Assembly: GCF_023195835.1 (NCBI RefSeq)
Contig: NZ_CP096199.1
Span: 1,612,001 to 1,676,000 of the forward strand
Origin: Vibrio sinaloensis
GTDB lineage: Bacteria; Pseudomonadota; Gammaproteobacteria; Enterobacterales; Vibrionaceae
Length of the DNA: 64,000 bases
Reading direction: 5' to 3'
Part shown: positions 1-64,000 of the stretch, one piece after another
How positions within the stretch are numbered: position 1 is the first letter of the stretch
Layout of the letters: every line of letters begins with the position of its first letter
The notes under the pieces: model-generated
What the model was told of the DNA's origin: nothing
Databases searched by the model: none
The model's input: only the letters and a program-made list of their open reading frames with translations
Made by a program: the position numbers and the translations under genes

Positions 1-132
1 AAAGTACAAACCCAAAAAGCCGCAGCCAGTTTCAACTATCTCATTTCACTGTCGAAGCTACTTGCCCTCTCCAGTGAGATGGATGCATTCAATCAATATC
101 AACGCAATGCGCTAACGACTTCAGGTTTATAA
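1..132 (+). CDS. TolC-family outer-membrane factor, C-terminal end only
   Basis: An open frame runs from the window edge to TAA at 130-132, giving the last 43 residues of a protein. They are helical and polar, ending in a serine/leucine-rich helix like the tail of TolC/NodT-type outer-membrane efflux proteins. The stop lies 9 bases before an HlyD-type adaptor gene, the usual partner of such a channel. The family call rests mainly on this context, because only the tail is visible. The start is outside the window. Confidence 0.5.
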   Translation, partial: KVQTQKAAASFNYLISLSKLLALSSEMDAFNQYQRNALTTSGL

Positions 133-141
133 GGGTCCACA

Positions 142-1119
142 ATGAAAAAAGCCAAATCACTCCTTCTTTCTGCGGCTGCACTGAGTGTGGCGTCTTGGGT
201 CGGCTACAGCTTTTATCAAGCATATCAACCACAGCCAGTTCGTCTTCAAGGGCAAATCGAATCTCAGCAGTACAGTATTTCGTCTAAGGTGCCGGGTCGA
301 ATCGACCAAATTTTGGTGCGTAAGGGCGACAAAATTGAGCAAGGCCAACTGATCTTTACTCTGCACAGTCCAGAAATTGAAGCCAAACTCGAGCAAGCCA
401 AAGCGGGCGAGAAAGCGGCCGATGCTATCGCTCTGGAAGCGGAGAAAGGCGCACGTACCCAACAGATTCAAGCGGCGAAAGATCAGTGGCTAAAAGCCAA
501 AGCCGCGTCTGCTCTGATGGAAAAAACCTACCTTAGAGTCAATAACCTATATAACGAGGGCGTAGTCGCCGAGCAAAAACGCGACGAAGCGCGTACCCAA
601 TGGGATGCGGCCAAATACACCGAAAGCGCGGCGTTTCAGATGTATCAACTTGCCCGGGAGGGCGCGCGTAGCGAGACTAAGCTAGCAGCTGCGGAGAAAG
701 CTCGTATGGCAGCAGGCGCCGTTGCAGAGGTAGAAGCGTACGCCCAAGATACTCGCATCGAAAGCTGGTTTAAAGGTGAAGTGTCTCAGGTACTCCTGCA
801 AAGTGGCGAGCTGGCTCCGCAAGGATTTCCTGTCGTGACGGTGATCGATACCGAAGATTCCTGGGCGGTATTCAATGTGCGTGAAGACTGGCTCAAACAT
901 TTTGCTAAAGGCGAACTGATCAACGCCTATGTACCCGCATTAGAGAAAAGCATTGAACTTAAAGTGACCCATATTGCGGTAATGGGTGACTTTGCTACAT
1001 GGCGCTCGACTGACGCCTCTCAAGGGTTTGATCTACGTACATTTGAAGTTGAAGCCAGACCCACTCAACCCGAGCAGCAACTGCGGATGGGAATGAGCTT
1101 GGTGGTTGAATTAGACTGA
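142..1119 (+). CDS. HlyD-family periplasmic adaptor (membrane fusion) protein
   Basis: 325 residues. An N-terminal signal anchor (about residues 5-25) is followed by a split biotinyl-lipoyl/barrel-sandwich domain (ISSKVPGRIDQILVRKGDKI at about 48-67). A long alanine/lysine/glutamate-rich coiled-coil hairpin follows (about 80-190), and then a second lipoyl half and a beta-barrel. This is the layout of adaptors such as EmrA and YhiI, which bridge an inner-membrane exporter to a TolC channel. It sits between a TolC-like tail and two ABC-2 permeases with tight spacing, so one tripartite export operon is likely. The substrate is unknown. Confidence 0.85.
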   Translation: MKKAKSLLLSAAALSVASWVGYSFYQAYQPQPVRLQGQIESQQYSISSKVPGRIDQILVRKGDKIEQGQLIFTLHSPEIEAKLEQAKAGEKAADAIALEAEKGARTQQIQAAKDQWLKAKAASALMEKTYLRVNNLYNEGVVAEQKRDEARTQWDAAKYTESAAFQMYQLAREGARSETKLAAAEKARMAAGAVAEVEAYAQDTRIESWFKGEVSQVLLQSGELAPQGFPVVTVIDTEDSWAVFNVREDWLKHFAKGELINAYVPALEKSIELKVTHIAVMGDFATWRSTDASQGFDLRTFEVEARPTQPEQQLRMGMSLVVELD

Positions 1120-1132
1120 GACTGAACGCGTC

Positions 1133-2293
1133 ATGCACGAAACAAATCTAGCGCAAATTCCGATCATCCAACGCGATAAATGGTTGCTCTCTTGTTTAAC
1201 CTGGGTGCCTATTTTATTGGTCCTGCTGATATGGGCGATATTTTCACGCGGCATTGCCCGTGATCTACCCATTGGGGTGGTCGATCTGGACCACAGTCCG
1301 CTGTCTGAGCAACTGACTCGTTATTATGACGCCACCTCAAGCATGGCGGTGCAATCGCACTACAGCAGTAGCATGGAGGCAAAAAAGGCTCTGGTGGCTG
1401 GAGAAATTTATGCGTACGCCGTGATCCCAAGCCAGTTCGAACGTGACACCTATAAGCAGCTCGCGCCCCAAGTCAGCGTGTTTTACAACAGTCAAATGAT
1501 ACTGATTGGTAAAGTATTGAACTCAGCGTTTGTCCAGGCACAATCAACCCTCAATGCCGAACTCGCCACGCTTGGCACTCTAAGCCAAGGTAACGCAACA
1601 TTAAGCTCTGCGATGGGTAAAGCGGTGCCGATTCGCAGCCAAATCACCCCGCTATTCAACAAAAACTCCAACTATGCACAGTTTTTGGTGTCGGCGGTCG
1701 TCCCGGCGTTGTGGCAAATCGTGATTGTAGTGTCAACGATACTGATCCTCTCCGCCAATTTGCGCGACCACGGGTTAACGGCGTGGCTGGGACAACAACC
1801 CATGTCTCGCCTGTTTAATACCTTACTGCCCTATACTTGGGTATTTGCGGCGCAAGGCATGGCCTTTTTGTGGTGGTTCTACTTAGGCTTTAAGTGGCCA
1901 ATGAACGGCAGCTTTATCTTGTTACTTCTTGCACAAAGCGTGACGATTGTGGCTTGCATGATCATGGGGTGCCTGTTCTTCTTTTTAACCCTGGACGCGG
2001 CGCGGGCGATGAGCTTCGCTGGCGCGTTTACCGCGCCAAGCTTTGCCTTTATGGGGATCACCTTTCCTGTATCCGATATGAACAGTTTGGCCCAAGGTTG
2101 GCGCAGTTTATTGCCCATAAGTCACTATATCGAAGTTCAGGTCAGCCAGGTGAGTTATGGACTGACGTGGGCCGAATCAGCACTGCACCTGATACCGATG
2201 CTGGGCTACGTTATCCCACTTGTTTTGGTGGCTAAACTCATCGACAAACATCTCGATAACGCTGCCCACTATCAACCTGGCGGGAGTCATTGA
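1133..2293 (+). CDS. ABC-2 type transporter permease (first of two)
   Basis: 386 residues. One N-terminal membrane segment (about 17-38) is followed by a roughly 130-residue periplasmic domain containing GVVDLDHSPLS, then five or so membrane helices in the C-terminal half. This is the ABC2_membrane_3 / YhhJ-YbhR topology. It follows the adaptor gene by 13 bases and meets the next permease at a TGATG junction. The pair would form the membrane part of a heterodimeric exporter for drugs or other amphipathic molecules. No ATP-binding subunit is encoded next to it. Confidence 0.85.
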   Translation: MHETNLAQIPIIQRDKWLLSCLTWVPILLVLLIWAIFSRGIARDLPIGVVDLDHSPLSEQLTRYYDATSSMAVQSHYSSSMEAKKALVAGEIYAYAVIPSQFERDTYKQLAPQVSVFYNSQMILIGKVLNSAFVQAQSTLNAELATLGTLSQGNATLSSAMGKAVPIRSQITPLFNKNSNYAQFLVSAVVPALWQIVIVVSTILILSANLRDHGLTAWLGQQPMSRLFNTLLPYTWVFAAQGMAFLWWFYLGFKWPMNGSFILLLLAQSVTIVACMIMGCLFFFLTLDAARAMSFAGAFTAPSFAFMGITFPVSDMNSLAQGWRSLLPISHYIEVQVSQVSYGLTWAESALHLIPMLGYVIPLVLVAKLIDKHLDNAAHYQPGGSH

Positions 2294-3429
2294 TGAAGTT
2301 ATTACTGCTGCTGAAAGCCGAGCTGAAAGCGATTTTGACCAACCCTGTGGTGGTACTCACCGTGTTTGGTGGAGTCGTGTTTTACTCGTTTCTCTACCCC
2401 TTGCCATACAGTCAGCAAACCCCTCGCGAGCAACTCATTAGCGTGGTGAACCTCGATAAAAGCCAAACCAGTTATCGGCTAGAGCGTATGGTTGATGCGA
2501 CACCACAAGTAAAAATGGTGCAGCGTGACTCAAGCATTGAAGCGGCGAGACTCGCTTTCCTTAATGGAAAGATCAGTGGGATCTTGGTGATTCCCGAGCA
2601 TTTCTACAAAGACCTAATGCTCGGTAAAAGCCCAACGTTAGCTTATGCTGGCGATGCCTCTTACTTTCTGGTCTATGGCACCATAGTTGAGGGGCTCGCA
2701 CAGGCCGGTGGCACACTTGCGGCGCAAACGACCGTTGCTAAGCTGATGTTGGATGGCACCCCACTCTCCCAAGCCAGCGAGCAATATGCGGCCACCAAAA
2801 TCAATATGAAACCAACCTTTAACCCCAGAATGGGCTATGTCGATTATGTGGTGCCAGCGGTATTCGTGTTGATTTTGCAACAGACTCTGGCCATGGCGGC
2901 AGGGCTTGTGGTCGGGACACAAAAGCAAGGGCGTGGTTACTGGGTTAAAGTCTCAGCGGCAAAACTGTTATTTGCCCGTGGCATCGTGTTAGTGAGCATC
3001 TATTATCTGTTAACCCTGTACTATTTTGGTGCGAGTTTTAGCCTACAAGGTGTGAGTCAACTGGCGCAAAAAGCCGAACTGTTGACGTTTGCTTTGCCTT
3101 TTTTGATCGCCACCTTCTCTATCGGTATTTGGTTGGGCTCGATTACGCCGAGAAGAGAGTTGGTGACGCTGGTGGTGTTGATTAGCTCGATGCCACTGAT
3201 TTTCAGTGCCGGATTTATTTGGCCGGTGGAGATGATTCCCGCACCTATCGTTTGGCTGTCGCAGTTGTTTCCGAGTACCCCTGCGATCCAAGGCTTTTTG
3301 AGGCTTAATCAGATGGGCGGCAGCTGGCAGAGCGTGGCACATGAGTATGCCCAATTGTGGGGGCAATGTGTTATCTGGAGCATCTTAGCCTACTGGGCGT
3401 ATCGCCAAGCGCTGGAGCATAAAACCTAG
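2293..3429 (+). CDS. ABC-2 type transporter permease (second of two)
   Basis: 378 residues from the ATG at 2293. A TTG one codon earlier is in frame, but the ATG makes the classic TGATG coupling with the upstream stop. It has the same topology as its neighbour: an N-terminal helix (about 18-38), a periplasmic domain with VVNLDKSQTSYRLERMVDAT, and a C-terminal bundle with FSAGFIWPVEMIP. It ends the export operon, and a hairpin terminator follows within 15 bases. An ATPase must be supplied from elsewhere, or lies upstream of the window. Confidence 0.85.
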   Translation: MKLLLLLKAELKAILTNPVVVLTVFGGVVFYSFLYPLPYSQQTPREQLISVVNLDKSQTSYRLERMVDATPQVKMVQRDSSIEAARLAFLNGKISGILVIPEHFYKDLMLGKSPTLAYAGDASYFLVYGTIVEGLAQAGGTLAAQTTVAKLMLDGTPLSQASEQYAATKINMKPTFNPRMGYVDYVVPAVFVLILQQTLAMAAGLVVGTQKQGRGYWVKVSAAKLLFARGIVLVSIYYLLTLYYFGASFSLQGVSQLAQKAELLTFALPFLIATFSIGIWLGSITPRRELVTLVVLISSMPLIFSAGFIWPVEMIPAPIVWLSQLFPSTPAIQGFLRLNQMGGSWQSVAHEYAQLWGQCVIWSILAYWAYRQALEHKT

Positions 3430-3441
3430 CAACGCCCAATA

Positions 3442-3467
3442 AATGGCCCAGCTTCTTCTGGGCCATT
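3442..3467. terminator. bidirectional intrinsic terminator between exporter operon and EAL gene
   Basis: A 9-bp perfect stem AATGGCCCA / TGGGCCATT with an 8-base loop, followed by GGTTTATTTTT on the + strand. It lies between two convergent genes, so it probably serves both. Confidence 0.8.
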
Positions 3468-3470
3468 GGT

Positions 3471-6182
3471 TTATTTTTGCACTATCGCCAATATATCACC
3501 GGCTGGCATGGGTTTATAAAAGTAGTAACCCTGGATCTCCTCAATGTTCCAATTGCGCAATTTACGTAGTTGCGACGCGCTTTCCACGCCTTCAGCGACG
3601 GTAGTTAACCCAAGCTCTTGTGCCATATTGGCGATATGACGCACCAAACTTTTCGCCCGATCATTAGTATCTAACTGATCAATGTAGGATTTATCCAGTT
3701 TAACGATATCTAACGGGTAGCTACACAAGGTGGTAAACGATGAATAGCCGGTACCAAAATCATCAAGCGCAAACAACACGCCTTGCGCTTTGATCTCATC
3801 CATTAATGCCACAACTTCGCTCTCTGGCCCCATTAAGATACTTTCAGTCAGCTCGATAACAAGCTGGCCAGCACCAATCTGGTATCGATCGATCAAATCT
3901 TCCAGATAAGCACTAAGCAAAGAGTGGTAGAAATGCGGGGCGCTCAAATTGACATGCACCGAGAACGGTTTCCCGCCGTTTTGCGCCTGAATTTGATTAA
4001 CCTGTTGAATAAACTCACAAGCTTGGCGAAGGATTTGCTCGCCTAACTCAATCACTAAATCGGCCTGTTCGGCCAAAGGAACAAAAATAGCGGGAGATAC
4101 AAAACCCAACTTAGGATGTTGCCAGCGAGCGAGAGCCTCAAAACCGGTGATTTGGCCACTCTTGCTGTCGACTATCGGTTGATAGTAAGGATAGATTTCA
4201 CCACTATGAATGGCACCCGCAATATCGCGCTTAATCGCGGCAGCAGTCTGAGAGCGCTCAAACATATCTTGAGTCACACGCTGAATCGACACCGAGCCCT
4301 TCTCACCCTTGTGATTTTGCACCGCGTAACTGGCCGCCTGCAACAAATGGTTAAAGTCGTAATCGCTCAGCTCAGGTGGCACAACACTCACATGACAGCG
4401 CAGATCCACTTCCACCCCATTCACCTGCTGCTTCTCTGACAGCTCTTCATGCAACCTCATCGCTCCCCACAGCGCCTCATCAAACTGACGGTGAGTCGCT
4501 ACCAAGGCGACAAACTCATCGGCACTGAGGCGACCAACACGAAAACGGGCCAGTTTGCTCTTGATTAGTGCTGCGACATACTTTACCGCTTCGTCATACT
4601 TCTCATGACCATAAACATCGGCAATCACATTAAGGTTGGGAATCGAGAAATAGATAAATGACAGCTCTTTCGCTTCCAGCTCTCGAAATTGCTCAATAAT
4701 CGCCTTTCGATTCCATAGGCCAGACAACGCGTCTCGCTCAACCAAATCTTCAATCAGTTTGGCCTGCTGCTTCTTCTCGCGCACATCACTGATGGAGAGC
4801 ATCACCGCATCTTCTCCCTGATAGGTGATGCGGCTCACTTCAATATGACAGTCAACTTCCACCCCTTGGCTGGTCAGCATCTGCGCTTCAAATTGCGTCT
4901 CACCCTTGGCAAACTGGCGATACATCACATCAATTTGGCACTCTGGTTGGTCTGTCTCTGCGCAAAGCAAATCCAGCGGTTGATGCAGCAACTGCTCCCG
5001 TTGATATTCGAGCAGAGAAAGCGCAGTTTGGTTGATATCGATAATCGCCCGCTCGCGAATCAGAATCATAGCAATGCTCTTACTTTGGTACAGGGCGTCA
5101 AACTTGTGCTGCGCATCTTGCAAACGCGCGTGAGCCTGCGTGGTGTTGGTAGCCAGCGCTTGTACTAAGTTTGATAAGCGCTCTAACTCATCTTTACTCG
5201 GTTTATCAAAGCCATCGAGCTTGTATGCCTCAAACAAGGCACTGAGGTCGCGCTGTAAATCGGAGAATCGGTGCGCAACACGACGGCGGAAGGTTAAAAA
5301 GGTGATCAGAGAAATAGCGACAGTCACGACGGCGAGGGCCGCCAGCAGATAGTAGAAAATGACATTGCCTTTATTAAAATAGGCTCGGCTGATCGTGGTT
5401 TTGATGGTCGCCACGGGAGAGCCTGACAATCCCACAACATTGACCCATTCCGTCATCGTATCGCGCTGTTTTTTTATCTCACGATGGGGAAGAGTTGGTG
5501 TCTGGTGTGTGTGTTCTACAACAGGAGCGATCTCATTCTCTGCGATCAGAATCGATTGAAAATCACCGGGAAAACGTTGCGATAGATTTTGTCCCCAGAT
5601 CAACCAACCCGATGAGCCAGACTCACCTTCGCTGTCTCGCACCGGCGTTAAGCTGATATTCCAGATCTCGTCTTCCACCAATATAAGCCCACTTTTAGCA
5701 GCGCGCGCCGCATCTAATACACCATTCATTAAGTTGATGTGGCGCATTACTTGAGGGTGGGTTGCGACCCACTGTGCCAAGTGTTCAAAATGGGTATGAT
5801 TGTCGTCTGCGACACTGGCCACCATTTGCCCTTTCAAATCACTGATCACCATCAGGTCGAGGCCAAGGGCATCGAGTCCGTCTTGAGACAAATTGCGTTC
5901 AATAAAGCCGTTGATATCGGCCCCGAGAAGCAGTTGATGTGTTTCATCCCAGTAAGCCCAGTCATAGGAGCGCCCCTCAATATCGCTGCTAAGCCCAACA
6001 ATCACGCTGTGAGCTTGGTTACTGGCTTGTTGGAGCTCGCTATTTTCTAGATCATCAATTGCGAGGATAAAGAAATAACGGGTGATCAGGAGGCAGCTTA
6101 GGGTGACCCCCATTAATCCAAGGATAAAATAGAGCGCGGTCTTGGTTTGCAGGGTTGGGTTGAACAGTCGAAACGGATTCAT
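3471..6182 (-). CDS. CHASE4-PAS-GGDEF-EAL protein, likely c-di-GMP phosphodiesterase
   Basis: 903 residues. TM1 (about 17-40) is followed by a periplasmic CHASE4-like sensor (about 45-265, with RSYDWAYWDETHQ), TM2 (about 273-298), a linker, a PAS domain (about 358-470), a GGDEF domain (about 485-640) and an EAL domain (about 655-900). The GGDEF active site reads RLSADEF (about 551-557), so cyclase activity is unlikely. The EAL domain keeps FEALARW (about 681) and DDFGTGYSS, consistent with c-di-GMP hydrolysis. It is a single gene, convergent with the export operon. The degenerate GGDEF may act as a GTP-binding regulatory domain. The sensed ligand is unknown. Confidence 0.9.
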   Translation of the reverse strand: MNPFRLFNPTLQTKTALYFILGLMGVTLSCLLITRYFFILAIDDLENSELQQASNQAHSVIVGLSSDIEGRSYDWAYWDETHQLLLGADINGFIERNLSQDGLDALGLDLMVISDLKGQMVASVADDNHTHFEHLAQWVATHPQVMRHINLMNGVLDAARAAKSGLILVEDEIWNISLTPVRDSEGESGSSGWLIWGQNLSQRFPGDFQSILIAENEIAPVVEHTHQTPTLPHREIKKQRDTMTEWVNVVGLSGSPVATIKTTISRAYFNKGNVIFYYLLAALAVVTVAISLITFLTFRRRVAHRFSDLQRDLSALFEAYKLDGFDKPSKDELERLSNLVQALATNTTQAHARLQDAQHKFDALYQSKSIAMILIRERAIIDINQTALSLLEYQREQLLHQPLDLLCAETDQPECQIDVMYRQFAKGETQFEAQMLTSQGVEVDCHIEVSRITYQGEDAVMLSISDVREKKQQAKLIEDLVERDALSGLWNRKAIIEQFRELEAKELSFIYFSIPNLNVIADVYGHEKYDEAVKYVAALIKSKLARFRVGRLSADEFVALVATHRQFDEALWGAMRLHEELSEKQQVNGVEVDLRCHVSVVPPELSDYDFNHLLQAASYAVQNHKGEKGSVSIQRVTQDMFERSQTAAAIKRDIAGAIHSGEIYPYYQPIVDSKSGQITGFEALARWQHPKLGFVSPAIFVPLAEQADLVIELGEQILRQACEFIQQVNQIQAQNGGKPFSVHVNLSAPHFYHSLLSAYLEDLIDRYQIGAGQLVIELTESILMGPESEVVALMDEIKAQGVLFALDDFGTGYSSFTTLCSYPLDIVKLDKSYIDQLDTNDRAKSLVRHIANMAQELGLTTVAEGVESASQLRKLRNWNIEEIQGYYFYKPMPAGDILAIVQK

Positions 6183-6312
6183 TCAAAGCGGAACAGTATG
6201 ATTAGATTAGTGAATACTATAACAGCAAATCACAATATACGTTGATATTGATCCTAATTTTAGATGTATCAATAGTGCAGAGTTGCGCGATAACCCGATC
6301 TTGTCCAGAAAT

Positions 6313-6699
6313 TTAATCACTCTCCCATGTTTGCCATCGACGTTTCATTTTGTCGATGGTTTCGGGCTCGACATCGTGAATCGTACCAAAATCGTCATGA
6401 CACTCTATGACTTCAAACTCGGCCTGGTAGCGTTTCGCCATCTTAAAGTAAGGCGCAATTTCCCAGCGACGTACAAAGGTGTTCGAGACCACAACATCTT
6501 TTCCCTGTTGTAAGCAGCGTCGAGTTTGATCTTGGCACCATTGGTGCGCCTGTGTCAGTTTGCTGGGCTCAAAGTAGTACTCTCCCGCTTGATTAACGAA
6601 AAACATATCGGCTTCGAGGTGTACCGCGTCAAGAGTCTTAGCCAATGTGCTTTTACCTGATCCAGGCAAGCCACGGATTATTGTCAGTTTTAATCTCAT
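6313..6699 (-). CDS. small P-loop ATPase/kinase (zeta-toxin or nucleotide-kinase-like fold)
   Basis: 128 residues starting LTIIRGLPGSGKSTLAKTL, a clear Walker A (GLPGSGKST) at about residues 9-17. A likely substrate or magnesium region follows (HLEADMFFV, about 31-39). The compact size matches the AAA_33 family of uncharacterised ATP-binding proteins. It stands alone between the EAL gene and the divergent metA. No antitoxin-like partner is adjacent, so a toxin role is not supported. Function unknown. Confidence 0.75.
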   Translation of the reverse strand: MRLKLTIIRGLPGSGKSTLAKTLDAVHLEADMFFVNQAGEYYFEPSKLTQAHQWCQDQTRRCLQQGKDVVVSNTFVRRWEIAPYFKMAKRYQAEFEVIECHDDFGTIHDVEPETIDKMKRRWQTWESD

Positions 6700-6788
6700 A
6701 AACAGTCATCATGCTCACTAGAGCGAGAATGTTATTACAAGTTGAGGATAAAATGCTATCGACATATCGATAAGCTTGGGTTAAGTTT

Positions 6789-6804
6789 AGAAGTATAGAC
6801 GTCC
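6789..6804 (+). promoter_or_regulatory. tandem MetJ operator (two Met boxes)
   Basis: Two adjacent 8-mers, AGAAGTAT and AGACGTCC, match the MetJ box AGACGTCT at 6 of 8 and 7 of 8 positions. They lie 25 bases before the metA start. Adjacent octamers in front of a methionine biosynthesis gene are the known layout of MetJ/SAM repression sites. Confidence 0.75.
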
Positions 6805-6828
6805 ATAATTACGCTTAGGGAGTAAGCT

Positions 6829-7770
6829 GTGCCGATCAAGATCCCCGATCAATTACCTGCATCTGATGTGCTACGCACTGAGAATATTTTTGTCATGTCT
6901 GAGTCTCGCGCTTCGACACAGGAAATTCGTCCGCTCAAAGTGCTGATTCTCAACCTCATGCCCAAGAAAATTGAAACGGAAACACAGTTTTTGCGCCTGC
7001 TGTCCAACAGCCCGCTTCAAGTTGACATTGAGTTGTTGCGCATTGATGACCGCCCAAGCAAGAACACTCCGACCGAACACCTCGACAATTTCTATCGCCA
7101 ATTTGAAATGGTCAAAGGTCGCAATTTCGATGGTTTGATCATTACCGGAGCGCCGCTGGGCCTGGTACAATTTGAAGATGTGATCTATTGGGAGCATCTA
7201 CAAACCATTATGAGTTGGGCCAAAGATCACGTGACATCGACCCTCTATGTATGTTGGGCCGCTCAAGCGGGGCTGAAGTTACTGTACGACCTACCCAAAC
7301 GTACGCGTAAAGAAAAGCTCTCTGGCGTATATAATCATCAAATCCACCAGCCTTTCCACCCGATTTTGCGCGGGTTTGACGATACCTTCTTGGCACCACA
7401 CTCACGCTATGCAGACTTCTCTCCAGAATATCTTGCGGAACATACCGATTTGGATATTCTCGCGACCTCGGATGTGGCCGGTGTGTATTTGGCATCGACC
7501 AAAGATAAGCGCAATGTCTTCGTGACCGGTCATCCTGAATACGACTCGCACACTCTGCATAACGAATATATTCGCGACTTGGGTGAAGGCATGGAGCCAG
7601 CAATTCCGGTGAACTACTACCCGAATAACAACCCAGACAACAAACCGGTGGCCAGTTGGCGCAGTCATGGCCATTTGCTGTTCGCCAATTGGCTCAACTA
7701 TTGTGTTTACCAGCAAACCCCATACGATCTTGACCACTTCAGTGAAGCCAACTTCACCAAAGATGACTAA
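6829..7770 (+). CDS. metA: homoserine O-succinyltransferase
   Basis: 313 residues, full length for MetA (about 309 in E. coli). It activates homoserine with succinyl-CoA in the first committed step of methionine synthesis, in the cytosol. Visible family motifs include [19 protein letters not shown] (about 40-58), the nucleophile region [10 protein letters not shown] with Cys near 142, and VTGHPEYD near 235, which carries the His/Glu of the catalytic triad. The start is GTG at 6829, preceded by AGGGAGTAAGCT as ribosome binding site. MetJ boxes lie upstream and an intrinsic terminator follows directly. Confidence 0.97.
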
Positions 7771-7775
7771 GCAAC

Positions 7776-7805
7776 AAAAAAAGCAGCGACATCGCTGCTT
7801 TTTTT
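7776..7805 (+). terminator. metA: metA intrinsic terminator
   Basis: AAAAAAAGCAGCGA pairs with TCGCTGCTTTTTTT, and more T residues follow. It starts 6 bases after the metA stop. Confidence 0.9.
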
Positions 7806-7962
7806 GTTTTTACTGTTTCGTGAACAAAGAGACAGGTTGACGTGAAAAGTTTGTTGTCTTAGTGGTAGCGTTCAGATCACATCGCGTATTTCGCCGCTGC
7901 TAAGCTGGGGTTCGGACTGCAAACCGGCGTAATTTAACGGTTTTCGCTACTCGTTGATAAAT

Positions 7963-8628
7963 ATGGCTATTGTTCGACTTTTTCTGTTACTGCTTGTCAC
8001 AGCCTGTGCCCCACTCTCACAACACCCCACCAATAGAACAGATAAGCAGTCTCAAGCTGACGCTCGAATTACACTCGGAATGGAGTATCTGCAACTTGGC
8101 CAACTCGATAGAGCCGGTCAAAACTTTGAAGCCGCGCTCGCTCATGCTCCAAACTACTATCGCGCACAACTGGCCCAAGCCATCTATTTGCAACACGCTG
8201 GGCTCGCCGATCTTGCCGGGCAACGCTATCAAACACTGCTCGAGCAACATAGTAGGCAACCTGAAGTGCTGCTCAGCTATGCAACGTTTCTGTGTCAGCA
8301 GCAACAGTTTCAGCAAGCACACGCTTGGTTTGAAAAATCGCTTCGTCATGCCCTAGCATCGCAGCGCGTTGCCAATTATCAAAACGCCGCCTTATGCGCC
8401 ATCAAGGCAGAGAATCACCAGCAGGCAGGCACTTATCTCGTCCACGCACTCGAGTATCAACCCAATCGACTCGACCTTCGCCTTCATTTGGCTCAAGTCG
8501 CGATTAACACCGGAGACACAGAGCAAGCTGCAGCGCAGTTGACCATAGTAGAGTCGCACCATGGTGCAAGTCAGGCGACACAAGCCTTATGGCAAGAAAT
8601 CCATTCGCTGGAAAGAGCAGACCGCTAG
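7963..8628 (+). CDS. TPR-repeat lipoprotein, PilF/PilW-like
   Basis: 221 residues from the ATG at 7963. A TTG three codons earlier is in frame but has no better ribosome site. The N-terminus MAIVRLFLLLLVTACAPLS is a lipoprotein signal with lipobox VTAC. The rest is made of TPR repeats, e.g. ARITLGMEYLQLGQLDRAGQ, followed by further A/L/Y-rich helical pairs. This is the pattern of PilF/PilW pilotins, which help assemble type IV pilus secretin. No pilus genes are adjacent, and vibrios usually carry their main pilF elsewhere, so this may be a paralogue with another role. Confidence 0.7.
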   Translation: MAIVRLFLLLLVTACAPLSQHPTNRTDKQSQADARITLGMEYLQLGQLDRAGQNFEAALAHAPNYYRAQLAQAIYLQHAGLADLAGQRYQTLLEQHSRQPEVLLSYATFLCQQQQFQQAHAWFEKSLRHALASQRVANYQNAALCAIKAENHQQAGTYLVHALEYQPNRLDLRLHLAQVAINTGDTEQAAAQLTIVESHHGASQATQALWQEIHSLERADR

Positions 8629-8813
8629 CGCCGCTTCGAGTGGTGAGTGTTTCTGCGGCGTTTCACTCGAGAGACACGTTGAATACGTTGATACTCCCGA
8701 TAAAGGATATAGATAAATCCGCCAAGGCCAAGCAGCAGTAGAACAGCGAACAGCCAGAGAAAGCTATGACAAATCCACTCGGGTTCACAGGGCATATAGA
8801 TCTCAAACTCCAT
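8625..8813 (-). CDS. small single-pass membrane protein, function unknown
   Basis: 62 residues: a short acidic head with two cysteines (MPCEPEWICHS), one strong membrane helix (about 18-40, LWLFAVLLLLGLGGFIYILY) and a very basic tail rich in Arg, Lys and His. The predicted topology is tail-in. A good ribosome site, AAGGGGGAT, lies just before the ATG, which supports a real gene rather than a chance frame. Its last 4 bases overlap the end of the convergent TPR gene. I do not recognise the family. Confidence 0.6.
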   Translation of the reverse strand: MEFEIYMPCEPEWICHSFLWLFAVLLLLGLGGFIYILYREYQRIQRVSRVKRRRNTHHSKRR

Positions 8814-8849
8814 CGCATCCCCCTTAAAACCGATTGATTTCGATATGAA

Positions 8850-9902
8850 TTACACTTTCTCTCTAATCCACTGAGCTCGCTGCTCTGAGCTATGGAAGGT
8901 CCAAGCAATAAAACGACTCACTTTTTGCCCCTGACTCATCTCAACAATATGCACTTCTTTGGCGCCCGCTTTCTCTAGATTTTTTCGCATCCAGCGGACG
9001 TTCTCTTTTTTAGAAATCAGACTACTGAACCAAAGCACCTGCTGCGCAAAATCTCGACTCTCAAAGGCCATGTTCTTGATAAAGGCCGCCTCGCCGCCAG
9101 GACACCAAAGCTCGGCTTTTTGTCCGCCAAAGTTAAGTATAGGTGAAGAGTGGCCAGCCGATTGCGACTTAGCTTGACCGCGCTTGGTTTTATTACGCGC
9201 CAAGTTTTGCACTTTACGCGCACTGCCTTGCTGCGCTTCTTGCAGTGATTTGTGAAAAGGCGGATTGCAGGTTGTCACATGGTAAAATTCACCGGGTTGA
9301 ATAATGCCTTTAAACAGGTAGCGAGATTGCTTTTGCAATCGCGCTTCTACCATGTCTTTGAGTGAAGGGTTTTGGCTAGCAATCATATTGGCATTCTCAA
9401 TTGAGCGCGCATCAATATCACTGCCAACACAGCGCCAGCCATAAACACGCGCACCTATGATTGGGTAAATACAGTTGGCCCCGACACCAATATCTAAGGC
9501 ATGCAATTGTTGCTGCTGCAATTGAGGTAAGTCGCGTAAAACCAGCTCATTAAGGCGATGAATGTAGTCAGCTCGACCTGGAATGGGTGGACAGAGAAAG
9601 CCTTGCGGAATGTCCCAAACAGTCACTTGATAATGATGGGCAAGCAGCGCTTTATTCAACATTTTCACAGCCTGCGGATCAGAGAAGTTGATGCTCTGCT
9701 CCCCTTTTGGGTTGCGAATTACATGCGTTTTTAACTGCGGCACGGCTGCGACCAAGGCCTTAAAGTCGTACCGACCTTGATGACGATTATCTTTGTGTAG
9801 CCCCGGCTTACTTTTATGATTGACGATTTTCATTTGCGGCAATGAAGCGCGGCTCGACGTTGATTTAGGCTGATTCGAATTGGTGTTGGCCTTAGGGTTC
9901 AT
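8850..9902 (-). CDS. rlmF: 23S rRNA (adenine-1618-N6)-methyltransferase
   Basis: 350 residues with a lysine/serine-rich N-terminal tail. The core is a Rossmann methyltransferase with the SAM-binding stretch [17 protein letters not shown] (about 134-150) and the N6-adenine catalytic motif NPPF ([15 protein letters not shown], about 213). The family contributes m6A1618 in the large ribosomal subunit. Its start overlaps the stop of the upstream metallopeptidase-like gene by 4 bases (ATGA), so the two are co-translated. Confidence 0.93.
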
Positions 9903-10408
9903 AGTGATTTCTGCTTGCTGGTTTCGAGGTAAATCATAAATAGTCGAGCATCAAGCTCTAGCTGGTGGTAATCAGGCTCCATATGACAGCAGAGCTGATA
10001 AAACGCTTTGTTGTGCTGCTTCTCTTTGAGATGCGCCAGTTCATGCACGACCAGCATTCTCAATAGTGGCTCTGGCGCATTCTTAAACACATTGGCAATC
10101 CGAATCTCGTTTTTGGTTTTGATCTTGCCACCATGAACCTTAGATACGTATGTGTGCAACCCGAGCGCGTGGTTAATCAAATGAATCTTGTTGTCGTACA
10201 CCACTTTGCTTAGCGGCGAGGTCTTCTTCATGTAGCGATTTTTTATCGTCATCGTATAGTCGAACAGCGCCTTCTCACTTTTTATGTCGTGGTTGTGCGG
10301 ATAGCGTTGCTCAAACCAAGCGACCAGTTTGCCCGACTCAACCAACTGAGTTACTGGAGTCACTATATGTTCTGGATAACCTTGAATGTATCTTAGGCAG
10401 GGATGCAT
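9899..10408 (-). CDS. YgjP/WLM-type M48-like metal-dependent hydrolase
   Basis: 169 residues. The zinc motif [16 protein letters not shown] (about 122-137) is the HExxH plus downstream His pattern of the DUF45/YgjP family, followed by [10 protein letters not shown]. There is no signal peptide, so the protein is cytosolic. It is translationally coupled to rlmF by a 4-base overlap, which suggests an RNA- or nucleotide-related task, though the family's physiological role is poorly defined. Confidence 0.8.
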
Positions 10409-10534
10409 GCTGTCAAAAACCTAGCTCAATCCAAAGGGGCGCTAGTTTACCTCAATCCGACTTGCCATTCATGACCTTTTCATTAAACTCAGCGACAACG
10501 ATTTATTCAGGGTCTGTTGACCTAGGCATCCACA

Positions 10535-10765
10535 ATGAAAAGACTCGTCCTCTATGTGAAAGATAAATGCCCGCACTGCAAAGATGCGCAGCGCTATCTT
10601 GATTCGAAAGGGTATAAATACCGATTGACCAACGCCAAAATGCAGCGTGGTCGCAAAGAGCTCGACGCCATCGGCGCACGCTCGCTACCGGTACTTAAGA
10701 TTGGTGACCGCTATATGATTGGCTGGAACGTCAACAACTTTGAGAAGATGTACAACAGCAAGTGA
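10535..10765 (+). CDS. glutaredoxin-family thiol protein
   Basis: 76 residues with redox centre CPHC (residues about 12-15), the cis-proline region SLPVLKIGDRYMIGW and a short C-terminal helix. This is the compact glutaredoxin/NrdH-like fold, reducing disulfides in the cytosol. The motif CPHC is less common than the CPYC of classical glutaredoxins. It lies alone and ends 4 bases from the convergent hybrid kinase gene. Confidence 0.85.
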   Translation: MKRLVLYVKDKCPHCKDAQRYLDSKGYKYRLTNAKMQRGRKELDAIGARSLPVLKIGDRYMIGWNVNNFEKMYNSK

Positions 10766-10769
10766 TCGA

Positions 10770-13211
10770 CTAGCCCACCACACCCTGTTCACGACTCGAG
10801 GCGGAACTGCGCTGGGTTAGATAGAAAACTTCATCCAATTTTGCTGAGCTGATTGGTTTAGTGATCACTTCTGCACAACCTACTGCCAGCATTTTTTGCC
10901 TCGTCTCTTCAAATGCATCGGCAGTACAGCCTATGATGACGGGATTGGGTTCAAGCGCTAGCTTCACGATAGCTTGTGTCGCTTTAATTCCATCCATAAT
11001 CGGCATATGGTTATCCATCAACACAAAGTCGAAATGCTGCTGTTTGACCATCTCTAACGCTTCTAAACCGTTTACCGCGAGCTGATGGCTAAAGCCTTTT
11101 TTGCTCAAGAATCGACCAAGCACAATGGCATTGACCCGAGTGTCTTCGACAATCAGTACCGACATCCCAGTACCATCAAACACTTGTTGACTAAAAGCGG
11201 GCTCTGAATGCTCAGCTTGGGTGATTGAGATGGGGATTTTCACTATGAAGGTACTGCCGAGTGTGGGCATACTGTCCACCTCTACTTTGCCCTTCATTGC
11301 TTTAACCAACTCCGAAATGATCGCTAGCCCTAGCCCTGTTCCACCAAAACGGCGCGTCGTATCGGTTTCAGCTTGACTAAATGGGTCAAAGATCAACGCT
11401 TGTTTATCGCGACTGATGCCAATGCCGGTGTCTTTCACTTGGATTTCTAGCCAAGCGCCGTTACTGTAATCGTTAACGGCCAGATCGAGCGTCACACTCC
11501 CTTTAATGGTGAACTTCCAAGCATTGTTGAGTAGATTTTGTAAGATTTGCATGACTCTTGTTTCGTCAGCCAAAATGTGAACATCATCTCTGAAATGACA
11601 GTGGCAATGGAAATCCAAGCCTTTTTCTTCACACAAAGGTTGGTACATGCGTGATAGCTTGTCGGCCACCATTTTCAACGAGAAGTCCCGCGGCTCTAGA
11701 TGCAATTTACCCGATTCAATTTTCGAGAAATCTAAGATGTCGTTAAGCACCTCCAACATATGGCGTCCCGAGCTTAAGAACGTCTCGATATACTCTTGCT
11801 GTTCTTGATTGAGTGGTGTGTGCTGCAGCAACTCGCCAACCCCGAGGATACCGTTCATTGGTGTTCGTAGTTCATGGCTCATGGCCGCGAGGAACTGCGA
11901 CTTCGCGATGTTAGCGGCATTCGCTTCGACGGCTTTCTGCTCTAGGCTCTCTTGCAGCTCTACCCGCTGAGTGATGTCGCGTTCGACCGCCATAAAGCCC
12001 TCAAGCTCACCCTCTTTGTCGTAAAGCGGGGTTAAGGCTATTTCAATCCAGTAAAGCGCTCCTGATTTGTTGTAGTTAACCAACTCAAAAAAACCGTAGC
12101 GACGATCATCAATCGCCTCGCGAATCGCTGCCGTGGTTTGTTTATCTGTTTGCTCACCTTGAAGAAAATCGCCTGGTCTTCGCCCGAGCACTTCTTGTTC
12201 GCTATAGCCCGTTAACTTTTCGAAGGCATTGTTGACCCAGACGATCTTAGCCTCTATGTCAGTGAACACCACCGCATCTCGCATGTATTTTACCACTCGC
12301 GCAAGCCTAGCCGATTCGGCCTCGCGGCGTTGAAGCTCTCTAGATTGCTCTTTAAGTTGTTGCTCTGATAGAGATAGCGCCTGAAATGGCGAGACCAGTA
12401 CCTTGCGGCCCAAAGCGACCAACACCACTAGCGCAACGAAAGTCGCAAATAACATCCCCTTCAAAAGACTTTGCACGAAATTGTGTTTTGCCTGTTCTAC
12501 CAAACTTGGTGAGTAGGCGTACAACATCGAGAAGGTGGTGCCCTCTATCGGTTGTTCCATGATAGGCCAAGAGTGGGGGGAAGACATGCGCCAGTCCATG
12601 TTAGGCTGCGCTAAACCAAACCAGTAATATTGATCACTGCCTAAGCCAGAGAAAAAGTCTCGCTCACTTAATGGCGTGATGTAAGTGGCGAGCCCTTCAG
12701 AAAGGCCGTTGTACTTGACCGGCAAGGTGACCATCAAGTAACTGCTTTGCTGCTGGGCAAAGATCGAATATGAGTGGCGTTCGAGTAGACGTTCACTCTC
12801 TACCCCGCTTTCAATAAAATCAATCACCTGAGCGGGTAGCGCCAACTCTGAGTAAACTCGTTCACCTGCAAAGTCGTACACATTGACATAGGCCTCACTG
12901 GTTACGGGTTTGAAGCGAGAAAGTTGATCGTAAAATGCGCTCGGGTTTTCAACCCCCTCTAATACCGCCCCCAGCAGCAGGGGATGCTCGACGATGTTAG
13001 CTAAACGGTCTCGTCGCGCATCCATATACTCTTTGACATAACGTTCTACGGTTGTAATTTTGCTTTTTACACTCTCGTTGATCACCACTTGGGCCGTTTG
13101 CTGAGCTTGATGCTGAACAAAGACTAGGCTGGTAATCAAAAAGACACACGCGCCAACAATGATGAACAGCGCGAAAAGATGCATCCCATTTTTTTTGTCA
13201 AACTTGAGCAT
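10770..13211 (-). CDS. hybrid sensor histidine kinase (LuxQ-like architecture)
   Basis: 813 residues. TM1 (about 10-33), a roughly 215-residue periplasmic sensor, TM2 (about 252-268), a PAS/PAC domain (about 303-418), a HisKA domain with phospho-acceptor His446 (AMSHELRTPMNGILG), a HATPase domain (DTGIGIS about 594-600, GGTGLGLA about 623-630) and a receiver domain with Asp733 (LMDNHMPIMDG). There is no HPt domain, so phosphate must pass to a separate HPt protein, as in the LuxQ-LuxU system. It lies 9 bases after a periplasmic binding protein gene, the arrangement of luxP-luxQ and torT-torS, so the binding protein probably delivers the ligand. No response regulator is adjacent. Confidence 0.9.
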   Translation of the reverse strand: MLKFDKKNGMHLFALFIIVGACVFLITSLVFVQHQAQQTAQVVINESVKSKITTVERYVKEYMDARRDRLANIVEHPLLLGAVLEGVENPSAFYDQLSRFKPVTSEAYVNVYDFAGERVYSELALPAQVIDFIESGVESERLLERHSYSIFAQQQSSYLMVTLPVKYNGLSEGLATYITPLSERDFFSGLGSDQYYWFGLAQPNMDWRMSSPHSWPIMEQPIEGTTFSMLYAYSPSLVEQAKHNFVQSLLKGMLFATFVALVVLVALGRKVLVSPFQALSLSEQQLKEQSRELQRREAESARLARVVKYMRDAVVFTDIEAKIVWVNNAFEKLTGYSEQEVLGRRPGDFLQGEQTDKQTTAAIREAIDDRRYGFFELVNYNKSGALYWIEIALTPLYDKEGELEGFMAVERDITQRVELQESLEQKAVEANAANIAKSQFLAAMSHELRTPMNGILGVGELLQHTPLNQEQQEYIETFLSSGRHMLEVLNDILDFSKIESGKLHLEPRDFSLKMVADKLSRMYQPLCEEKGLDFHCHCHFRDDVHILADETRVMQILQNLLNNAWKFTIKGSVTLDLAVNDYSNGAWLEIQVKDTGIGISRDKQALIFDPFSQAETDTTRRFGGTGLGLAIISELVKAMKGKVEVDSMPTLGSTFIVKIPISITQAEHSEPAFSQQVFDGTGMSVLIVEDTRVNAIVLGRFLSKKGFSHQLAVNGLEALEMVKQQHFDFVLMDNHMPIMDGIKATQAIVKLALEPNPVIIGCTADAFEETRQKMLAVGCAEVITKPISSAKLDEVFYLTQRSSASSREQGVVG

Positions 13212-13220
13212 TACTACCCC

Positions 13221-14447
13221 TTAGTTGGCGCCAGCCGTGGTGTGACTGAGCAGCTTGACGGCGTTTTTCTCGTCATAGTAAGCCATGCAGTAGTCTTGAC
13301 TCCCCAAGGCTTCATGAGCATCGATATTGTCTTGGCTATAAGCTGAAAAAGGTCGGCGATACTCTTTCACTAACCCCTGAACTGGCTGCTGCAGAGTTTC
13401 GAGTGCCTGTTTGAGCATCTTGCGGTTTAATACCATGTCTCTGCCCAACTCGACACTCGACGCCGCTTGAATAAACACTTTTGACAAGTCGTAACCATGA
13501 ACAAACCCCGCCGGCGCGTCGATATTGGGCTGACTGAAGGTATCCGGAAACAGTTTTTGCGCGTTGCCAAACACTTGCTGACGAAAGTCGTTCATCTCTG
13601 AGCTATAGAAGTTGAAGCAAGACTGGACAAAACGCAAACTGGCTTTTTCACGCACCTGGTAAGGAACATTGTCTGCAAACTGACCACCAGTGATCCCCCA
13701 ATGGCTATATACCGTCATTGTCTCCCCGACTTCGGATACCGCTTCGATAATGACTTTACCCTCGCGAGCATTTGAGACCATCAATAAGCATTCAGCGCCT
13801 TGTTGCTGGGCCTGACGAACAATAATGCGCACATCCGAGGCCTTTATTCCCCAATCGAACCAAGCGGTCTGCACCTGTTCCGAGCTATCATCGGGCAGCG
13901 CTTTCATCATTGCCTTAAAGTTAGATTTCCCCCATCCCGTATTCTCTAGCACCAAGTGAGGTTGGCGACATTGCTGGGCGGCAGCGTAATCGACCAGAAT
14001 TTTGCCTACCTTTGAATCGTCGACAGACAGACGGAACACATAATTATTGCTGGAGTCTGGATAACGGGTAATCGGCGTGCCAGCTGCCCATGGAACCAGA
14101 GTGAGCAATCCGGATTGGTTGATGAAGTCGCGGTATTTAATCAACGGAGGTGAATGCATCCCAGCGATAAACACCAGCGCATCTGGGTCGTTTAGAAAGC
14201 GATCCATGTTCTTTTTGCTGCGCTTCACGTTGCCCCTGTGATCGGTGACAACAAATTCGACCGGCACCCCGTTGATTTGGTTGTCGACCTCAGCAAAAGC
14301 GACTTTAACCCCCTGCTCTATCGAGCGCGCAGACTCGAGATGCCCAGTTCGGTCTGCGTCGAGGTAAATCTTGAACACACTCGGTGCAGCCAACGCACCG
14401 CCGCTCATCATAACTGAAAGCGCTAACCAAACGACATATCGAAGCAT
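13221..14447 (-). CDS. periplasmic type-1 substrate-binding protein paired with kinase
   Basis: 408 residues with a cleavable signal peptide (MLRYVVWLALSVMMSGGALA). The mature protein has the Peripla_BP_6 (Leu/Ile/Val-binding-like) fold: a start such as FKIYLDADRTGHLESARSIEQG, a central FIAGMHSPPLIKYRD and later PAGFVHGYDLSKVFIQAAS. There are no permease or ATPase genes nearby. The next gene, 9 bases on, is a hybrid histidine kinase, so the protein is more likely a sensory receptor than a transporter subunit. The ligand cannot be read from the sequence. Confidence 0.88.
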   Translation of the reverse strand: MLRYVVWLALSVMMSGGALAAPSVFKIYLDADRTGHLESARSIEQGVKVAFAEVDNQINGVPVEFVVTDHRGNVKRSKKNMDRFLNDPDALVFIAGMHSPPLIKYRDFINQSGLLTLVPWAAGTPITRYPDSSNNYVFRLSVDDSKVGKILVDYAAAQQCRQPHLVLENTGWGKSNFKAMMKALPDDSSEQVQTAWFDWGIKASDVRIIVRQAQQQGAECLLMVSNAREGKVIIEAVSEVGETMTVYSHWGITGGQFADNVPYQVREKASLRFVQSCFNFYSSEMNDFRQQVFGNAQKLFPDTFSQPNIDAPAGFVHGYDLSKVFIQAASSVELGRDMVLNRKMLKQALETLQQPVQGLVKEYRRPFSAYSQDNIDAHEALGSQDYCMAYYDEKNAVKLLSHTTAGAN

Positions 14448-14666
14448 AGTATTCCCTAACCATTGAATAATAGAGTTATCATTAGCTTAGGTGAGTGTGG
14501 CGGTTTTGCCAATTTGAGCTTCATTGCCCACACAATACGCAGTCAATGGCATAAATTAGCTTTGGGTGCCAAAGTGCTACAAACCAGCCCTATTCGTTCG
14601 ACAATTTTCACCTAAGCAACGATGACACTGATAAATACGTCTCAGGTGAACCTGATCGCTCAATGG
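14448..14666. other. intergenic region between binding-protein gene and lysR
   Basis: 219 bases. It should hold the promoter of the binding-protein/kinase pair (leftward) and the end of the LysR gene. The inverted arms TTCACCT (14607-14613) and AGGTGAA (14644-14650) are the only structure I notice. No convincing ORF. Confidence 0.4.
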
Positions 14667-15536
14667 CTAAGCGTATCGTTTAACGAAATCAATGAAGGAT
14701 TTGTCGGCAATCGATAAATACCCATCACGGCGCCAAGCCAGCGCCAAATCGATTTTGACCGGGGGGGAAAATGGCACGCCAACCACCTCTTTCTCATGTT
14801 CAGTCACCAAACTGAGTAGTGCAGTAATGGCAAACTCATGCTTGACGATGCTAAGAATCATTGGCAACAGATTGGTTTCAAATGAAAAGTTCATTTCTTT
14901 GCCACACAATTTTGCTTGGCGTTCGATAAAGTTACGGTGGAAGTAGCCTGGCTTGAACATCACCAATTCATTGTCGAAGAAGTTGGGAAAGCTGACGCTA
15001 TCGCAACCGGCAAACGGGTGCTCTGGTGCCACCACTGCGACCATTTCAGCCTGTAACAAATGATCGGTTTCGAGATCTTCAGGGACATTTTCATCATCAA
15101 TCACCCCGATATCTAACTCGCCATTCAATAACATTTGACGGATATCGCGGGTCCCTGCGTCGACCAAAGTGAGTTTTAAGTTGGGATAACGGCTTTTAAA
15201 CGCCATTAATACCTCGGGAAAGAAGTAGGACCCCATCATACTCGGTGCGCCTAACCTTACCTCTCCCTTCTCCAACCCCTTGAGTTCATCAATGGCCAGT
15301 TGGGCGTCTTCGAGTTGTTGCAACACCCTTTTCGCGTGCTCAAATAATACCAAACCTTCATCGGTTAATTGCACCGTCCGCTCTTCACGGCGAAATAGCG
15401 CCACCCCCAAATTATGCTCAAGCTTTTTAATTGAAATACTAAGCGCAGGCTGAGCGATGTGTAACGCTTTGGCAGCTTGAGTAAAGTGTTGATGCTCAGC
15501 AACCGCAACAAAATGCCTTAACTGTTTTGAGTCCAT
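14667..15536 (-). CDS. LysR-family transcriptional regulator
   Basis: 289 residues. An N-terminal winged helix-turn-helix (LRHFVAVAEHQHFTQAAKAL and the recognition helix AQPALSISIKKLE) is followed by a two-lobed effector domain (from about 90: GEVRLGAPSMMGSYFFPEVL). It has the normal family length. It is divergent from an MFS transporter gene with 144 bases between the starts, and an AT-rich inverted repeat lies just upstream of its own ATG. The simplest reading is that it controls the transporter. The effector is unknown. Confidence 0.9.
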   Translation of the reverse strand: MDSKQLRHFVAVAEHQHFTQAAKALHIAQPALSISIKKLEHNLGVALFRREERTVQLTDEGLVLFEHAKRVLQQLEDAQLAIDELKGLEKGEVRLGAPSMMGSYFFPEVLMAFKSRYPNLKLTLVDAGTRDIRQMLLNGELDIGVIDDENVPEDLETDHLLQAEMVAVVAPEHPFAGCDSVSFPNFFDNELVMFKPGYFHRNFIERQAKLCGKEMNFSFETNLLPMILSIVKHEFAITALLSLVTEHEKEVVGVPFSPPVKIDLALAWRRDGYLSIADKSFIDFVKRYA

Positions 15537-15551
15537 AAACTTGATAACATA

Positions 15552-15581
15552 AATATATTAAGATCATATTTTTAATATATT
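15552..15581. promoter_or_regulatory. perfect 10-bp inverted repeat, candidate LysR operator
   Basis: AATATATTAA and TTAATATATT separated by 10 bases, 15 bases upstream of the lysR start and in the lysR/MFS divergent promoter. The spacing suits a dimer site one helical turn apart. The very high A+T content makes a chance match possible. Confidence 0.4.
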
Positions 15582-15680
15582 TTATATATCACGAAATGGC
15601 TGGTAGTTTGCTCACATAATCTCTATTGAGACTTAGTTTCCTCGTTTGAGGTAAACAAGTGCTCAGTTTTTTGATCCTAA

Positions 15681-16928
15681 ATGGTACTCGCTATGATTGA
15701 ACTCGCCAGCCCCGACTATCGCCGTGTGACTTTTAGCCTTGCTCTAGGCTCTTTCATTGTGTTTTGCAATCTGTACCTATTCCAGCCCATGCTGCCCTAT
15801 ATGGCTGAGCACTTTTCTGTTTCAGAGACCCAAGTTAACTGGATATTTGCCGCGTCGACGCTGGCGCTTTCAGTCTGTTTGGTCCCTTGGGCGGTCGCCT
15901 CTGAATCGATTGGGCGGCGTAATGTGATGCTAGTCGGGTTAACAGCCATGCCTTTCATTGGATTGGCGATGCTGGCCAGCGACTCGATGTTAGCGATAGT
16001 GCTACTCAGAGCCTTGATGGGTGTTGCCCTCGCGGCGTTTGCCTCGGTGGCCGTTGCCTACATGGTTGAAGAGTTGTCGGAACGGGCATTTAGCCATGCC
16101 ATAGGCGGTTATATCGCCGCCAACTCGTTGGGAGGCATTACCGGGCGAATCGTCGGAGGTTCACTGACCGATGCTCTGGGCTGGCAGCAAGCAGTCATTG
16201 CGATGGCGCTGTTCTCGTTTGTTGCCGCGTTGGTCGTCATCGTCAGTCTACCCAAACAGCAACACTTTACGCCCCAGCGTGGCATGCTGAGATACCATAA
16301 TCGCGCGTTGGTTAAGCACCTCAACAATCGTGCGATTTGGCTTGCCATGTTACTCGGCGGCATCAACTTCGCGCTTTTCGTCAATCTTTACTCGGTCATG
16401 GGGTTTAGATTGGTGGCAGCGCCACATAACCTGCCGATTGGCTTAGCATCACTGATCTTCTTATGTTATCTCGCTGGCACATTGAGCTCTAAGCTCACCT
16501 CCGTGTGGCGCAAAAGTCGAACCAGTGTTGCTGGCATGATCACCGGCAGTATCATCAGCTTAGCGGGCATGCTGGTTGCCTATATCGACACCTTGGCCTT
16601 TATGATGTTGGGTCTGCTGCTGATTAGCTTTGGCGCTTTCTTTACCCATACGTTGGCGTACGCATGGGTCAGTCAAAAAGCCACACACGCTAAAGCAACG
16701 GCTACCGCGCTGTATTTGGTGCACTACTATGTGGGTGGAAGCCTGGGCGGGTTTTTCTTGATCTATTGTTGGCAACACGGTGGCTGGGACTACGTGATCT
16801 TTGGCGGCAGTCTGCTTTACATCGGGATGTTCTTGCTTTGTCACCGATTAAAAAGTTGGGAGAGAGGATCACACCCCAGCTCAGATTCTGCTATTCTTGC
16901 GCCAAATTCTAATTTGGAAGCAAAATGA
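15681..16928 (+). CDS. MFS transporter, YnfM-like 12-helix family
   Basis: 415 residues with about 12 membrane helices. It has the conserved MFS loop (ESIGRRNVMLVGL, about 75-87) and a helix 5 region GGITGRIVGGSLTDALGW. This matches arabinose/drug-efflux-type permeases such as YnfM. An in-frame ATG at 15693 is an alternative start. It is divergent from a LysR gene, and its last 4 bases overlap the start of the DUF1415 gene. Substrate unknown. Confidence 0.87.
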   Translation: MVLAMIELASPDYRRVTFSLALGSFIVFCNLYLFQPMLPYMAEHFSVSETQVNWIFAASTLALSVCLVPWAVASESIGRRNVMLVGLTAMPFIGLAMLASDSMLAIVLLRALMGVALAAFASVAVAYMVEELSERAFSHAIGGYIAANSLGGITGRIVGGSLTDALGWQQAVIAMALFSFVAALVVIVSLPKQQHFTPQRGMLRYHNRALVKHLNNRAIWLAMLLGGINFALFVNLYSVMGFRLVAAPHNLPIGLASLIFLCYLAGTLSSKLTSVWRKSRTSVAGMITGSIISLAGMLVAYIDTLAFMMLGLLLISFGAFFTHTLAYAWVSQKATHAKATATALYLVHYYVGGSLGGFFLIYCWQHGGWDYVIFGGSLLYIGMFLLCHRLKSWERGSHPSSDSAILAPNSNLEAK

Positions 16929-17497
16929 CCGAATCAAGCTCCACTCAGCCTTCTGTTGCTCAGGTTGAAACCGCCGTTACCCAGTGGCTTAACGATGTTG
17001 TGATTGGCCTTAACCTGTGCCCTTTTGCGGCCAAGCCACAACGCAACAGACAAATTAAGATCGCTGTCAGCCAAGCCACGACTGAAGAGACACTGCTGGA
17101 AGACATTTTGACCGAGTTGTTTGAACTCGAAGCGACGCCTGCTGAGCAGTTGGAAACCACCTTAGTCGCTGTGCCAAATATGCTAAGTGATTTCTACGAC
17201 TACAATCTATTCATTGACTGGGTTGAAGCCTTGATCCGTCAACAAGAATGGGAAGGCGTATTCCAACTGGCCACCTTCCACCCTGAGTACTGTTTTGGCG
17301 GTGCACATCCAGACGATGCCGAAAACCTGACCAACCGCTCGCCCTATCCGGTTTTTCATCTTATCCGAGAAGCGAGCATGGAAAAGGTACTCAAACACTA
17401 TCCCAACCCAGAGGCGATACCCGACACCAATATCGCTCGTGTTGAGTCATTAACGGAGCAACAACGTCGTCAATTGTTCCCCTACCTCTTTTCTTAA
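16925..17497 (+). CDS. DUF1415 family protein
   Basis: 190 residues, cytosolic. It begins with a helix and GLNLCPFAAKP (about 28-38), later has FHPEYCFGGAHPDDAENLTNRSPYP (about 118-142) and ends near the LFPYLFS terminus typical of this family. The conserved Cys, His and Asp residues hint at metal binding or catalysis, but no function is established that I know of. It overlaps the MFS gene by 4 bases (ATGA), so it is co-translated. Confidence 0.85.
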   Translation: MTESSSTQPSVAQVETAVTQWLNDVVIGLNLCPFAAKPQRNRQIKIAVSQATTEETLLEDILTELFELEATPAEQLETTLVAVPNMLSDFYDYNLFIDWVEALIRQQEWEGVFQLATFHPEYCFGGAHPDDAENLTNRSPYPVFHLIREASMEKVLKHYPNPEAIPDTNIARVESLTEQQRRQLFPYLFS

Positions 17498-17568
17498 TCG
17501 TGCCGATAGCCGCTGAGCATTCGCTTTGATAGACTTAGCGCTTATTGTGTTTTTCCAGGTTTACAGAC

Positions 17569-18144
17569 ATGCATTTATCTAAACTCACCACTGACCTTTT
17601 TGATCACCTTTATCGCGATATTACCGAGTTTCGCAGTACTTTCGACCTGCCTGTCGCCTCACCTGAGAGCTTGGATGACAAAGCCGATACATTGCACACA
17701 TCCCTCGCCATTGAAGAGCTCACTGAGCTGGCAGAAGCCGACAGCAAAACCGAGCAAGCTGATGCCATCGTCGACAGTGTTTATGTGTTAATGGGCCGTC
17801 TAGTCCATTTGGGCCACGACAAAATCGAAGATAACTTAGCAATCAACTATTTGATTGACTTGCTACTCAACGTGGCCGTCAACCGCGGTATCGACTTTGT
17901 TCCGTGTTGGGATGAGGTGCATTCCAGCAATATGAGTAAAGTGTGCCGCAACGAGCAAGAGTACGCAGACACAGAAGCGCATTATGCCGAGCAAGGCATT
18001 AAGCTAATGGCGGTACAAAAAGGCGATTACATTATTGCTAAGTGCGCAGAAGATTTTGTCGCGCAAGGCAAAACCATTCGTCAAGGTAAAGTGCTGAAGT
18101 CAGTCTATTATCGTCCAGCTGACTTAGCATCACTCACGCAATAA
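17569..18144 (+). CDS. MazG-like all-alpha NTP pyrophosphohydrolase family protein
   Basis: 191 residues from the ATG at 17569. A TTG 24 bases earlier is in frame, but AGGTTTACAGAC before the ATG is a plausible ribosome site. The N-terminal half carries the MazG/dUTPase-type helical metal site: EELTELAEADSKTEQADAIVD gives the ExxE...ExxD ligand pattern (about 59-79). The C-terminal part (CWDEVHSSNMSKVC and later) matches the longer HAD/Cof-like MazG group. The probable role is hydrolysis of a nucleoside triphosphate or phosphoribosyl compound. The substrate is not defined. Confidence 0.75.
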   Translation: MHLSKLTTDLFDHLYRDITEFRSTFDLPVASPESLDDKADTLHTSLAIEELTELAEADSKTEQADAIVDSVYVLMGRLVHLGHDKIEDNLAINYLIDLLLNVAVNRGIDFVPCWDEVHSSNMSKVCRNEQEYADTEAHYAEQGIKLMAVQKGDYIIAKCAEDFVAQGKTIRQGKVLKSVYYRPADLASLTQ

Positions 18145-18183
18145 GCGTTACCCGACCATTTATTCTGATTTTTAGATAAAAAG

Positions 18184-18213
18184 ACGCCACCTTCGGTTAC
18201 CCTTAGGTGGCGT
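18184..18213. terminator. hairpin downstream of the MazG-like gene
   Basis: ACGCCACCT pairs with AGGTGGCGT (9 bp) around a 12-base loop. No T run follows on the + strand. On the - strand the stem is followed by CTTTTTATC, so it would terminate leftward transcription better than rightward. Confidence 0.5.
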
Positions 18214-18247
18214 AAGCTGCCATAGTCAAAACATAAACATGGTTTCA

Positions 18248-18361
18248 TCAATCATTGGCAAGCGACCCACCTAATAGATACTTACCAAGACCAAATCCGC
18301 CTAACAAGAACGAGAATGTATCCCTTATACCTTTGCCAATAGCGTGCCAAACTTGAAAATT
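18248..18361 (-). pseudogene. possible remnant or tiny reading frame, glycine-rich
   Basis: In the 344-base gap between the MazG-like gene and btuD, the - strand has 37 open codons ending at TGA. They read with protein-like composition, including FSFLLGGFGLGKYLLGG. There is no ATG or GTG in the open part, and an in-frame stop lies upstream. It may be the tail of a lost gene, a peptide using a rare start, or chance. The rest of the gap holds only the hairpin at 18184 and AT-rich sequence. Confidence 0.2.
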
Positions 18362-18488
18362 TTATAACTTATTGATTTATATAGAGTTGAAAAATTAAGC
18401 TTTCGCAAGCGCAGACTAAGCTGATCAATTTAAGTGCATCACGCACCATGATTACTCTTGGTAAGGGAACTTGCTGGCTGTCGCCGCT

Positions 18489-19244
18489 CTAATCAAACAG
18501 CAACACTGAAGATTGATTAACACGTACTTTAGACACTTGAGTGTTGAAAACCGCAGAGAGGTATTCAGGATTAAGGACATGTTCCGTTGAACCGTAATGC
18601 TGCAACACGCCTTTATCAAGCAATAACACTTTGTCAGCGTGTTTTAGGGTGCGATTGAGATCATGATTTGACATCAATACCGCGATGCCCATGCTCGCGA
18701 CGCGGTCGATGAGTTGATAGAGCAAGCTCTCTTGGCCGATATCAAGCGGGGCAGCAGGTTCATCCAGAACCAATAACTGTGCTTGTGGGTTAAGGGTTGG
18801 CCAAACTTGCAAACAGATAGCGCACAGCCTAACGCGTTGCCACTCACCGCCTGAAAGATGATGAATGGAGCGATGCAACTTGTCCGCGATATCTAGCAGC
18901 TCCGCCAGCTCCGCTACCACCTTCTCTATCTCGACGCGTTGTACCCTTAGCCATGAAGGTAACGACAAAGAAAGGTAGTGCACCACATCGAGATTAAACG
19001 CGGGTCTATCATTCTGACTGAGAAAAGCGCGATATTGAGCCAGCGATTCGACCGAACTCGATGCTACATCCAACGTGCCGATCGATGCTTCGCCTGCAAA
19101 AGGAATCAAGCCAGACAGTGCCGACAACAATGTACTTTTGCCACTGCCGTTTGGACCTATCACATGAATGATCTCTCCCGCTGCCATCTCAAACGAGAGC
19201 GGCAGCAAACGCGATCCGACGCTGATACTGTTAACGCGAATCAT
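18489..19244 (-). CDS. btuD: vitamin B12 ABC transporter ATP-binding protein
   Basis: 251 residues. Walker [12 protein letters not shown] (about 31-41), signature [11 protein letters not shown] (about 128-138), Walker [13 protein letters not shown] (about 158-169) and the H-loop SNHDLNRTL are all intact. It powers cobalamin import with BtuC at the inner membrane. It overlaps the btuC end by 14 bases, and the cob genes lie 4.7 kb away on the same strand. Confidence 0.93.
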
Positions 19245-20226
19245 GATTGCTCACCAACATCCAGATAAATACCGGCGCTCCAATGGAGGTGGTCACCACA
19301 CCCAGCGGCAGTTCGGCAGAGTTTAGGGCGGTGCGCGCGACTAAATCAGCCATTACCACTAAAGTTGCGCCTGCCAACGCCGACATCGGCAATAAGTAGC
19401 GATTCTCCGCCCCAAAGGCAAGTCGCAACAAATGAGGAACCACCAGCCCAACAAAGCCAATCACACCGCCAAGCGCTACCGCTCCACCAACTAAAATAGA
19501 GACCGACAAAATCAATTGCCAACGAACCTTGTCAACATCAATACCCAATTGCTTGGCATGCAACTCGCCCATCATCAATCTATCCAACAGAGCACCGCGA
19601 CCACATAACCACAGCAATACCGGAATAAGCGCCAGAGTAAGTAGATGATGATACCAACTCGCCGCGCCGATACTGCCCATCAGCCAGTACATCAGCTGAC
19701 GCAGACTCAGGTCATCGCTGAAATAAAATGCCCAAGTGACTACAGCGCCAGAAAGAATGCCCAGCGCTACCCCAACCAAGAGTAACTTGGTGGTCGTTAG
19801 ACGCATGTTTTTGGCGATCGATACCAACAGCAGAGTAAACAGTAATGAGCCGAGCACAGCGGCGAGCATAAAACCGACCGGAGTCGCAAAGGCAGGAATA
19901 AAGAACAGCACCAATACCATCATCACGCTGGCGCCGCCGGAAATGCCGATAACCCCAGGCTCTGCCAGAACATTGCCAAGCAGCACTTGCAGCACCGCCC
20001 CGGATACGGCGAGTGCCGCTCCAACCGCCATCGCGGCCAACAAGCGAGGTAAACGTAGCTGCACGATCAATTGCTCTTGTAACCCACTGAGCGCTTGAAA
20101 CGGAGAGATAAATATCTCGCCCACCATCAAGTACACACTACTCGTCACCAGCAACAGCAAACTGAAAAACAGTGCAACGCGCGTCCAGCGTTGATGTCTA
20201 CGGTGCAGTAATTGGGTAAAGGCCAT
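19231..20226 (-). CDS. btuC: vitamin B12 ABC transporter permease
   Basis: 331 residues from the ATG at 20226, close to the E. coli length (326). A TTG 21 bases upstream is the alternative start. Neither has a clear ribosome site. About ten membrane helices and the FecCD-family segments [20 protein letters not shown] and [15 protein letters not shown] are present. It pairs with BtuD. The start lies just beyond the astE terminator, so btuCD is probably expressed from read-through or a short promoter there. I see no btuF gene beside it and no cobalamin riboswitch. Confidence 0.92.
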
Positions 20227-20254
20227 CGAATAAGGGAGTCTGTACAATAGAAAA

Positions 20255-20280
20255 GTGGCTTAACGATACCGTTAAGCCAC
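20255..20280 (-). terminator. astE: astE intrinsic terminator
   Basis: A perfect 11-bp stem GTGGCTTAACG / CGTTAAGCCAC with a 4-base loop. On the - strand it is followed by TTTTCT. It lies 28 bases after the astE stop and just before btuC. Confidence 0.85.
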
Positions 20281-20308
20281 TAAAATAGAAAGTCATTCGG
20301 TGAGAATC

Positions 20309-21337
20309 TTAATCGTAAACCACTTGTCCGTCTTCATAACGTGTTTTCACAGGGCAAACCATCAACGCAGCACGCTGCCCCACTTCAACATGACGGTTGG
20401 GGAAAACAATCGCTTCACCCTCGTTCTTGGCCATTAACGGCTTGTCGCCATCGTGACCAAATACTTCGCCGTGTTTGAAGGCGGTGAAGTTTTGCACATC
20501 ATCATCAAACAAGAAGTCAAAGTCATCGTGGATACGCACTATGGTGCGGCTAACGCGGTACATGGTCGGCTTCTTCGGTAAATGCTCGGCTTGACTATCA
20601 GCGACAAGATCGCGCAGTGCGAGATCAAACGCGACGAGCTTATCGAGGTCGTTTTCACCGATTTTCGCCACTCGACCCAATTCAATCGTCAAAGCCTGTG
20701 CGGCAAAATTCTCAGCACTGAACCAGCTAAAGGTACTGGATGGCGCATTGGAAAACATCACCGCTTCTAAATGGGCGCTGGCCACAAACTCCATTAGCTC
20801 TTGACTGCGGACTGGATGCCTTACTTTCGGGCTGACAACAAACGAATAATGTTTAGAGAGACGAATCGCACAGTGCAAATCGAGATGCCAACGCAGATGC
20901 TGGGGAGTGCCTTGATAAAAGTCACTGACGATCTGCTTAAGGTTTTGAGCAATCGCCAGCTCTTTCGTCTCTGGATACGCTTTATCATCGAACAGGCGGT
21001 TAAGGTTAGTCTCGATAAAGCGAGTGTGTGCATTGGTCGCTTCTGGGTGAGCGTTAATAAACAGCAAACGGTGCTTGACCGGTTGAAAACCCGATTGGAT
21101 GTCATTGATGATTTTATCGACGATCTCCATCGGGGCGGTCTCGTCGCCATGAATACCGCAAGAAATGATAATGTGTTTACTCTCTTCTGAGAGATGCTCT
21201 GGGACCACTTCAAGTACACCACGTTGGTGTAGAGTAAAGACAGCTCCGCCAGCAACCGTCATTTGACCGGGCGTCATTTCTTGTTCTAAATCTAGGCTGT
21301 CAAAAAGAAAAGATTGGCGAAAGAGGGTTTTCGTCAT
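20309..21337 (-). CDS. astE: succinylglutamate desuccinylase
   Basis: 342 residues. Zinc carboxypeptidase-like aspartoacylase fold: SCGIHGDETAPMEIVDK (His and Glu ligands, about 59-75), the substrate-binding stretch INAHPEATNAHTRFIETNLNR and the third zinc ligand in HLDLHCAIR (about 146-154). It releases succinate and glutamate in the last step of the AST arginine pathway. It stands alone here; the other ast genes are not in the window. A strong terminator follows. Confidence 0.95.
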   Translation of the reverse strand: MTKTLFRQSFLFDSLDLEQEMTPGQMTVAGGAVFTLHQRGVLEVVPEHLSEESKHIIISCGIHGDETAPMEIVDKIINDIQSGFQPVKHRLLFINAHPEATNAHTRFIETNLNRLFDDKAYPETKELAIAQNLKQIVSDFYQGTPQHLRWHLDLHCAIRLSKHYSFVVSPKVRHPVRSQELMEFVASAHLEAVMFSNAPSSTFSWFSAENFAAQALTIELGRVAKIGENDLDKLVAFDLALRDLVADSQAEHLPKKPTMYRVSRTIVRIHDDFDFLFDDDVQNFTAFKHGEVFGHDGDKPLMAKNEGEAIVFPNRHVEVGQRAALMVCPVKTRYEDGQVVYD

Positions 21338-21484
21338 GCGCTACTCCTTTATTGCACAGCGGGTATGTTAATGAATTGTTCAGACAAATTATGTAGAGGG
21401 GATCTCACTTATTAACACGAAATGTGTGCCTCATCGTAATTTATCAATGTGCCACCAAGACTGTGGCGAAGCTCACTGTACAAA

Positions 21485-21508
21485 TTAGCCGAGCAAATGC
21501 TCGGCTAA
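21485..21508 (-). terminator. intrinsic terminator after the M3 peptidase gene
   Basis: A near-perfect inverted repeat TTAGCCGAGC / GCTCGGCTAA with a 4-base loop, followed on the - strand by TTTG. It lies 26 bases beyond the peptidase stop. Confidence 0.65.
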
Positions 21509-21534
21509 AGGATAATATCATGATTTCGCGTTAA

Positions 21535-23325
21535 TTATTCTTGATCTAGCAACATTTCAAACTGATCAATTTTCGCTTTTACATGCTGAATACTTTGCTG
21601 CCAAAACTCTGGCTGAGTCAGATCCATTTCCAAATGCTTGTTCACTACCTCTTCGGCCATCATAGTGCCTGTATCGCGCAATAGTTGAACGTAGTCTGAG
21701 TAAAACTGCTCCCCTTTGCTTTCACGCTGAGCATAGACACCAATACTGAACAAATAGCCAAACAAGTATGGGTAGTTATAAAAGCTGACTTCTGAGATTG
21801 AAAAGTGCAGTTTGCTGGCCCAAAAATAGGGATCGGCCTCAGGCATGGACTCACCATACCACTCTTGCCAAGTCTCCGTCATGAGCTGACACAGCTGCTT
21901 AGGTGCCAGTTCTCCCTCGTTTCGCTGGCGATAGAAACGCTGCTCAAATTCAAAGCGCACTGGAATATTGATCATCAGCGCATAACAGCTAGAGAGCTCT
22001 TCCCATAGCATCTCCAGTTTTTCTTCGCGACTGGCGGCGTGTTCCAGTAGGTAATCGCGAACCACATTTTCTGCAAATATCGACGCTGTTTCGGCTAAGG
22101 TCATTGGGTAACGGGTTTGACACAAGGGCATATCACGCATAATCCAGTTGTGGAATGCATGGCCTAATTCGTGCGCCAATGTCAGTAAGTTAGAGCGGCT
22201 GCCACCCCAAGTCATAAACACTAATGGTGTACGCGTCGCAGCAAATTTGGTGCAGTAGGCACCTAGTCGCCTGTTTTCGCTCGGATTGGCATCAATCCAA
22301 CCATTTTCTACCATGAGTTCGACAAACTGCGCCATCTCTGGGTCGACTTGTGCAAATGCTGCTTTGATGATGTCGATCGCTTCATCAAATGAGTACACCT
22401 TCGGCTCACTATCATTCAAGCTAGGCATACCAGCCAGATGGTTCCAGGGCTTCATTGTATCCAGGCCATGCACCCGTGCCATCAACTGACCCGCTTTTTG
22501 GCCAATGGCGCGATTGGACTTTGCCACTAGCATCATGGTCTCTAAGGTGGCGCTTTCAATCCTGCTCTGATGCAAGCTTGGATCTAGAAAATGGACATCG
22601 CTCAACTTGGAGCGTTTTTGATACTCCGTCAAACGCCAACCGGCCAGAGCGTTAAGGATCGCGGCAAACGACTCTTGATGGGTGTGCATCGCTTGCTGAA
22701 TACCGCGCCAAACGCCCTCTTGCTTATCAAACTCAGTGCCATAAAGCAGACTCGCGGCTTGCGAAAGGCCCAGCTTGGTTTGCTTGTCATCACCGAGTTC
22801 CACCTTAAGCGAGCCGGTAATGTTGTCGTATAAACGGCTCCATGCATCGCGCCCGTCCACTTTCATTGCCGTGAGCAGCTGCTCTTCTGCAACGGACAGT
22901 TTGGTTGGTGCTAATTGACGCAGACACTCAATCTGAAACGCTTGGCCCGATACATCGCCACTTGGATGGTTAAGCACATCTTGAATAAAGCTCTCTGGCG
23001 CCACCGACAGTGTGTTTTCATAAGGAGCAAACGCTTGAGATAGCTCAGATTGCAGTTTTGCCACTCGCCCAATTAGCGCTTTCGCTTGACCATCAGCGGC
23101 ATTAATTGATGCATGACACTGGGCAAAGGTGTTAATGGTAGCGAGCAATTTACCCGCCGCCTCGCGGGTTTGAATCGCATTTTGGGTGACAGACGGCGTA
23201 TCACGATTGTCCACGTGAACACCCAGTGCTTGGATGCACTGTTTAATCAAATCGATATCTTGCTCAATCCTCTCATCGCTAACATCTAAGTAAGCGATGG
23301 ATAAGTCCCAACTCGGTGCGGTCAT
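21535..23325 (-). CDS. M3-family oligoendopeptidase (PepF-like)
   Basis: 596 residues. The zinc site is HELGHAFHNW (about 387-396) with the downstream Glu ligand in PMTLAETASIFAE (about 406-418), as in the M3 thimet/oligoendopeptidase family. There is no signal peptide, so it acts in the cytosol on short peptides. The C-terminal YNYPYLFGYLFSIGVYAQRE region is typical of PepF clade members. cobC lies 13 bases upstream on the same strand, so this gene may be the tail of the cob transcript. Confidence 0.9.
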   Translation of the reverse strand: MTAPSWDLSIAYLDVSDERIEQDIDLIKQCIQALGVHVDNRDTPSVTQNAIQTREAAGKLLATINTFAQCHASINAADGQAKALIGRVAKLQSELSQAFAPYENTLSVAPESFIQDVLNHPSGDVSGQAFQIECLRQLAPTKLSVAEEQLLTAMKVDGRDAWSRLYDNITGSLKVELGDDKQTKLGLSQAASLLYGTEFDKQEGVWRGIQQAMHTHQESFAAILNALAGWRLTEYQKRSKLSDVHFLDPSLHQSRIESATLETMMLVAKSNRAIGQKAGQLMARVHGLDTMKPWNHLAGMPSLNDSEPKVYSFDEAIDIIKAAFAQVDPEMAQFVELMVENGWIDANPSENRRLGAYCTKFAATRTPLVFMTWGGSRSNLLTLAHELGHAFHNWIMRDMPLCQTRYPMTLAETASIFAENVVRDYLLEHAASREEKLEMLWEELSSCYALMINIPVRFEFEQRFYRQRNEGELAPKQLCQLMTETWQEWYGESMPEADPYFWASKLHFSISEVSFYNYPYLFGYLFSIGVYAQRESKGEQFYSDYVQLLRDTGTMMAEEVVNKHLEMDLTQPEFWQQSIQHVKAKIDQFEMLLDQE

Positions 23326-23338
23326 AATTTGTCCTTTG

Positions 23339-23953
23339 CTATATAGCGAGTGGTTTGCCTATACAGCACACCCGAAAGTAGTGCTGATCAGCCAAACTGA
23401 TTTGAATATGGGTGATACTTTGATGGCCGATAGCTAACGATGAATACAGCAACGGATTTTGCCAGTCTAACTTCAATACGTGGGCCAGTATCATTCTGAT
23501 CGTCCCGCCGTGGCAGACGATCAAGGTATCTTGTTCATTTTGCTCTATCAAGGCTTGCCATTGCTTACTGACTCGCTGATAGAAACTCTCAAGGCTATCT
23601 GCTTGAGGTAAGGTATTGCTGGCAGGCGCTTGCCAAAACGCCTCCAACTGGGGCCACTCTTGCTGCAACTGGGCAAAAGGCACCCCATCAAACTTGCCAA
23701 ACGCCATCTCTTGCCAATTGGACACAACATCAAGCGGAATGTGCGGCTGAGCGTGATGTAACGTCTGCGCCAATTGATGGCAGCGACTCAATGGTGAGGT
23801 TTGAATTCGCTGGTAGTGGAGAGCCTGCGCCTGGAGCGCTTGAGCGATTTTAGCTTGAGTCGCAGCAGCTACCTCGACATCGCTGCGACCATACAAAGCC
23901 GGTTCACCAACGGTTTTACCGTGACGCAGCAAATAGATGTTCCACGTTTTCAC
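23339..23953 (-). CDS. cobC: histidine phosphatase, likely alpha-ribazole phosphatase
   Basis: 204 residues. The phosphoglycerate-mutase-fold phosphohistidine motif LLRHGKTVGEPALYGRSD (about 8-25) and the second catalytic His in VCHGGTIRMILAH (about 147-159) are present. In this context it should dephosphorylate alpha-ribazole-5'-phosphate or adenosylcobalamin-5'-phosphate at the end of nucleotide-loop assembly. It is 1 base from cobU and in the order T-S-U-C, which supports the role beyond the general fold. Confidence 0.85.
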   Translation of the reverse strand: MKTWNIYLLRHGKTVGEPALYGRSDVEVAAATQAKIAQALQAQALHYQRIQTSPLSRCHQLAQTLHHAQPHIPLDVVSNWQEMAFGKFDGVPFAQLQQEWPQLEAFWQAPASNTLPQADSLESFYQRVSKQWQALIEQNEQDTLIVCHGGTIRMILAHVLKLDWQNPLLYSSLAIGHQSITHIQISLADQHYFRVCCIGKPLAI

Positions 23954-23954
23954 C

Positions 23955-24488
23955 TTAGCCCCCTTTGAGTATCAGAGGTAGGCCTGCACTGACCAAAGTG
24001 ACCTTATTTGCAACTCTGGCCACCGCTTGATTCATCCAACCTGCATGGTCGACAAAAACACGAGACACTTCGCCCAGCGGCACGACGCCCATGCCGACTT
24101 CGTTCGATACCAATACAATACGCGCAGAGCTCGTTTGCAAAGCCTCGACTAGCTTGTTCACTTCTACCTCAATTTCAGTGGCATCAAGTGACTCGCCTTG
24201 AAAGTAGATGATGTTGTTGAGCCATAGAGTCAGGCAGTCAACTAAGACCACATCCTGCGAGCCAAATTGGGCAATGGTTTCGACCAGATTTCTCGGACAT
24301 TCGTGTTCAATCCACTCGGTGTCTCGGGATTGCTGATGGCGCTCGATTCGTTTTTCCATTTCACTATCAAAGGCCATTGCGGTCGCAACATAGTGTTTGC
24401 TACGCCCCGGACTCAGTTGCTGCACCTCGGCTTCTGCGCGGCTTGATTTACCCGAGCGGGCACCACCTAAAATCAGATGAATACTCAT
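23955..24488 (-). CDS. cobU: adenosylcobinamide kinase / adenosylcobinamide-phosphate guanylyltransferase
   Basis: 177 residues. P-loop [17 protein letters not shown] (about 5-21) and the guanylylation region with [14 protein letters not shown] (about 54-67). [13 protein letters not shown] (about 82-94) is diagnostic for CobU. It makes adenosylcobinamide-GDP for CobS. It overlaps cobS by 4 bases. Confidence 0.95.
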
Positions 24489-25252
24489 AGTGAATGGGCC
24501 CCAAGGGCAATCAGTAGCAAATAGATAAGCAGCTCAGCCAGTTGCTGCGCTGCGCCGAGGCAGTCCCCGGTAAAGCCGCCAATACGCTTCAACAGCCAGT
24601 GCTTAAAGCCATAGCGAAACAGCACTAACACCCCGACGATGAGTAAAGTTGTCGACAATGGCAGCAGCAAGCACGGCAATAACCCGCTCAACAGTAAAAT
24701 GGCCAGTTCCTGCGTCGACTGACGCTCGGCCAGCGGTTTGCTTTTACTGGCATCGCTATCGCTAACATAGGGCATATCATAAATGAGTGATGCGGCCACA
24801 GCACGGCTTAAGGTATAGCCAATCACGATCAACAGCCAAAATTGTGGCTCAGCCGCCATTTCATTGAGTAATAGAAACTTACCTAGCAGGGCCATGATCA
24901 GTGCGCTGGCTCCGTAGGTGCCGATGCGACTGTCTTTCATGATACTCAGTCGCTTCTCTACGCTCATTCCACCGCCGATACCGTCTGCCATATCGGTCAA
25001 GCCATCTTCATGAAATGCCCCTGTGAGCAACAAGCTCCAAGCCATCATCACAAACAGAGCAATATTGAGCGGTAACAGCAGCGATGCGACGTAAAAGACC
25101 AGTGCGCATAGCAGACCAAGCAACATTCCCACCAACGCAAAGTAACGTCCCGCTTGATTCATACGCTCTGCGCTGTAAGGGGTCGATGCTGGAACGGGAA
25201 TGCGAGAGAAAAAACTCAATGCCAGCAGAAATAATTCAATCTGATATTTCAT
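24485..25252 (-). CDS. cobS: adenosylcobinamide-GDP ribazoletransferase (cobalamin synthase)
   Basis: 255 residues from the ATG at 25252. A TTG 12 bases upstream is in frame and overlaps the cobT stop. Motifs [12 protein letters not shown] (about 6-17), [18 protein letters not shown] (about 78-95, the metal-binding DGxxD-like site) and [16 protein letters not shown] (about 225-240) are intact. It is an integral inner-membrane protein with about seven helices. It joins adenosylcobinamide-GDP to alpha-ribazole. Confidence 0.95.
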
Positions 25253-25260
25253 GTCGCGCG

Positions 25261-26295
25261 TCAATCAACGGTGACACCAGCTTGTTCAAAGCTAGCCATA
25301 TTGTTGTAGAACTCTGCGGCGCAGCGAATCAGCGGCACGGCTAATACCGCGCCAGTTCCCTCGCCTAAACGCAGCGAAAGATCGAGTAACGGCTCTGCTT
25401 GCAAAGCTTCGAGTAAGTATTTATGCCCAGCTTCGTGAGATTGATGAGCAAATAACATCACATCTCGACAGCTTGGCTCAATCAGCGTGGCCACATACGC
25501 CGCCGCAGTGGCAATAAAGCCATCGACGATTACAGGTGTATTGGTCTCACCGGCGGCAAGAAAACCGCCCACCATCTGCACGATTTCGAACCCGCCGACT
25601 TGCGCTAACACTTGCTTAGCAGACAGCTCTTGGCAACGAGCCACCGCTTTGGCAATCAGCTCAGTTTTGAGTGCCAACTGCTCGTCGCTGATGCCCGTTC
25701 CTCGGCCAACGCATTCGCTCACGGTTCTATTCGATAGCGCAGCAAGCAAGGCAGAGGCGCTACTGGTATTGCCAATGCCCATTTCACCAAACATCACCAG
25801 ATTTGAACCCTCAGCAATGATGCGTTTCACCAGTTCACGACCGAGTTCAATGCCCTGTTCAACCTGCTGGTCGCTCATCGCAGCCGATAGGGAGAGATCT
25901 GCGGTTCTATCACCCAAGCGCTGAACAATCAAATCCGGGTGTGCCTGTTCGACAGGGAGCAAAATACCGCAATCGACCACTTTTAGCTGGACCTGATTAG
26001 CGCGACAAAAGCAGTTAATCGCCGCACCTCCGGCAAGAAAGTTCAACACCATTTGTTGAGTCACCGCACTCGGTGCAATACTTATCCCTTGCTCAGCGAT
26101 ACCATGATCCCCTGCAAACACAATGGCAGTGGGATGGTTTAGCTCAATCTTAGTGACAGCGTCACTTTGATTAATGCTTTGAATCAAAGCAAGTTGGTGT
26201 GCCACATGTTCAAGTTGACCCAGCGCACCTGCTGGTTTGGTTTTATTGTTGATTTGATGCCAAATGGCATCGGAGAAGTGTTGTGGTAGCATCAT
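25261..26295 (-). CDS. cobT: nicotinate-nucleotide--dimethylbenzimidazole phosphoribosyltransferase
   Basis: 344 residues. Conserved stretches: [20 protein letters not shown] (about 59-78), [17 protein letters not shown] and [16 protein letters not shown] with the catalytic Glu (near residue 315). It activates the lower-ligand base as alpha-ribazole-5'-phosphate. It lies immediately before cobS, and 0 bases separate it from the flavin-reductase-like gene, so all five genes look like one operon. No de novo corrin ring genes are visible, which suggests salvage of cobinamide. Confidence 0.96.
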
Positions 26296-26907
26296 TTATT
26301 CTGGCCGTGCGACTGAGAAAACTTGGTCTAAAGTGGCGTATTGACTGCCCCCCAGACGAGAGAGTGGGTTCACTTTTAAGGCTTCAACCACCAAGCGGTC
26401 GCTTCTATCGCCCAGCACCGCATCGTCAAGATAGACAGTTTCAATTTCGGCGAAGATGAGGCTTTGAGGCGTCGCCCCAATCTCCTTTACTTCGTGCAGC
26501 TTGCAGCCAAAAGCAATGGGGCAGTCTTTAACGCGGGGCAGTTCAAAACCCTCAAAATCGACAAGCTCAAGTTCAGCGGCCTCAACTTCCGATTCACCAT
26601 GGTCAAGCGTTGCCGCGGTCTGGGTCACCGACTCGGCCATCGATTGCTGAGCGATATGCACCACTAAACGACCGGTTTCGAGCACGTTTCGCGTCGTGTC
26701 TTTCACCTCGCCAGAGGGCTTTTTCCCCACCGAAAACATCAATAAAGGAGGATTGCTGGCGATCGGAGTAAAATAGGAAAACGGCGCTAGATTATAATTT
26801 CCTTGCTCTGAGTCAGTGAGCACCCAAGCAATCGGGCGCGGGATGATGGTTTGCGTCATCAAGTGATAAATCTGGGTCGGAGCCAGTGTACTCAACTCAA
26901 TATTCAT
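26296..26907 (-). CDS. flavin reductase-like (FMN-binding split barrel) protein
   Basis: 203 residues. TIIPRPIAWVLTDSEQGNYNLAPFSYFTPI (about 20-49) and KDTTRNVLETGRLVVHI (about 69-85) are hallmarks of the flavin_reduct/DIM6 family, which binds FMN as a dimer. It is the first gene of the cobTSUC cluster, abutting cobT. That position suggests reduction of the corrinoid cobalt or supply of reduced flavin for adenosylation, but this is inference. AGGAGG lies just upstream of the ATG. Confidence 0.8.
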   Translation of the reverse strand: MNIELSTLAPTQIYHLMTQTIIPRPIAWVLTDSEQGNYNLAPFSYFTPIASNPPLLMFSVGKKPSGEVKDTTRNVLETGRLVVHIAQQSMAESVTQTAATLDHGESEVEAAELELVDFEGFELPRVKDCPIAFGCKLHEVKEIGATPQSLIFAEIETVYLDDAVLGDRSDRLVVEALKVNPLSRLGGSQYATLDQVFSVARPE

Positions 26908-27144
26908 GATTCCTCCTGTCTATGACATCCTTTTGCTCGAGTGTAACGTGAAATCAGCGACTTATCACCACTCACTTTCTCAGCGTTTGATTCAATTTAC
27001 CTATCAAATTGCGTCCAGAATTGAAATATGTGCCGATTTGTTCGTATATTTACTTGAGGGAGAACGTATATAACGGCACAAACCGTGCATTCATTTTTAT
27101 CGCAAGACTGTTTTCTTCCCATTTGATTCGTGCAAGGAGGTTGT
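26908..27144. other. divergent promoter region, cob operon and small ORF
   Basis: 237 bases between the flavin-reductase gene (leftward) and the 28-codon ORF (rightward). I looked for a cobalamin riboswitch on the - strand and saw no B12 box or the required long structured leader. TATAAC at 27069-27074 could be a -10 element for the small ORF. Confidence 0.35.
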
Positions 27145-27231
27145 ATGTTTGCCAATCAAAAATCACAAAAGCAAAAACAGAATAAACCACAACAACGAGA
27201 GCAAAAAAAAGTGCCGCTCTCATTAACCTAG
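27145..27231 (+). CDS. 28-residue small basic/glutamine-rich protein candidate
   Basis: ATG at 27145 is preceded by an almost ideal ribosome site, AAGGAGG (27134-27140), at 4-base spacing. The 28 codons are rich in Gln and Lys (MFANQKSQKQKQNKPQQREQ then KKVPLSLT) with no hydrophobic segment. A 10-bp hairpin follows 8 bases after the stop. The ribosome site and hairpin together argue for a translated small gene. I do not recognise a family. Confidence 0.5.
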   Translation: MFANQKSQKQKQNKPQQREQKKVPLSLT

Positions 27232-27239
27232 TCGAGGAA

Positions 27240-27265
27240 CAGACCTCGCCACCACGCGAGGTCTG
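27240..27265 (+). terminator. hairpin after small ORF
   Basis: A 10-bp perfect stem CAGACCTCGC / GCGAGGTCTG with loop CACCAC, starting 8 bases after the small ORF stop. No T run follows, so it may stabilise the RNA or act as a factor-dependent terminator. Confidence 0.55.
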
Positions 27266-27399
27266 CAGTCTGCCACTAGATTGTACTTAATTTGAGCTTT
27301 CTCAACGTCCTACATCCTCACCTCTGCTATTCTCGTGTCACATTGCAAACATTGAGTTTGCTGTGCGCCTTGTTTAACTAAACGGCGCGCTAACTTTGG

Positions 27400-28110
27400 A
27401 TGATTTCCCGTAAGGACACGCCCTTGACGACTTCAAGAGATTTTTGCGTTATTGCCGCTGGTTGTACTGGCCTCATCGGAAACGAACTCATTAAACAGTT
27501 GCTTGATCAAGACCCGGTCACCCGCATCTATGCCTTAAGTCGACGCGAGCTGCCTTTTTTCCACTCTAAACTCAATGTCATCCAGCACCCTCAATTGCGA
27601 GTACAGCAGTGGCAAGAAGATGATCCTCGACCCGAATACGGGTTTATCTGCTTAGGCACCACGCTAAAACAGGCCGGATCAAAACAAGCGCTTGAGAAAG
27701 TAGACTTTGAGTTGGTGTGTGAAGTGGCCCAAGAGATGAAACTGCTGGGGGTGAAACGATTGGCGGTGGTCTCTAGTTATGGCGCTTCGACACGTTCGCT
27801 GTCGCACTACTTGCGCTGTAAAGGACGCATGGAATTGGCAATAGAACGTCTAGATTTCGAAACCGTCGTGTTTGCTCGCCCCGGTCCACTCAAAGGGCTG
27901 CGAGAAAAACCAAGACGTGATGAGAGCGTTGTCCAAGCCATTGCCACACTGTTTCGACCAATAATGATAGGGCCTTTAGCGAATCTACTCCCTATCGATG
28001 CCACAGATGTCGCGTTAGCAATGCAGTATCAGTTGTTCGGTCCCTCAAACAGATCTCACTGCGTACTCAACGCGCGTGCGATGAGGGCGCTGCTCGCTCA
28101 ATACCGCTAA
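27400..28110 (+). CDS. atypical SDR, NAD(P)-binding protein (TIP30/YbjT-like)
   Basis: 236 residues. The Rossmann motif is VIAAGCTGLIGNELIKQLL (about 17-35), followed by IYALSRREL, the mid-strand FICLGTTLKQAGSKQALEKVD and VVSSYGASTRSLSHYLRCKGRME with a YxxxK-like pair. This matches the HTATIP2/oxidoreductase group of atypical SDRs. The substrate is unknown. A possible earlier start cannot be excluded. It is convergent with the outer-membrane gene. Confidence 0.78.
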   Translation: MISRKDTPLTTSRDFCVIAAGCTGLIGNELIKQLLDQDPVTRIYALSRRELPFFHSKLNVIQHPQLRVQQWQEDDPRPEYGFICLGTTLKQAGSKQALEKVDFELVCEVAQEMKLLGVKRLAVVSSYGASTRSLSHYLRCKGRMELAIERLDFETVVFARPGPLKGLREKPRRDESVVQAIATLFRPIMIGPLANLLPIDATDVALAMQYQLFGPSNRSHCVLNARAMRALLAQYR

Positions 28111-28116
28111 GCTTGG

Positions 28117-28143
28117 GTTGCCAACCGTCCTTGGTTTGGCAAT
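28117..28143. terminator. imperfect hairpin between convergent SDR and OMP genes
   Basis: TTGCCAACC can pair with GGTTTGGCAA with one bulge. It is placed between two convergent stops. There is no long T run, so the terminator call is tentative. Confidence 0.4.
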
Positions 28144-28147
28144 GGAG

Positions 28148-28816
28148 TTAAAAATAGTAGTTGAGCCCTAGCTTGAATGTGTCGACATCAAACTCAAGTG
28201 CTTCTTTTTTGAATCCCTCGCCCTGAAAACCGTCATACTGACGTTTATAGGCCAAGTGCAAGGCATAGTTATCGTAGAAAAACCATTCACCGCCTAACTC
28301 TAACCCGTAGGTGGTCTTGTTTTTCTTTATATTATCATCAACGCGGGCAGATACAGGTGCCGATGTGAAGTCATAGTTGATGTCAGTGCGACTCTTGGTG
28401 TAGTCAAGCGACGGCTTCAAATAGAGTTCAACATCCAGCGGCAACTGATAAACGAACTTAGGGCCAATAGAAAAAGTATCGTGATCAAACTGTACTAGGT
28501 AGGATTCCAAAGCAAAACCAGTGCTACCAGTGTACTTACTCGCTGTCATCGTATCTGATGACACGCGACTATAGTTGATCTCAACAGACAACCAAGGGTA
28601 GAAACGCTTACCAAGGTTAAACGTCACACCGTCCATTTTATCGTCTAGTTGACTAGTAAATGTCACGCCAGTAAAGCGGTCATGGTTACCATGCCAGTTG
28701 ATGGTTGACTTGGTGTAGTCAAACCCGGCGTACCAGCCCTGTGTCCAGTCCTGCGCCCATGCAGTCTGTGTCAGCAGCAGTGCTGGTAAGATCGCCAGCT
28801 TAATCGTTCGGTTCAT
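28148..28816 (-). CDS. outer-membrane beta-barrel protein
   Basis: 222 residues from the ATG at 28816, which follows AGAGGTAAC. Nine further in-frame codons upstream lack support. The signal peptide is MNRTIKLAILPALLLTQTAWA. The mature part alternates polar and aromatic residues in short strands (GWYAGFDYTKSTINW, LSVEINYSRVSSDT, ALHLAYKRQYDGF) and ends in LNYYF, the C-terminal Phe that the Bam machinery reads. It resembles 8-strand barrels of the OmpX/OmpA-like group. No specific function is visible. Confidence 0.8.
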   Translation of the reverse strand: MNRTIKLAILPALLLTQTAWAQDWTQGWYAGFDYTKSTINWHGNHDRFTGVTFTSQLDDKMDGVTFNLGKRFYPWLSVEINYSRVSSDTMTASKYTGSTGFALESYLVQFDHDTFSIGPKFVYQLPLDVELYLKPSLDYTKSRTDINYDFTSAPVSARVDDNIKKNKTTYGLELGGEWFFYDNYALHLAYKRQYDGFQGEGFKKEALEFDVDTFKLGLNYYF

Positions 28817-29060
28817 TGTTACCTCTGCAATAGCTATCATCACCTTCTATAAATGACGACTTTGTTATTTAATCAACCAATGGTAACAAGGCGTATCGAC
28901 ATTTGTTTGTCAGCAAATTGTATGGGTTTGTCACGATGTGAATGTAAATTAGCTTAATTTCAATGGTCCCTTACTATCACTTGCTCGCCGCTATCGATTG
29001 CTATCGCTCGGCTGCAATGGTCTAATACCGCTGTCAATCTCAACCCCGGGTACCTAAATA

Positions 29061-30485
29061 ATGCAACAAGAGCAACAACCTACGTTTTTCTTCTTTGATT
29101 ACGAAACGTGGGGGATCAGTCCCGCCAAAGATCGTCCTTGCCAGTTTGCAGGCGTGCGCACCGACATGGACTTCAACATCATCGGCGAACCTCTTGTTAT
29201 CTATTGCCAGCCACCGAGTGACTATTTGCCGTCACCTGAGGCCGCGCTAATCACGGGTATCACACCACAAACTGCCGAAGCGAAAGGGCTGATTGAGCCT
29301 GAGTTCATTGGCAAAATTCATGAGCAATTGGCCACCCCCAATACCATTAGTTTGGGCTACAACAGCATCCGCTTTGATGATGAAGTCACCCGTTACACCT
29401 GCTATCGCAATTTTATCGATCCCTACGCGTGGAGCTGGCAAAACGGCAACTCTCGCTGGGATTTGCTCGATGTGATGCGCGCCTGTTATGCCCTGCGCCC
29501 GGAAGGAATCAACTGGCCAGAAAATGACGAGGGTTTCATCAGTTTTAAGCTCGAACACCTGTCGGTTGCCAATGGTATCGAACACGCAAACGCCCACGAT
29601 GCGATGGCGGATGTGATTGCCACTATCGAGATGGCGAAAAAAGTGAAGGCAGCGCAACCTAAGTTGTTCGATTATTTTCTGAGTATGCGTCACAAACGAA
29701 AGCTCAACGAGCTGATTGATATCGTCAACATGACCCCCTTGATGCATGTCTCCGGCATGCTCGGGCGTGAGTGTCACTACACTAGCTGGATAGTGCCGGT
29801 CGCGTGGCACCCAACCAATCAAAATGCGGTCATCTGTGTTGATTTAGCCAAAGATCCGCAAGCGCTGCTCGACCTAGATGTTGACGCCCTCACCGAGCGT
29901 TTGTACACCAAGCATACCGAACTCGGAGCCGATGAACTGCCGGTTCCGGTGAAACTGGTACACCTTAACAAGTGCCCGATTCTCGCGCCAGCCAAAACGC
30001 TAACGGCAGAGAATGCCGCCAAGATCGGCATCGATAGAGAACAGTGCTTGGCCAACCTAGCTACCCTACGCCAACACCCGCAGGTACGCGAAAAACTGAT
30101 CGGTGTGTTTAGCACTGAGCGCGACTATGGACAAGACGATGATGTCGATAGTCAGCTATACAAGGGCTTTTTCTCTCCCGCCGACAAAGCGGCCATGAAC
30201 ATCATTCGCGATACTGATCCAAACAATCTCGCCGCCCTGGATATCACCTTCAACGATGAGCGGATTGCACCGCTCCTGTTTAGATACCGAGCGCGCAACT
30301 TTCCGTGGACACTGGATGAATCGGAGCAACAACGCTGGGCGAACCACTGCCGTGACTACTTCGAAAGTCGTATTGAAGAGTACATGTTAAATTTGGAAAA
30401 CTTAGTTCACGAACATGAGAGTGACGCTGGAAAGATGGCTATTTTAAAATCCATCTACCAATATGTGCAAAAGCGAGTATCCTAA
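29061..30485 (+). CDS. sbcB: exodeoxyribonuclease I
   Basis: 474 residues, the family's normal length. The DEDD exonuclease motifs are present: FFDYETWGISP (about 11-21), SLGYNSIRFDDEVTRY and ANAHDAMADVIATIEMA (about 176-192). The SH3-like and C-terminal helical regions follow. It is a 3'-5' single-strand DNA exonuclease that interacts with SSB and works in repair and recombination. It has its own promoter region; the OMP gene is divergent. Confidence 0.96.
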   Translation: MQQEQQPTFFFFDYETWGISPAKDRPCQFAGVRTDMDFNIIGEPLVIYCQPPSDYLPSPEAALITGITPQTAEAKGLIEPEFIGKIHEQLATPNTISLGYNSIRFDDEVTRYTCYRNFIDPYAWSWQNGNSRWDLLDVMRACYALRPEGINWPENDEGFISFKLEHLSVANGIEHANAHDAMADVIATIEMAKKVKAAQPKLFDYFLSMRHKRKLNELIDIVNMTPLMHVSGMLGRECHYTSWIVPVAWHPTNQNAVICVDLAKDPQALLDLDVDALTERLYTKHTELGADELPVPVKLVHLNKCPILAPAKTLTAENAAKIGIDREQCLANLATLRQHPQVREKLIGVFSTERDYGQDDDVDSQLYKGFFSPADKAAMNIIRDTDPNNLAALDITFNDERIAPLLFRYRARNFPWTLDESEQQRWANHCRDYFESRIEEYMLNLENLVHEHESDAGKMAILKSIYQYVQKRVS

Positions 30486-30572
30486 ACTGTCTTAAGTCCT
30501 GCACCCTACAAAGTGTCCACCCTGCCACAAACGAATAATAACTCGGCGGTTGGAAGTGAGTTATACCATTAA

Positions 30573-30618
30573 GCCTCGATAAAGAGTTGAGGCATAAGCC
30601 CTTGACGCGTTTAAGGGC
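30573..30618 (+). other. two tandem hairpins between sbcB and lrgA
   Basis: GCCTC...GAGGC (30573-30593) and GCCCTT...AAGGGC (30598-30618) could both fold. They lie just upstream of the lrgA ATG, so they may be part of its leader RNA. No T run follows either. Confidence 0.35.
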
Positions 30619-30641
30619 GAGAAGTTGGACGACGATAGATT

Positions 30642-31007
30642 ATGCTAAAAACCGTGCTTCAGTACCTCGTATCGATGGCACTGATTCTGTTATGCCTTAT
30701 CGCTGGCATCAATATTCAACAATTAATCAATACCTCTATTCCTGGCAGCATTATCGGCATGCTGATTCTGTTTAGCTTGATGGCTAGCGGCTTAGTGCGT
30801 TCAGACTGGGTGCGCCCGAGCGCGTCCCTGTTTATCCGCTATATGGTGCTACTGTTTGTTCCTATCAGTGTCGGATTAATGGAACATTTTGACATGCTGC
30901 TGGCCAATGCTTGGCCTATTCTCATGAGCGCGGTGGGAGGGACGTTAATTGTGCTGGTTCTACTTGGCCTAATGTTGGATCGCACGTTGAAAGGGGGACA
31001 AAAGTAA
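30642..31007 (+). CDS. lrgA: CidA/LrgA-family holin-like membrane protein
   Basis: 121 residues with four membrane helices. [22 protein letters not shown] (about 28-49) and [21 protein letters not shown] (about 66-86) are the family signature. The family has been linked to murein hydrolase control and, more recently, to small-molecule (pyruvate or acetate) export. It overlaps lrgB at a TAATG junction, so the two are co-translated. Confidence 0.88.
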
Positions 31008-31684
31008 TGTGGATTTTTGTCACTATCGCGGTGTTTTTCGCAGCACGCTGGCTGTGCCAACAGTTCAAAAGCCCGTTCATGAACCCTCTGCTAATTAGTC
31101 TGGCGGTAATTATACCGTTACTCACCTATTTGAAAGTCCCGTTCGAGCGCTACTATGCCGAGAATGATTGGCTTAACTATCTGCTGCAACCTGCTGTGGT
31201 GGCGCTGGCTTACCCTCTTTATGAACAGCTGCCACAAATCCGTGCCAACTGGCGAATCATTATGCTCGCCTGTGGTGTCGGCAGCATCATGTCGATGCTC
31301 AGCGCCAGTTTAATCGCTGTCTATATGCAGGCCGATATGGCGCTGATCGCCAGCTTACTTGGTAAGTCGGTGACCACCCCCATTGCGATGGAAGTCTCAA
31401 GTCATTTGGGCGGTGAGCCCGCAATTGCAGCGATTTTGGTACTCATTGTGGGTCTTTTCGGTGCGATTATGGCTTACCCTATCTATAATCTGTTGAATAT
31501 TACTCACCCCATCGCTCGGGGGCTGACGATGGGAACCGTATCTCACGCACTGGGCACGGCAACATGCGCGGAAAAGAATGCCCAAGACGCGGCGTTTAGC
31601 TCACTAGCACTGGTAGTATGTGGTGTGATTACTTCTATTTTAGCGCCCTCTTTCTTCGCCATTGCAGTTTGGCTCTCTCATTGA
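31007..31684 (+). CDS. lrgB: LrgB/CidB-family membrane protein
   Basis: 225 residues from the ATG at 31007, which shares one base with the lrgA stop and follows AAAGGGGGACA. Longer in-frame extensions run through lrgA and are rejected. It has multiple helices with SLLGKSVTTPIAMEVSSHLGG (about 108-128) and GTVSHALGTATCAEKNAQDAAFSSLALVVCG, the family core. It works with LrgA in the inner membrane. Confidence 0.92.
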   Translation: MWIFVTIAVFFAARWLCQQFKSPFMNPLLISLAVIIPLLTYLKVPFERYYAENDWLNYLLQPAVVALAYPLYEQLPQIRANWRIIMLACGVGSIMSMLSASLIAVYMQADMALIASLLGKSVTTPIAMEVSSHLGGEPAIAAILVLIVGLFGAIMAYPIYNLLNITHPIARGLTMGTVSHALGTATCAEKNAQDAAFSSLALVVCGVITSILAPSFFAIAVWLSH

Positions 31685-31741
31685 GCCTCGACCGAGAGTT
31701 GCGACTGCAATCGTTATCATGTGTGAGCTCACTCTAATTAT

Positions 31742-31786
31742 GTAACACTAATATTAGTTACACCAAACTATGTGATATAGATCGCT
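31742..31786 (+). promoter_or_regulatory. cdd: candidate CRP/CytR-type control region for cdd
   Basis: TGTGATATAGATCGCT (31771-31786) keeps TGTGA and part of the second half of a CRP site. An imperfect palindrome GTAACACTAATATTAGTTAC lies at 31742-31761. E. coli cdd is controlled by CRP and CytR, which makes the region plausible, but the match is weak. Confidence 0.3.
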
Positions 31787-31890
31787 TCTTTAATTTCTCC
31801 TTTACATAAAATGAAATACCAGTATCGGAGTTTAAAGCGGACAAAAACGATTAAACTCAAGATATCAACGTATTGATTAAAGGATTCACT

Positions 31891-32778
31891 ATGAGAAGCC
31901 GAATTGAGCAGGCGCTAGCCGATGTGCCGAAAAATGTCGCTGACTTTTTATCCCCTATCGTACTCGCTGACGATTTTGACGCGACCCTATCTCCAGAGCA
32001 ATTCGAGCAATTACTTGCGATTTCAGGATTGAAAGACGACGAGCTGCGCGTGGCATTGTTGCCGTTTGCTGCTGCATACTCCTACGCTCCTCTATCAAAT
32101 TTCTATGTTGGCGCCATTGTGCGCGGACTGTCGGGACGACTTTACTTTGGCGCCAATGTGGAGTTTTCGGGCGTTCAGTTGGGCCAAACTGTCCACGCTG
32201 AGCAGTCGGCGATCAGCCACGCTTGGATGAAAGGCGAACAAGGTGTGGCAGATATTACTATTAACTTCAGTCCTTGCGGTCACTGCCGACAATTTATGAA
32301 TGAGCTGTCAACGGCAGACAAGTTGGAAATCCAATTACCTCAGCGTGACAGCAAGCAGTTGCAAGAGTATCTTCCTGAATCGTTTGGTCCGGCGGATCTC
32401 GGTATCAAGTCAGGACTCATGGTTAATGTGGATCACGGTAAAACCAGTGATGACCAAGACCCGTTAGTTCAACTTGCGATTGCTGCCTTAAACCGCAGCC
32501 ATGCGCCTTACACCCACAATCTCAGTGGTGTGGCGTTGAAAATGGCCAATGGCAAGGTGTATCAAGGTGCGTATGCTGAAAATGCCGCCTTCAACCCAAG
32601 CTTACCGCCATTACAAGTTGCTCTGATCCAGTTGCTACTCGATAGACAGCAACTCAGCGACATCGAATCAGCAGCATTGGTTGAGGTTAGCGAGGGTACC
32701 ATTAGTCACCTCGCCAACACACAATCGACCCTGGAAGCGATCAACCCTGACATTCCGATGTCCTACCTAGAGATCTAA
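31891..32778 (+). CDS. cdd: cytidine deaminase (dimeric, two-domain type)
   Basis: 295 residues from the ATG at 31891, preceded by AAAGGATTCACT. A TTG 18 bases upstream is in frame but lies before this ribosome site. The zinc site is [11 protein letters not shown] (about 102-112) plus [13 protein letters not shown] (about 127-139). A second, inactive deaminase-like domain follows, as in E. coli Cdd. It converts cytidine and deoxycytidine to uridine forms in pyrimidine salvage. Confidence 0.96.
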
Positions 32779-32791
32779 TCGACACCCAGCA

Positions 32792-32815
32792 AAAAGGCGC
32801 AAATATGCGCCTTTT
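32792..32815. terminator. bidirectional terminator between cdd and HD-GYP gene
   Basis: AAAAGGCGCA / TGCGCCTTTT, a 10-bp stem with loop AATA, flanked by A and T runs on both sides. It lies between convergent genes. Confidence 0.9.
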
Positions 32816-32843
32816 TCTTTATCGAGAATTTATATTCTAGAGG

Positions 32844-34049
32844 CTATGCTGCAAAAAACGGCTTGGCGTCTACTTCAAACTGAGTCGGAGCGATGCCTTT
32901 GCTGATACTAACAGCGGCATTTTTTAAGTCGACAAACGCCACATCAATAAAGCGACGAAACTTGCGTGAGTAGAAGCACTTCACTTGAGGTTTAAGCGGA
33001 TCCTTGCCGTTCGATGTCCAAACAATGCCCACCCTGCCATCGCTTAACTCCACCAGAGCACCCACCGGAAAAATGCCGATGCAGTTAATAAACTTGTATA
33101 CCAATGCTTTGTCGAGATGGTTGGGAGTTAAGCTGAGTAAAATTTTAAACGCTTCTGCAGAGCTCATTCCTTGCTTGTAGCAGCGGTCAGCCGTTAGCGC
33201 ATCATAGATATCGACAATACAGCTCATGCGGCCATGCAGTGGAATTTGATCTGCTTTGAGACCGTTTGGATAGCCGGTTCCATCCAGCTTTTCGTGATGC
33301 ATTAAGCACACATCCCGACTGACGTCACTCAAACCTCGAATCGGCTTGATGATCTCTTTGGCGAACACTTGATGGAGCTTCATGTGCTCAAACTCTTCCG
33401 CGGTTAATCGAGCAGGTTTGTGCAACACTTTGTCATCTACTTTGGTTTTACCCACGTCGTGGATAATGCCGCCAATCGCCATCTGCTTGAGTGTCTCTTT
33501 GGGCAAATTAAGGTGTTTACCAAAGGTCACCAACAGTGTGGCAACATTGACGGAATGTTCGAGCAGATACTCATCCTTGTTCCTCAGCGCCGACACGCAC
33601 TGCATCGCATCTGAGTCGAGCAGCACAGATTCAATTAGGTCATCGGCGACAGCATCAAGCTCACCAATATCCATTGGCTTGCCATCAAAAGTTTGACTGA
33701 GTAGCTTGTGTGCCAATCCCTTGGCCTGCTTGATAATACTCTCGGCTTTCTTCTGCTGCGCGTAACGGCTAATTTTCTGCTTTTTCAGCGGCTCAGTGGG
33801 AGCGCTATCTGCAACGGGCTCACTGACTTGCGGCACCGGTTTGAACACCACGCCTTTCACCGACAAATCCTTGTCTACCCACGCGTACTTAATGCCATTT
33901 TTGATCAGTTGCTGCACCGCCGATTTGGACGGGACACGTCCTGCGTTGGCTAAATTTACGCGTTGACTATCTTCAATCGCGGTGACAAACATGCCAACGG
34001 CGAGAGTTTCTATTGGAATTTTGATCGAGTTATTTGGGTCGAACTGCAT
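32844..34049 (-). CDS. HD-GYP c-di-GMP phosphodiesterase with DUF3391 N-terminus
   Basis: 401 residues. The N-terminal DUF3391 domain (about 10-125) includes IPIETLAVGMFVTAIEDS. The HD-GYP domain (about 140-310) has IGGIIHDVGKTKVDDKVLHK with the HD pair, LMHHEKLDGTGYPNGLKADQ with the GYP loop, and ALTADRCYKQGMS. All catalytic residues look present, so it should hydrolyse c-di-GMP. It is cytosolic and monocistronic. Confidence 0.94.
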   Translation of the reverse strand: MQFDPNNSIKIPIETLAVGMFVTAIEDSQRVNLANAGRVPSKSAVQQLIKNGIKYAWVDKDLSVKGVVFKPVPQVSEPVADSAPTEPLKKQKISRYAQQKKAESIIKQAKGLAHKLLSQTFDGKPMDIGELDAVADDLIESVLLDSDAMQCVSALRNKDEYLLEHSVNVATLLVTFGKHLNLPKETLKQMAIGGIIHDVGKTKVDDKVLHKPARLTAEEFEHMKLHQVFAKEIIKPIRGLSDVSRDVCLMHHEKLDGTGYPNGLKADQIPLHGRMSCIVDIYDALTADRCYKQGMSSAEAFKILLSLTPNHLDKALVYKFINCIGIFPVGALVELSDGRVGIVWTSNGKDPLKPQVKCFYSRKFRRFIDVAFVDLKNAAVSISKGIAPTQFEVDAKPFFAA

Positions 34050-34276
34050 TGATACGACGGTCTTAAAATTGTCTATGTAACTACTGCCATGAGTATAGCG
34101 ACAAACTGGAGCAAAATTGTGATTTGCATCGCCTCGTGTTGCACTCCACTGCTGATAAGATCCTAAATATGAGACCTAGACAACCTATTCCCTCAGCTTA
34201 TAAAAGGGCTTTTGGTCTAGTGAATACGCATCTAATCTCATTAAATCCTTCTACATCTCCCTCTCGCCGCAATTAA

Positions 34277-34292
34277 AAGCAAACGTTTGCTT
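34277..34292 (+). promoter_or_regulatory. purT: PurR operator (pur box) upstream of purT
   Basis: AAGCAAACGTTTGCTT is a perfect palindrome containing GCAAACGTTTGC, the PurR box core. It overlaps a likely -35 element (TTGCTT), with TATTAT at 34309-34314 as -10. PurR would thus block polymerase when purines are plentiful. Confidence 0.88.
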
Positions 34293-34354
34293 TTTTCTGC
34301 ATAATCCGTATTATTCACCGCAGTTTTATCTCCTTTCGCTTACTAAGGTTAACT

Positions 34355-35530
34355 ATGTTCGGGACAGCAACAGCACAAGGTGCAACACGAGTTTTATTAT
34401 TGGGTTCAGGTGAGCTAGGCAAAGAGGTCGCCATTGAATGTCAGCGCCTGGGTTTAGAGGTCATCGCTTGTGATCGCTACGAAAACGCACCCGCGATGCA
34501 AGTTGCTCATCGCAGTTACACCTTAGATATGCTCGATGGAGAGGCGCTGCAGGCGATCATAGAACAAGAGAAGCCGCACTACGTCGTCCCAGAGATTGAG
34601 GCGATCGCGACGGATAAGTTAGTTGAGTTGGAAGCGCAAGGTTTAAACGTGGTGCCGAGTGCAAAAGCAACCAAGTTAACCATGAACCGTGAAGGTATTC
34701 GTCGCCTAGCAGCAGAACAACTTGAACTGAACACATCTCCGTACCGCTTTGCTGATACCTATCAAGAGTTCAGTGCCGCTGTGGAAGCGGTGGGTCTGCC
34801 TTGTGTTTGTAAACCAGTGATGAGCTCCTCAGGTAAAGGTCAGAGCATCATCAAATCCGCACAAGATGTGGAGCAAGCTTGGCAATATGCACAGCAAGGC
34901 GGACGCACAGGCGAAGGCCGGGTGATCGTTGAAGGCTTTATCGATTTCGACTACGAAATCACTTTGCTGACTGTGCGCGCTGTGGATGGGGTGCATTTCT
35001 GTGCGCCGATTGGCCATCGCCAAGAAGACGGCGATTATCGCGAATCTTGGCAGCCTCAAGCGATGTCAGAAGCCGCGCTCGAAGCCGCACAGCAAGCAGC
35101 GCAGCAAGTGGTTAATGCGCTGGGTGGTTATGGCATCTTTGGCGTAGAACTGTTTGTGAAAGGCGATCAAGTGATCTTTAACGAGGTCTCCCCTCGTCCA
35201 CATGATACCGGCCTAGTCACCTTAATGTCTCAAGACAACTCAGAGTTCGCACTGCATGTTCGCGCCTTTACAGGACTGCCGATTAATCACATTGCTCAAC
35301 ATGGTCCAAGCGCCTCTGCTGTTATCCTTGGCCAAGGCCGCTCCAACAATATTCAGTTTGAGGGCATCGGTCAGGCACTCTCTATAGCCAACACGCAACT
35401 GCGTCTTTTTGGTAAGCCTGATATTGATGGACGTCGCCGCCTAGGCGTTGCCATCACACGCCGTGACACGGTAGAGCAAGCCGTAGAAGATGCAGTGACG
35501 AGCGCCGCAGCGGTCAAAGTGATCTACTGA
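34355..35530 (+). CDS. purT: formate-dependent phosphoribosylglycinamide formyltransferase
   Basis: 391 residues. ATP-grasp enzyme: [20 protein letters not shown] (about 14-33), [15 protein letters not shown] (about 155-169) and [16 protein letters not shown] (about 282-297). It uses formate and ATP to formylate GAR in step three of purine synthesis, an alternative to PurN. It sits behind a PurR box and is followed by a strong terminator. Confidence 0.97.
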
Positions 35531-35551
35531 TCTGTGCCAAACACCATGAAT

Positions 35552-35578
35552 AAAGGCTTGGTCAACAACCAAGCCTTT
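35552..35578. terminator. bidirectional terminator between purT and tpm
   Basis: AAAGGCTTGG / CCAAGCCTTT, a 10-bp stem with a 7-base loop followed by CTGTTT. It separates convergent genes. Confidence 0.85.
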
Positions 35579-35597
35579 CTGTTTCGTCAGGAAATGC

Positions 35598-36245
35598 TCA
35601 TTTTTCTATCAGATACACTTCTTCAGCAAAGCGTGATAACCCCTTTTGCGCAATTTTAGGATGATCAGGACCGGCCTCATCGCGATGTAACTTGGTCACC
35701 TTATACTGTGCGTACAACTCGCGGATCTCTTGCTCTGGTACCGAAAACGGTGGTCCTGCCATCTCACTTTGATCATAGTCGAGTGACACCAGTAGCACTC
35801 GCCCACCCGGGTTAAGCAGCGACTGAATTCTATGCACATACTCGACCCGCATTTCTGCAGGGAGCGCTATCATTGACGCTCGGTCATAAACAACATCAAC
35901 AGGTTTAATCGGCGCAGTAAAGAAATCACCCGTATAAATAGAGAGTTCGTCAAACTGAAACAGCTCATGTTGACCATTTATCGGTATCACCATCGGGGTA
36001 TAAAAGTGCTCAGCAAAGAAAGCTCTAACCGCGATATTGCTTAGTTCAACACCTTGTACATCACCGTGCTTACTAGCCAGCCAGACTAAGTCTTCTGACT
36101 TACCACATAAAGGAACAAACACTTTATCTTCATAGTTTGGTTGCGTGTGTGGCCAAAACTCAATCAACAGTGGATTCACGTCTTCTAGGTGAAAACCAAT
36201 TTGATTGGAGGCCCATTTACCGTGCCAAAACTCTGGATCTTTCAT
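35598..36245 (-). CDS. tpm: thiopurine S-methyltransferase
   Basis: 215 residues. [19 protein letters not shown] at the start is the TPMT family signature. [20 protein letters not shown] (about 43-62) is the SAM-binding loop, and [11 protein letters not shown] follows. Bacterial members methylate thiopurines, selenium and tellurium compounds. It is full length and stands alone. Confidence 0.94.
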
Positions 36246-36394
36246 TACGCTTCTCTAAAAACTGACGGATAGCGCTATAGATTAGCGGAAAGTATTTTGT
36301 GTTGGTATCCCTCTCTCCAACGTCATTCAGATTAGGTTCATTTTTTTCGGCTATATTAACCATCACTCACAACTAAGGAACCAAATCTCGTCTC

Positions 36395-36493
36395 ATGACT
36401 CTAACCAATGAAAACGAGAAATGGCTCAAACTTTTCAACTATATCGGGTTATTAGGATTGGGATTGCTGACTCTGCCCCCACCTAATAATTAG
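36395..36493 (+). CDS. 32-residue small membrane protein candidate
   Basis: In the 317-base gap between tpm and relV, an ATG opens 32 codons: a polar head (MTLTNENEKWLKLF) and one hydrophobic stretch (YIGLLGLGLLTLPPP). AAGGA lies 14-18 bases upstream of the ATG, too far for a strong site. It could be a genuine small membrane protein or a leader; support is modest. The rest of the gap shows nothing else. Confidence 0.35.
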   Translation: MTLTNENEKWLKLFNYIGLLGLGLLTLPPPNN

Positions 36494-36562
36494 AGATGAT
36501 TAGCGCTAGTGGACACCTTTTACGTCACCGTTTAGCCCAGCCTAACCATCTAAGGAGAGTGC

Positions 36563-37336
36563 ATGAGTTTGTTCTTGCGTACTACGGCATTAATGCTTCT
36601 GATGCTCAGCCGAGCACCCGCTTTTGCCGCTATACCCACACCGCCTGCGAATGAGGAAAACCGCGCCACCAATCAAAACGAGGTCTGCTCGAAAGCCTTC
36701 AAACATAACCTCAGTGGGTTGTATGGTATTCAGTCCATCGACACCAGACCGCTGCAACCTTACACGGACTTCGACATCCTTTACAGCAAGGCTCACCAAG
36801 CCCAAGCGGAACTAGAAACCCTGTGCTCTAGTACCGCGCTACTCACATCAACCGACGCCTACTTTGCCGGAGTCAAATCTTCCCAGCGTGCCAAAGAAAA
36901 AATCGCTCTCGAACTCGACGGTCAAGTCGAACGCATTACTGACCTTGCCCGCGCGACGCTTGTGGCTAACGATATTGAAAGTCTGATGGCGGCTTACGAG
37001 GTGCTCAACCGTGAAACCACGGTAGTCAAAGTCAAGAACCGCTTCAAAAAGCCTGCCGAATCCGGCTACCGTGACTTAAACCTGTTGGTGCAATTACCAA
37101 AGACAGGCCTTATTGCTGAAGTGCAGCTTCATCTGCAAGCGATCGCTGAAGTAAAAAGTGGTCCAGAACATGACATCTACGAGAGAGTGCAAAAGATTGA
37201 GCGTCAAGCGGCGCTTGAACATCGACCATTGAACGCGTTCGAGACAGCGCAAGTGCGCACCATGCGCCTTCAATCAAAATCGCTCTATCAACAGGCTTGG
37301 CAACCGTACATTACCACTCACTTAAGCGCTGCTTAG
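36563..37336 (+). CDS. relV: small alarmone synthetase RelV
   Basis: 257 residues, carrying a RelA/SpoT nucleotidyltransferase domain (about 95-200). Lys105 (VKSSQRAKEK), Asp127 and Arg130 (DLAR), ESGYRDLNLL (about 166-175) and Glu186 (AEVQLHL) fit the synthetase active site. From memory these line up, offset by two, with residues reported as essential in V. cholerae RelV. It makes (p)ppGpp from ATP and GTP/GDP. The N-terminus MSLFLRTTALMLLMLSRAPA then FA looks like a signal peptide, and the only two cysteines are Cys42 and Cys88. The start has an AAGGAGAG ribosome site. An intrinsic terminator follows. Confidence 0.88.
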   Translation: MSLFLRTTALMLLMLSRAPAFAAIPTPPANEENRATNQNEVCSKAFKHNLSGLYGIQSIDTRPLQPYTDFDILYSKAHQAQAELETLCSSTALLTSTDAYFAGVKSSQRAKEKIALELDGQVERITDLARATLVANDIESLMAAYEVLNRETTVVKVKNRFKKPAESGYRDLNLLVQLPKTGLIAEVQLHLQAIAEVKSGPEHDIYERVQKIERQAALEHRPLNAFETAQVRTMRLQSKSLYQQAWQPYITTHLSAA

Positions 37337-37380
37337 GTAACCTTAGCGCCCGCTTAGCGACTCATTTCATTACCCACAAA

Positions 37381-37409
37381 AAAGCCGATAGCTCAATGCT
37401 GTCGGCTTT
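37381..37409 (+). terminator. relV: relV intrinsic terminator
   Basis: AAAGCCGATA / TGTCGGCTTT, with one G-T pair and a 9-base loop, 44 bases after the stop. The following T run is short (TTTGTCC). Confidence 0.7.
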
Positions 37410-37485
37410 GTCCTCCACCTACCGGTGGAGAAAAACATCGCAATTTAGAGGTCAACAGTTGCAATATGAGCAGAAATAGTTAAAC

Positions 37486-37512
37486 ATTTGTATAGTCAAT
37501 TTATAGACAAAT
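37486..37512 (+). promoter_or_regulatory. hutC: candidate HutC self-operator
   Basis: Inverted arms ATTTGT and ACAAAT flank AT-rich sequence with two TATAG copies. They end 7 bases before the hutC ATG. GntR-type HutC proteins commonly repress their own promoter through TTGTAT-like half sites. Confidence 0.4.
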
Positions 37513-37519
37513 ATGAAAT

Positions 37520-38233
37520 ATGAGTGATTCTCCCCTTTATCTGCAGATAAAACGCTACATTGTGGACCAAATAGACAGTGGACACTGGCCCGTTGGGCAC
37601 AGGATCACCACTGAACTGGCGTTAACCGAACAGTTTAATGTCAGCCGAATGACAGTTAATAAAGCGATACGAGATCTGGTCTCTGAGGGTCGCCTGTTGC
37701 GTCGTCCTCGCCTCGGTACCTTTGTCTGTGCGCCCGATGACAAGGCAGAGTCGCCGCTGTTAGACATTCGCAATATCGCCAGTGAAGTCGCTCAGCGCGG
37801 TAAAACCTACAGCAGTAAGGTCATCAAGCAAATTGCCCTTAATGCAGATGACTCGGTAGCGATGAAACTCGGCGTCATGCTAGGCAGCCAAATTTTCTAT
37901 AGTGAAATCATACACTTTGAAGACAAATCCCCAATTCAACTTGAGATGCGCTGGGTCAACGCCAACTATGCGCCCAACTATCTGGAGCAAGACTTCTCTG
38001 AAATCACACCTAACCAATATCTTTCGGAAAACTGCCCATTGAGCGCCATTGAACATACGGTAGAGGCGATTGTCGCTAGCGATGCAGTGCGCAGTGCACT
38101 GCGCTTAGCCGTCAACGAGCCTTGCTTACTACTCAATCGTCGTACTTGGAGTGAAGATAAACTGGTCAGCACCGCGCTGCTCTATCATCCTGGCACTCGC
38201 TATAAGCTCAGCTCCAAAGTACTCCTCGACTAG
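37520..38233 (+). CDS. hutC: histidine utilization repressor, GntR/HutC family
   Basis: 237 residues. An N-terminal winged helix (PLYLQIKRYIVDQIDSGHWP, then LTEQFNVSRMTVNKAIRDL) is followed by a UTRA/chorismate-lyase-like effector domain (about 80-235) that senses urocanate in the family. It lies directly upstream of hutIGHU on the same strand but with a separate operator-bearing gap of 166 bases. Confidence 0.94.
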   Translation: MSDSPLYLQIKRYIVDQIDSGHWPVGHRITTELALTEQFNVSRMTVNKAIRDLVSEGRLLRRPRLGTFVCAPDDKAESPLLDIRNIASEVAQRGKTYSSKVIKQIALNADDSVAMKLGVMLGSQIFYSEIIHFEDKSPIQLEMRWVNANYAPNYLEQDFSEITPNQYLSENCPLSAIEHTVEAIVASDAVRSALRLAVNEPCLLLNRRTWSEDKLVSTALLYHPGTRYKLSSKVLLD

Positions 38234-38259
38234 GACAGTTGAATCAGGCTGCCATAAGT

Positions 38260-38289
38260 GCACTGGCTGGTACATTGTACCTCTAGTGC
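38260..38289 (+). repeat. imperfect inverted repeat after hutC
   Basis: GCACTGGCTGGTACA pairs imperfectly with TGTACCTCTAGTGC, centred on GGTACATTGTACC (38269-38281). It may be a hutC terminator or another regulator site. There is no T run. Confidence 0.4.
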
Positions 38290-38339
38290 CCGTATAGCCC
38301 GACAAAAGTTTCATTGATCACATTTTAGCAACATCAATC

Positions 38340-38379
38340 TTGTACAAATCGTTTATCTGAACTCATAATTGTATATACA
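38340..38379 (+). promoter_or_regulatory. hutI: candidate HutC operators before hutI
   Basis: Two perfect palindromes, TTGTACAA (38340-38347) and TGTATATACA (38370-38379), lie 20-60 bases before hutI. TTGTAT/ATACAA-type palindromes are known HutC targets. Two sites one to three helical turns apart suit repression of hutIGHU. Confidence 0.6.
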
Positions 38380-38399
38380 TTTAATTTTGAGCAAGTGTT

Positions 38400-39611
38400 A
38401 TGAGTGCGATTTGCGATCATGTTTTGACCAACGCCAAAGTGGTCACCATGCAACCAGGCGAGGCTGGTTATACCGTTTCACAGCCGTGCAATATCGGCAT
38501 CCGTGAAGGCGTTATTACTGAGATAAGCGCCAAGGCTATCGAGGCCCATCAGCAGTTTGACTGTCAAGGCAAGTTAGTGACCCCAGGCTTTATTGATTGT
38601 CACACTCATCTAATTTTTGCCGGTAGTCGCGCCGACGAGTTTGAAAAGCGCTTACAGGGGGTGCCCTATCAAGAGATCGCCAAACAAGGCGGTGGCATTC
38701 TGTCGACAGTGCGTGCCACTCGTCTCGCCAGTGAGCAGCAGCTAACAGAGTCAGCTTTGCCAAGGCTCGATGGTTTAATCCGCACAGGCGTGACCTCCGT
38801 TGAGGTGAAATCTGGCTATGGTTTGACCTTGAACGACGAGATTAAGATGCTACGCGCCGCCAAAGCGCTAGAAGCGCACCGAAAAATTCGCGTCACCACC
38901 ACTTTGCTCGCCGCACATGCACTGCCTCCGGAGTTTGCTGGGCGAGCCGACGACTATATCGCGCACGTTTGTGAAACCATCATTCCTATGGTCGCCGAAG
39001 AAAACTTAGCCACCAGCGTCGATGTTTTTTGTGAGTCGATTGGCTTTAACCTAGAGCAAACAGAACGAGTGTTCGAAGCAGCCAAGCAGCATGGATTGCA
39101 AATCAAAGGTCACACTGAGCAACTGTCAAATTTGGGCGGCAGCGCCCTTACGGCTCGCTATGCAGGGTTGTCCGCTGACCACATTGAATACTTAGACGAA
39201 GCTGGCGTGAAGGCGATGGCCCGCGCAAACACAGTGGCGACTTTGCTTCCAGGCGCGTTTTACTTCTTAAAAGAGACCCAACGCCCGCCGATCGAGCTGC
39301 TACGACAGCACAAAGTCCCGATGGCGATTGCAACCGATCTCAACCCTGGCACCTCACCTTTCGCTGATTTGACTATGATGATGAATATGGCTTGTACACT
39401 TTTCGGTCTCACGCCGGAAGAGTCGCTACGCGGCGTCACCTGTCATGCTGCGCAAGCCCTAGGCTATGGCAACACGAGAGGCCAAGTACAAGCAGGGTTT
39501 GATGCTGACTTAGCCATCTGGGATGTAACCCACCCGGCCGAGTTTAGCTATTTTCAAGGCGCGCCAAGACTTGCAACGCGCTTAGTCGCAGGAGAGTTCG
39601 ACCATGTCTAA
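38400..39611 (+). CDS. hutI: imidazolonepropionase
   Basis: 403 residues of amidohydrolase fold. The metal site is [18 protein letters not shown] (about 63-80). [14 protein letters not shown] and [20 protein letters not shown] (about 313-332) complete it. It opens the imidazolone ring to give formimidoylglutamate, the third step of histidine breakdown. It is the first gene of hutIGHU and overlaps hutG by 8 bases. Confidence 0.96.
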
Positions 39612-40602
39612 TTCGCTGATTACCAATCAAGACTTTCATTGGCAAGGCCGCCACGATGCAGAAGACGGAGCGCTTGGCAAACGGGTGCACCATGTGGTCA
39701 GAAAGATGCAGGTAGAAGAGCTACAGCCGCACAATGACGCGGTCAGCTTGTTGGGTTTTTGTAGTGATGCAGGGGTCGCTCGCAACAAAGGTCGTATCGG
39801 CGCCAAACGGGCGCCCGATTTGATTCGCCGTGCTCTGGCTAATATGGCATGGCACAACACCAGCCATTTAATTGATCTTGGCAATGTCATTTGCGATGAC
39901 GATTTGCTCGAGCAGAGCCAAACGCAGTGCGCCAACGTTATCGCGGCCGCACTGCGCTCTACGCCAGTGATCACGCTTGGTGGTGGCCACGAAGTCGCAT
40001 GGGCTTCTTTTTTAGGGCTCGCTCAATACTTTGAGTATCTCAACCCAGTCAATCCGCCTAAGATCGGGATTATCAACTTTGACGCCCATTTTGATTTACG
40101 TGCCTTTGAAAGTCATCACACCGACGTCAAACCCAGCTCTGGCACCCCGTTCAACCAAATTCAACACTACTGTGCAAAACGTGACTGGCCATTTCATTAT
40201 GCTTGCTTGGGCGTGAGTCGTGCGAGCAATACTGAGGCTCTATTCAAACGCGCAGATGAGCTGGGGGTTTGGTACGTGGAAGATCACGAATTAAACCACC
40301 ACAATCACATTTATCACCTGACTCAGCTACAGCATTTTATTGATAACTGTGACTACATCTATCTCACTATCGATTTAGATGTATTTCCGGCGGCCACCGC
40401 TCCTGGCGTCAGCGCCCCCGCCGCTCGTGGGGTCAGCATGGAAATGCTCGCACCGTTTTTACAACGCATTCTGCATTACAAACAAAAGCTGGTGATTGCT
40501 GATATCGCCGAATACAACCCGACTTACGATGTCGACAGCCAGACGGCTCGCCTCGCAGCCAGGTTGTGTTGGGATATCGCCAACGCTTTCTCACAAGAAT
40601 AA
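39604..40602 (+). CDS. hutG: formimidoylglutamase
   Basis: 332 residues of the arginase/ureohydrolase fold. The manganese ligands are visible in [12 protein letters not shown] (about 122-133), [10 protein letters not shown] (about 157-166) and [23 protein letters not shown] (about 257-279). It hydrolyses formimidoylglutamate to glutamate and formamide. Its start overlaps the end of hutI, so the two are co-translated. An 82-base gap separates it from hutH. Confidence 0.95.
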
Positions 40603-40684
40603 CAAAACAGACACAGTGGCTTAATAGGCGCACAACCGCGCCCTAGCCCTCTGTTTGCTGTCATAACCTAGTTAGGAGAACAAA

Positions 40685-42187
40685 ATGACGTTTAGATACG
40701 GTGTTGATCGTTTAGATCTTGATATTGTAAACGGCATCGCGAATGGACACATTGAAGCAAAACTTTGCTCTGAAGCCATAGCAATAATTAATGTCAGCCG
40801 TGCCAATGTCGATAAGATGGCCAGCTCAGATAAAGCTGTGTATGGCATTAATACCGGTTTTGGGCCGCTGTGCGACACGCAAATATCACCCGAAGAAACG
40901 CATTTATTACAAAAGAATCTGCTTATTACCCATGCGGTTGGTGTCGGCAACCCGATCGACAAAGCGATTTCTAAGTTGATGCTCATCACCAAAGTTCACG
41001 CCCTTAGCCAAGGTTTCTCAGGTATCCGTTTGGAAGTGGTCGAACGAATGCTGACGTTCCTCAAACTGGACCTGATTCCAGTGGTACCGGAGCAGGGCTC
41101 CGTCGGCGCGTCAGGCGATTTAGCCCCTCTATCACACCTGTTTTTGCCACTGATTGGCGAAGGTGAATTCTGGCAGGATAACCAAACCGTGCCAGCCAAG
41201 ACTTTACTAGAGGCTCATGGGTTAGAGCCACTGGAGCTACATGCAAAAGAAGGCTTGGCGTTAATTAATGGGACTCAGTTTATTCTATCCCATGCCATTA
41301 CTGCACTTACTAAAATGCGTTACCTGCTTGATCTTGCCGATGTTGCTGGTGCGATGAGCCTTGAAGGTATGCAAGGTAGTGAGTCTCCGTTCAGAGACGA
41401 GTTACACCAAACGCGTGCTTTTGTTGGCAACTTAGAAGTTGCGGCGCGCATGAGAAGATTGCTCAAAGACTCTCAGAACATGGCATCTCACAATAACTGT
41501 GGTCGTGTGCAAGACCCGTATTCACTGCGTTGTATTCCCCAAGTTCACGGTGCGTCTCGTAATGCTTACTACCACTTAAAAGAGATGGTTGAAATCGAGA
41601 TGAACTCAGTGACCGATAACCCGATTGTTATCAGTAGCGAAGAGGCGATTTCAGGCGGTAGCTTCCATGGCCAACCATTAGCTATGGTTCTCGATTATGC
41701 GGCGATCGCGGCTGCCGAACTAGGCAATATAGCGGACCGTCGTTGTTACCTTCTCTTAGAAGGATTGCATGGCTTGCCACGCCTACTGACTGTCGCGGGC
41801 GGCCTCAATTCAGGCATGATGATCCCGCAATATGCCACAGCAGCGCTCGTCACAGAAAACAAATCACTCTGCTTCCCACCTTCGGCGGATAGCGTGCCTA
41901 CCTCAATGGGCCAAGAAGATCATGTGTCGATGGGCAGTATTTCAGGTCGAAAACTCAATCAAATCCTAGGCAACTTGGACAAAATTTTTGCCATTGAGCT
42001 TATGTACGCCGCACAAGCACTGGAATTTAGAAGACCTAACCGTTGCTCTGATCTTATTGAGCAAAACTTCGAATTGATCCGCTCTAAAGTCGCCAAACTC
42101 GAAGAAGATAGATTACTAAAACCAGATATCGACGCGATGGTGGAACTAGTGAAATCCCAAGCTTTCACTGTGAGTTTTGACGCTTAA
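40685..42187 (+). CDS. hutH: histidine ammonia-lyase
   Basis: 500 residues. The MIO cofactor-forming triad ASG is in GSVGASGDLAPLSHL (about 138-152). NGTQFILSHA, PQVHGASRN and QEDHVSMGSISGRK are family signatures. It converts histidine to urocanate. The start follows AGGAGAACAAA. It is spaced 82 bases from hutG, whereas hutU follows at 14 bases, so hutH and hutU form a closer pair. Confidence 0.96.
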   Translation: MTFRYGVDRLDLDIVNGIANGHIEAKLCSEAIAIINVSRANVDKMASSDKAVYGINTGFGPLCDTQISPEETHLLQKNLLITHAVGVGNPIDKAISKLMLITKVHALSQGFSGIRLEVVERMLTFLKLDLIPVVPEQGSVGASGDLAPLSHLFLPLIGEGEFWQDNQTVPAKTLLEAHGLEPLELHAKEGLALINGTQFILSHAITALTKMRYLLDLADVAGAMSLEGMQGSESPFRDELHQTRAFVGNLEVAARMRRLLKDSQNMASHNNCGRVQDPYSLRCIPQVHGASRNAYYHLKEMVEIEMNSVTDNPIVISSEEAISGGSFHGQPLAMVLDYAAIAAAELGNIADRRCYLLLEGLHGLPRLLTVAGGLNSGMMIPQYATAALVTENKSLCFPPSADSVPTSMGQEDHVSMGSISGRKLNQILGNLDKIFAIELMYAAQALEFRRPNRCSDLIEQNFELIRSKVAKLEEDRLLKPDIDAMVELVKSQAFTVSFDA

Positions 42188-42201
42188 TTTTGGAGAAAAC
42201 G

Positions 42202-44214
42202 ATGACTGTTGAACTTAACTTTCAAGAACAAATTAGACAGGGCATTCCTGATCAACTGCCACCGGCAAAACCTTACCCAGTGAACGTTAACCGTGCGCCA
42301 AAGCGTAAAGATATTCTCAGTAAAGAAGAGAAGCAACTCGCGATTCGCAATGCCCTTAGATACTTTCCAAAAGCCTGGCATCAAGAGCTGGCACAGGAAT
42401 TTGCGCAAGAGCTTAATGACTTTGGCCGCATATACATGTATCGCTTTAAGCCGAATTACTTAATGAAAGCACGCGCAATCACCGACTATCCAGCAAAGTG
42501 CCAGCAAGCTGCCGCTATTATGTTGATGATTGACAACAACCTTGATCCAGCCGTTGCCCAGCACCCTGAAGAACTGATCACTTATGGTGGCAATGGCGCG
42601 GTTTTTCAAAACTGGGCACAATACCTGTTGGCAATGAAATACCTCAGTGAGATGGAGAGCGATCAAACCTTGCACCTCTACTCAGGGCATCCGATGGGGC
42701 TTTTCCCTTCTTCGCCAGAAGCGCCTCGGGTTGTGGTGACCAATGGCATGATGATCCCGAACTATTCTAAGCCAGACGATTGGGAAAAATTCAATGCGTT
42801 AGGCGTGACTCAATATGGTCAAATGACCGCAGGTTCATTTATGTACATCGGCCCACAAGGCATTGTGCATGGCACCACGATCACCGTGATGAACGCCTTC
42901 CGTAAGGTGCTTAAACCGGGCGAACAAGCCAAAGGCAAAATCTTCTTGACCGCTGGTTTAGGGGGCATGAGCGGCGCCCAACCCAAAGCAGGTAACATTG
43001 CCAATTGTATTACCGTCTGCGCCGAAGTTAACCCTAATGCCGCGACTAAGCGTCATCAGCAAGGTTGGGTGGATGAGCTGATAGACAATATGCCGGAGCT
43101 GATTGAGCGCGTGAAAGTCGCACAAGCCAATGAAGAGGTGGTCTCTATTGCCTACATTGGTAATGTGGTTGAGGTTTGGGAGTCGTTCTTAGAAGAAGAG
43201 ATTTTTGTTCATTTAGGCTCAGACCAAACGTCACTGCATAACCCTTGGTCTGGCGGCTACTACCCTGTCGATATCAGCTACGAAGAGTCTAATCGATTGA
43301 TTCGAGAAGCGCCGGACGTATTCAAAGAAAAAGTGCAAGCGACATTAAGACGCCATGCTGCTGCCGTCAACAAGCATAGTGAGAAAGGAACCTACTTCTT
43401 TGACTATGGTAATGCCTTCCTATTAGAAGCCTCACGTGCAGGCGCGGATGTTATGGCAGAAAACGGCATTGATTTTAAATACCCTTCATACGTGCAGGAT
43501 ATCTTGGGGCCGATGTGCTTTGACTATGGTTTTGGTCCATTCCGCTGGGTTTGTACTTCGGGTAAACCGGAAGACCTCGACAAAACAGATGAAATTGCTG
43601 CGCAAGTCTTAAACAAGATCATGCAAAGCTCCCCTGCTGAGATTCAGCAACAGATGCAAGACAACATTACTTGGATCAATGATGCGAAAGCCAACAAGTT
43701 GGTCGTAGGCTCTCAAGCAAGAATACTGTACGCCGATGCACAAGGTAGAATGGAGATCGCCAAAGCCTTTAACGACGCGATTCAACGCGGAGAAATTGGC
43801 CCTGTTGTGTTAGGACGCGATCACCATGATGTCAGTGGCACCGACTCTCCATTTAGAGAGACGTCAAATATCTATGACGGCAGTCGCTTTACTGCTGACA
43901 TGGCGATTCACAATGTGATTGGTGACAGCTTCCGCGGTGCGACTTGGGTATCCATCCATAATGGTGGTGGCGTAGGCTGGGGCGAAGTCATCAACGGTGG
44001 CTTCGGTATGCTGCTCGATGGCAGCAGTGATGCCGAGCGCAAACTTCAATCCATGCTGCTATTCGATGTCAACAACGGCATCGCCAGACGTAGCTGGGCT
44101 CGCAATGAAGAGGCTAACTTCGCCATCAAGCGAGAAATGGAGCGCACACCTAAGCTAAAAGTCACCCTAGCGAATCTGGTTGACGATCAAGTTATTGACG
44201 ACTTAGCGATCTAG
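42202..44214 (+). CDS. hutU: urocanate hydratase, long (UROC1-like) form
   Basis: 670 residues from the ATG at 42202 (a TTG four codons upstream is part of the TGGAGA ribosome site). Motifs: LYSGHPMGLFPSSPEAPRVV (about 156-175), FLTAGLGGMSGAQPKAG (the NAD-binding GxGGMxGAQ), HDVSGTDSPFRETSNIYDGS (about 545-564) and HNGGGVGWGEVINGG. Typical bacterial HutU, including those I know from vibrios, is about 555-565 residues. This protein has the length and N-terminal SKEEKQLAIRNALRYFP of the animal UROC1 type. It makes imidazolonepropionate from urocanate. Confidence 0.95.
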   Translation: MTVELNFQEQIRQGIPDQLPPAKPYPVNVNRAPKRKDILSKEEKQLAIRNALRYFPKAWHQELAQEFAQELNDFGRIYMYRFKPNYLMKARAITDYPAKCQQAAAIMLMIDNNLDPAVAQHPEELITYGGNGAVFQNWAQYLLAMKYLSEMESDQTLHLYSGHPMGLFPSSPEAPRVVVTNGMMIPNYSKPDDWEKFNALGVTQYGQMTAGSFMYIGPQGIVHGTTITVMNAFRKVLKPGEQAKGKIFLTAGLGGMSGAQPKAGNIANCITVCAEVNPNAATKRHQQGWVDELIDNMPELIERVKVAQANEEVVSIAYIGNVVEVWESFLEEEIFVHLGSDQTSLHNPWSGGYYPVDISYEESNRLIREAPDVFKEKVQATLRRHAAAVNKHSEKGTYFFDYGNAFLLEASRAGADVMAENGIDFKYPSYVQDILGPMCFDYGFGPFRWVCTSGKPEDLDKTDEIAAQVLNKIMQSSPAEIQQQMQDNITWINDAKANKLVVGSQARILYADAQGRMEIAKAFNDAIQRGEIGPVVLGRDHHDVSGTDSPFRETSNIYDGSRFTADMAIHNVIGDSFRGATWVSIHNGGGVGWGEVINGGFGMLLDGSSDAERKLQSMLLFDVNNGIARRSWARNEEANFAIKREMERTPKLKVTLANLVDDQVIDDLAI

Positions 44215-44255
44215 GCTTAGAGCTTCTCTGAACGAGAAAAGTCTAACACTCACCC

Positions 44256-44279
44256 AAAAGGCATCCGAGGATGCCTTTT
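44256..44279 (+). terminator. hutU: hut operon intrinsic terminator
   Basis: AAAAGGCATC / GATGCCTTTT, a 10-bp stem with a 4-base loop and trailing T residues, 41 bases after hutU. It may also serve the convergent binding-protein gene. Confidence 0.9.
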
Positions 44280-44301
44280 TTATTGAGTAATGACTCACAC
44301 G

Positions 44302-45534
44302 TTACTTTAAGAAAGCAATGGAGTCCGCAAGTACCCTAGATGCCTCTTGAGCGCTCATATTAGAGTCCATAAACTCACCGACCACCAAGTAAATGGCACT
44401 TTGAACTTCACTCGATACCATGTGACCATGGGCGATGCTACCTACCATAGAGTCTTGTCTGACCGCTTGTTTTAAGTCTGCCATCGACTTTTTCGCACAC
44501 GCGTCAAACCCTTCATCACTCACTTCTAAGTTCGGTGGTACAGAGCCTTTTACTTGATTGAACTTGGCTTGAAACCCTGGGTCCATCACCGCTTTTGCCA
44601 TACTGTCTTGAGCGCTTTTCTTTTCTGAAGAGACGTCAAACATGCCAAATTGGTCTGAGTTGAACACGAACGTCCCTTCCGTACCTGGATACTGGAAACA
44701 CAAGAAATCTTGGTTCGGCACTTTGCCATTATTAATGAACTCGCCTTTAGCCCAATCGCCCATGATTTGCATCGCGGCATCACCATTCATCACCATAGCA
44801 GTGGCTTTATTCCAATCTCGCCCTGGGTAATCAGCGTCTACGTATGCTCGATATTCACGCAGTTGTTCAAAAGCGCGTGCCATTGTGGCGCTATTTAAGC
44901 TGTTGTAATCAAGATCACCAAAAGCTTTGCGATAGAAATTTAAGCCACCAGCACTGACGACCGCACTGTCGAAAATCGTCACCTCTTGCCAAGTTTGACC
45001 ACCACCTGCGAAGGCAACATAGCCAAAGGCATCAATTAGTCTGGCGGCCGCCATCAACTCTTCGAAGGTTTTTGGAACCTCAATATCTAGCTCATCAAAT
45101 ATCTGCTTGTTGGCCCAAATCCAGTTGGTTCTGTGCACACCAACGGGGGATGCGACCCATTGTCCCTCATACTTAGAGAATCTTTGCAGCGCCGGAGGCA
45201 CAATTTGATCCCAGTTACCCTGCTGCGCGACTCTGTTGATGTTAGCCATAACCCCTTCAGAGGCCCACTCCGTCAGCTTGGTTCCGCCCATTTGCACCGC
45301 GGTTGGTGGATTGCCAAATGCCGCTCTCACCCTGAGATAGTTCTGAGCGTTGGCCCCAGCAGCCCCAGCAATTTTTAGGTCATTCCATTCAATACCCTGT
45401 TCAAGCAGGTTGTCCTTCAACACTTCTACTGCCGCAGCTTCACCGCCAGAAGACCAACCATGCAGTACTTCAACAGAAGAGTTAGCGTATGCAAATCCAG
45501 AACATAGACATAATGTGAGTGCGAGTTTCTTCAT
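44302..45534 (-). CDS. sugar-binding periplasmic protein, GtsA-like, without its own transporter
   Basis: 410 residues with a cleavable signal (MKKLALTLCLCSGFAYA). The mature protein is an SBP_bac_1 family binding protein. VEVLHGWSSGGEAAAVEVLK, VGVHRTNWIWANKQIF, GGGQTWQEVTIFDS and MGDWAKGEF closely follow the pattern I recall for Pseudomonas GtsA glucose-binding proteins. No permease or ATPase genes are present. The gene starts 10 bases after a chemoreceptor gene on the same strand, so its likely job is ligand delivery for chemotaxis. The ligand is probably a hexose-like pyranose. Confidence 0.85.
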   Translation of the reverse strand: MKKLALTLCLCSGFAYANSSVEVLHGWSSGGEAAAVEVLKDNLLEQGIEWNDLKIAGAAGANAQNYLRVRAAFGNPPTAVQMGGTKLTEWASEGVMANINRVAQQGNWDQIVPPALQRFSKYEGQWVASPVGVHRTNWIWANKQIFDELDIEVPKTFEELMAAARLIDAFGYVAFAGGGQTWQEVTIFDSAVVSAGGLNFYRKAFGDLDYNSLNSATMARAFEQLREYRAYVDADYPGRDWNKATAMVMNGDAAMQIMGDWAKGEFINNGKVPNQDFLCFQYPGTEGTFVFNSDQFGMFDVSSEKKSAQDSMAKAVMDPGFQAKFNQVKGSVPPNLEVSDEGFDACAKKSMADLKQAVRQDSMVGSIAHGHMVSSEVQSAIYLVVGEFMDSNMSAQEASRVLADSIAFLK

Positions 45535-45544
45535 TGTCTTTCCC

Positions 45545-47542
45545 CTACATCTTGAACTGTTCTGTGATTTTCGCTTGCTGATCTGAAAGCGACATTAAGT
45601 CTGCAAAGGTTTGTCGATTACCTCGCGATAGCTGGTGTATCTCCTCTGCTGCATCTGAAATCGAAACCACATTTTCTGTGATCTCTTTGGAAACATGCGA
45701 CTGCTCTTGCGCTGCTGAAGCGATTTGTTCACTCATATTGGCAACAGAATCGATCGCCGTTGAGATTTCAAATAACGAACTCGCGGCTTGCTGTGAGTTA
45801 TCCACCACCTGCTTAGCGGTTTCGCTGTTTTTGTGCATAATATCAACCGACGATACAGAAATTTTCTGTAACGATTGAATCATACGATAGATTTCTTCGG
45901 TGGAGTTTTGCGTCTTACTGGCGAGGTTCCTTACCTCATCCGCGACCACTGCAAACCCTCGACCTTGTTCTCCTGCGCGAGCCGCTTCAATCGCCGCATT
46001 CAGTGCGAGTAGATTGGTTTGTTCGGCGATACCAGTAATCACCTCCAATATTCCCTCAATGTTTTCTGACTCTTGCTTCATCTTACCAATGGTTTCAGCC
46101 GCAGATTTGATGTCTGAATCGAGTTCATTGATCGAGTTAATCGACATGTCCATCTTGGACTTACCCGTCGAAGCCAGCTCTCGAATCGCTAACACTTGAC
46201 CAAGCGAAGATTCTGCGTTTCTCGCCACTTCATACACCGCCGATTCCATCTCGGTGACCGCTGTCGCCACTGAACTAGTTTGAAATTTTTGATTTTCCAA
46301 CATTTCTTCAGATTTCACCGTAACGTCGAGTGCACCTTGAGTTGAATGAGAGAGGGTACTTGAGCTCTCCTTCAGTTGAGAGAGCACACCACCCAGTTTG
46401 TCGGCCAGCTCGTTGATGCCACCAGCGATCTCGCCAAACTCGTCCTTTTTCTTTAGATCAATATGCTGGTCTAGATGGCCATCACTGAGCGCAGACAGAG
46501 CATTGGTGATACTTTTTAGCGGCGTTCTAATGCTGCGGATTTGGGTCAGTACAATCAGTACGCTGACCACAATCGCAACAATAAACAATATCGATGTCAT
46601 CAGGATATTCGACTCTGCAGCGCTCTCGACTTGTTGGTTCGTCGTTGCCACAAGTGCATCGATAGACTGAGATAGCTCATCAAGTGTATCTGCACCGCTA
46701 TTCACCAGTGAACCCATGTCAGCAAGGTTGCGGTTAATCTGTTCACCTAGTGACACAAGCTTGATTTGAAGCGATAGGTAGCCACGTTCATCATTGACCG
46801 AATAGTTAAGAAAATCGACGAAGGGCTTAAGCTTTTCTGCTGAATCAGGTGCCATACCCGCCAGTTTGTCGATACGTGATACGGTCTTGAGCGCACTTTG
46901 AGATAGCTTTTGCTTAATGTTGTTTAAAAGCGCCAAGTTTTCGATGTTACTGACACCACCAAGCGTGGTTTGCGCCAGAGTAAGGCTGTCTGCAATAACG
47001 GAAACCGCAAAGTTTTCGACTAAACCAAGTTTGGTTGCGAGCAATACCGCAGCATCTCGCTCGTCAGCAAAAGTAATCCATCTTGCGGTGTAGTTTTGTA
47101 TCTCAGCACGTGAAACGTCTTTAGTTCTCACCAACTCATTTTGCGCGGCAATCTGCTGCTGACCTAATAAAAAAGCTTGAGAAAAGGTTTGATCAGCTCG
47201 CTGCAAAAGACCTGTTAACTCTGCTCGCCCAGAAAGTGATTTGCTTAGTTCTGTGCGCAGTTCAGTGTATTGTTTAACGGCCGCATCAAATTCTTGCTCT
47301 AGTGCACGTCTCTGCGACGTATCGAGTGCACTGGCGTGCTGACTCACCGCCTTATTCACGTTTTGCGCGATGATTGCTAGTTGGAAGCTGCGCTCCATAA
47401 TAGGAATCAGCGTTTCCGCGGTATCCTTGTAGGCACTTGAAGACTGTTTCTGAGCATAAAATCCCATGCCCGCGAGTAGTGTCATCAAGACAACAACAAT
47501 ACTAAAACCCAATATGGTGCGACTAATGACAGTTAAATTCAA
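45545..47542 (-). CDS. methyl-accepting chemotaxis protein with large periplasmic helical domain
   Basis: 665 residues if translation starts at TTG 47542, which has AAGGGG at 6-base spacing. An upstream in-frame TTG at 47572 lacks this, and there is no ATG. TM1 (about 9-31), a roughly 280-residue all-helical periplasmic region (HBM-like), TM2 (about 312-335), a HAMP domain (about 336-390) and a cytoplasmic signalling coiled coil with the hairpin tip [20 protein letters not shown]. There is no C-terminal CheR-tethering pentapeptide. It is co-transcribed with the GtsA-like binding protein, suggesting indirect sensing as in Trg/Tsr-type receptors. Confidence 0.9.
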
Positions 47543-47642
47543 TGTTAGCCCCTTATGTGGAGTCGTAGGCAACTAAGACACACCCAACTCCGCTTATTGT
47601 TGTAGGAAAAGGCAACCATAAGAAGCCTCTTTTGTTTACGTT

Positions 47643-47660
47643 TTGAATCGTTCGATTAAA
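47643..47660 (-). promoter_or_regulatory. candidate LacI/Cra-type operator before the chemoreceptor gene
   Basis: TTGAATCGTTCGATTAAA contains AATCG-TT-CGATT and resembles the Cra box TGAATCGNTTCA. It lies 38 bases downstream of the truncated Cra-like gene and about 100 bases before the chemoreceptor start. A related GTTCGATAAA occurs at 49278-49287, before the PfkB gene. Confidence 0.4.
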
Positions 47661-47697
47661 TGGTAGTTGATAATGACAGGAAAACTAGCGTCGCTAC

Positions 47698-48186
47698 TTA
47701 TCCTCCTTGTTCGACGCCATAGATAGCGGCTTCTACCTTTGCCATGATTTGTTTATCCACTTTTGCATACTGCACATGAACAGCGTCGAATTGGTCAAGC
47801 GTTTCCTGGCATTGGCCATACATGATTGCGATGTCAACTTGACTTAGCATCTCGCTAAACAACGCTTGGGCGCGTCCCTTTGACGAGTCACTGCAACTGA
47901 TTAACAAACGAAAGTCTATCTCGCGACAAAGCTTCTCAATTTTTGTCAGAAACTGCACCGTATTGGACTCTTGAAGGTTTGGTAACACAACGCCAATCAA
48001 TCGACTGCTCCCTTCACGCAGTGCTTTAGCAGCCATGTGTGGTGAGTAGTCATGCTGCTCGGCTAGTGCCAATACTTTGTTCTGGGTGGATAAACTAATT
48101 CGATATTGGTCACCTTTGCCGCTCAATATGTAACTCACCGTCGTTTTGGACACACCAGCTAACTTAGCGAGGTCACTTAATCTCAT
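47698..48186 (-). CDS. half-length LacI-family (Cra/FruR-like) repressor
   Basis: 162 residues from the ATG at 48186; another in-frame ATG lies 12 bases upstream. The DNA-binding part is complete: MRLSDLAKLAGVSKTTVSYI (helix-turn-helix) and the hinge KALREGSSRLIGVVLPNLQ. The effector domain stops after the first roughly 100 residues, where family members continue to about 330. The next gene starts only about 155 bases on, so there is no room for the missing half in another frame. It lies 16 bases after the PfkB gene. It may be a natural short repressor or a decaying one. Confidence 0.8.
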   Translation of the reverse strand: MRLSDLAKLAGVSKTTVSYILSGKGDQYRISLSTQNKVLALAEQHDYSPHMAAKALREGSSRLIGVVLPNLQESNTVQFLTKIEKLCREIDFRLLISCSDSSKGRAQALFSEMLSQVDIAIMYGQCQETLDQFDAVHVQYAKVDKQIMAKVEAAIYGVEQGG

Positions 48187-48214
48187 ACTCAGCCCCATCT
48201 GTCATTTACAACAC

Positions 48215-49147
48215 TTAGGGTCGCACAAGAATTTGCTTGATCATTTGATCAAATAAACTCATCGAGACAACACCAACCCCTACTTGAGAAACCGCCAAAG
48301 TTCCTATCGCGGTCGCACTAACAATCTGCCGGTGTGGGTTGTCAAACTGACTCGCCCAACAGAATCCAGCGACCACTGAATCACCAGCCCCAACAGTACT
48401 GACGAGTTCGACTTTTGGAGGAGTCGCAACTAAAACTTCGGTTTCAGTCGCCCAAATTAGCCCTTTCTCACCCATCGAAATTAAAACATTATCAATACCA
48501 AGCTCTACCAACTCCTTGGCCGCCGTAACACCATCTTCGATTGATTCTACAGGACGTCCAAGAAGCTCAGATGCCTCGTTCTCGTTGGGCTTAATCAACC
48601 AAGGTAGGGCAAAAACCCCCTGTTTCAGCATGGCTTTGCTGCTATCAAGAACGACCTTCTTGCCGAGCTGTTTTAGTTCTTGCATCCAACTAGTTACAAC
48701 GCTTTCATCCATGTTTTCAGGCAGACTACCGGCGAAAATATAACCATCATGGTCTTTTTCCAGCTCTAAAAGCTTGCGATGAAGCCGATCGATATCATCT
48801 GGCAATACGGAAAAACCACCAAAATTAATGTCGGTTGTTTCGCCGTTACTGGCGTGGACTTTGATATTGGTACGATTGGTGCCATCCACGCTGACAAACT
48901 GCGCATCTAGGTCACTAGCGTCAAACATCTCATCGAACAACTCTTGATTGTTGTGACCAAGGAACCCTGTCAAAGTGACTGATGCGCCAAGATCTGACAT
49001 CACCTTTGCAACATTTATCCCTTTGCCGGCGGCGTAGCGGTACTGCTCTTTGACGATATTCACTTGATTCACCGCAAAATCTTCCGCTTCAGCTGACAGA
49101 TCTATCGCGGGATTTAGAGTCACGCTAACCCATTTTATCGGATTCAC
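48215..49147 (-). CDS. PfkB-family sugar-phosphate kinase (1-phosphofructokinase group)
   Basis: 310 residues. VTLNPAIDLSAEAEDF at the start and YRYAAGKGINVAKVMSDLG (about 36-54) are typical of the FruK/LacC group. The catalytic loop is STVGAGDSVVAGFCWA (about 249-264) with the Asp base. It phosphorylates a ketose phosphate or similar sugar. The exact substrate is not decided by these motifs. Its neighbours are the short Cra-like repressor downstream and an SIS isomerase upstream (183-base gap, so a separate promoter is likely). Confidence 0.85.
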   Translation of the reverse strand: MNPIKWVSVTLNPAIDLSAEAEDFAVNQVNIVKEQYRYAAGKGINVAKVMSDLGASVTLTGFLGHNNQELFDEMFDASDLDAQFVSVDGTNRTNIKVHASNGETTDINFGGFSVLPDDIDRLHRKLLELEKDHDGYIFAGSLPENMDESVVTSWMQELKQLGKKVVLDSSKAMLKQGVFALPWLIKPNENEASELLGRPVESIEDGVTAAKELVELGIDNVLISMGEKGLIWATETEVLVATPPKVELVSTVGAGDSVVAGFCWASQFDNPHRQIVSATAIGTLAVSQVGVGVVSMSLFDQMIKQILVRP

Positions 49148-49330
49148 ATCGCCCTCCTTTTATGCAATATACTTGGTTTCGGAATCTCAACCTCAAGGGG
49201 CAAGCGCCCTAAAGCATGAACGGTTATGGATTTTTAATAGATTAAGTTATCAACCAACTGCGATATGTAGGCTAGATGTTCGATAAACTAGAATAATGTG
49301 CGTCTTTGCTAATATTGAGATATCACGCAA

Positions 49331-49924
49331 TCAACTATTATTGGTTCGCGAGGCTCTTCCTAAATAACCGCCGTGGTGCCTGAGGCCGTACTCTTGTTTG
49401 GTGAACCCTTTTACTTGTGAAATAGACACTGAAATCGCATCGCAAATCGCCAGCATTACCGCGATTGTGGTTGTTGGTGCTAAGTTTAGGTGACACGCCT
49501 CTTTGTGCTGGCCCATGTTTAGCACATACTCACAATGCTCTCTAAGTTCTGAATCTGGATGCGAAGTAATACCAACGATATGTCGGACGCCAAGGTGGCG
49601 AGCGAGCTCTAAGATCTCAATCACCTCTCGCGATTTACCACTAGTTGAACAGGCGACTAGGATATCGTTACTGTTTACGATACCAAGATCACCATGAGCG
49701 GCTTCCGCTGCGTGAAGGAACACAGCCGGACTACCCGTGGAACTTAACGTCGCGGCCATCTTTTTCGCAATCAACCCCGCCTTACCTATCCCTGTGGTAA
49801 TGACTTTACTGTCACACTCTAGGATTAGCTTTGCCACCTTCTCGTAGTTGTCATCGACTTCGATACTCGCAATGGCGGCCGCTTCTTGAGCGATTACATC
49901 ACGTGCCCTTTGTAATATGTCCAT
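49331..49924 (-). CDS. KpsF/GutQ-like SIS-domain sugar isomerase without CBS domains
   Basis: 197 residues. TTGIGKAGLIAKKMAATLSS (about 42-61), LHAAEAAHGDLGIV (about 70-83) and CSTSGKSREVIEILELAR (about 91-108) match the SIS domain of arabinose-5-phosphate isomerases. KpsF/KdsD proteins add two CBS domains (about 320 residues in total); they are absent here. It probably isomerises an aldose/ketose phosphate. It sits 2 bases after the UPF0303 gene in the oxidoreductase-UPF0303-SIS set. Confidence 0.82.
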   Translation of the reverse strand: MDILQRARDVIAQEAAAIASIEVDDNYEKVAKLILECDSKVITTGIGKAGLIAKKMAATLSSTGSPAVFLHAAEAAHGDLGIVNSNDILVACSTSGKSREVIEILELARHLGVRHIVGITSHPDSELREHCEYVLNMGQHKEACHLNLAPTTTIAVMLAICDAISVSISQVKGFTKQEYGLRHHGGYLGRASRTNNS

Positions 49925-49926
49925 GG

Positions 49927-50397
49927 TTACACCCTTTCACCTGCGAGATACTCAGTAATGGTATCTACCACCAACTTGTGATCTTCATACTGAGGAAGGC
50001 CAGACACGGAGATAGAACCAACTACACCTACGCCTCGAATAATCAAGGGAAAACTACCACCGTAGGGAGCAAACTCTTTGCCATCCACTAAGGACGCTTG
50101 TTCAATGGTTTTACCTTTTGCCTTGTAGTACTGGCCCATATACCATGAGCTATGCCCGTAACGGTCGACCACATTGCGCTTGCGCTCAATCCAACATTGA
50201 TTGTCACGAGCCGTGTCAGGCATGGCAAAACTAAACAAGCGATGGCTGTTACGGACGATCTCGATAGCCACATTAACCTGTTTCGTCTCAGCACGCCTTT
50301 TGATCAAGCTGCCCAGTTCCCAGGCCGTTTGGTTGTTAAACGCTTCGAACTGCAGTTCAGCTTCTTGCGCCAATAGTTGGTTTAGATCGGTAATCAT
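49927..50397 (-). CDS. UPF0303 / heme-degrading-domain family protein
   Basis: 156 residues. Family features: NQTAWELGSLIKRRAE (about 22-37), VAIEIVRNSHRLFSFAMPDT (about 43-62), ERKRNVVDRYGHSSWYMG (about 71-88) and APYGGSFPLIIRGVGVVGSI (about 115-134). The fold is GlcG/HbpS-like. Despite the 'heme' domain name, members are often found in sugar and polyol catabolic operons, and the true role is unclear. It overlaps the upstream oxidoreductase by 4 bases, so they are co-translated. Confidence 0.8.
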   Translation of the reverse strand: MITDLNQLLAQEAELQFEAFNNQTAWELGSLIKRRAETKQVNVAIEIVRNSHRLFSFAMPDTARDNQCWIERKRNVVDRYGHSSWYMGQYYKAKGKTIEQASLVDGKEFAPYGGSFPLIIRGVGVVGSISVSGLPQYEDHKLVVDTITEYLAGERV

Positions 50398-51437
50398 AGT
50401 AGCTCCTGTAATTTCACTCGACGCTTCTCTTTAGCACTTAAATAAGCTGCTTCAATCACTGCAATAACACTCAAAGCTTCTTGCGCAGGAACGGGCTCAG
50501 GATGACCGTGGCGAATAGACTTAGCCAATTGATGATAGAAGTTTTGATAGCAACCAAGCTCAGTCGTAACACGACTCTGGACGCCATTTACATCTGTATA
50601 CTGGCCATAAAGATCTTCGCTTTCGCTACCCCAACCTGGAGTTCTGGGGCCTTTCTTCTCGCGCAGGAAGTCCTCTTGGCTATCCATACCATATTTAATC
50701 AAGCTGCCATTGTGGGCAAAAATCTGGAATCTTGGCCCTTCTGTCGTGCTCAAACAGTTGCCATGGACAATCACTTCGCACTCTGGATAGTGGAGCACTA
50801 AATGAAAGTGGTCGACAGCCTCTGCTCCCGTCCTCTGATTACGCAATATGCCTGTCACTTCATCTGGGGTGCCAAACAGCGCGATGGATTGATCGATTAA
50901 GTGCGCGCCTAAATCATAAAGAATGCCGGCACCAGGAACGTCTTGTTCTCGCCAACGAACTTTCACCTCTGGGCGATATCGGTTGTAACTGGAATAAAAA
51001 GTATGAATACCTTCGAGCTTGCCTTCACTAATCAGTTTTTTGATAGTGATAAAGTCGCCATCAAAACGACGACTTTGATAAACCGTCAGTACCTTGCCCG
51101 AGGTAGTCTGAATATCCAAAAGCGCTTTACCCTCTTGGTATGACACGGAAAACGGCTTTTCTACCACTACATGCTTGCCCGCCTGCAGTGATGCCATAGC
51201 CTGCGGCACATGCAAATGATTAGGTGTCGAGACCACGACAAGTTCAATGTCGGCGCGTTCAAGCATAGTTTCGAGGTTCGGATAAACCTCTGCATTCGGA
51301 AGTTGGGCTTTTACTTTTTGTTCGTCGCTAGAGACAACCGCCTTAAGGTCGTACTGTGGACAATCGCTGATAATTGGCGCTTGAAAACACTGCCCCGATA
51401 TACCGAAGCCAACTAAACCGACTTTAATTGTTTCCAT
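50394..51437 (-). CDS. Gfo/Idh/MocA-family oxidoreductase
   Basis: 347 residues from the ATG at 51437 (AAGGA at 7-base spacing; the TTG before it is not needed). It has the dinucleotide-binding GLVGFGISGQCFQAPII (about 7-23) and the family's catalytic Lys in GKHVVVEKPFSVS (about 90-102). DLGAHLIDQSIALFG (about 178-192) supplies the Asp/His pair. It should oxidise or reduce a sugar or polyol with NAD(P). The family includes 1,5-anhydrofructose reductase, which would fit this locus, but motif level does not decide it. Confidence 0.87.
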   Translation of the reverse strand: METIKVGLVGFGISGQCFQAPIISDCPQYDLKAVVSSDEQKVKAQLPNAEVYPNLETMLERADIELVVVSTPNHLHVPQAMASLQAGKHVVVEKPFSVSYQEGKALLDIQTTSGKVLTVYQSRRFDGDFITIKKLISEGKLEGIHTFYSSYNRYRPEVKVRWREQDVPGAGILYDLGAHLIDQSIALFGTPDEVTGILRNQRTGAEAVDHFHLVLHYPECEVIVHGNCLSTTEGPRFQIFAHNGSLIKYGMDSQEDFLREKKGPRTPGWGSESEDLYGQYTDVNGVQSRVTTELGCYQNFYHQLAKSIRHGHPEPVPAQEALSVIAVIEAAYLSAKEKRRVKLQELL

Positions 51438-51451
51438 CAAATGATCCTTAT

Positions 51452-51485
51452 AAAAAAGGCTGTGACTCCGGAGAGCGCCACAGCC
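51452..51485 (-). terminator. intrinsic terminator after the ptsA-type gene
   Basis: On the - strand, GGCTGTG...CACAGCC encloses an inner CTCCGGAG palindrome and is followed by TTTTTTATA. It lies 20 bases after the HPr-EI-EIIA stop, so much transcription should end before the oxidoreductase set. Confidence 0.8.
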
Positions 51486-51505
51486 AAAGCATAAACGGGG
51501 GTAAC

Positions 51506-54016
51506 TTATGCGAGCTCAAGCTCTTGTTTCAACAGTGCTTCAACTTGAGTATCACTGCTTGCAGTCATTAACTGCTCCCTAAAGTCTGCATGCATGATTT
51601 TGCGCGCAAGTTTAGAGAAAATCTTCATATGTTGGTCACCAGCAGCGTGTTTGTTCAGAGTCAGCATGATGATGAACTGTGCTTCTTCATCGCCCCAAGC
51701 AATTGGTTTCGCTAAACGACACACGCTAATTGCAGACTGCTCAATGTGCTCACTCTTGGTGTGAGGAATCGCAAAACCAAACCCTAACCCAGTAGAGAAC
51801 ACATCCTCACGAGCCCATAAGTCGTCAGCCAATTTATTCGGATAACGACAACGGCCAGTAATAAACAAGTTGTCTGCGAGCGTCTTAATCACTTCTTCTT
51901 TACTACGCAAATCTCGATCAAGGCTGATGCAGTCTTTCGACACCATAGGCGCCTCGGTTTGAGTCATGCGGAACTGGGCGAGAACATGCTCAACTTCCTG
52001 AACAGTGCGACACTCCATAGCGCGGTTAAGCAGTTGGCGACATTCACGACTATCAAGCTTAGAAATTCGCTCTTTAGTTGCTGCTATACTTGGCGCACTC
52101 ATACTGATTTCATCCAAGCCTAAGCCAACCAATAGCGGCAGAACGGAACCTTTCGCACCTAGCTCGCCACAAAGGCCAATCCACTTACCATGACGATGTA
52201 CTTCACGTACTACATGGTCAAGGGTGCGCAAGAATGCAGGGTTCAAGCTGTTGTAGTTTTTGGCAACTTTAGCGTTGTCACGGTCAACCGCCATTAGGTA
52301 TTGAGTCAGGTCGTTTGAACCAATCGAGAAGAAATCGATCTCTTCACAGCACTGGTCAATAATGAAAGCGACGGAAGGAACTTCAAGCATTATGCCCAGT
52401 GGCACGCGCTCGGCAAAAGGAACGTCTTCTTTGCGCAGCTCTTGGCGCACTTCTGCTAGGACATCTTTCACCCAAAGTATCTCTTCCATTGACGAGATCA
52501 TTGGAATCATAATCTTCAAGTTGCCGTGAGCCGAAGCGCGTAAGATGGCACGCAGCTGAGTCTTGAACATTTCAATAAACTCAGGGTAGATACGAACCGC
52601 ACGGTAACCTAAGAATGGGTTATTTTCAGCTGGGATATTGAGGTAATCCACTGGCTTATCGCCACCAATATCAATGGTACGGATAATGATAGATTTGCCA
52701 TTCGCCGCCTCACAAGCCTGACAGAAGATGTTGTACAGTTCGTTCTCATCTGGTGCAGATGTTCTGTCCATGTAGAGCATCTCTGTACGGAACAGACCTA
52801 CCGCTTCCGCCCCGTGAGCAAAGGCTTGTGGCGCCTCTACTGAGTGAGCTATGTTCGCTGCTACTTCTAACACTTTGCCATCGGCCGTTGTTGCTGCTAA
52901 GTCGCGGTATTTGGCTTGGCGTGTCGCCACAATCTCTTTTACTTTTTGCTCTTGAGCATAATAACGCTCTACCGCTTCAGTAATATCTGTCACTACCGCA
53001 CCTAAGTGACCATCCACAATCACCTGTTTACCCATAAACTCACCTAACTTAGCCGCATCTAAACCGACAATCGTTGGGATAGCAAAAGAGCGCGCCAAGA
53101 TAACAGTGTGCGAAGTGCTGCCGCCGTGAGATAGAATCAAGCCTTTAAGCAGGGATTTGTCTAGCTCGAGGAACTGACTTGGCGTTAGGTCGTCAGCTAA
53201 ACATACTGTTGGCTCATTAAGCTGAGTTTGGCTAGCAAATCGCTCGTCACCATAAATGCTTTGCAGTAATTGATAGCAAACATCGCGAATGTCTAACTCA
53301 CGCTCACGCATGTAGCTGCTAGACGAGTTCTTCATCATCTCACCAAAGTGTTTTGCTGTCGCGATGATGGCATCCGCACAGCTTTGACCTTCGATCAAGT
53401 TACCTTTGGTGGTTTGCTGAAACTCTTCGTCTTTAGCGATTGAAAGGTGAGCTTTTAGCACTTCCCCTTCGGTATGCTCAGCGGCTTTGAGTTGAATTGA
53501 AATCGATTTAATTACTGACTCCAACCCATTTTGCATTTGCAGTTGTTCTTCACTGAGCGCTAACGCAGGTGGAAGATTGTCTAGATTGTCGAAGTTAACC
53601 GCCCCCATAATAGTAAGGGCACCGCGACCAATACCTTCACTCACTGCACGGCCACGCTCATTTGCCACTTCTAGATTAGAGAAGTTACGCGGTAGCGGTG
53701 CTAGTTCAGCATCGTCAGCACTCTCATTGTTTTGTAGCGGAGCGTCACAGTGTGGGAACTCGTTAACGATGAACTGTTTAAGCTGGTTAATGGCAGACTC
53801 TTCATCTTGGCCATCAATGGTAATTAAACACTCATCACCAAGCAGCGTATCCGTACCGATAAGGGAAAGAACGCTTTTGGCGTTACCACTCATACCTGTG
53901 CGTTTATTTTGCCAAGTAATGTCAGAAGAAAATTGATTGCAAAGCGCTTCGACATGACTCGCTGGACGAGCATGAACACCATTTGGTAGCTCGCAAGAGA
54001 AAGAAAAAGTTTTCAT
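51506..54016 (-). CDS. ptsA: fused PTS HPr-enzyme I-EIIA protein (PtsA/FryA type)
   Basis: 836 residues. An HPr domain (about 1-90, phospho-His15 in PNGVHARPAS). Enzyme I (about 115-680) with phospho-His303 (GGSTSHTVILARS), GGDKPVDYLN and Cys616 (GLCGELGAKG). EIIA of the fructose/mannitol class (about 700-836) with phospho-His752 (FAIPHTKSEH). One polypeptide thus carries phosphate from PEP to the EIIB partners. It is divergent from EIIC/EIIB genes with a 435-base regulatory gap, like the E. coli frw locus. All phospho-acceptors are intact. Confidence 0.93.
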   Translation of the reverse strand: MKTFSFSCELPNGVHARPASHVEALCNQFSSDITWQNKRTGMSGNAKSVLSLIGTDTLLGDECLITIDGQDEESAINQLKQFIVNEFPHCDAPLQNNESADDAELAPLPRNFSNLEVANERGRAVSEGIGRGALTIMGAVNFDNLDNLPPALALSEEQLQMQNGLESVIKSISIQLKAAEHTEGEVLKAHLSIAKDEEFQQTTKGNLIEGQSCADAIIATAKHFGEMMKNSSSSYMRERELDIRDVCYQLLQSIYGDERFASQTQLNEPTVCLADDLTPSQFLELDKSLLKGLILSHGGSTSHTVILARSFAIPTIVGLDAAKLGEFMGKQVIVDGHLGAVVTDITEAVERYYAQEQKVKEIVATRQAKYRDLAATTADGKVLEVAANIAHSVEAPQAFAHGAEAVGLFRTEMLYMDRTSAPDENELYNIFCQACEAANGKSIIIRTIDIGGDKPVDYLNIPAENNPFLGYRAVRIYPEFIEMFKTQLRAILRASAHGNLKIMIPMISSMEEILWVKDVLAEVRQELRKEDVPFAERVPLGIMLEVPSVAFIIDQCCEEIDFFSIGSNDLTQYLMAVDRDNAKVAKNYNSLNPAFLRTLDHVVREVHRHGKWIGLCGELGAKGSVLPLLVGLGLDEISMSAPSIAATKERISKLDSRECRQLLNRAMECRTVQEVEHVLAQFRMTQTEAPMVSKDCISLDRDLRSKEEVIKTLADNLFITGRCRYPNKLADDLWAREDVFSTGLGFGFAIPHTKSEHIEQSAISVCRLAKPIAWGDEEAQFIIMLTLNKHAAGDQHMKIFSKLARKIMHADFREQLMTASSDTQVEALLKQELELA

Positions 54017-54108
54017 TACATATTGTCCTTGTACTGCTAGGCGATAGGCCCGAGTTGATGTAACAACAATAACAAATCATCACACTCCAGCCATTGGACA
54101 AAAATACT

Positions 54109-54121
54109 AAATACTGGATTT
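54109..54121 (-). repeat. repeated promoter motif copy 1
   Basis: The reverse strand reads AAATCCAGTATTT. It matches the copy at 62334-62346 at 12 of 13 positions. ACAAAAAT (54098-54105) and ATTTTTGT (54118-54125) make an 8-bp inverted repeat around it. Candidate AraC-type regulator site. Confidence 0.45.
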
Positions 54122-54141
54122 TTGTAATATCAAAGATTAAG

Positions 54142-54157
54142 TGTGAACGAAATCAAA
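54142..54157 (+). promoter_or_regulatory. candidate CRP-cAMP site in the PTS divergent promoter
   Basis: TGTGAACGAAATCAAA has a perfect left half and TCA of the right half, at the correct 6-base spacing. CRP control is expected for a PTS sugar locus. Confidence 0.5.
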
Positions 54158-54320
54158 TTTACTATCTCTTTTGTGAGCCAGTACACTTTAAGTACTAGAG
54201 AAACAAAAAAGACAACACTTAAGCTTTTGTTTTATAAGAATATAACCCACGAGAAGACCATTTAACGCTAATCTGGACAAAAATGTAGATGGAGATCAAA
54301 TTTTGCCTGCACTCTAACAA

Positions 54321-54333
54321 TTATCCAGTAAAT
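54321..54333 (+). repeat. repeated promoter motif copy 2
   Basis: TTATCCAGTAAAT shares TATCCAGTA with the other copies. It lies about 120 bases before the EIIC start. A TGGACAAAAAT 11-mer also occurs twice in this gap (54095-54105 and 54274-54284). Confidence 0.4.
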
Positions 54334-54451
54334 AGCATAAAAATCCTCTAACTAGACAGCACAAATGCTCACTATATTAGATTCAAAGCCCGGGCAGCTA
54401 AACCAACGTGAAACAGATTCTATATATGCAATTTGACCCAAGGAGAGGTCT

Positions 54452-55525
54452 ATGAATGATTTAATCACAATTTTGAAGGACACCAGAAGACATCTGATGA
54501 CTGGTGTATCTCATATGATCCCATTTGTGGTAGCTGGCGGTATCCTACTTGCTGCGTCAGTTATGATGTATGGTGAAGGTGCCGTTCCAGAAGAAGGGAC
54601 ATGGTTACACGATCTATTCTTCATCGGTGTGGCGGGTTTCCAACTCATGGTGCCAATCCTAGCTGCTTATATCGGCTACTCCATCGCAGACCGTTCAGCG
54701 CTAGCTCCTTCTGCCATCGCCGCTTTTATTGGCGCTAACATGTACAACACTGGCTTCTTCGGTGCGATCTTCGCAGGTCTACTTGGTGGTATCGTCGTCT
54801 TCTACTTGAAGAAGATAAAAGTACCCGCTTTTGCTCGCTCCATCATGCCTATCTTTGTTATTCCAATCATAGGTACCTTTATTACAGCAGGCGCTATTGT
54901 ATGGGGTATTGGTGAGCCAATTGGTGCAGCAACAGCTTCGCTAACTGACTTCCTAAAGAGCATGCAGAATGAAAGCATCGTGGTACTTGCTATCATCATG
55001 GGTTGTATGATCGCTTTCGATATGGGTGGGCCGGTCAACAAAGTCGCTTATGCATTCGTTATCTTGTGTGTCGGCGAAGGCATCTACAACGTCGCGGGTA
55101 TCTCTTCAGTAGCCGTAGCGGTTCCTTCTATCGGTATGGGCTTAGCAACCTTCATCAACAAGAAACTCTACGACTCAAGTGAGCAAGAAGCAGGTCGCGC
55201 ATCAATCCTAATGGGTACTATGGGTATCACTGAAGGTGCAATCCCATTCGCCGCCGGCGACCCACTACGTGTTATCCCATCAATCATGATCGGTACCGCA
55301 GCAGGTGCAGTAACGGCAGCAGTAATCGGTGTGGAGAGCTACGCAGCTTGGGGTGGCCTAATTGTTCTACCCGTTGTTGAAGGTCGCGTCGGATTTATTG
55401 CAGCGCTAGCCGTCGGTTCAATCGTCACTGCGCTATTGGTTAACTTCCTAAAGGCACGTCGCCCGGTGCTTGAAGAGTCAAAAGAAGAATCTAACGACTT
55501 AGACCTAGATATCAAAATCGGTTAA
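54452..55525 (+). CDS. frwC: PTS fructose-type EIIC permease (FrwC/FryC-like)
   Basis: 357 residues with about nine membrane helices. HLMTGVSHMIPFVVAGGILLA (about 14-34), IAFDMGGPVNKVAYAF (about 188-203) and MGITEGAIPFAAGDPLRVIP (about 265-284, with the GITEGAIPF substrate signature) identify the fructose EIIC family. It stands separate from EIIB, as in frw/fry systems. The ribosome site is AAGGAGAGGTCT. It imports and helps phosphorylate the sugar with the separate EIIBs and the fused HPr-EI-EIIA. Confidence 0.9.
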   Translation: MNDLITILKDTRRHLMTGVSHMIPFVVAGGILLAASVMMYGEGAVPEEGTWLHDLFFIGVAGFQLMVPILAAYIGYSIADRSALAPSAIAAFIGANMYNTGFFGAIFAGLLGGIVVFYLKKIKVPAFARSIMPIFVIPIIGTFITAGAIVWGIGEPIGAATASLTDFLKSMQNESIVVLAIIMGCMIAFDMGGPVNKVAYAFVILCVGEGIYNVAGISSVAVAVPSIGMGLATFINKKLYDSSEQEAGRASILMGTMGITEGAIPFAAGDPLRVIPSIMIGTAAGAVTAAVIGVESYAAWGGLIVLPVVEGRVGFIAALAVGSIVTALLVNFLKARRPVLEESKEESNDLDLDIKIG

Positions 55526-55559
55526 TTACCCAATCCTATCAAAACTCAAAACAAAACTT

Positions 55560-55592
55560 GCAAGGCGCGCTCTCTTTTACTTAGCGCCTTGC
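55560..55592 (+). other. intergenic hairpin between EIIC and EIIB
   Basis: GCAAGGCGC / GCGCCTTGC, a perfect 9-bp stem with a 15-base loop and no T run. It may set unequal mRNA levels of the two PTS subunits. Confidence 0.6.
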
Positions 55593-55622
55593 CCTCCAGA
55601 CTGAAATTTAAGGAAATTAATT

Positions 55623-55946
55623 ATGACTAGTATCGTAGCAGTAACAGCGTGCCCATCAGGTGTAGCACATACGTACATGGCAGCAGAAGCGATCGACGCA
55701 GCAGCAAAAGCAAAAGGCTGGACATGTGAAGTGGAAACTCAAGGCTCTATCGGTATCGAAAACGAATTGACTGCTGCAGCCATTGAAGCCGCTGACGTGG
55801 TTATCTTAACTAAAGACATAGACATCAAAAATAGCGAACGCTTTGAAGGTAAGACAGTGGTGAGTATCGGTGTTAGCGACGCAGTTAAGCGAGCTGCAGC
55901 AGTAATGGATAAGATTGAAGCTCATCTAGCAAATGTAACGGCTTAA
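55623..55946 (+). CDS. frwB: PTS fructose-type EIIB (FrwB-like)
   Basis: 107 residues. The phospho-cysteine motif is VTACPSGVAHTYMAAEAI (about 7-24, Cys10), with EVETQGSIGIENELT and LTKDIDIKNSERFEGK typical of the family. It relays phosphate from the EIIA domain to the sugar bound by EIIC. Ribosome site AAGGAAATT. A hairpin lies on each side of the gene. Confidence 0.92.
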   Translation: MTSIVAVTACPSGVAHTYMAAEAIDAAAKAKGWTCEVETQGSIGIENELTAAAIEAADVVILTKDIDIKNSERFEGKTVVSIGVSDAVKRAAAVMDKIEAHLANVTA

Positions 55947-55978
55947 TAGGACATTAAGCACTTTCCTCTAAAGGCTCA

Positions 55979-56001
55979 CTCCCCTCCTCCTTGGAGGGGA
56001 G
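55979..56001 (+). other. intergenic hairpin between EIIB and glycyl radical enzyme gene
   Basis: CTCCCCTCC / GGAGGGGAG, a 9-bp GC-rich stem with a 5-base loop and no T run. It is a possible partial terminator or RNA-end stabiliser, so the radical enzyme may have its own promoter in 56002-56133. Confidence 0.65.
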
Positions 56002-56133
56002 GTCTAACACCAACGAGTAATGATACCAAAGTGACCGACGCTGAGACATCCGCACACGGTGACTTCGTTATAAATATTCAAAACACCAAAACGCTCAACA
56101 ACCGTATTACTGGTAATGCAAGGAGCCACGCAA

Positions 56134-58434
56134 ATGAGCACCCCAAGAATTGAACGCCTCAAGTCAGCACTGTTTGAATCACAACGTGAAATCTCACTTG
56201 AGCGCGCATTGCTTTACACACAAAGTCATAAAACAACCGAAGGTGAACACACGCTTATTCGTCGTGCAAAAGCCACCGCTTATGTTCTCGATAATGTCGA
56301 AATTTCTATCCGTGAAGATGAGTTGATTGCCGGTAACCGAACAGTGAAAGCACGTGCAGGTATTGCCTCTCCAGAGATGGACCCATACTGGATTGAGAAA
56401 GAGCTCGATATCTTCGCTACTCGCCCTCAAGATAAGTTTTTTATCTCAGAACAAGATAAAGCCGTTTACCGTGACGAGCTACTGGCTTACTGGTCAGAAC
56501 GTTCAATGAAAGATTTCATCAACTCGCAAATCCCATCTGAAGTTAAAGATGCCGTGGCGCAAAAAATCTTTAGCGTCAACCAAACAGATAAAGGCCAAGG
56601 CCATATCATCATAGACTTTGATCGTTTGCTAGAACACGGCTTAGGTTCACTGCTGGATGAGATGCAAGGCCTAGCGTTAAGTAACCCAGACAATGAGTTC
56701 TATCAATCTGTGGTGCTATTGCTGGAAGCCTCTATTCGTCATATCTATCGATACGCTGATCTTGCGCAGAACATGGCAGAAGCGTGTGATGATGTGGAGC
56801 GCAAAGCAGAACTCGTTAAGATCGCTAATATTTCTCAGAAAATCGCTACCAGGAAGCCGCAAGGTTTCTACGAGGCCTGTCAGCTATTTTGGTACATGAA
56901 CATTGTTCTGCAATACGAATCTAATGCAAGTTCTCTATCTTTAGGTCGCTTTGACCAGTACATGATGCCGTTCTATCAAGCATCTATTGATGCAGGAGAA
57001 TCTCCGGCATTCCTAAAAGAGCTATTAGAAAGTCTATGGATTAAAACCAACGATATCGTTCTGCTACGCTCTTCTGGCAGTGCTAAGTTCTTCGCAGGTT
57101 TCCCTACCGGTTACACCATCTTACTTGGCGGACTAACTGACACAGGTAAAAGTGCGGTTAACCCACTATCTAGCCTATGTTTAGACGCATATCAAAGCGT
57201 ACAGCTACCACAACCAAACCTTGGTGTACGTGTTAATGAGTTCATTGACCGTGGCTTCTTAATGAAAACTGCTGAAACCATTCGTTTAGGTACCGGTATC
57301 CCGCAAATCTTCAACGATGAAGTCGTCGTTCCTGCCTTCTTGAACCGTGGTGTTTCACTGGAAGACTCGCGTGATTACTCAGTTGTTGGTTGCGTTGAAT
57401 TATCTATCCCAGGTAAGACTTACGGCCTGCATGACATCGCGATGTTCAACCTGCTCAAAGTGATGGAACTCACCATGCAGCGCAATCAGGATAATCCAGA
57501 TATCAGCTTTGATAACTTGGTTGAGCAGATTCGCACTGACATCAAACACTACGTAAAACTCATGGTCGAAGGCTCAAACATCTGTGATGTTGGCCACCGT
57601 GACTGGGCTCCAGTGCCTCTACTATCATCATTCATTCGCGACTGTATCGAGAACGGCAAAGACATCACTTACGGCGGCGCGCGCTATAACTTCTCTGGTG
57701 TGCAAGGTATTGGTATTGCCAACCTATCAGATTCACTACAAGCATTAAAACGCTTTGTTTTTGAAGAGCAACGTCTGAGTTTTGCTCAATTTATCGACGT
57801 GCTAAACGCCAACTTCGATGTTCCTGAAGGTGACAAGATTCGCACTCGCCTAATGAACAAGTACGAGAAGTATGGCAACGATATTGATGAGGTTGACAAC
57901 CTAGGTGCTGAGCTTCTACGCCTTTTCTGTAAAGAGGTAGAGAAGTATGACAACCCGCGCGGTGGTCAGTTTACTCCGGGCTCTTACACCGTTTCAGCGC
58001 ACGTACCGCTAGGTGCTGTTGTTGGCGCGACTGCAGATGGCCGTTTAGCTGGAGAACAACTCGCAGATGGCGGCCTGTCACCTATGCTGGGTAAGGATCA
58101 ACTTGGCCCTACGGCAGTACTGAAATCAGTAAGCAAACTAGACAATTACCTACTTTCGAACGGCAGCCTACTCAACGTTAAGTTCACGCCTGCCACCCTA
58201 GAAGGTCAAACGGGACTAAGCAAACTGTCTGACTTCTTGCGCGCGTTTATGAAGCTAAAACTTCAACACGTTCAGTTCAACGTGCTCAATGCGGAAACGC
58301 TAAAAGCAGCGCAGCAAAAACCTGAAGATTACGCGGGCCTGGTGGTTCGTGTCGCGGGCTACAGCGCATTCTTTGTTGAATTATCGAAAGAGATTCAAGA
58401 TGACATCATTCGCCGAACCGCACATGAGCTGTAA
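56134..58434 (+). CDS. pflD: glycyl radical enzyme, PflD/YbiW type (candidate anhydrohexitol-phosphate lyase)
   Basis: 766 residues from the ATG at 56134. AAGGAG lies 8 bases before it, and an ATG 18 bases upstream sits on that ribosome site and is rejected. E. coli PflD is about 765. The thiyl Cys420 and Glu422 lie in YSVVGCVELSIPGK. The glycyl radical loop is VVRVAGYSAFF with Gly742. The single Cys-x-Glu and absence of the Cys-Cys pair exclude true pyruvate formate-lyase and place it with C-O/C-N-cleaving eliminases. E. coli PflD and YbiW are reported to open 1,5-anhydrohexitol-6-phosphates to 1-deoxyfructose-6-phosphate. The activase follows with a 35-base overlap. Confidence 0.9.
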   Translation: MSTPRIERLKSALFESQREISLERALLYTQSHKTTEGEHTLIRRAKATAYVLDNVEISIREDELIAGNRTVKARAGIASPEMDPYWIEKELDIFATRPQDKFFISEQDKAVYRDELLAYWSERSMKDFINSQIPSEVKDAVAQKIFSVNQTDKGQGHIIIDFDRLLEHGLGSLLDEMQGLALSNPDNEFYQSVVLLLEASIRHIYRYADLAQNMAEACDDVERKAELVKIANISQKIATRKPQGFYEACQLFWYMNIVLQYESNASSLSLGRFDQYMMPFYQASIDAGESPAFLKELLESLWIKTNDIVLLRSSGSAKFFAGFPTGYTILLGGLTDTGKSAVNPLSSLCLDAYQSVQLPQPNLGVRVNEFIDRGFLMKTAETIRLGTGIPQIFNDEVVVPAFLNRGVSLEDSRDYSVVGCVELSIPGKTYGLHDIAMFNLLKVMELTMQRNQDNPDISFDNLVEQIRTDIKHYVKLMVEGSNICDVGHRDWAPVPLLSSFIRDCIENGKDITYGGARYNFSGVQGIGIANLSDSLQALKRFVFEEQRLSFAQFIDVLNANFDVPEGDKIRTRLMNKYEKYGNDIDEVDNLGAELLRLFCKEVEKYDNPRGGQFTPGSYTVSAHVPLGAVVGATADGRLAGEQLADGGLSPMLGKDQLGPTAVLKSVSKLDNYLLSNGSLLNVKFTPATLEGQTGLSKLSDFLRAFMKLKLQHVQFNVLNAETLKAAQQKPEDYAGLVVRVAGYSAFFVELSKEIQDDIIRRTAHEL

Positions 58435-59278
58435 TTCAGAACCAAACGATCAAGCGAGCAGCGGCCGGATATTCAATATCCAGCGCTACTCGCTACACGA
58501 CGGCACTGGTATCCGTACCGTCGTGTTCTTTAAAGGCTGCCCATTAAGCTGCCCATGGTGTGCTAACCCAGAATCGCGTTCGCACCGGACCACTTACCTG
58601 CGCCGAACATCCAAGTGTATTGATTGTGAAACCTGTGCCATGGATGTCGATGAGTGTCCAAGTGGCGCTTGGGAGCAAGTCGGGACAAATATGACCTTGG
58701 ATGAAGTGATTGCTGAGGTGACCAAAGATGACGTTTTCTTCAACACTTCAAATGGCGGCATTACTTTGTCAGGTGGCGAAGTGTTAACTCAGCCTAAGTT
58801 TGCTATTGAGTTACTCAGCAAATTGAAGGCTATGGGATTTAGAACCGCTATTGAAACCTCGGGACACGGTAACACGAAGCAACTGCTTAAAATTGGTCAG
58901 TCGTGTGATGAAGTGCTGTTCGACTTTAAAATCATGGACCCACAACGGGCCAAAACCGTGATTGGGATTAATCTGGAACTGGTTTTAAACAACTTCCGCC
59001 AATTGGTAGAACAAGGGACGAACGTCGTCCCTCGCCTACCCCTTATCCCAGGTTACACCCTAGACCTCATTAACACTGACCGGGTGCTCAACTTCTTACG
59101 CCCGTTCAATCTTAACGAAATTCATTTGCTGCCATTTCATCAATATGGCGCAAACAAATACCAAACCTTGGGGATGGAGTATCTACTCGAAGACGTTCCG
59201 GTTCCGAGTAAAACAGAGGTGGAAAGCATACGCCAACACGTTGCGGCACAAGGCTACCACGTCATCATTGGAGGATAA
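58400..59278 (+). CDS. pflC: glycyl radical enzyme activase (PflC type)
   Basis: 292 residues from the ATG at 58400 (AAAGAG upstream), inside the end of pflD. The radical SAM cluster is FFKGCPLSCPWCANPESR (Cys-x3-Cys-x2-Cys, about 42-59). A second cysteine set, CIDCETCAMDVDEC (about 73-86), would bind an extra Fe-S cluster. Other motifs are ITLSGGEVLTQPKFA (about 118-132) and ETSGHGN. It uses SAM to create the glycyl radical on PflD. It is translationally coupled to its target. Confidence 0.92.
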   Translation: MTSFAEPHMSCNSEPNDQASSGRIFNIQRYSLHDGTGIRTVVFFKGCPLSCPWCANPESRSHRTTYLRRTSKCIDCETCAMDVDECPSGAWEQVGTNMTLDEVIAEVTKDDVFFNTSNGGITLSGGEVLTQPKFAIELLSKLKAMGFRTAIETSGHGNTKQLLKIGQSCDEVLFDFKIMDPQRAKTVIGINLELVLNNFRQLVEQGTNVVPRLPLIPGYTLDLINTDRVLNFLRPFNLNEIHLLPFHQYGANKYQTLGMEYLLEDVPVPSKTEVESIRQHVAAQGYHVIIGG

Positions 59279-59280
59279 AT

Positions 59281-60138
59281 ATGACTAAGAAAATACTCAT
59301 TACTGGCGCAAACGGCTTCTTCGGCACTCGTTTTATTAACCGCTACCAAGGCGAGTTTGAAATCCTTGGCCTAGACGTTGAACAGCTCGATATCACAGAC
59401 AACCAAGCGGTTGTCGCTACTTTTGCTGACTTCCAACCAGATTACGTAATCCACGCTGCGGCGATTGCGGTGACAGACTTCTGTAACAAACATCCTGATG
59501 TCGCACACAAGGTCAATGTTCAAGGCGCGATCAACGTAGCAAAAGCGTGTAAAGAGCACGGTGCCAAACTGGTGTTTATCTCTACAGAGCAAGTGTTTAA
59601 CGGTAACCCCGAGAAAGGTCCATACAGCGAATTAGACCAACCAGTGCCAGATACCGTGTACGGTCAGAACAAACTAGAGGCAGAGAAGGAGCTAGCAAGT
59701 ATTCTCGACGAGATGTGGGTACTGCGCTTTACCTGGCTATTTGGCCTTCCTGAACGTAACACAACCATCAACCCGAACGTGGTTTGGAACACACTACAAG
59801 CGCTAATTAACGGGCAGGTGATGCAAGAACGTCGCAATGAATTCCGTGGTCTAACTTACGTACACGAGCTTATCGAGCAGTTCCCGAAGATCTTCACGAT
59901 TCCTTACGGTACCTACCACACAGGTGCACATAACCCAGCAAGCCGTTATGAGATTGCAGAGCACATTCTCACAGAGCTAGGCCAACAAGAGCGCTTAAAT
60001 GAACTGTTAGAAGCCGCGGATGCACCCAAAACACGTGATGTACGTTTAGACACAAGCAAACTCGCCGACCAAGGGGTAGCCTTTACCGAGAGTAAAGAGG
60101 CAATTACCCAGTGCTTGAAAGAATTTTACTTTGTTTAA
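59281..60138 (+). CDS. extended SDR, RmlD-like sugar reductase/epimerase
   Basis: 285 residues. Nucleotide-binding ILITGANGFFGTRFINRY (about 5-22), ADFQPDYVIHAAAIAVTDFC (about 49-68), VFISTEQVFNG and the catalytic TVYGQNKLEAEKEL (YxxxK). It resembles dTDP-4-dehydrorhamnose reductases, but no nucleotide-sugar genes are nearby. It starts 2 bases after pflC, with TGGAGG as ribosome site, and precedes fsa, so it belongs to the radical operon. It could act on a product or by-product such as hydroxyacetone or a deoxyketose. That is inference. Confidence 0.82.
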   Translation: MTKKILITGANGFFGTRFINRYQGEFEILGLDVEQLDITDNQAVVATFADFQPDYVIHAAAIAVTDFCNKHPDVAHKVNVQGAINVAKACKEHGAKLVFISTEQVFNGNPEKGPYSELDQPVPDTVYGQNKLEAEKELASILDEMWVLRFTWLFGLPERNTTINPNVVWNTLQALINGQVMQERRNEFRGLTYVHELIEQFPKIFTIPYGTYHTGAHNPASRYEIAEHILTELGQQERLNELLEAADAPKTRDVRLDTSKLADQGVAFTESKEAITQCLKEFYFV

Positions 60139-60188
60139 ATTTGTTTGGCTGCGCGGCGCGTAGCCTAGCCCAATTTAGGAGCAATACC

Positions 60189-60866
60189 ATGATTTACATG
60201 CTAGATACCGCAGACCTTAAAGCAATTCGCAAAGCGGTCGATCTTTACCCTTTGGCTGGGGTAACGACTAACCCATCCATTATCGCTAAAGAGAACCGCC
60301 CTCTCAAAGAGATCCTTTTGGATATCCGTGAGTGTATTGGTGAAGAGCGTATGCTACATGCCCAGGTGATGGGTAAAGACGCAGAGACAATGCTTGAAGA
60401 AGCTAAAGCTCTGAAAACGTTTGATAACAACATCATCGTAAAAGTGCCAGCAACTCCTCAGGGCATCAAAGCGATGAAACTTATCCACGCAGAGGGCATT
60501 CGTATCACCGCAACGGCTATTCTTACGCCTCAGCAAGCGCTAATGGCAGCGGTTGCTGGCGCAGAGTTTCTAGCTCCTTACGTAAACCGTCTAGACAACA
60601 TCTGTAGCGATGGTGTGAATGTCGCGGCTGAGATGGTGGCACTGATCGACACTTATGACTTGAATGCCAAAGTTCTCGGTGCATCATTTAAAAACGTGCA
60701 GCAAGTTCATCAATTGTCTCTAGTAGGCGCACACTCTGTAACGATTGCACCAGACGTATTTGACCAACTGTTGGTTCATCCACTGACAGACTCGGGTGTT
60801 GCAGGCTTTGTTGCAGATTGGGAAGAGGTTTATGGGAAAGATACCACGGTGCTAGACGTACTATAG
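60189..60866 (+). CDS. fsa: fructose-6-phosphate aldolase (FsaA/FsaB type)
   Basis: 225 residues from the ATG at 60189 with TAGGAGCAA upstream. The Schiff-base residue is Lys85 (NNIIVKVPATPQG), the same number as in E. coli FsaA. GVTTNPSIIAKENRP (about 24-38) and RITATAILTPQQALMAA complete the small transaldolase-like fold. The length suits Fsa, not transaldolase (about 315). In E. coli, Fsa cleaves 1-deoxyfructose-6-P to hydroxyacetone and glyceraldehyde-3-P, the step after PflD/YbiW. Confidence 0.93.
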   Translation: MIYMLDTADLKAIRKAVDLYPLAGVTTNPSIIAKENRPLKEILLDIRECIGEERMLHAQVMGKDAETMLEEAKALKTFDNNIIVKVPATPQGIKAMKLIHAEGIRITATAILTPQQALMAAVAGAEFLAPYVNRLDNICSDGVNVAAEMVALIDTYDLNAKVLGASFKNVQQVHQLSLVGAHSVTIAPDVFDQLLVHPLTDSGVAGFVADWEEVYGKDTTVLDVL

Positions 60867-60927
60867 TGTGATCTAGTTCTTAGTTTTGGTCGCTGGATAT
60901 CAAAACCCAAAAATTAAAACCAATCGC

Positions 60928-60957
60928 ATGCCCAATGATATTACAATCACTGGGCAT
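60928..60957 (+). other. intergenic hairpin between fsa and the second EIIB gene
   Basis: ATGCCCA / TGGGCAT, extended inward by AATGAT/ATCACT with one mismatch, and no T run. It is the third such hairpin in the operon. Confidence 0.55.
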
Positions 60958-60986
60958 TACCTTATCACTAGAAAACAGACCGCATT

Positions 60987-61322
60987 ATGAAAATCGTTGG
61001 AGTTACTGCGTGCATCAGTGGCGTAGCACACACCTACATGGCTGCCGAAGCACTAGAAAAAGCCTGTAAAAAAGCGGGATATAAGATCTCAGTTGAAACT
61101 CAAGGAGCACTGGGTAGCGAGAACCAACTTGATGAGTCTGATATCGCAGAAGCCGATGTTGCGGTCATTATTGCCGATATCAATATTGACGGTGTCGAAC
61201 GATTCAGCCAAACACGGATTGTGCGTTGTTCCATTGCGCATTTTTTGAAAAATAGCATCGAAGTCCTTCAGGCGATTGAAAAAATACGCAACGCACCACC
61301 TAATGCAGAGCTTATCCTCTAA
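60987..61322 (+). CDS. frwD: second PTS fructose-type EIIB-like protein (FrwD-like)
   Basis: 111 residues, paralogous to the EIIB at 55623. The phospho-Cys motif VTACISGVAHTYMAAEAL (Cys9) is intact, followed by VETQGALGSENQLDESDI and a less conserved C-terminus. E. coli frw also carries an extra EIIB, FrwD, at this position before the AraC gene. It may be a second phosphate donor or a signalling EIIB. The ribosome site is weak. The stop overlaps the convergent AraC gene by 4 bases. Confidence 0.88.
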   Translation: MKIVGVTACISGVAHTYMAAEALEKACKKAGYKISVETQGALGSENQLDESDIAEADVAVIIADINIDGVERFSQTRIVRCSIAHFLKNSIEVLQAIEKIRNAPPNAELIL

Positions 61323-62188
61323 TCTGCAGGCGTGGGACTTGTACTTAGATACTGCGCGCGATACTCCGACGGTGAGCGTGCAGTTTGATTTCTAAACACT
61401 CGACAAAAATAGTTACTATCCTTAAACCCGCAGCGATGCGCGACCTCTTTCACCTTCATATCGTATTCAATCAACAAGTACTTGGCGCGCTCTAAACGGA
61501 CATGGTTTAAATATTCGTTGAACTTAAGTTGCCCCTCTTTCTGAAACAACTGAGACAAATAGTTCGGTGAGACATAAAAATGCTGAGCCACCGACTCACG
61601 CGTCAAAGACTCATGATAGTGTTGCTCAAGATGTTCCCTCACCGCTTCAAATAGCGCATGGCTTTTAGATGGTGTCTCAACCGGGCGTTCAATCAGATCA
61701 AGAATATGGCTAAACAGTGAACCCACCAATAAACGCTTAGTGCCCTGACTTTCGGGTTGCTTGATCAACTCTTCGATAGCATTAAGGATAAAGGTACCGA
61801 TACGAGGGCCGCGACGAAGGACACTCTCTTTGATCGCTGAGTCAAATTGTTCACCATCCCAACTCAATAAACTCATACCAAAGCTCTGCTTGCCCGCCAT
61901 TACCGTTAGAGTCACGACAGGCTTGTTCCACAAAGGCTTATTCCAGCTTTCTGCGGGTAGGTACAACACACCACCCTGTTTTAGCGTGTACTGAGTATCA
62001 ACACCCATGCTATTGCCTACTTCCATATCCAACTCGCCCACCAACACCATTTCTACACGAGGAAAGTGAACCTGATAAGCCAAAGGCGGAGGTTTGGGCA
62101 GATTGCCAGCAAAGTAGACATCGCTGATCGCTTCCGTCTGTTTCGCATAATATTCAAGTGCTTCTAGTAAATATGTTTTGTCTAGCAT
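61319..62188 (-). CDS. AraC-family transcriptional regulator (YijO/FrwR-like)
   Basis: 289 residues. A cupin-like N-terminal effector domain (about 20-150) precedes two C-terminal helix-turn-helix units (LTRESVAQHFYVSPNYLSQL and VKEVAHRCGFKDSNYFCRVF, about 195-280). In E. coli, yijO is the AraC-type gene next to frwD, supporting a role as the locus regulator. It is divergent from the phyH-like gene, whose promoter carries a copy of the TATCCAGTA motif also seen before frwC and ptsA. Confidence 0.87.
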   Translation of the reverse strand: MLDKTYLLEALEYYAKQTEAISDVYFAGNLPKPPPLAYQVHFPRVEMVLVGELDMEVGNSMGVDTQYTLKQGGVLYLPAESWNKPLWNKPVVTLTVMAGKQSFGMSLLSWDGEQFDSAIKESVLRRGPRIGTFILNAIEELIKQPESQGTKRLLVGSLFSHILDLIERPVETPSKSHALFEAVREHLEQHYHESLTRESVAQHFYVSPNYLSQLFQKEGQLKFNEYLNHVRLERAKYLLIEYDMKVKEVAHRCGFKDSNYFCRVFRNQTARSPSEYRAQYLSTSPTPAD

Positions 62189-62333
62189 GGTTGATTATCT
62201 GTATGAGTTTTCATTCCACCCAAATATAGGGTAATTGAGCCTTAAAGCATTGTAGCTATTAACCTCCAACAAGATATTCGAGCAATAACCTTAAGGATAT
62301 GTGTTAAATCACACTTTGTTCAATAGTCAACAA

Positions 62334-62346
62334 ATATCCAGTATTT
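62334..62346 (+). repeat. repeated promoter motif copy 3
   Basis: ATATCCAGTATTT, 12 of 13 identical to the reverse-strand copy at 54109-54121. It lies about 90 bases before the dioxygenase start and about 146 bases before the araC start. Candidate binding site shared by the two divergent promoters. Confidence 0.45.
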
Positions 62347-62435
62347 CGAACAATTCCCCTACTTATAAAACGCGTAATGTCCATTATTTTGGTGGTTGAA
62401 GTCAGCACTAAAAATAATATTAAAAGGTACCCTAC

Positions 62436-63203
62436 ATGACACAAATCGCTCAAACGCATTTAAACGCGCTCGGTGCAGATCTTGAACTGTCTCCACAGAT
62501 GATCTACGAGCTAGACACCCTAGGTTTCACCGTCATTCACAACGTAGTCGATGAAGATTGGCTTGAAGAGATGCGTCGAACTATCGACATGCTCGTTGAA
62601 CGAGAAGGCGAAAACTTGGCGATCGAACATCACCAAGAGGAAGGCGTAACAAGAGTCGCGAACCTGATCAATAAAGGCACCGTGTGGGAAAAGGTCTGGG
62701 CACACCCGCTTGCTCTCGCTGCCTGTAAACACATCTTTGGTGGCGCTTTTAAAATATCTAGCCTCAACGCGCGCGAAGCGCATCCTGACTGTGGTCATCA
62801 ACCGCTGCATGCTGATTGGAAGAAACCACGTCCTGACTTTCCTAAAGTTCACTTAGTTAACTCTATTTGGGCGATTGACGACCTAACTCGTGAGAATGGT
62901 GCACCGCGAATTATCCCCGGCACTCACCTACGACCAGAGTTACCTGAAGAGGTCTTGGAAGATGTCGAAGGGGCCCATCCAGACGAAATCTATCTAGAGT
63001 GCCCAGCGGGCAGCGTGATGATTTTCAACGCTCACACCTGGCATGGTGGAACCATAAACTATGCGGGAACACGCCGCAGAGTGCTGCATGGTTTGTATAT
63101 CGACCGTGATGATGCAGCACAACAAGACCAGCAAAAATGGCTCACGGAGCATACCGCTAGCCGCTTAACTCCAGCTCAAAAATGGCTACTGGATGTAGAG
63201 TAA
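62436..63203 (+). CDS. phytanoyl-CoA dioxygenase (PhyH) family protein
   Basis: 255 residues. The Fe(II) triad is visible: HxD in QPLHADWKKP (about 126-135) and the distal His in IFNAHTWHGG (about 196-205). The 2-oxoglutarate-binding Arg lies in GTRRRVLHGLY (about 210-220). The family hydroxylates or epimerises diverse small molecules using O2 and 2-oxoglutarate. It begins the rightward transcript leading to manA and shares a promoter motif with the PTS operon. An O2-dependent enzyme beside an O2-sensitive radical pathway is unexpected. Substrate unknown. Confidence 0.85.
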   Translation: MTQIAQTHLNALGADLELSPQMIYELDTLGFTVIHNVVDEDWLEEMRRTIDMLVEREGENLAIEHHQEEGVTRVANLINKGTVWEKVWAHPLALAACKHIFGGAFKISSLNAREAHPDCGHQPLHADWKKPRPDFPKVHLVNSIWAIDDLTRENGAPRIIPGTHLRPELPEEVLEDVEGAHPDEIYLECPAGSVMIFNAHTWHGGTINYAGTRRRVLHGLYIDRDDAAQQDQQKWLTEHTASRLTPAQKWLLDVE

Positions 63204-63265
63204 TTAAAGCCAAGGGTTAGCCGTTCACTACGAATGGTTAACCGATTGAAATAGAGAGACTTAAC

Positions 63266-64000
63266 ATGTCGATATATAAGCTTAGCAACGTCATTCAAAC
63301 CTATGATTGGGGTAGCCTCACTTCTCTCAATGAGATGTTTAATATCGAAAACCCCCAACACTCACCGCAAGCAGAAATGTGGATGGGAACTCATCCTAGA
63401 GGGTGTTCAAAAGTCGCAGACAAAGGTATCGCGTTGAGTGAGTTAGTGGTCGAAGACACTCCGAACATGCTTGGACGCTACACCGCAATGCGTTTTGGCG
63501 AATTGCCATATCTACTTAAAGTCATCGCGGCCGATTCACCACTCTCTATCCAAGTTCATCCTAGCAAAACAAAGGCAGAGCAGGGCTTTCAGCGCGAAGA
63601 ACAGCTAGGAATTCCTATCGATGCCAGCAACCGAAACTATAAAGATGACAACCACAAACCAGAGTTGGTTTACGCACTGACCTTTTTTCTTGCCCTGAAT
63701 GGGTTTAGACCGATTTCAGAGATCATCTCTTTGTTTAAAGAGCTCAACCTCCATTCGATTAATACAATATTGCAATCATTGCTCGCTCAGCCAAATGAGA
63801 GCGGTTTGAAAGGCTTCTTCAAGCACATCATGACATTGTCGGGACAGGATAAACAACAGGCATTAGCAGAACTAAACTCTGCCCTGACACGGCCCGCCAA
63901 AAGTCGACTGGCAAGAGAAGCATTTCACACCATCAAAAAACTATCTGAGCACTACCAAGATGATGTTGGTTTGTTCGCACCGCTTCTGCTCAACATAATC
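63266..64000 (+). CDS. manA: mannose-6-phosphate isomerase class I, N-terminal part (runs off the window)
   Basis: 245 residues are visible from the ATG at 63266 (AGAGAGACTTAAC upstream), and the frame stays open to the last base. YDWGSLTSLNEMF (about 13-25), PLSIQVHPSKTKAEQGF (about 92-108, zinc ligands Gln and His) and DDNHKPELVYALTFFLALNG (about 129-148, zinc Glu) are ManA signatures. It interconverts mannose-6-P and fructose-6-P. It is 62 bases after the dioxygenase gene and likely co-transcribed. A second, housekeeping manA could exist elsewhere. Confidence 0.93.
   Translation, partial: MSIYKLSNVIQTYDWGSLTSLNEMFNIENPQHSPQAEMWMGTHPRGCSKVADKGIALSELVVEDTPNMLGRYTAMRFGELPYLLKVIAADSPLSIQVHPSKTKAEQGFQREEQLGIPIDASNRNYKDDNHKPELVYALTFFLALNGFRPISEIISLFKELNLHSINTILQSLLAQPNESGLKGFFKHIMTLSGQDKQQALAELNSALTRPAKSRLAREAFHTIKKLSEHYQDDVGLFAPLLLNII

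Follow-up and report, generated by a model that had tools for sequence, protein, structure and literature searches.

Which sugar is handled by a Vibrio sinaloensis locus that combines a fructose-type phosphotransferase system (PTS) with a PflD-type glycyl radical lyase and an Fsa aldolase, and is fermentation all that it serves? A preliminary description of the window (the whole stretch of 64,000 nucleotides analysed here) had proposed that the locus imports an anhydrohexitol as its 6-phosphate and ferments it. The genes named there are all present at their positions and match the expected families by Pfam and curated profiles (Table 1), and the GCVE and VVRVAGYSAFF motifs of the lyase correspond to C419, E421 and G741 of its 765 residues. 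The gene order matches E. coli ptsA / frwC frwB pflD pflC frwD / yijO as described, except that Fsa lies inside the lyase operon here, whereas gldA-fsaB stands on the ptsA side in E. coli. Two further features had gone unmentioned: a short-chain dehydrogenase/reductase (SDR) gene in the operon, and a pair formed by a PhyH-type oxygenase gene and manA, just beyond the coordinates then considered.

Table 1. Features of the locus and its flanks (positions in the window)
Feature	Position	Strand	Evidence and remarks
PfkB-family kinase	48215..49147	-	TIGR03828 303.5 vs cut-off 292; 4/20 SDR loci, the same 4 with manA after PhyH
HbpS-like gene	49927..50397	-	In 20/20 SDR loci examined with left flank
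Gfo/Idh oxidoreductase, YdgJ/YvaA-type	50394..51440	-	PRK11579 330.2 vs cut-off 330; variable: 9/20 SDR loci
HPr-EI-EIIA fusion, ptsA-type	51506..54016	-	Pfam PTS-HPr, PEP-utilisers/utilizers, PTS_EIIA_2
Predicted operator ACAAAAATCCAGTA, 5' of ptsA	54112..54125	-	Genome (4.17 Mb) has 2 exact matches, this one and that 5' of PhyH
Predicted operator copy ACAATTATCCAGTA, one mismatch, 5' of EIIC operon	54317..54330	+	Kept in four relatives
EIIC, FrwC-type	54452..55525	+	NF007787 567 bits vs cut-off 426
EIIB, FrwB-type	55623..55946	+	NF007783 173 bits vs cut-off 135
Glycyl radical lyase, PflD-type, 765 aa	56137..58434	+	NF007437 (PRK09983) 1484 bits vs cut-off 1109; 8yjo 1325 bits; active-site columns; tree; ORF opening 56116
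Activase, PflC-type	58400..59278	+	NF007483 (PRK10076) 436 bits vs cut-off 326; ORF opening 58349
SDR, RmlD-fold, proposed reductase (or epimerase) of imported anhydro-sugar-6-P	59281..60138	+	
Fructose-6-P aldolase (Fsa), divergent	60186..60866	+	40% to FsaA; catalytic residues kept
EIIB no. 2, FrwD-like	60987..61322	+	NF007747 142 bits, just below best cut-off 153
AraC regulator, YijO-type	61319..62188	-	AraC domain; E. coli YijO 311 bits; next-best place in own genome 52 bits
Predicted operator ACAAATATCCAGTA, 5' of PhyH	62330..62343	+	Other of 2 exact genome matches
PhyH-type 2-oxoglutarate/Fe(II) oxygenase, proposed aerobic ring opener	62436..63203	+	
manA, mannose-6-P isomerase	63266..64000, continues beyond window end	+	Genome's only TIGR00218 match

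The lyase and the aldolase

The lyase is a PflD ortholog, as judged from its sequence: it is 75-76% identical to PflD of E. coli loci, and the solved structure matching it best is E. coli PflD (8yjo), ahead of glycerol dehydratase (1r8w, 657 bits) and YbiW (8id7, 453 bits). In an unrooted 31-protein tree it falls among 17 PflD orthologs with support 0.996 (1.000 with 8id0 added), and glycerol/propanediol dehydratase was rejected, the enzyme grouping with PflD and 8id0 and not with 1r8w. At 14 of the 14 active-site columns checked, which were picked via glycerol dehydratase (GD) numbering and not via PflD sugar-phosphate contacts, it equals E. coli PflD, which YbiW does not; it has N, S, G and D at GD positions 156, 281, 339 and 447, where YbiW has G, H, Y and G. 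Branch and active-site residues together rule out a YbiW-type lyase. The PflD assignment made in the preliminary description therefore stands, the enzyme neither branching in another clade nor lacking the PflD residues at these columns.

The PflD pathway of E. coli was reportedly described by Ma et al. in JACS in 2024. For the window lyase, an anhydrohexitol-6-P substrate is carried over by analogy from the E. coli work, as summarised in a review (PMC12441222). Import of the sugar as its phosphate and the aldolase step likewise agree with the genes present. Fsa, 39-40% identical to FsaB/FsaA, misses all three curated cut-offs (231 vs 306, 228 vs 246 and 213.1 vs 214 bits) and differs from both at position 107; it keeps the catalytic residues Q59, K85, Y131 and R134 (the first three being Q60, K86 and Y132 in its own numbering), and this divergent relative probably works like Fsa.

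The E. coli locus gldA-fsaB-ptsA / frwCB-pflDC-frwD / yijO has PflD, PflC, the PTS parts, the Fsa activity class, the AraC protein and the divergent layout in common with ours, but it lacks the SDR and carries gldA and fsaB beside ptsA, where the window has the SDR and the divergent Fsa inside the operon; a search of one E. coli genome (G342) gave no PhyH. The E. coli ybiUVWY-fsaA system (YbiW, 1,5-anhydroglucitol-6-P) likewise pairs a glycyl radical lyase with Fsa, but its lyase differs in branch and active-site residues, and its YbiU belongs to PF07350 whereas the window oxygenase is of the PhyH family. PMC8464067 describes YbiU as an uncharacterised Gig2-like protein. YbiU entries were absent among the 50 PhyH fold-comparison matches listed, which carries no weight either way. 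A separate YbiW locus (L118) lies elsewhere in the window's genome.

Distribution of the SDR and the oxygenase

The SDR has an RmlD fold with the Tyr/Lys pair. It was rejected as RmlD itself (dTDP-4-dehydrorhamnose reductase), since it scores 153.7 bits against the TIGR01214 cut-off of 224, and it carries a STEQVF-type motif with invariant E103-Q104 instead of the STDYVF of RmlD. It occurs in 20 of the 296 genomes of the window's family, namely all 19 with PflD and one relative (G283); among 80 PflD loci it is found in 11, those titled Vibrio or Pseudovibrio, and in 0 of the 69 others. Homologs of about 59-61% identity are present in named Firmicutes (Clostridium, Caloranaerobacter) among the best 120 of 1489. 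The Gfo/Idh gene of the window was considered as a 1,5-anhydrofructose reductase and dismissed: its closest match is YvaA (3gdo, 337 bits), with 2glx at 51 bits, and it is absent from 11/20 SDR loci.

The oxygenase matches PF05721 and has the HxD...H motif, the Arg and the oxygenase fold. It is encoded in 12 of the 296 genomes of the window's family, 11 of them with PflD and the twelfth again G283, and in 7 of 246 genomes of the Pluralibacter (G335) family; 40 of these 246 have PflD, the 7 included, and 4 of the 7 have PhyH on another contig. Over both samples, PflD accompanies PhyH in 18/19 genomes, the two being unlinked in four; the hypergeometric probabilities of co-occurrence, which ignore kinship, are 2.8e-14 and 1.9e-6, respectively. 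PhyH is lacking in 8/19 and 33/40 of the PflD genomes of these samples. A genome-wide search of 50 of the 80 PflD loci gave PhyH in 29, which is no frequency, because the 50 were hand-picked to include loci with PhyH nearby. Marine bacteria, e.g. Endozoicomonas, have remoter PhyH relatives (43-58% identity). PhyH adjoins the only manA of the genome, so that a dedicated ManA paralog is ruled out; because some loci that lack PhyH (L009, L010, L151) have manA at their flank too, this adjacency may be synteny. In the accessible open-access literature, we found no paper that names PflD along with either PhyH or this SDR.

The relative G283 retains PTS, SDR, PhyH and ManA, and lyase, activase and Fsa were not found in its 20-kb locus stretch (tblastn best E 0.035). 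Because the system also includes the SDR and an oxygenase, and this genome has no radical enzyme at the locus, the earlier proposal appears right as to PflD, import and Fsa at the level of sequence and incomplete in holding fermentation to be the whole function.

A predicted operator before PTS genes and PhyH

A predicted operator, ACAAAWATCCAGTA, stands at the promoters of the PTS genes and of PhyH alike. In 100 loci (2.10 Mb) it has 62 exact matches, 55 before PTS genes, 7 before PhyH and 0 elsewhere, against 0 for the reversed pattern; without the four loci used to derive the motif, 54 remain (49 PTS, 5 PhyH, 0 elsewhere). In three Rahnella (L187, L189, L190) it precedes PhyH genes that are unlinked. 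In Kluyvera the PTS genes that it precedes lie on a separate contig, and one-mismatch copies stand upstream of pflD and of PhyH. The PflD locus of E. coli E69 (L033) carries it exactly and that of K-12 with one mismatch. At up to one mismatch it is found at 17 of 32 PhyH loci, and not at those of Raoultella and Pluralibacter.

Genome-wide the element is less exclusive: in 50 genomes, 6 of 46 exact matches lie elsewhere (reversed pattern 8), and we name no further targets because the one-mismatch matches outside the locus in the own genome (9) are close to the reversed control (6). A pairwise test on the two window regions alone gave a modest result, 2/500 shuffles reaching the score. A first guess, TGGACAAAAAT, recurred near PTS genes in several loci and was not convincing before PhyH; alignment then gave ACAAAWATCCAGTA. 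FNR- and CRP-like matches exist and are not specific. We propose the YijO-type AraC protein as the candidate reader of ACAAAWATCCAGTA.

Two proposed routes for one sugar, and the alternatives

We give even chances to a reading in which the known PflD pathway locus has been extended into a twin-route system, using one sugar by two opposite chemistries under one switch. The PTS would import the anhydro-sugar, for which red algae are a plausible marine source, as its 6-phosphate, and the SDR would act on the import product before ring opening, most likely by reduction of 1,5-anhydrofructose-6-P to 1,5-anhydromannitol-6-P or else by epimerisation of anhydroglucitol-6-P at C2. In the absence of oxygen, PflD would open 1,5-anhydromannitol-6-P to 1-deoxyfructose-6-P, which Fsa would split into glyceraldehyde-3-P and hydroxyacetone. 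Glycyl radicals are destroyed by oxygen; in its presence PhyH would hydroxylate C1 of 1,5-anhydromannitol-6-P, the hemiacetal formed being mannose-6-P, which ManA would convert to fructose-6-P. The YijO-type protein would switch on both branches via ACAAAWATCCAGTA. We infer the SDR and PhyH reactions; should the SDR depend on NADH and hydroxyacetone be reduced as well, the fermentation would, by our own reckoning, be unbalanced without another electron source. The same chemistry as proposed here, ketone reduction to anhydromannitol and C1 hydroxylation to mannose, is described for Rhizobiaceae in PMC12441222, where a reductase converts 1,5-anhydrofructose and the hydroxylase is cytochrome-P450-like, whereas we propose a 2-oxoglutarate oxygenase. 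Our scheme also differs in its phosphorylated intermediates and in using an SDR, the solved 1,5-anhydrofructose reductase 2glx being Gfo/Idh-like.

Ordinary PflD fermentation of anhydromannitol might nevertheless suffice, with the SDR replacing GldA as hydroxyacetone reductase and PhyH-manA a chance neighbour. This was our first idea about the SDR, and it agrees with the SDR gene lying immediately 5' of Fsa and with the finding that no gene at the 20 SDR loci matches E. coli GldA best (0/20, vs 36/69 of the non-SDR loci). However, a GldA homolog of another type adjoins three SDR loci (L009, L010, L147), the operator and phyletic pattern common to PhyH and PflD speak against a chance neighbour, and because G283, a single genome with Fsa sought in its 20-kb locus stretch, keeps the SDR without lyase, activase and Fsa there, the SDR is hardly a hydroxyacetone reductase; we regard this account as unlikely.

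Quite improbable, in our judgement, is a clean-up or detoxification function, in which PhyH would oxidise an anhydrohexitol phosphate, or some side product, and not contribute to growth. Hexokinase of human neutrophils is inhibited by 1,5-anhydroglucitol-6-P (PMC12441222, PMC10439028), and HAD sugar-phosphatase-like genes occur in 6/20 SDR loci, but what remains in G283 resembles a catabolic set. We would give just as little credence to the use by SDR and PhyH of some other PTS sugar derivative (e.g. a different anhydro- or deoxy-sugar), with a shifted specificity of the Vibrio-type PflDs. These do form a clade of their own (support 0.996 in the same tree), Fsa is divergent in identity and at position 107, and extra kinase, SIS and Gfo/Idh genes lie at the locus; the identity with E. 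coli PflD at every active-site column checked argues against such a shift.

Returning to the twin-route reading, we suggest more tentatively, at somewhat less than even chances, that PflD without oxygen and PhyH with oxygen form one regulon, with the SDR feeding 1,5-anhydromannitol-6-P, that PhyH would be a first aerobic ring opener of anhydrohexitol phosphates, and that YbiU, which shares an operon with YbiW in E. coli, could be its anhydroglucitol counterpart. For the proposed ring opening, PhyH offers a specific candidate open to test, backed by the phyletic pattern, the lyase-less variant of the locus and the operator across two families, and the YijO-type regulator gains a candidate binding element. 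A facultative anaerobe might, as the locus suggests, go on using one carbon source in this way once air destroys the radical enzyme.

Gene content and identity of the lyase

Profile and domain matches recovered every gene that the preliminary description had assigned to the locus, and the E. coli-like order ptsA/frwCB-pflDC-frwD-yijO that it had proposed is found in the window, which belongs to a genome of 4.17 Mb in two contigs, probably that of a Vibrio as judged by its protein neighbours. The glycyl radical enzyme scores above the PRK09983 cut-off. Among its solved homologs E. coli PflD is the best (8yjo, 1325 bits), with 8id0 at 1037, glycerol dehydratase at 657 and YbiW at 453 bits, and its identity to the lyases of two loci titled E. 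coli is 75 and 76%. The proposed PflD-type identity held both in a tree of 31 proteins, where the enzyme falls within the group of 17 PflD orthologs (support 0.996; 1.000 once 8id0 is included), and at the active site, where 14 of 14 columns are the same as in E. coli PflD and several are unlike YbiW. These columns were picked through the residue numbering of glycerol dehydratase. Ma et al. reportedly identified anhydromannitol-6-P as the substrate of PflD and anhydroglucitol-6-P as that of YbiW, both being converted to 1-deoxyfructose-6-P.

The same genome also encodes a YbiW ortholog, accompanied by activase and Fsa genes, and an HpfG-type enzyme, the two loci being a few kb apart on chromosome 2; genes for a PRK10426-kind alpha-glucosidase and a GldA-family protein accompany the HpfG-type gene, together with one that by eye resembles dihydroxyacetone kinase genes. 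In the window, an HbpS-like gene lies near ptsA, as it does in 20/20 SDR loci with the left flank in view, and a short LacI-type regulator gene (166 aa), whose product aligns to no more than the beginning of its models, adjoins the PfkB kinase gene. The FNR-like and CRP-like sites between ptsA and EIIC, with one mismatch, are partially conserved among relatives.

Coordinates of the features discussed (window positions unless a contig is named; G000 is the genome carrying the window)
Feature	Position	Remark
LacI-type regulator gene	47698-48198	
HbpS-like gene	49927-50397	
Genes of the preliminary description	51506-62188	
CRP-like site	54142-54157	
FNR-like site	54286-54299	
SDR gene (RmlD-fold)	59281-60138	
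PhyH gene	62436-63203	
Stretch with the HpfG-type sulfopropanediol dehydratase gene (L117)	G000:C2:266000-282000	1607 vs cut-off 1000
YbiW-YbiY-Fsa + DeoR-type regulator (L118)	G000:C2:280000-298000	DeoR-type regulator by eye

Association of PhyH with PflD and a common operator

The gene for PhyH, a 2-oxoglutarate/Fe(II) oxygenase, ends 62 bases before manA starts. We analysed two family samples, 296 genomes around the window, taken to be Vibrionaceae, and 246 around Pluralibacter (G335), taken to be Enterobacteriaceae. PhyH occurs in 12/296 genomes of the window family, 11 of which have PflD, the twelfth being G283; in the G335 family PhyH occurs in 7/246 and PflD in 40/246, with all 7 PhyH genomes inside the PflD set (hypergeometric 2.8e-14 and 1.9e-6, respectively, shared descent being uncorrected). 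In four of these seven genomes (G323, G330, G335 and G511) PhyH and PflD are on separate contigs. Since many PflD genomes have no PhyH (8/19 and 33/40 in the two families), PhyH is dispensable for PflD. PhyH is present at 11/20 SDR loci, and because it accompanies PflD also at loci without an SDR, in Kluyvera, Raoultella and Yersinia, both enzymes probably act on one substrate, with the SDR acting upstream of both.

The Vibrio-type locus with SDR was also identified in two genomes of Pseudovibrio exalbescens (L016 and L017, lyase identity 78-81%); as Pseudovibrio is an alphaproteobacterium, this suggests transfer. In one of these genomes a PhyH gene sits on a different contig and is accompanied by an operator copy with one mismatch.

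Upstream alignment of five Vibrio loci revealed a block common to the EIIC and PhyH promoters. The 14-nt operator, ACAAAWATCCAGTA, has only two exact matches in its own genome, upstream of ptsA and of PhyH, and a one-mismatch copy upstream of EIIC. The 100 loci searched (2.10 Mb), every one fetched for its PflD or PhyH, contain 62 exact matches, of which PTS divergent regions account for 55 and the regions upstream of PhyH for 7, leaving 0 elsewhere. At ≤1 mismatch the number is 116 (92 PTS, 17 PhyH, 7 other, 6 of these 7 just 5' of pflD in Kluyvera and Pseudocitrobacter). The reversed pattern yields 0 and 2, respectively; with the four motif-source loci removed, the counts are 54 (49, 5 and 0) and 107 (86, 14 and 7). 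At ≤1 mismatch the operator is present at 78/83 PTS loci and 17/32 PhyH loci. Fifty PflD genomes gave 46 exact matches versus 8 for the reversed pattern; 29 of the 30 genome-wide matches given as loci lie at PTS (25) or PhyH (4) promoters, and 6/46 fall outside such promoters by contig and position. A looser form gave 28 matches, and its reversal 11, in the first 11 Vibrio genomes.

The operator also marks genes that are apart from pflD: in Rahnella (L187, L189 and L190) an exact copy lies 5' of a PhyH gene on a contig other than pflD's, and in Kluyvera (L235) PTS, gldA and fsaB genes with an exact copy are on a contig distinct from that of pflDC-PhyH. A common operator at PTS and PhyH promoters gives regulon-level evidence for PhyH as a member of the PflD pathway. 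We infer that the AraC protein is the likely binder. The sampled enterobacterial regulators adjacent to PhyH form one clade within the YijO-type proteins (support 0.946 to 0.979).

A lyase-less locus and the proposed route

The locus of G283 (L146) has PfkB, HbpS and PtsA on one strand and, on the opposite one, EIIC, EIIB, SDR and EIIB; AraC, PhyH and ManA come next. Lyase, activase and Fsa are missing from its 20 kb (best tblastn match only E 0.035), and no PflD-kind lyase is among the matches listed for the genome at E 1e-100. Because this one genome keeps the SDR without those genes at the locus, the SDR seems to be of use even in the absence of the radical branch, and the locus suggests that PTS, SDR, PhyH and ManA are enough for some function. 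The same locus, having no Fsa, makes it unlikely that the SDR is there to reduce Fsa-derived hydroxyacetone. Ring-ketone reduction is established for RmlD-type SDRs and fits 1,5-anhydrofructose-6-P, whose ring ketone the SDR would reduce; a role as C2 epimerase instead is possible. Downstream of this reduction, PhyH would hydroxylate C1 of 1,5-anhydromannitol-6-P to yield mannose-6-P, the substrate of ManA. HAD sugar-phosphatase-like genes flank 6/20 SDR loci (L008, L009, L010, L011, L012 and L013; that of L008 has 250 bits against the PRK11587 cut-off of 282) and possibly release excess sugar phosphate.

Passages of PMC12441222 that treat Ma et al. give 1,5-anhydromannitol-6-P as the PflD substrate and 1,5-anhydroglucitol-6-P as that of YbiW, with 1-deoxyfructose-6-P as product of both. 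They also describe, for Rhizobiaceae, an unphosphorylated route from anhydrofructose via anhydromannitol to mannose; however, that route uses free sugars and a hydroxylase described as P450-like, whereas ours would use 6-phosphates and a 2-oxoglutarate oxygenase. Sulfoquinovose use, in the relevant part of PMC12965863, is a precedent for such an oxygenase acting on a sugar, and the pairing of ybiU and ybiW in one E. coli operon, in that of PMC8464067, may parallel the PhyH-PflD pairing.

The open-access literature searched yielded no description of the SDR, the oxygenase branch, the lyase-less variant or the operator; the radical (PflD) pathway is already known, and with these additions, as read from sequence, the locus would extend it.
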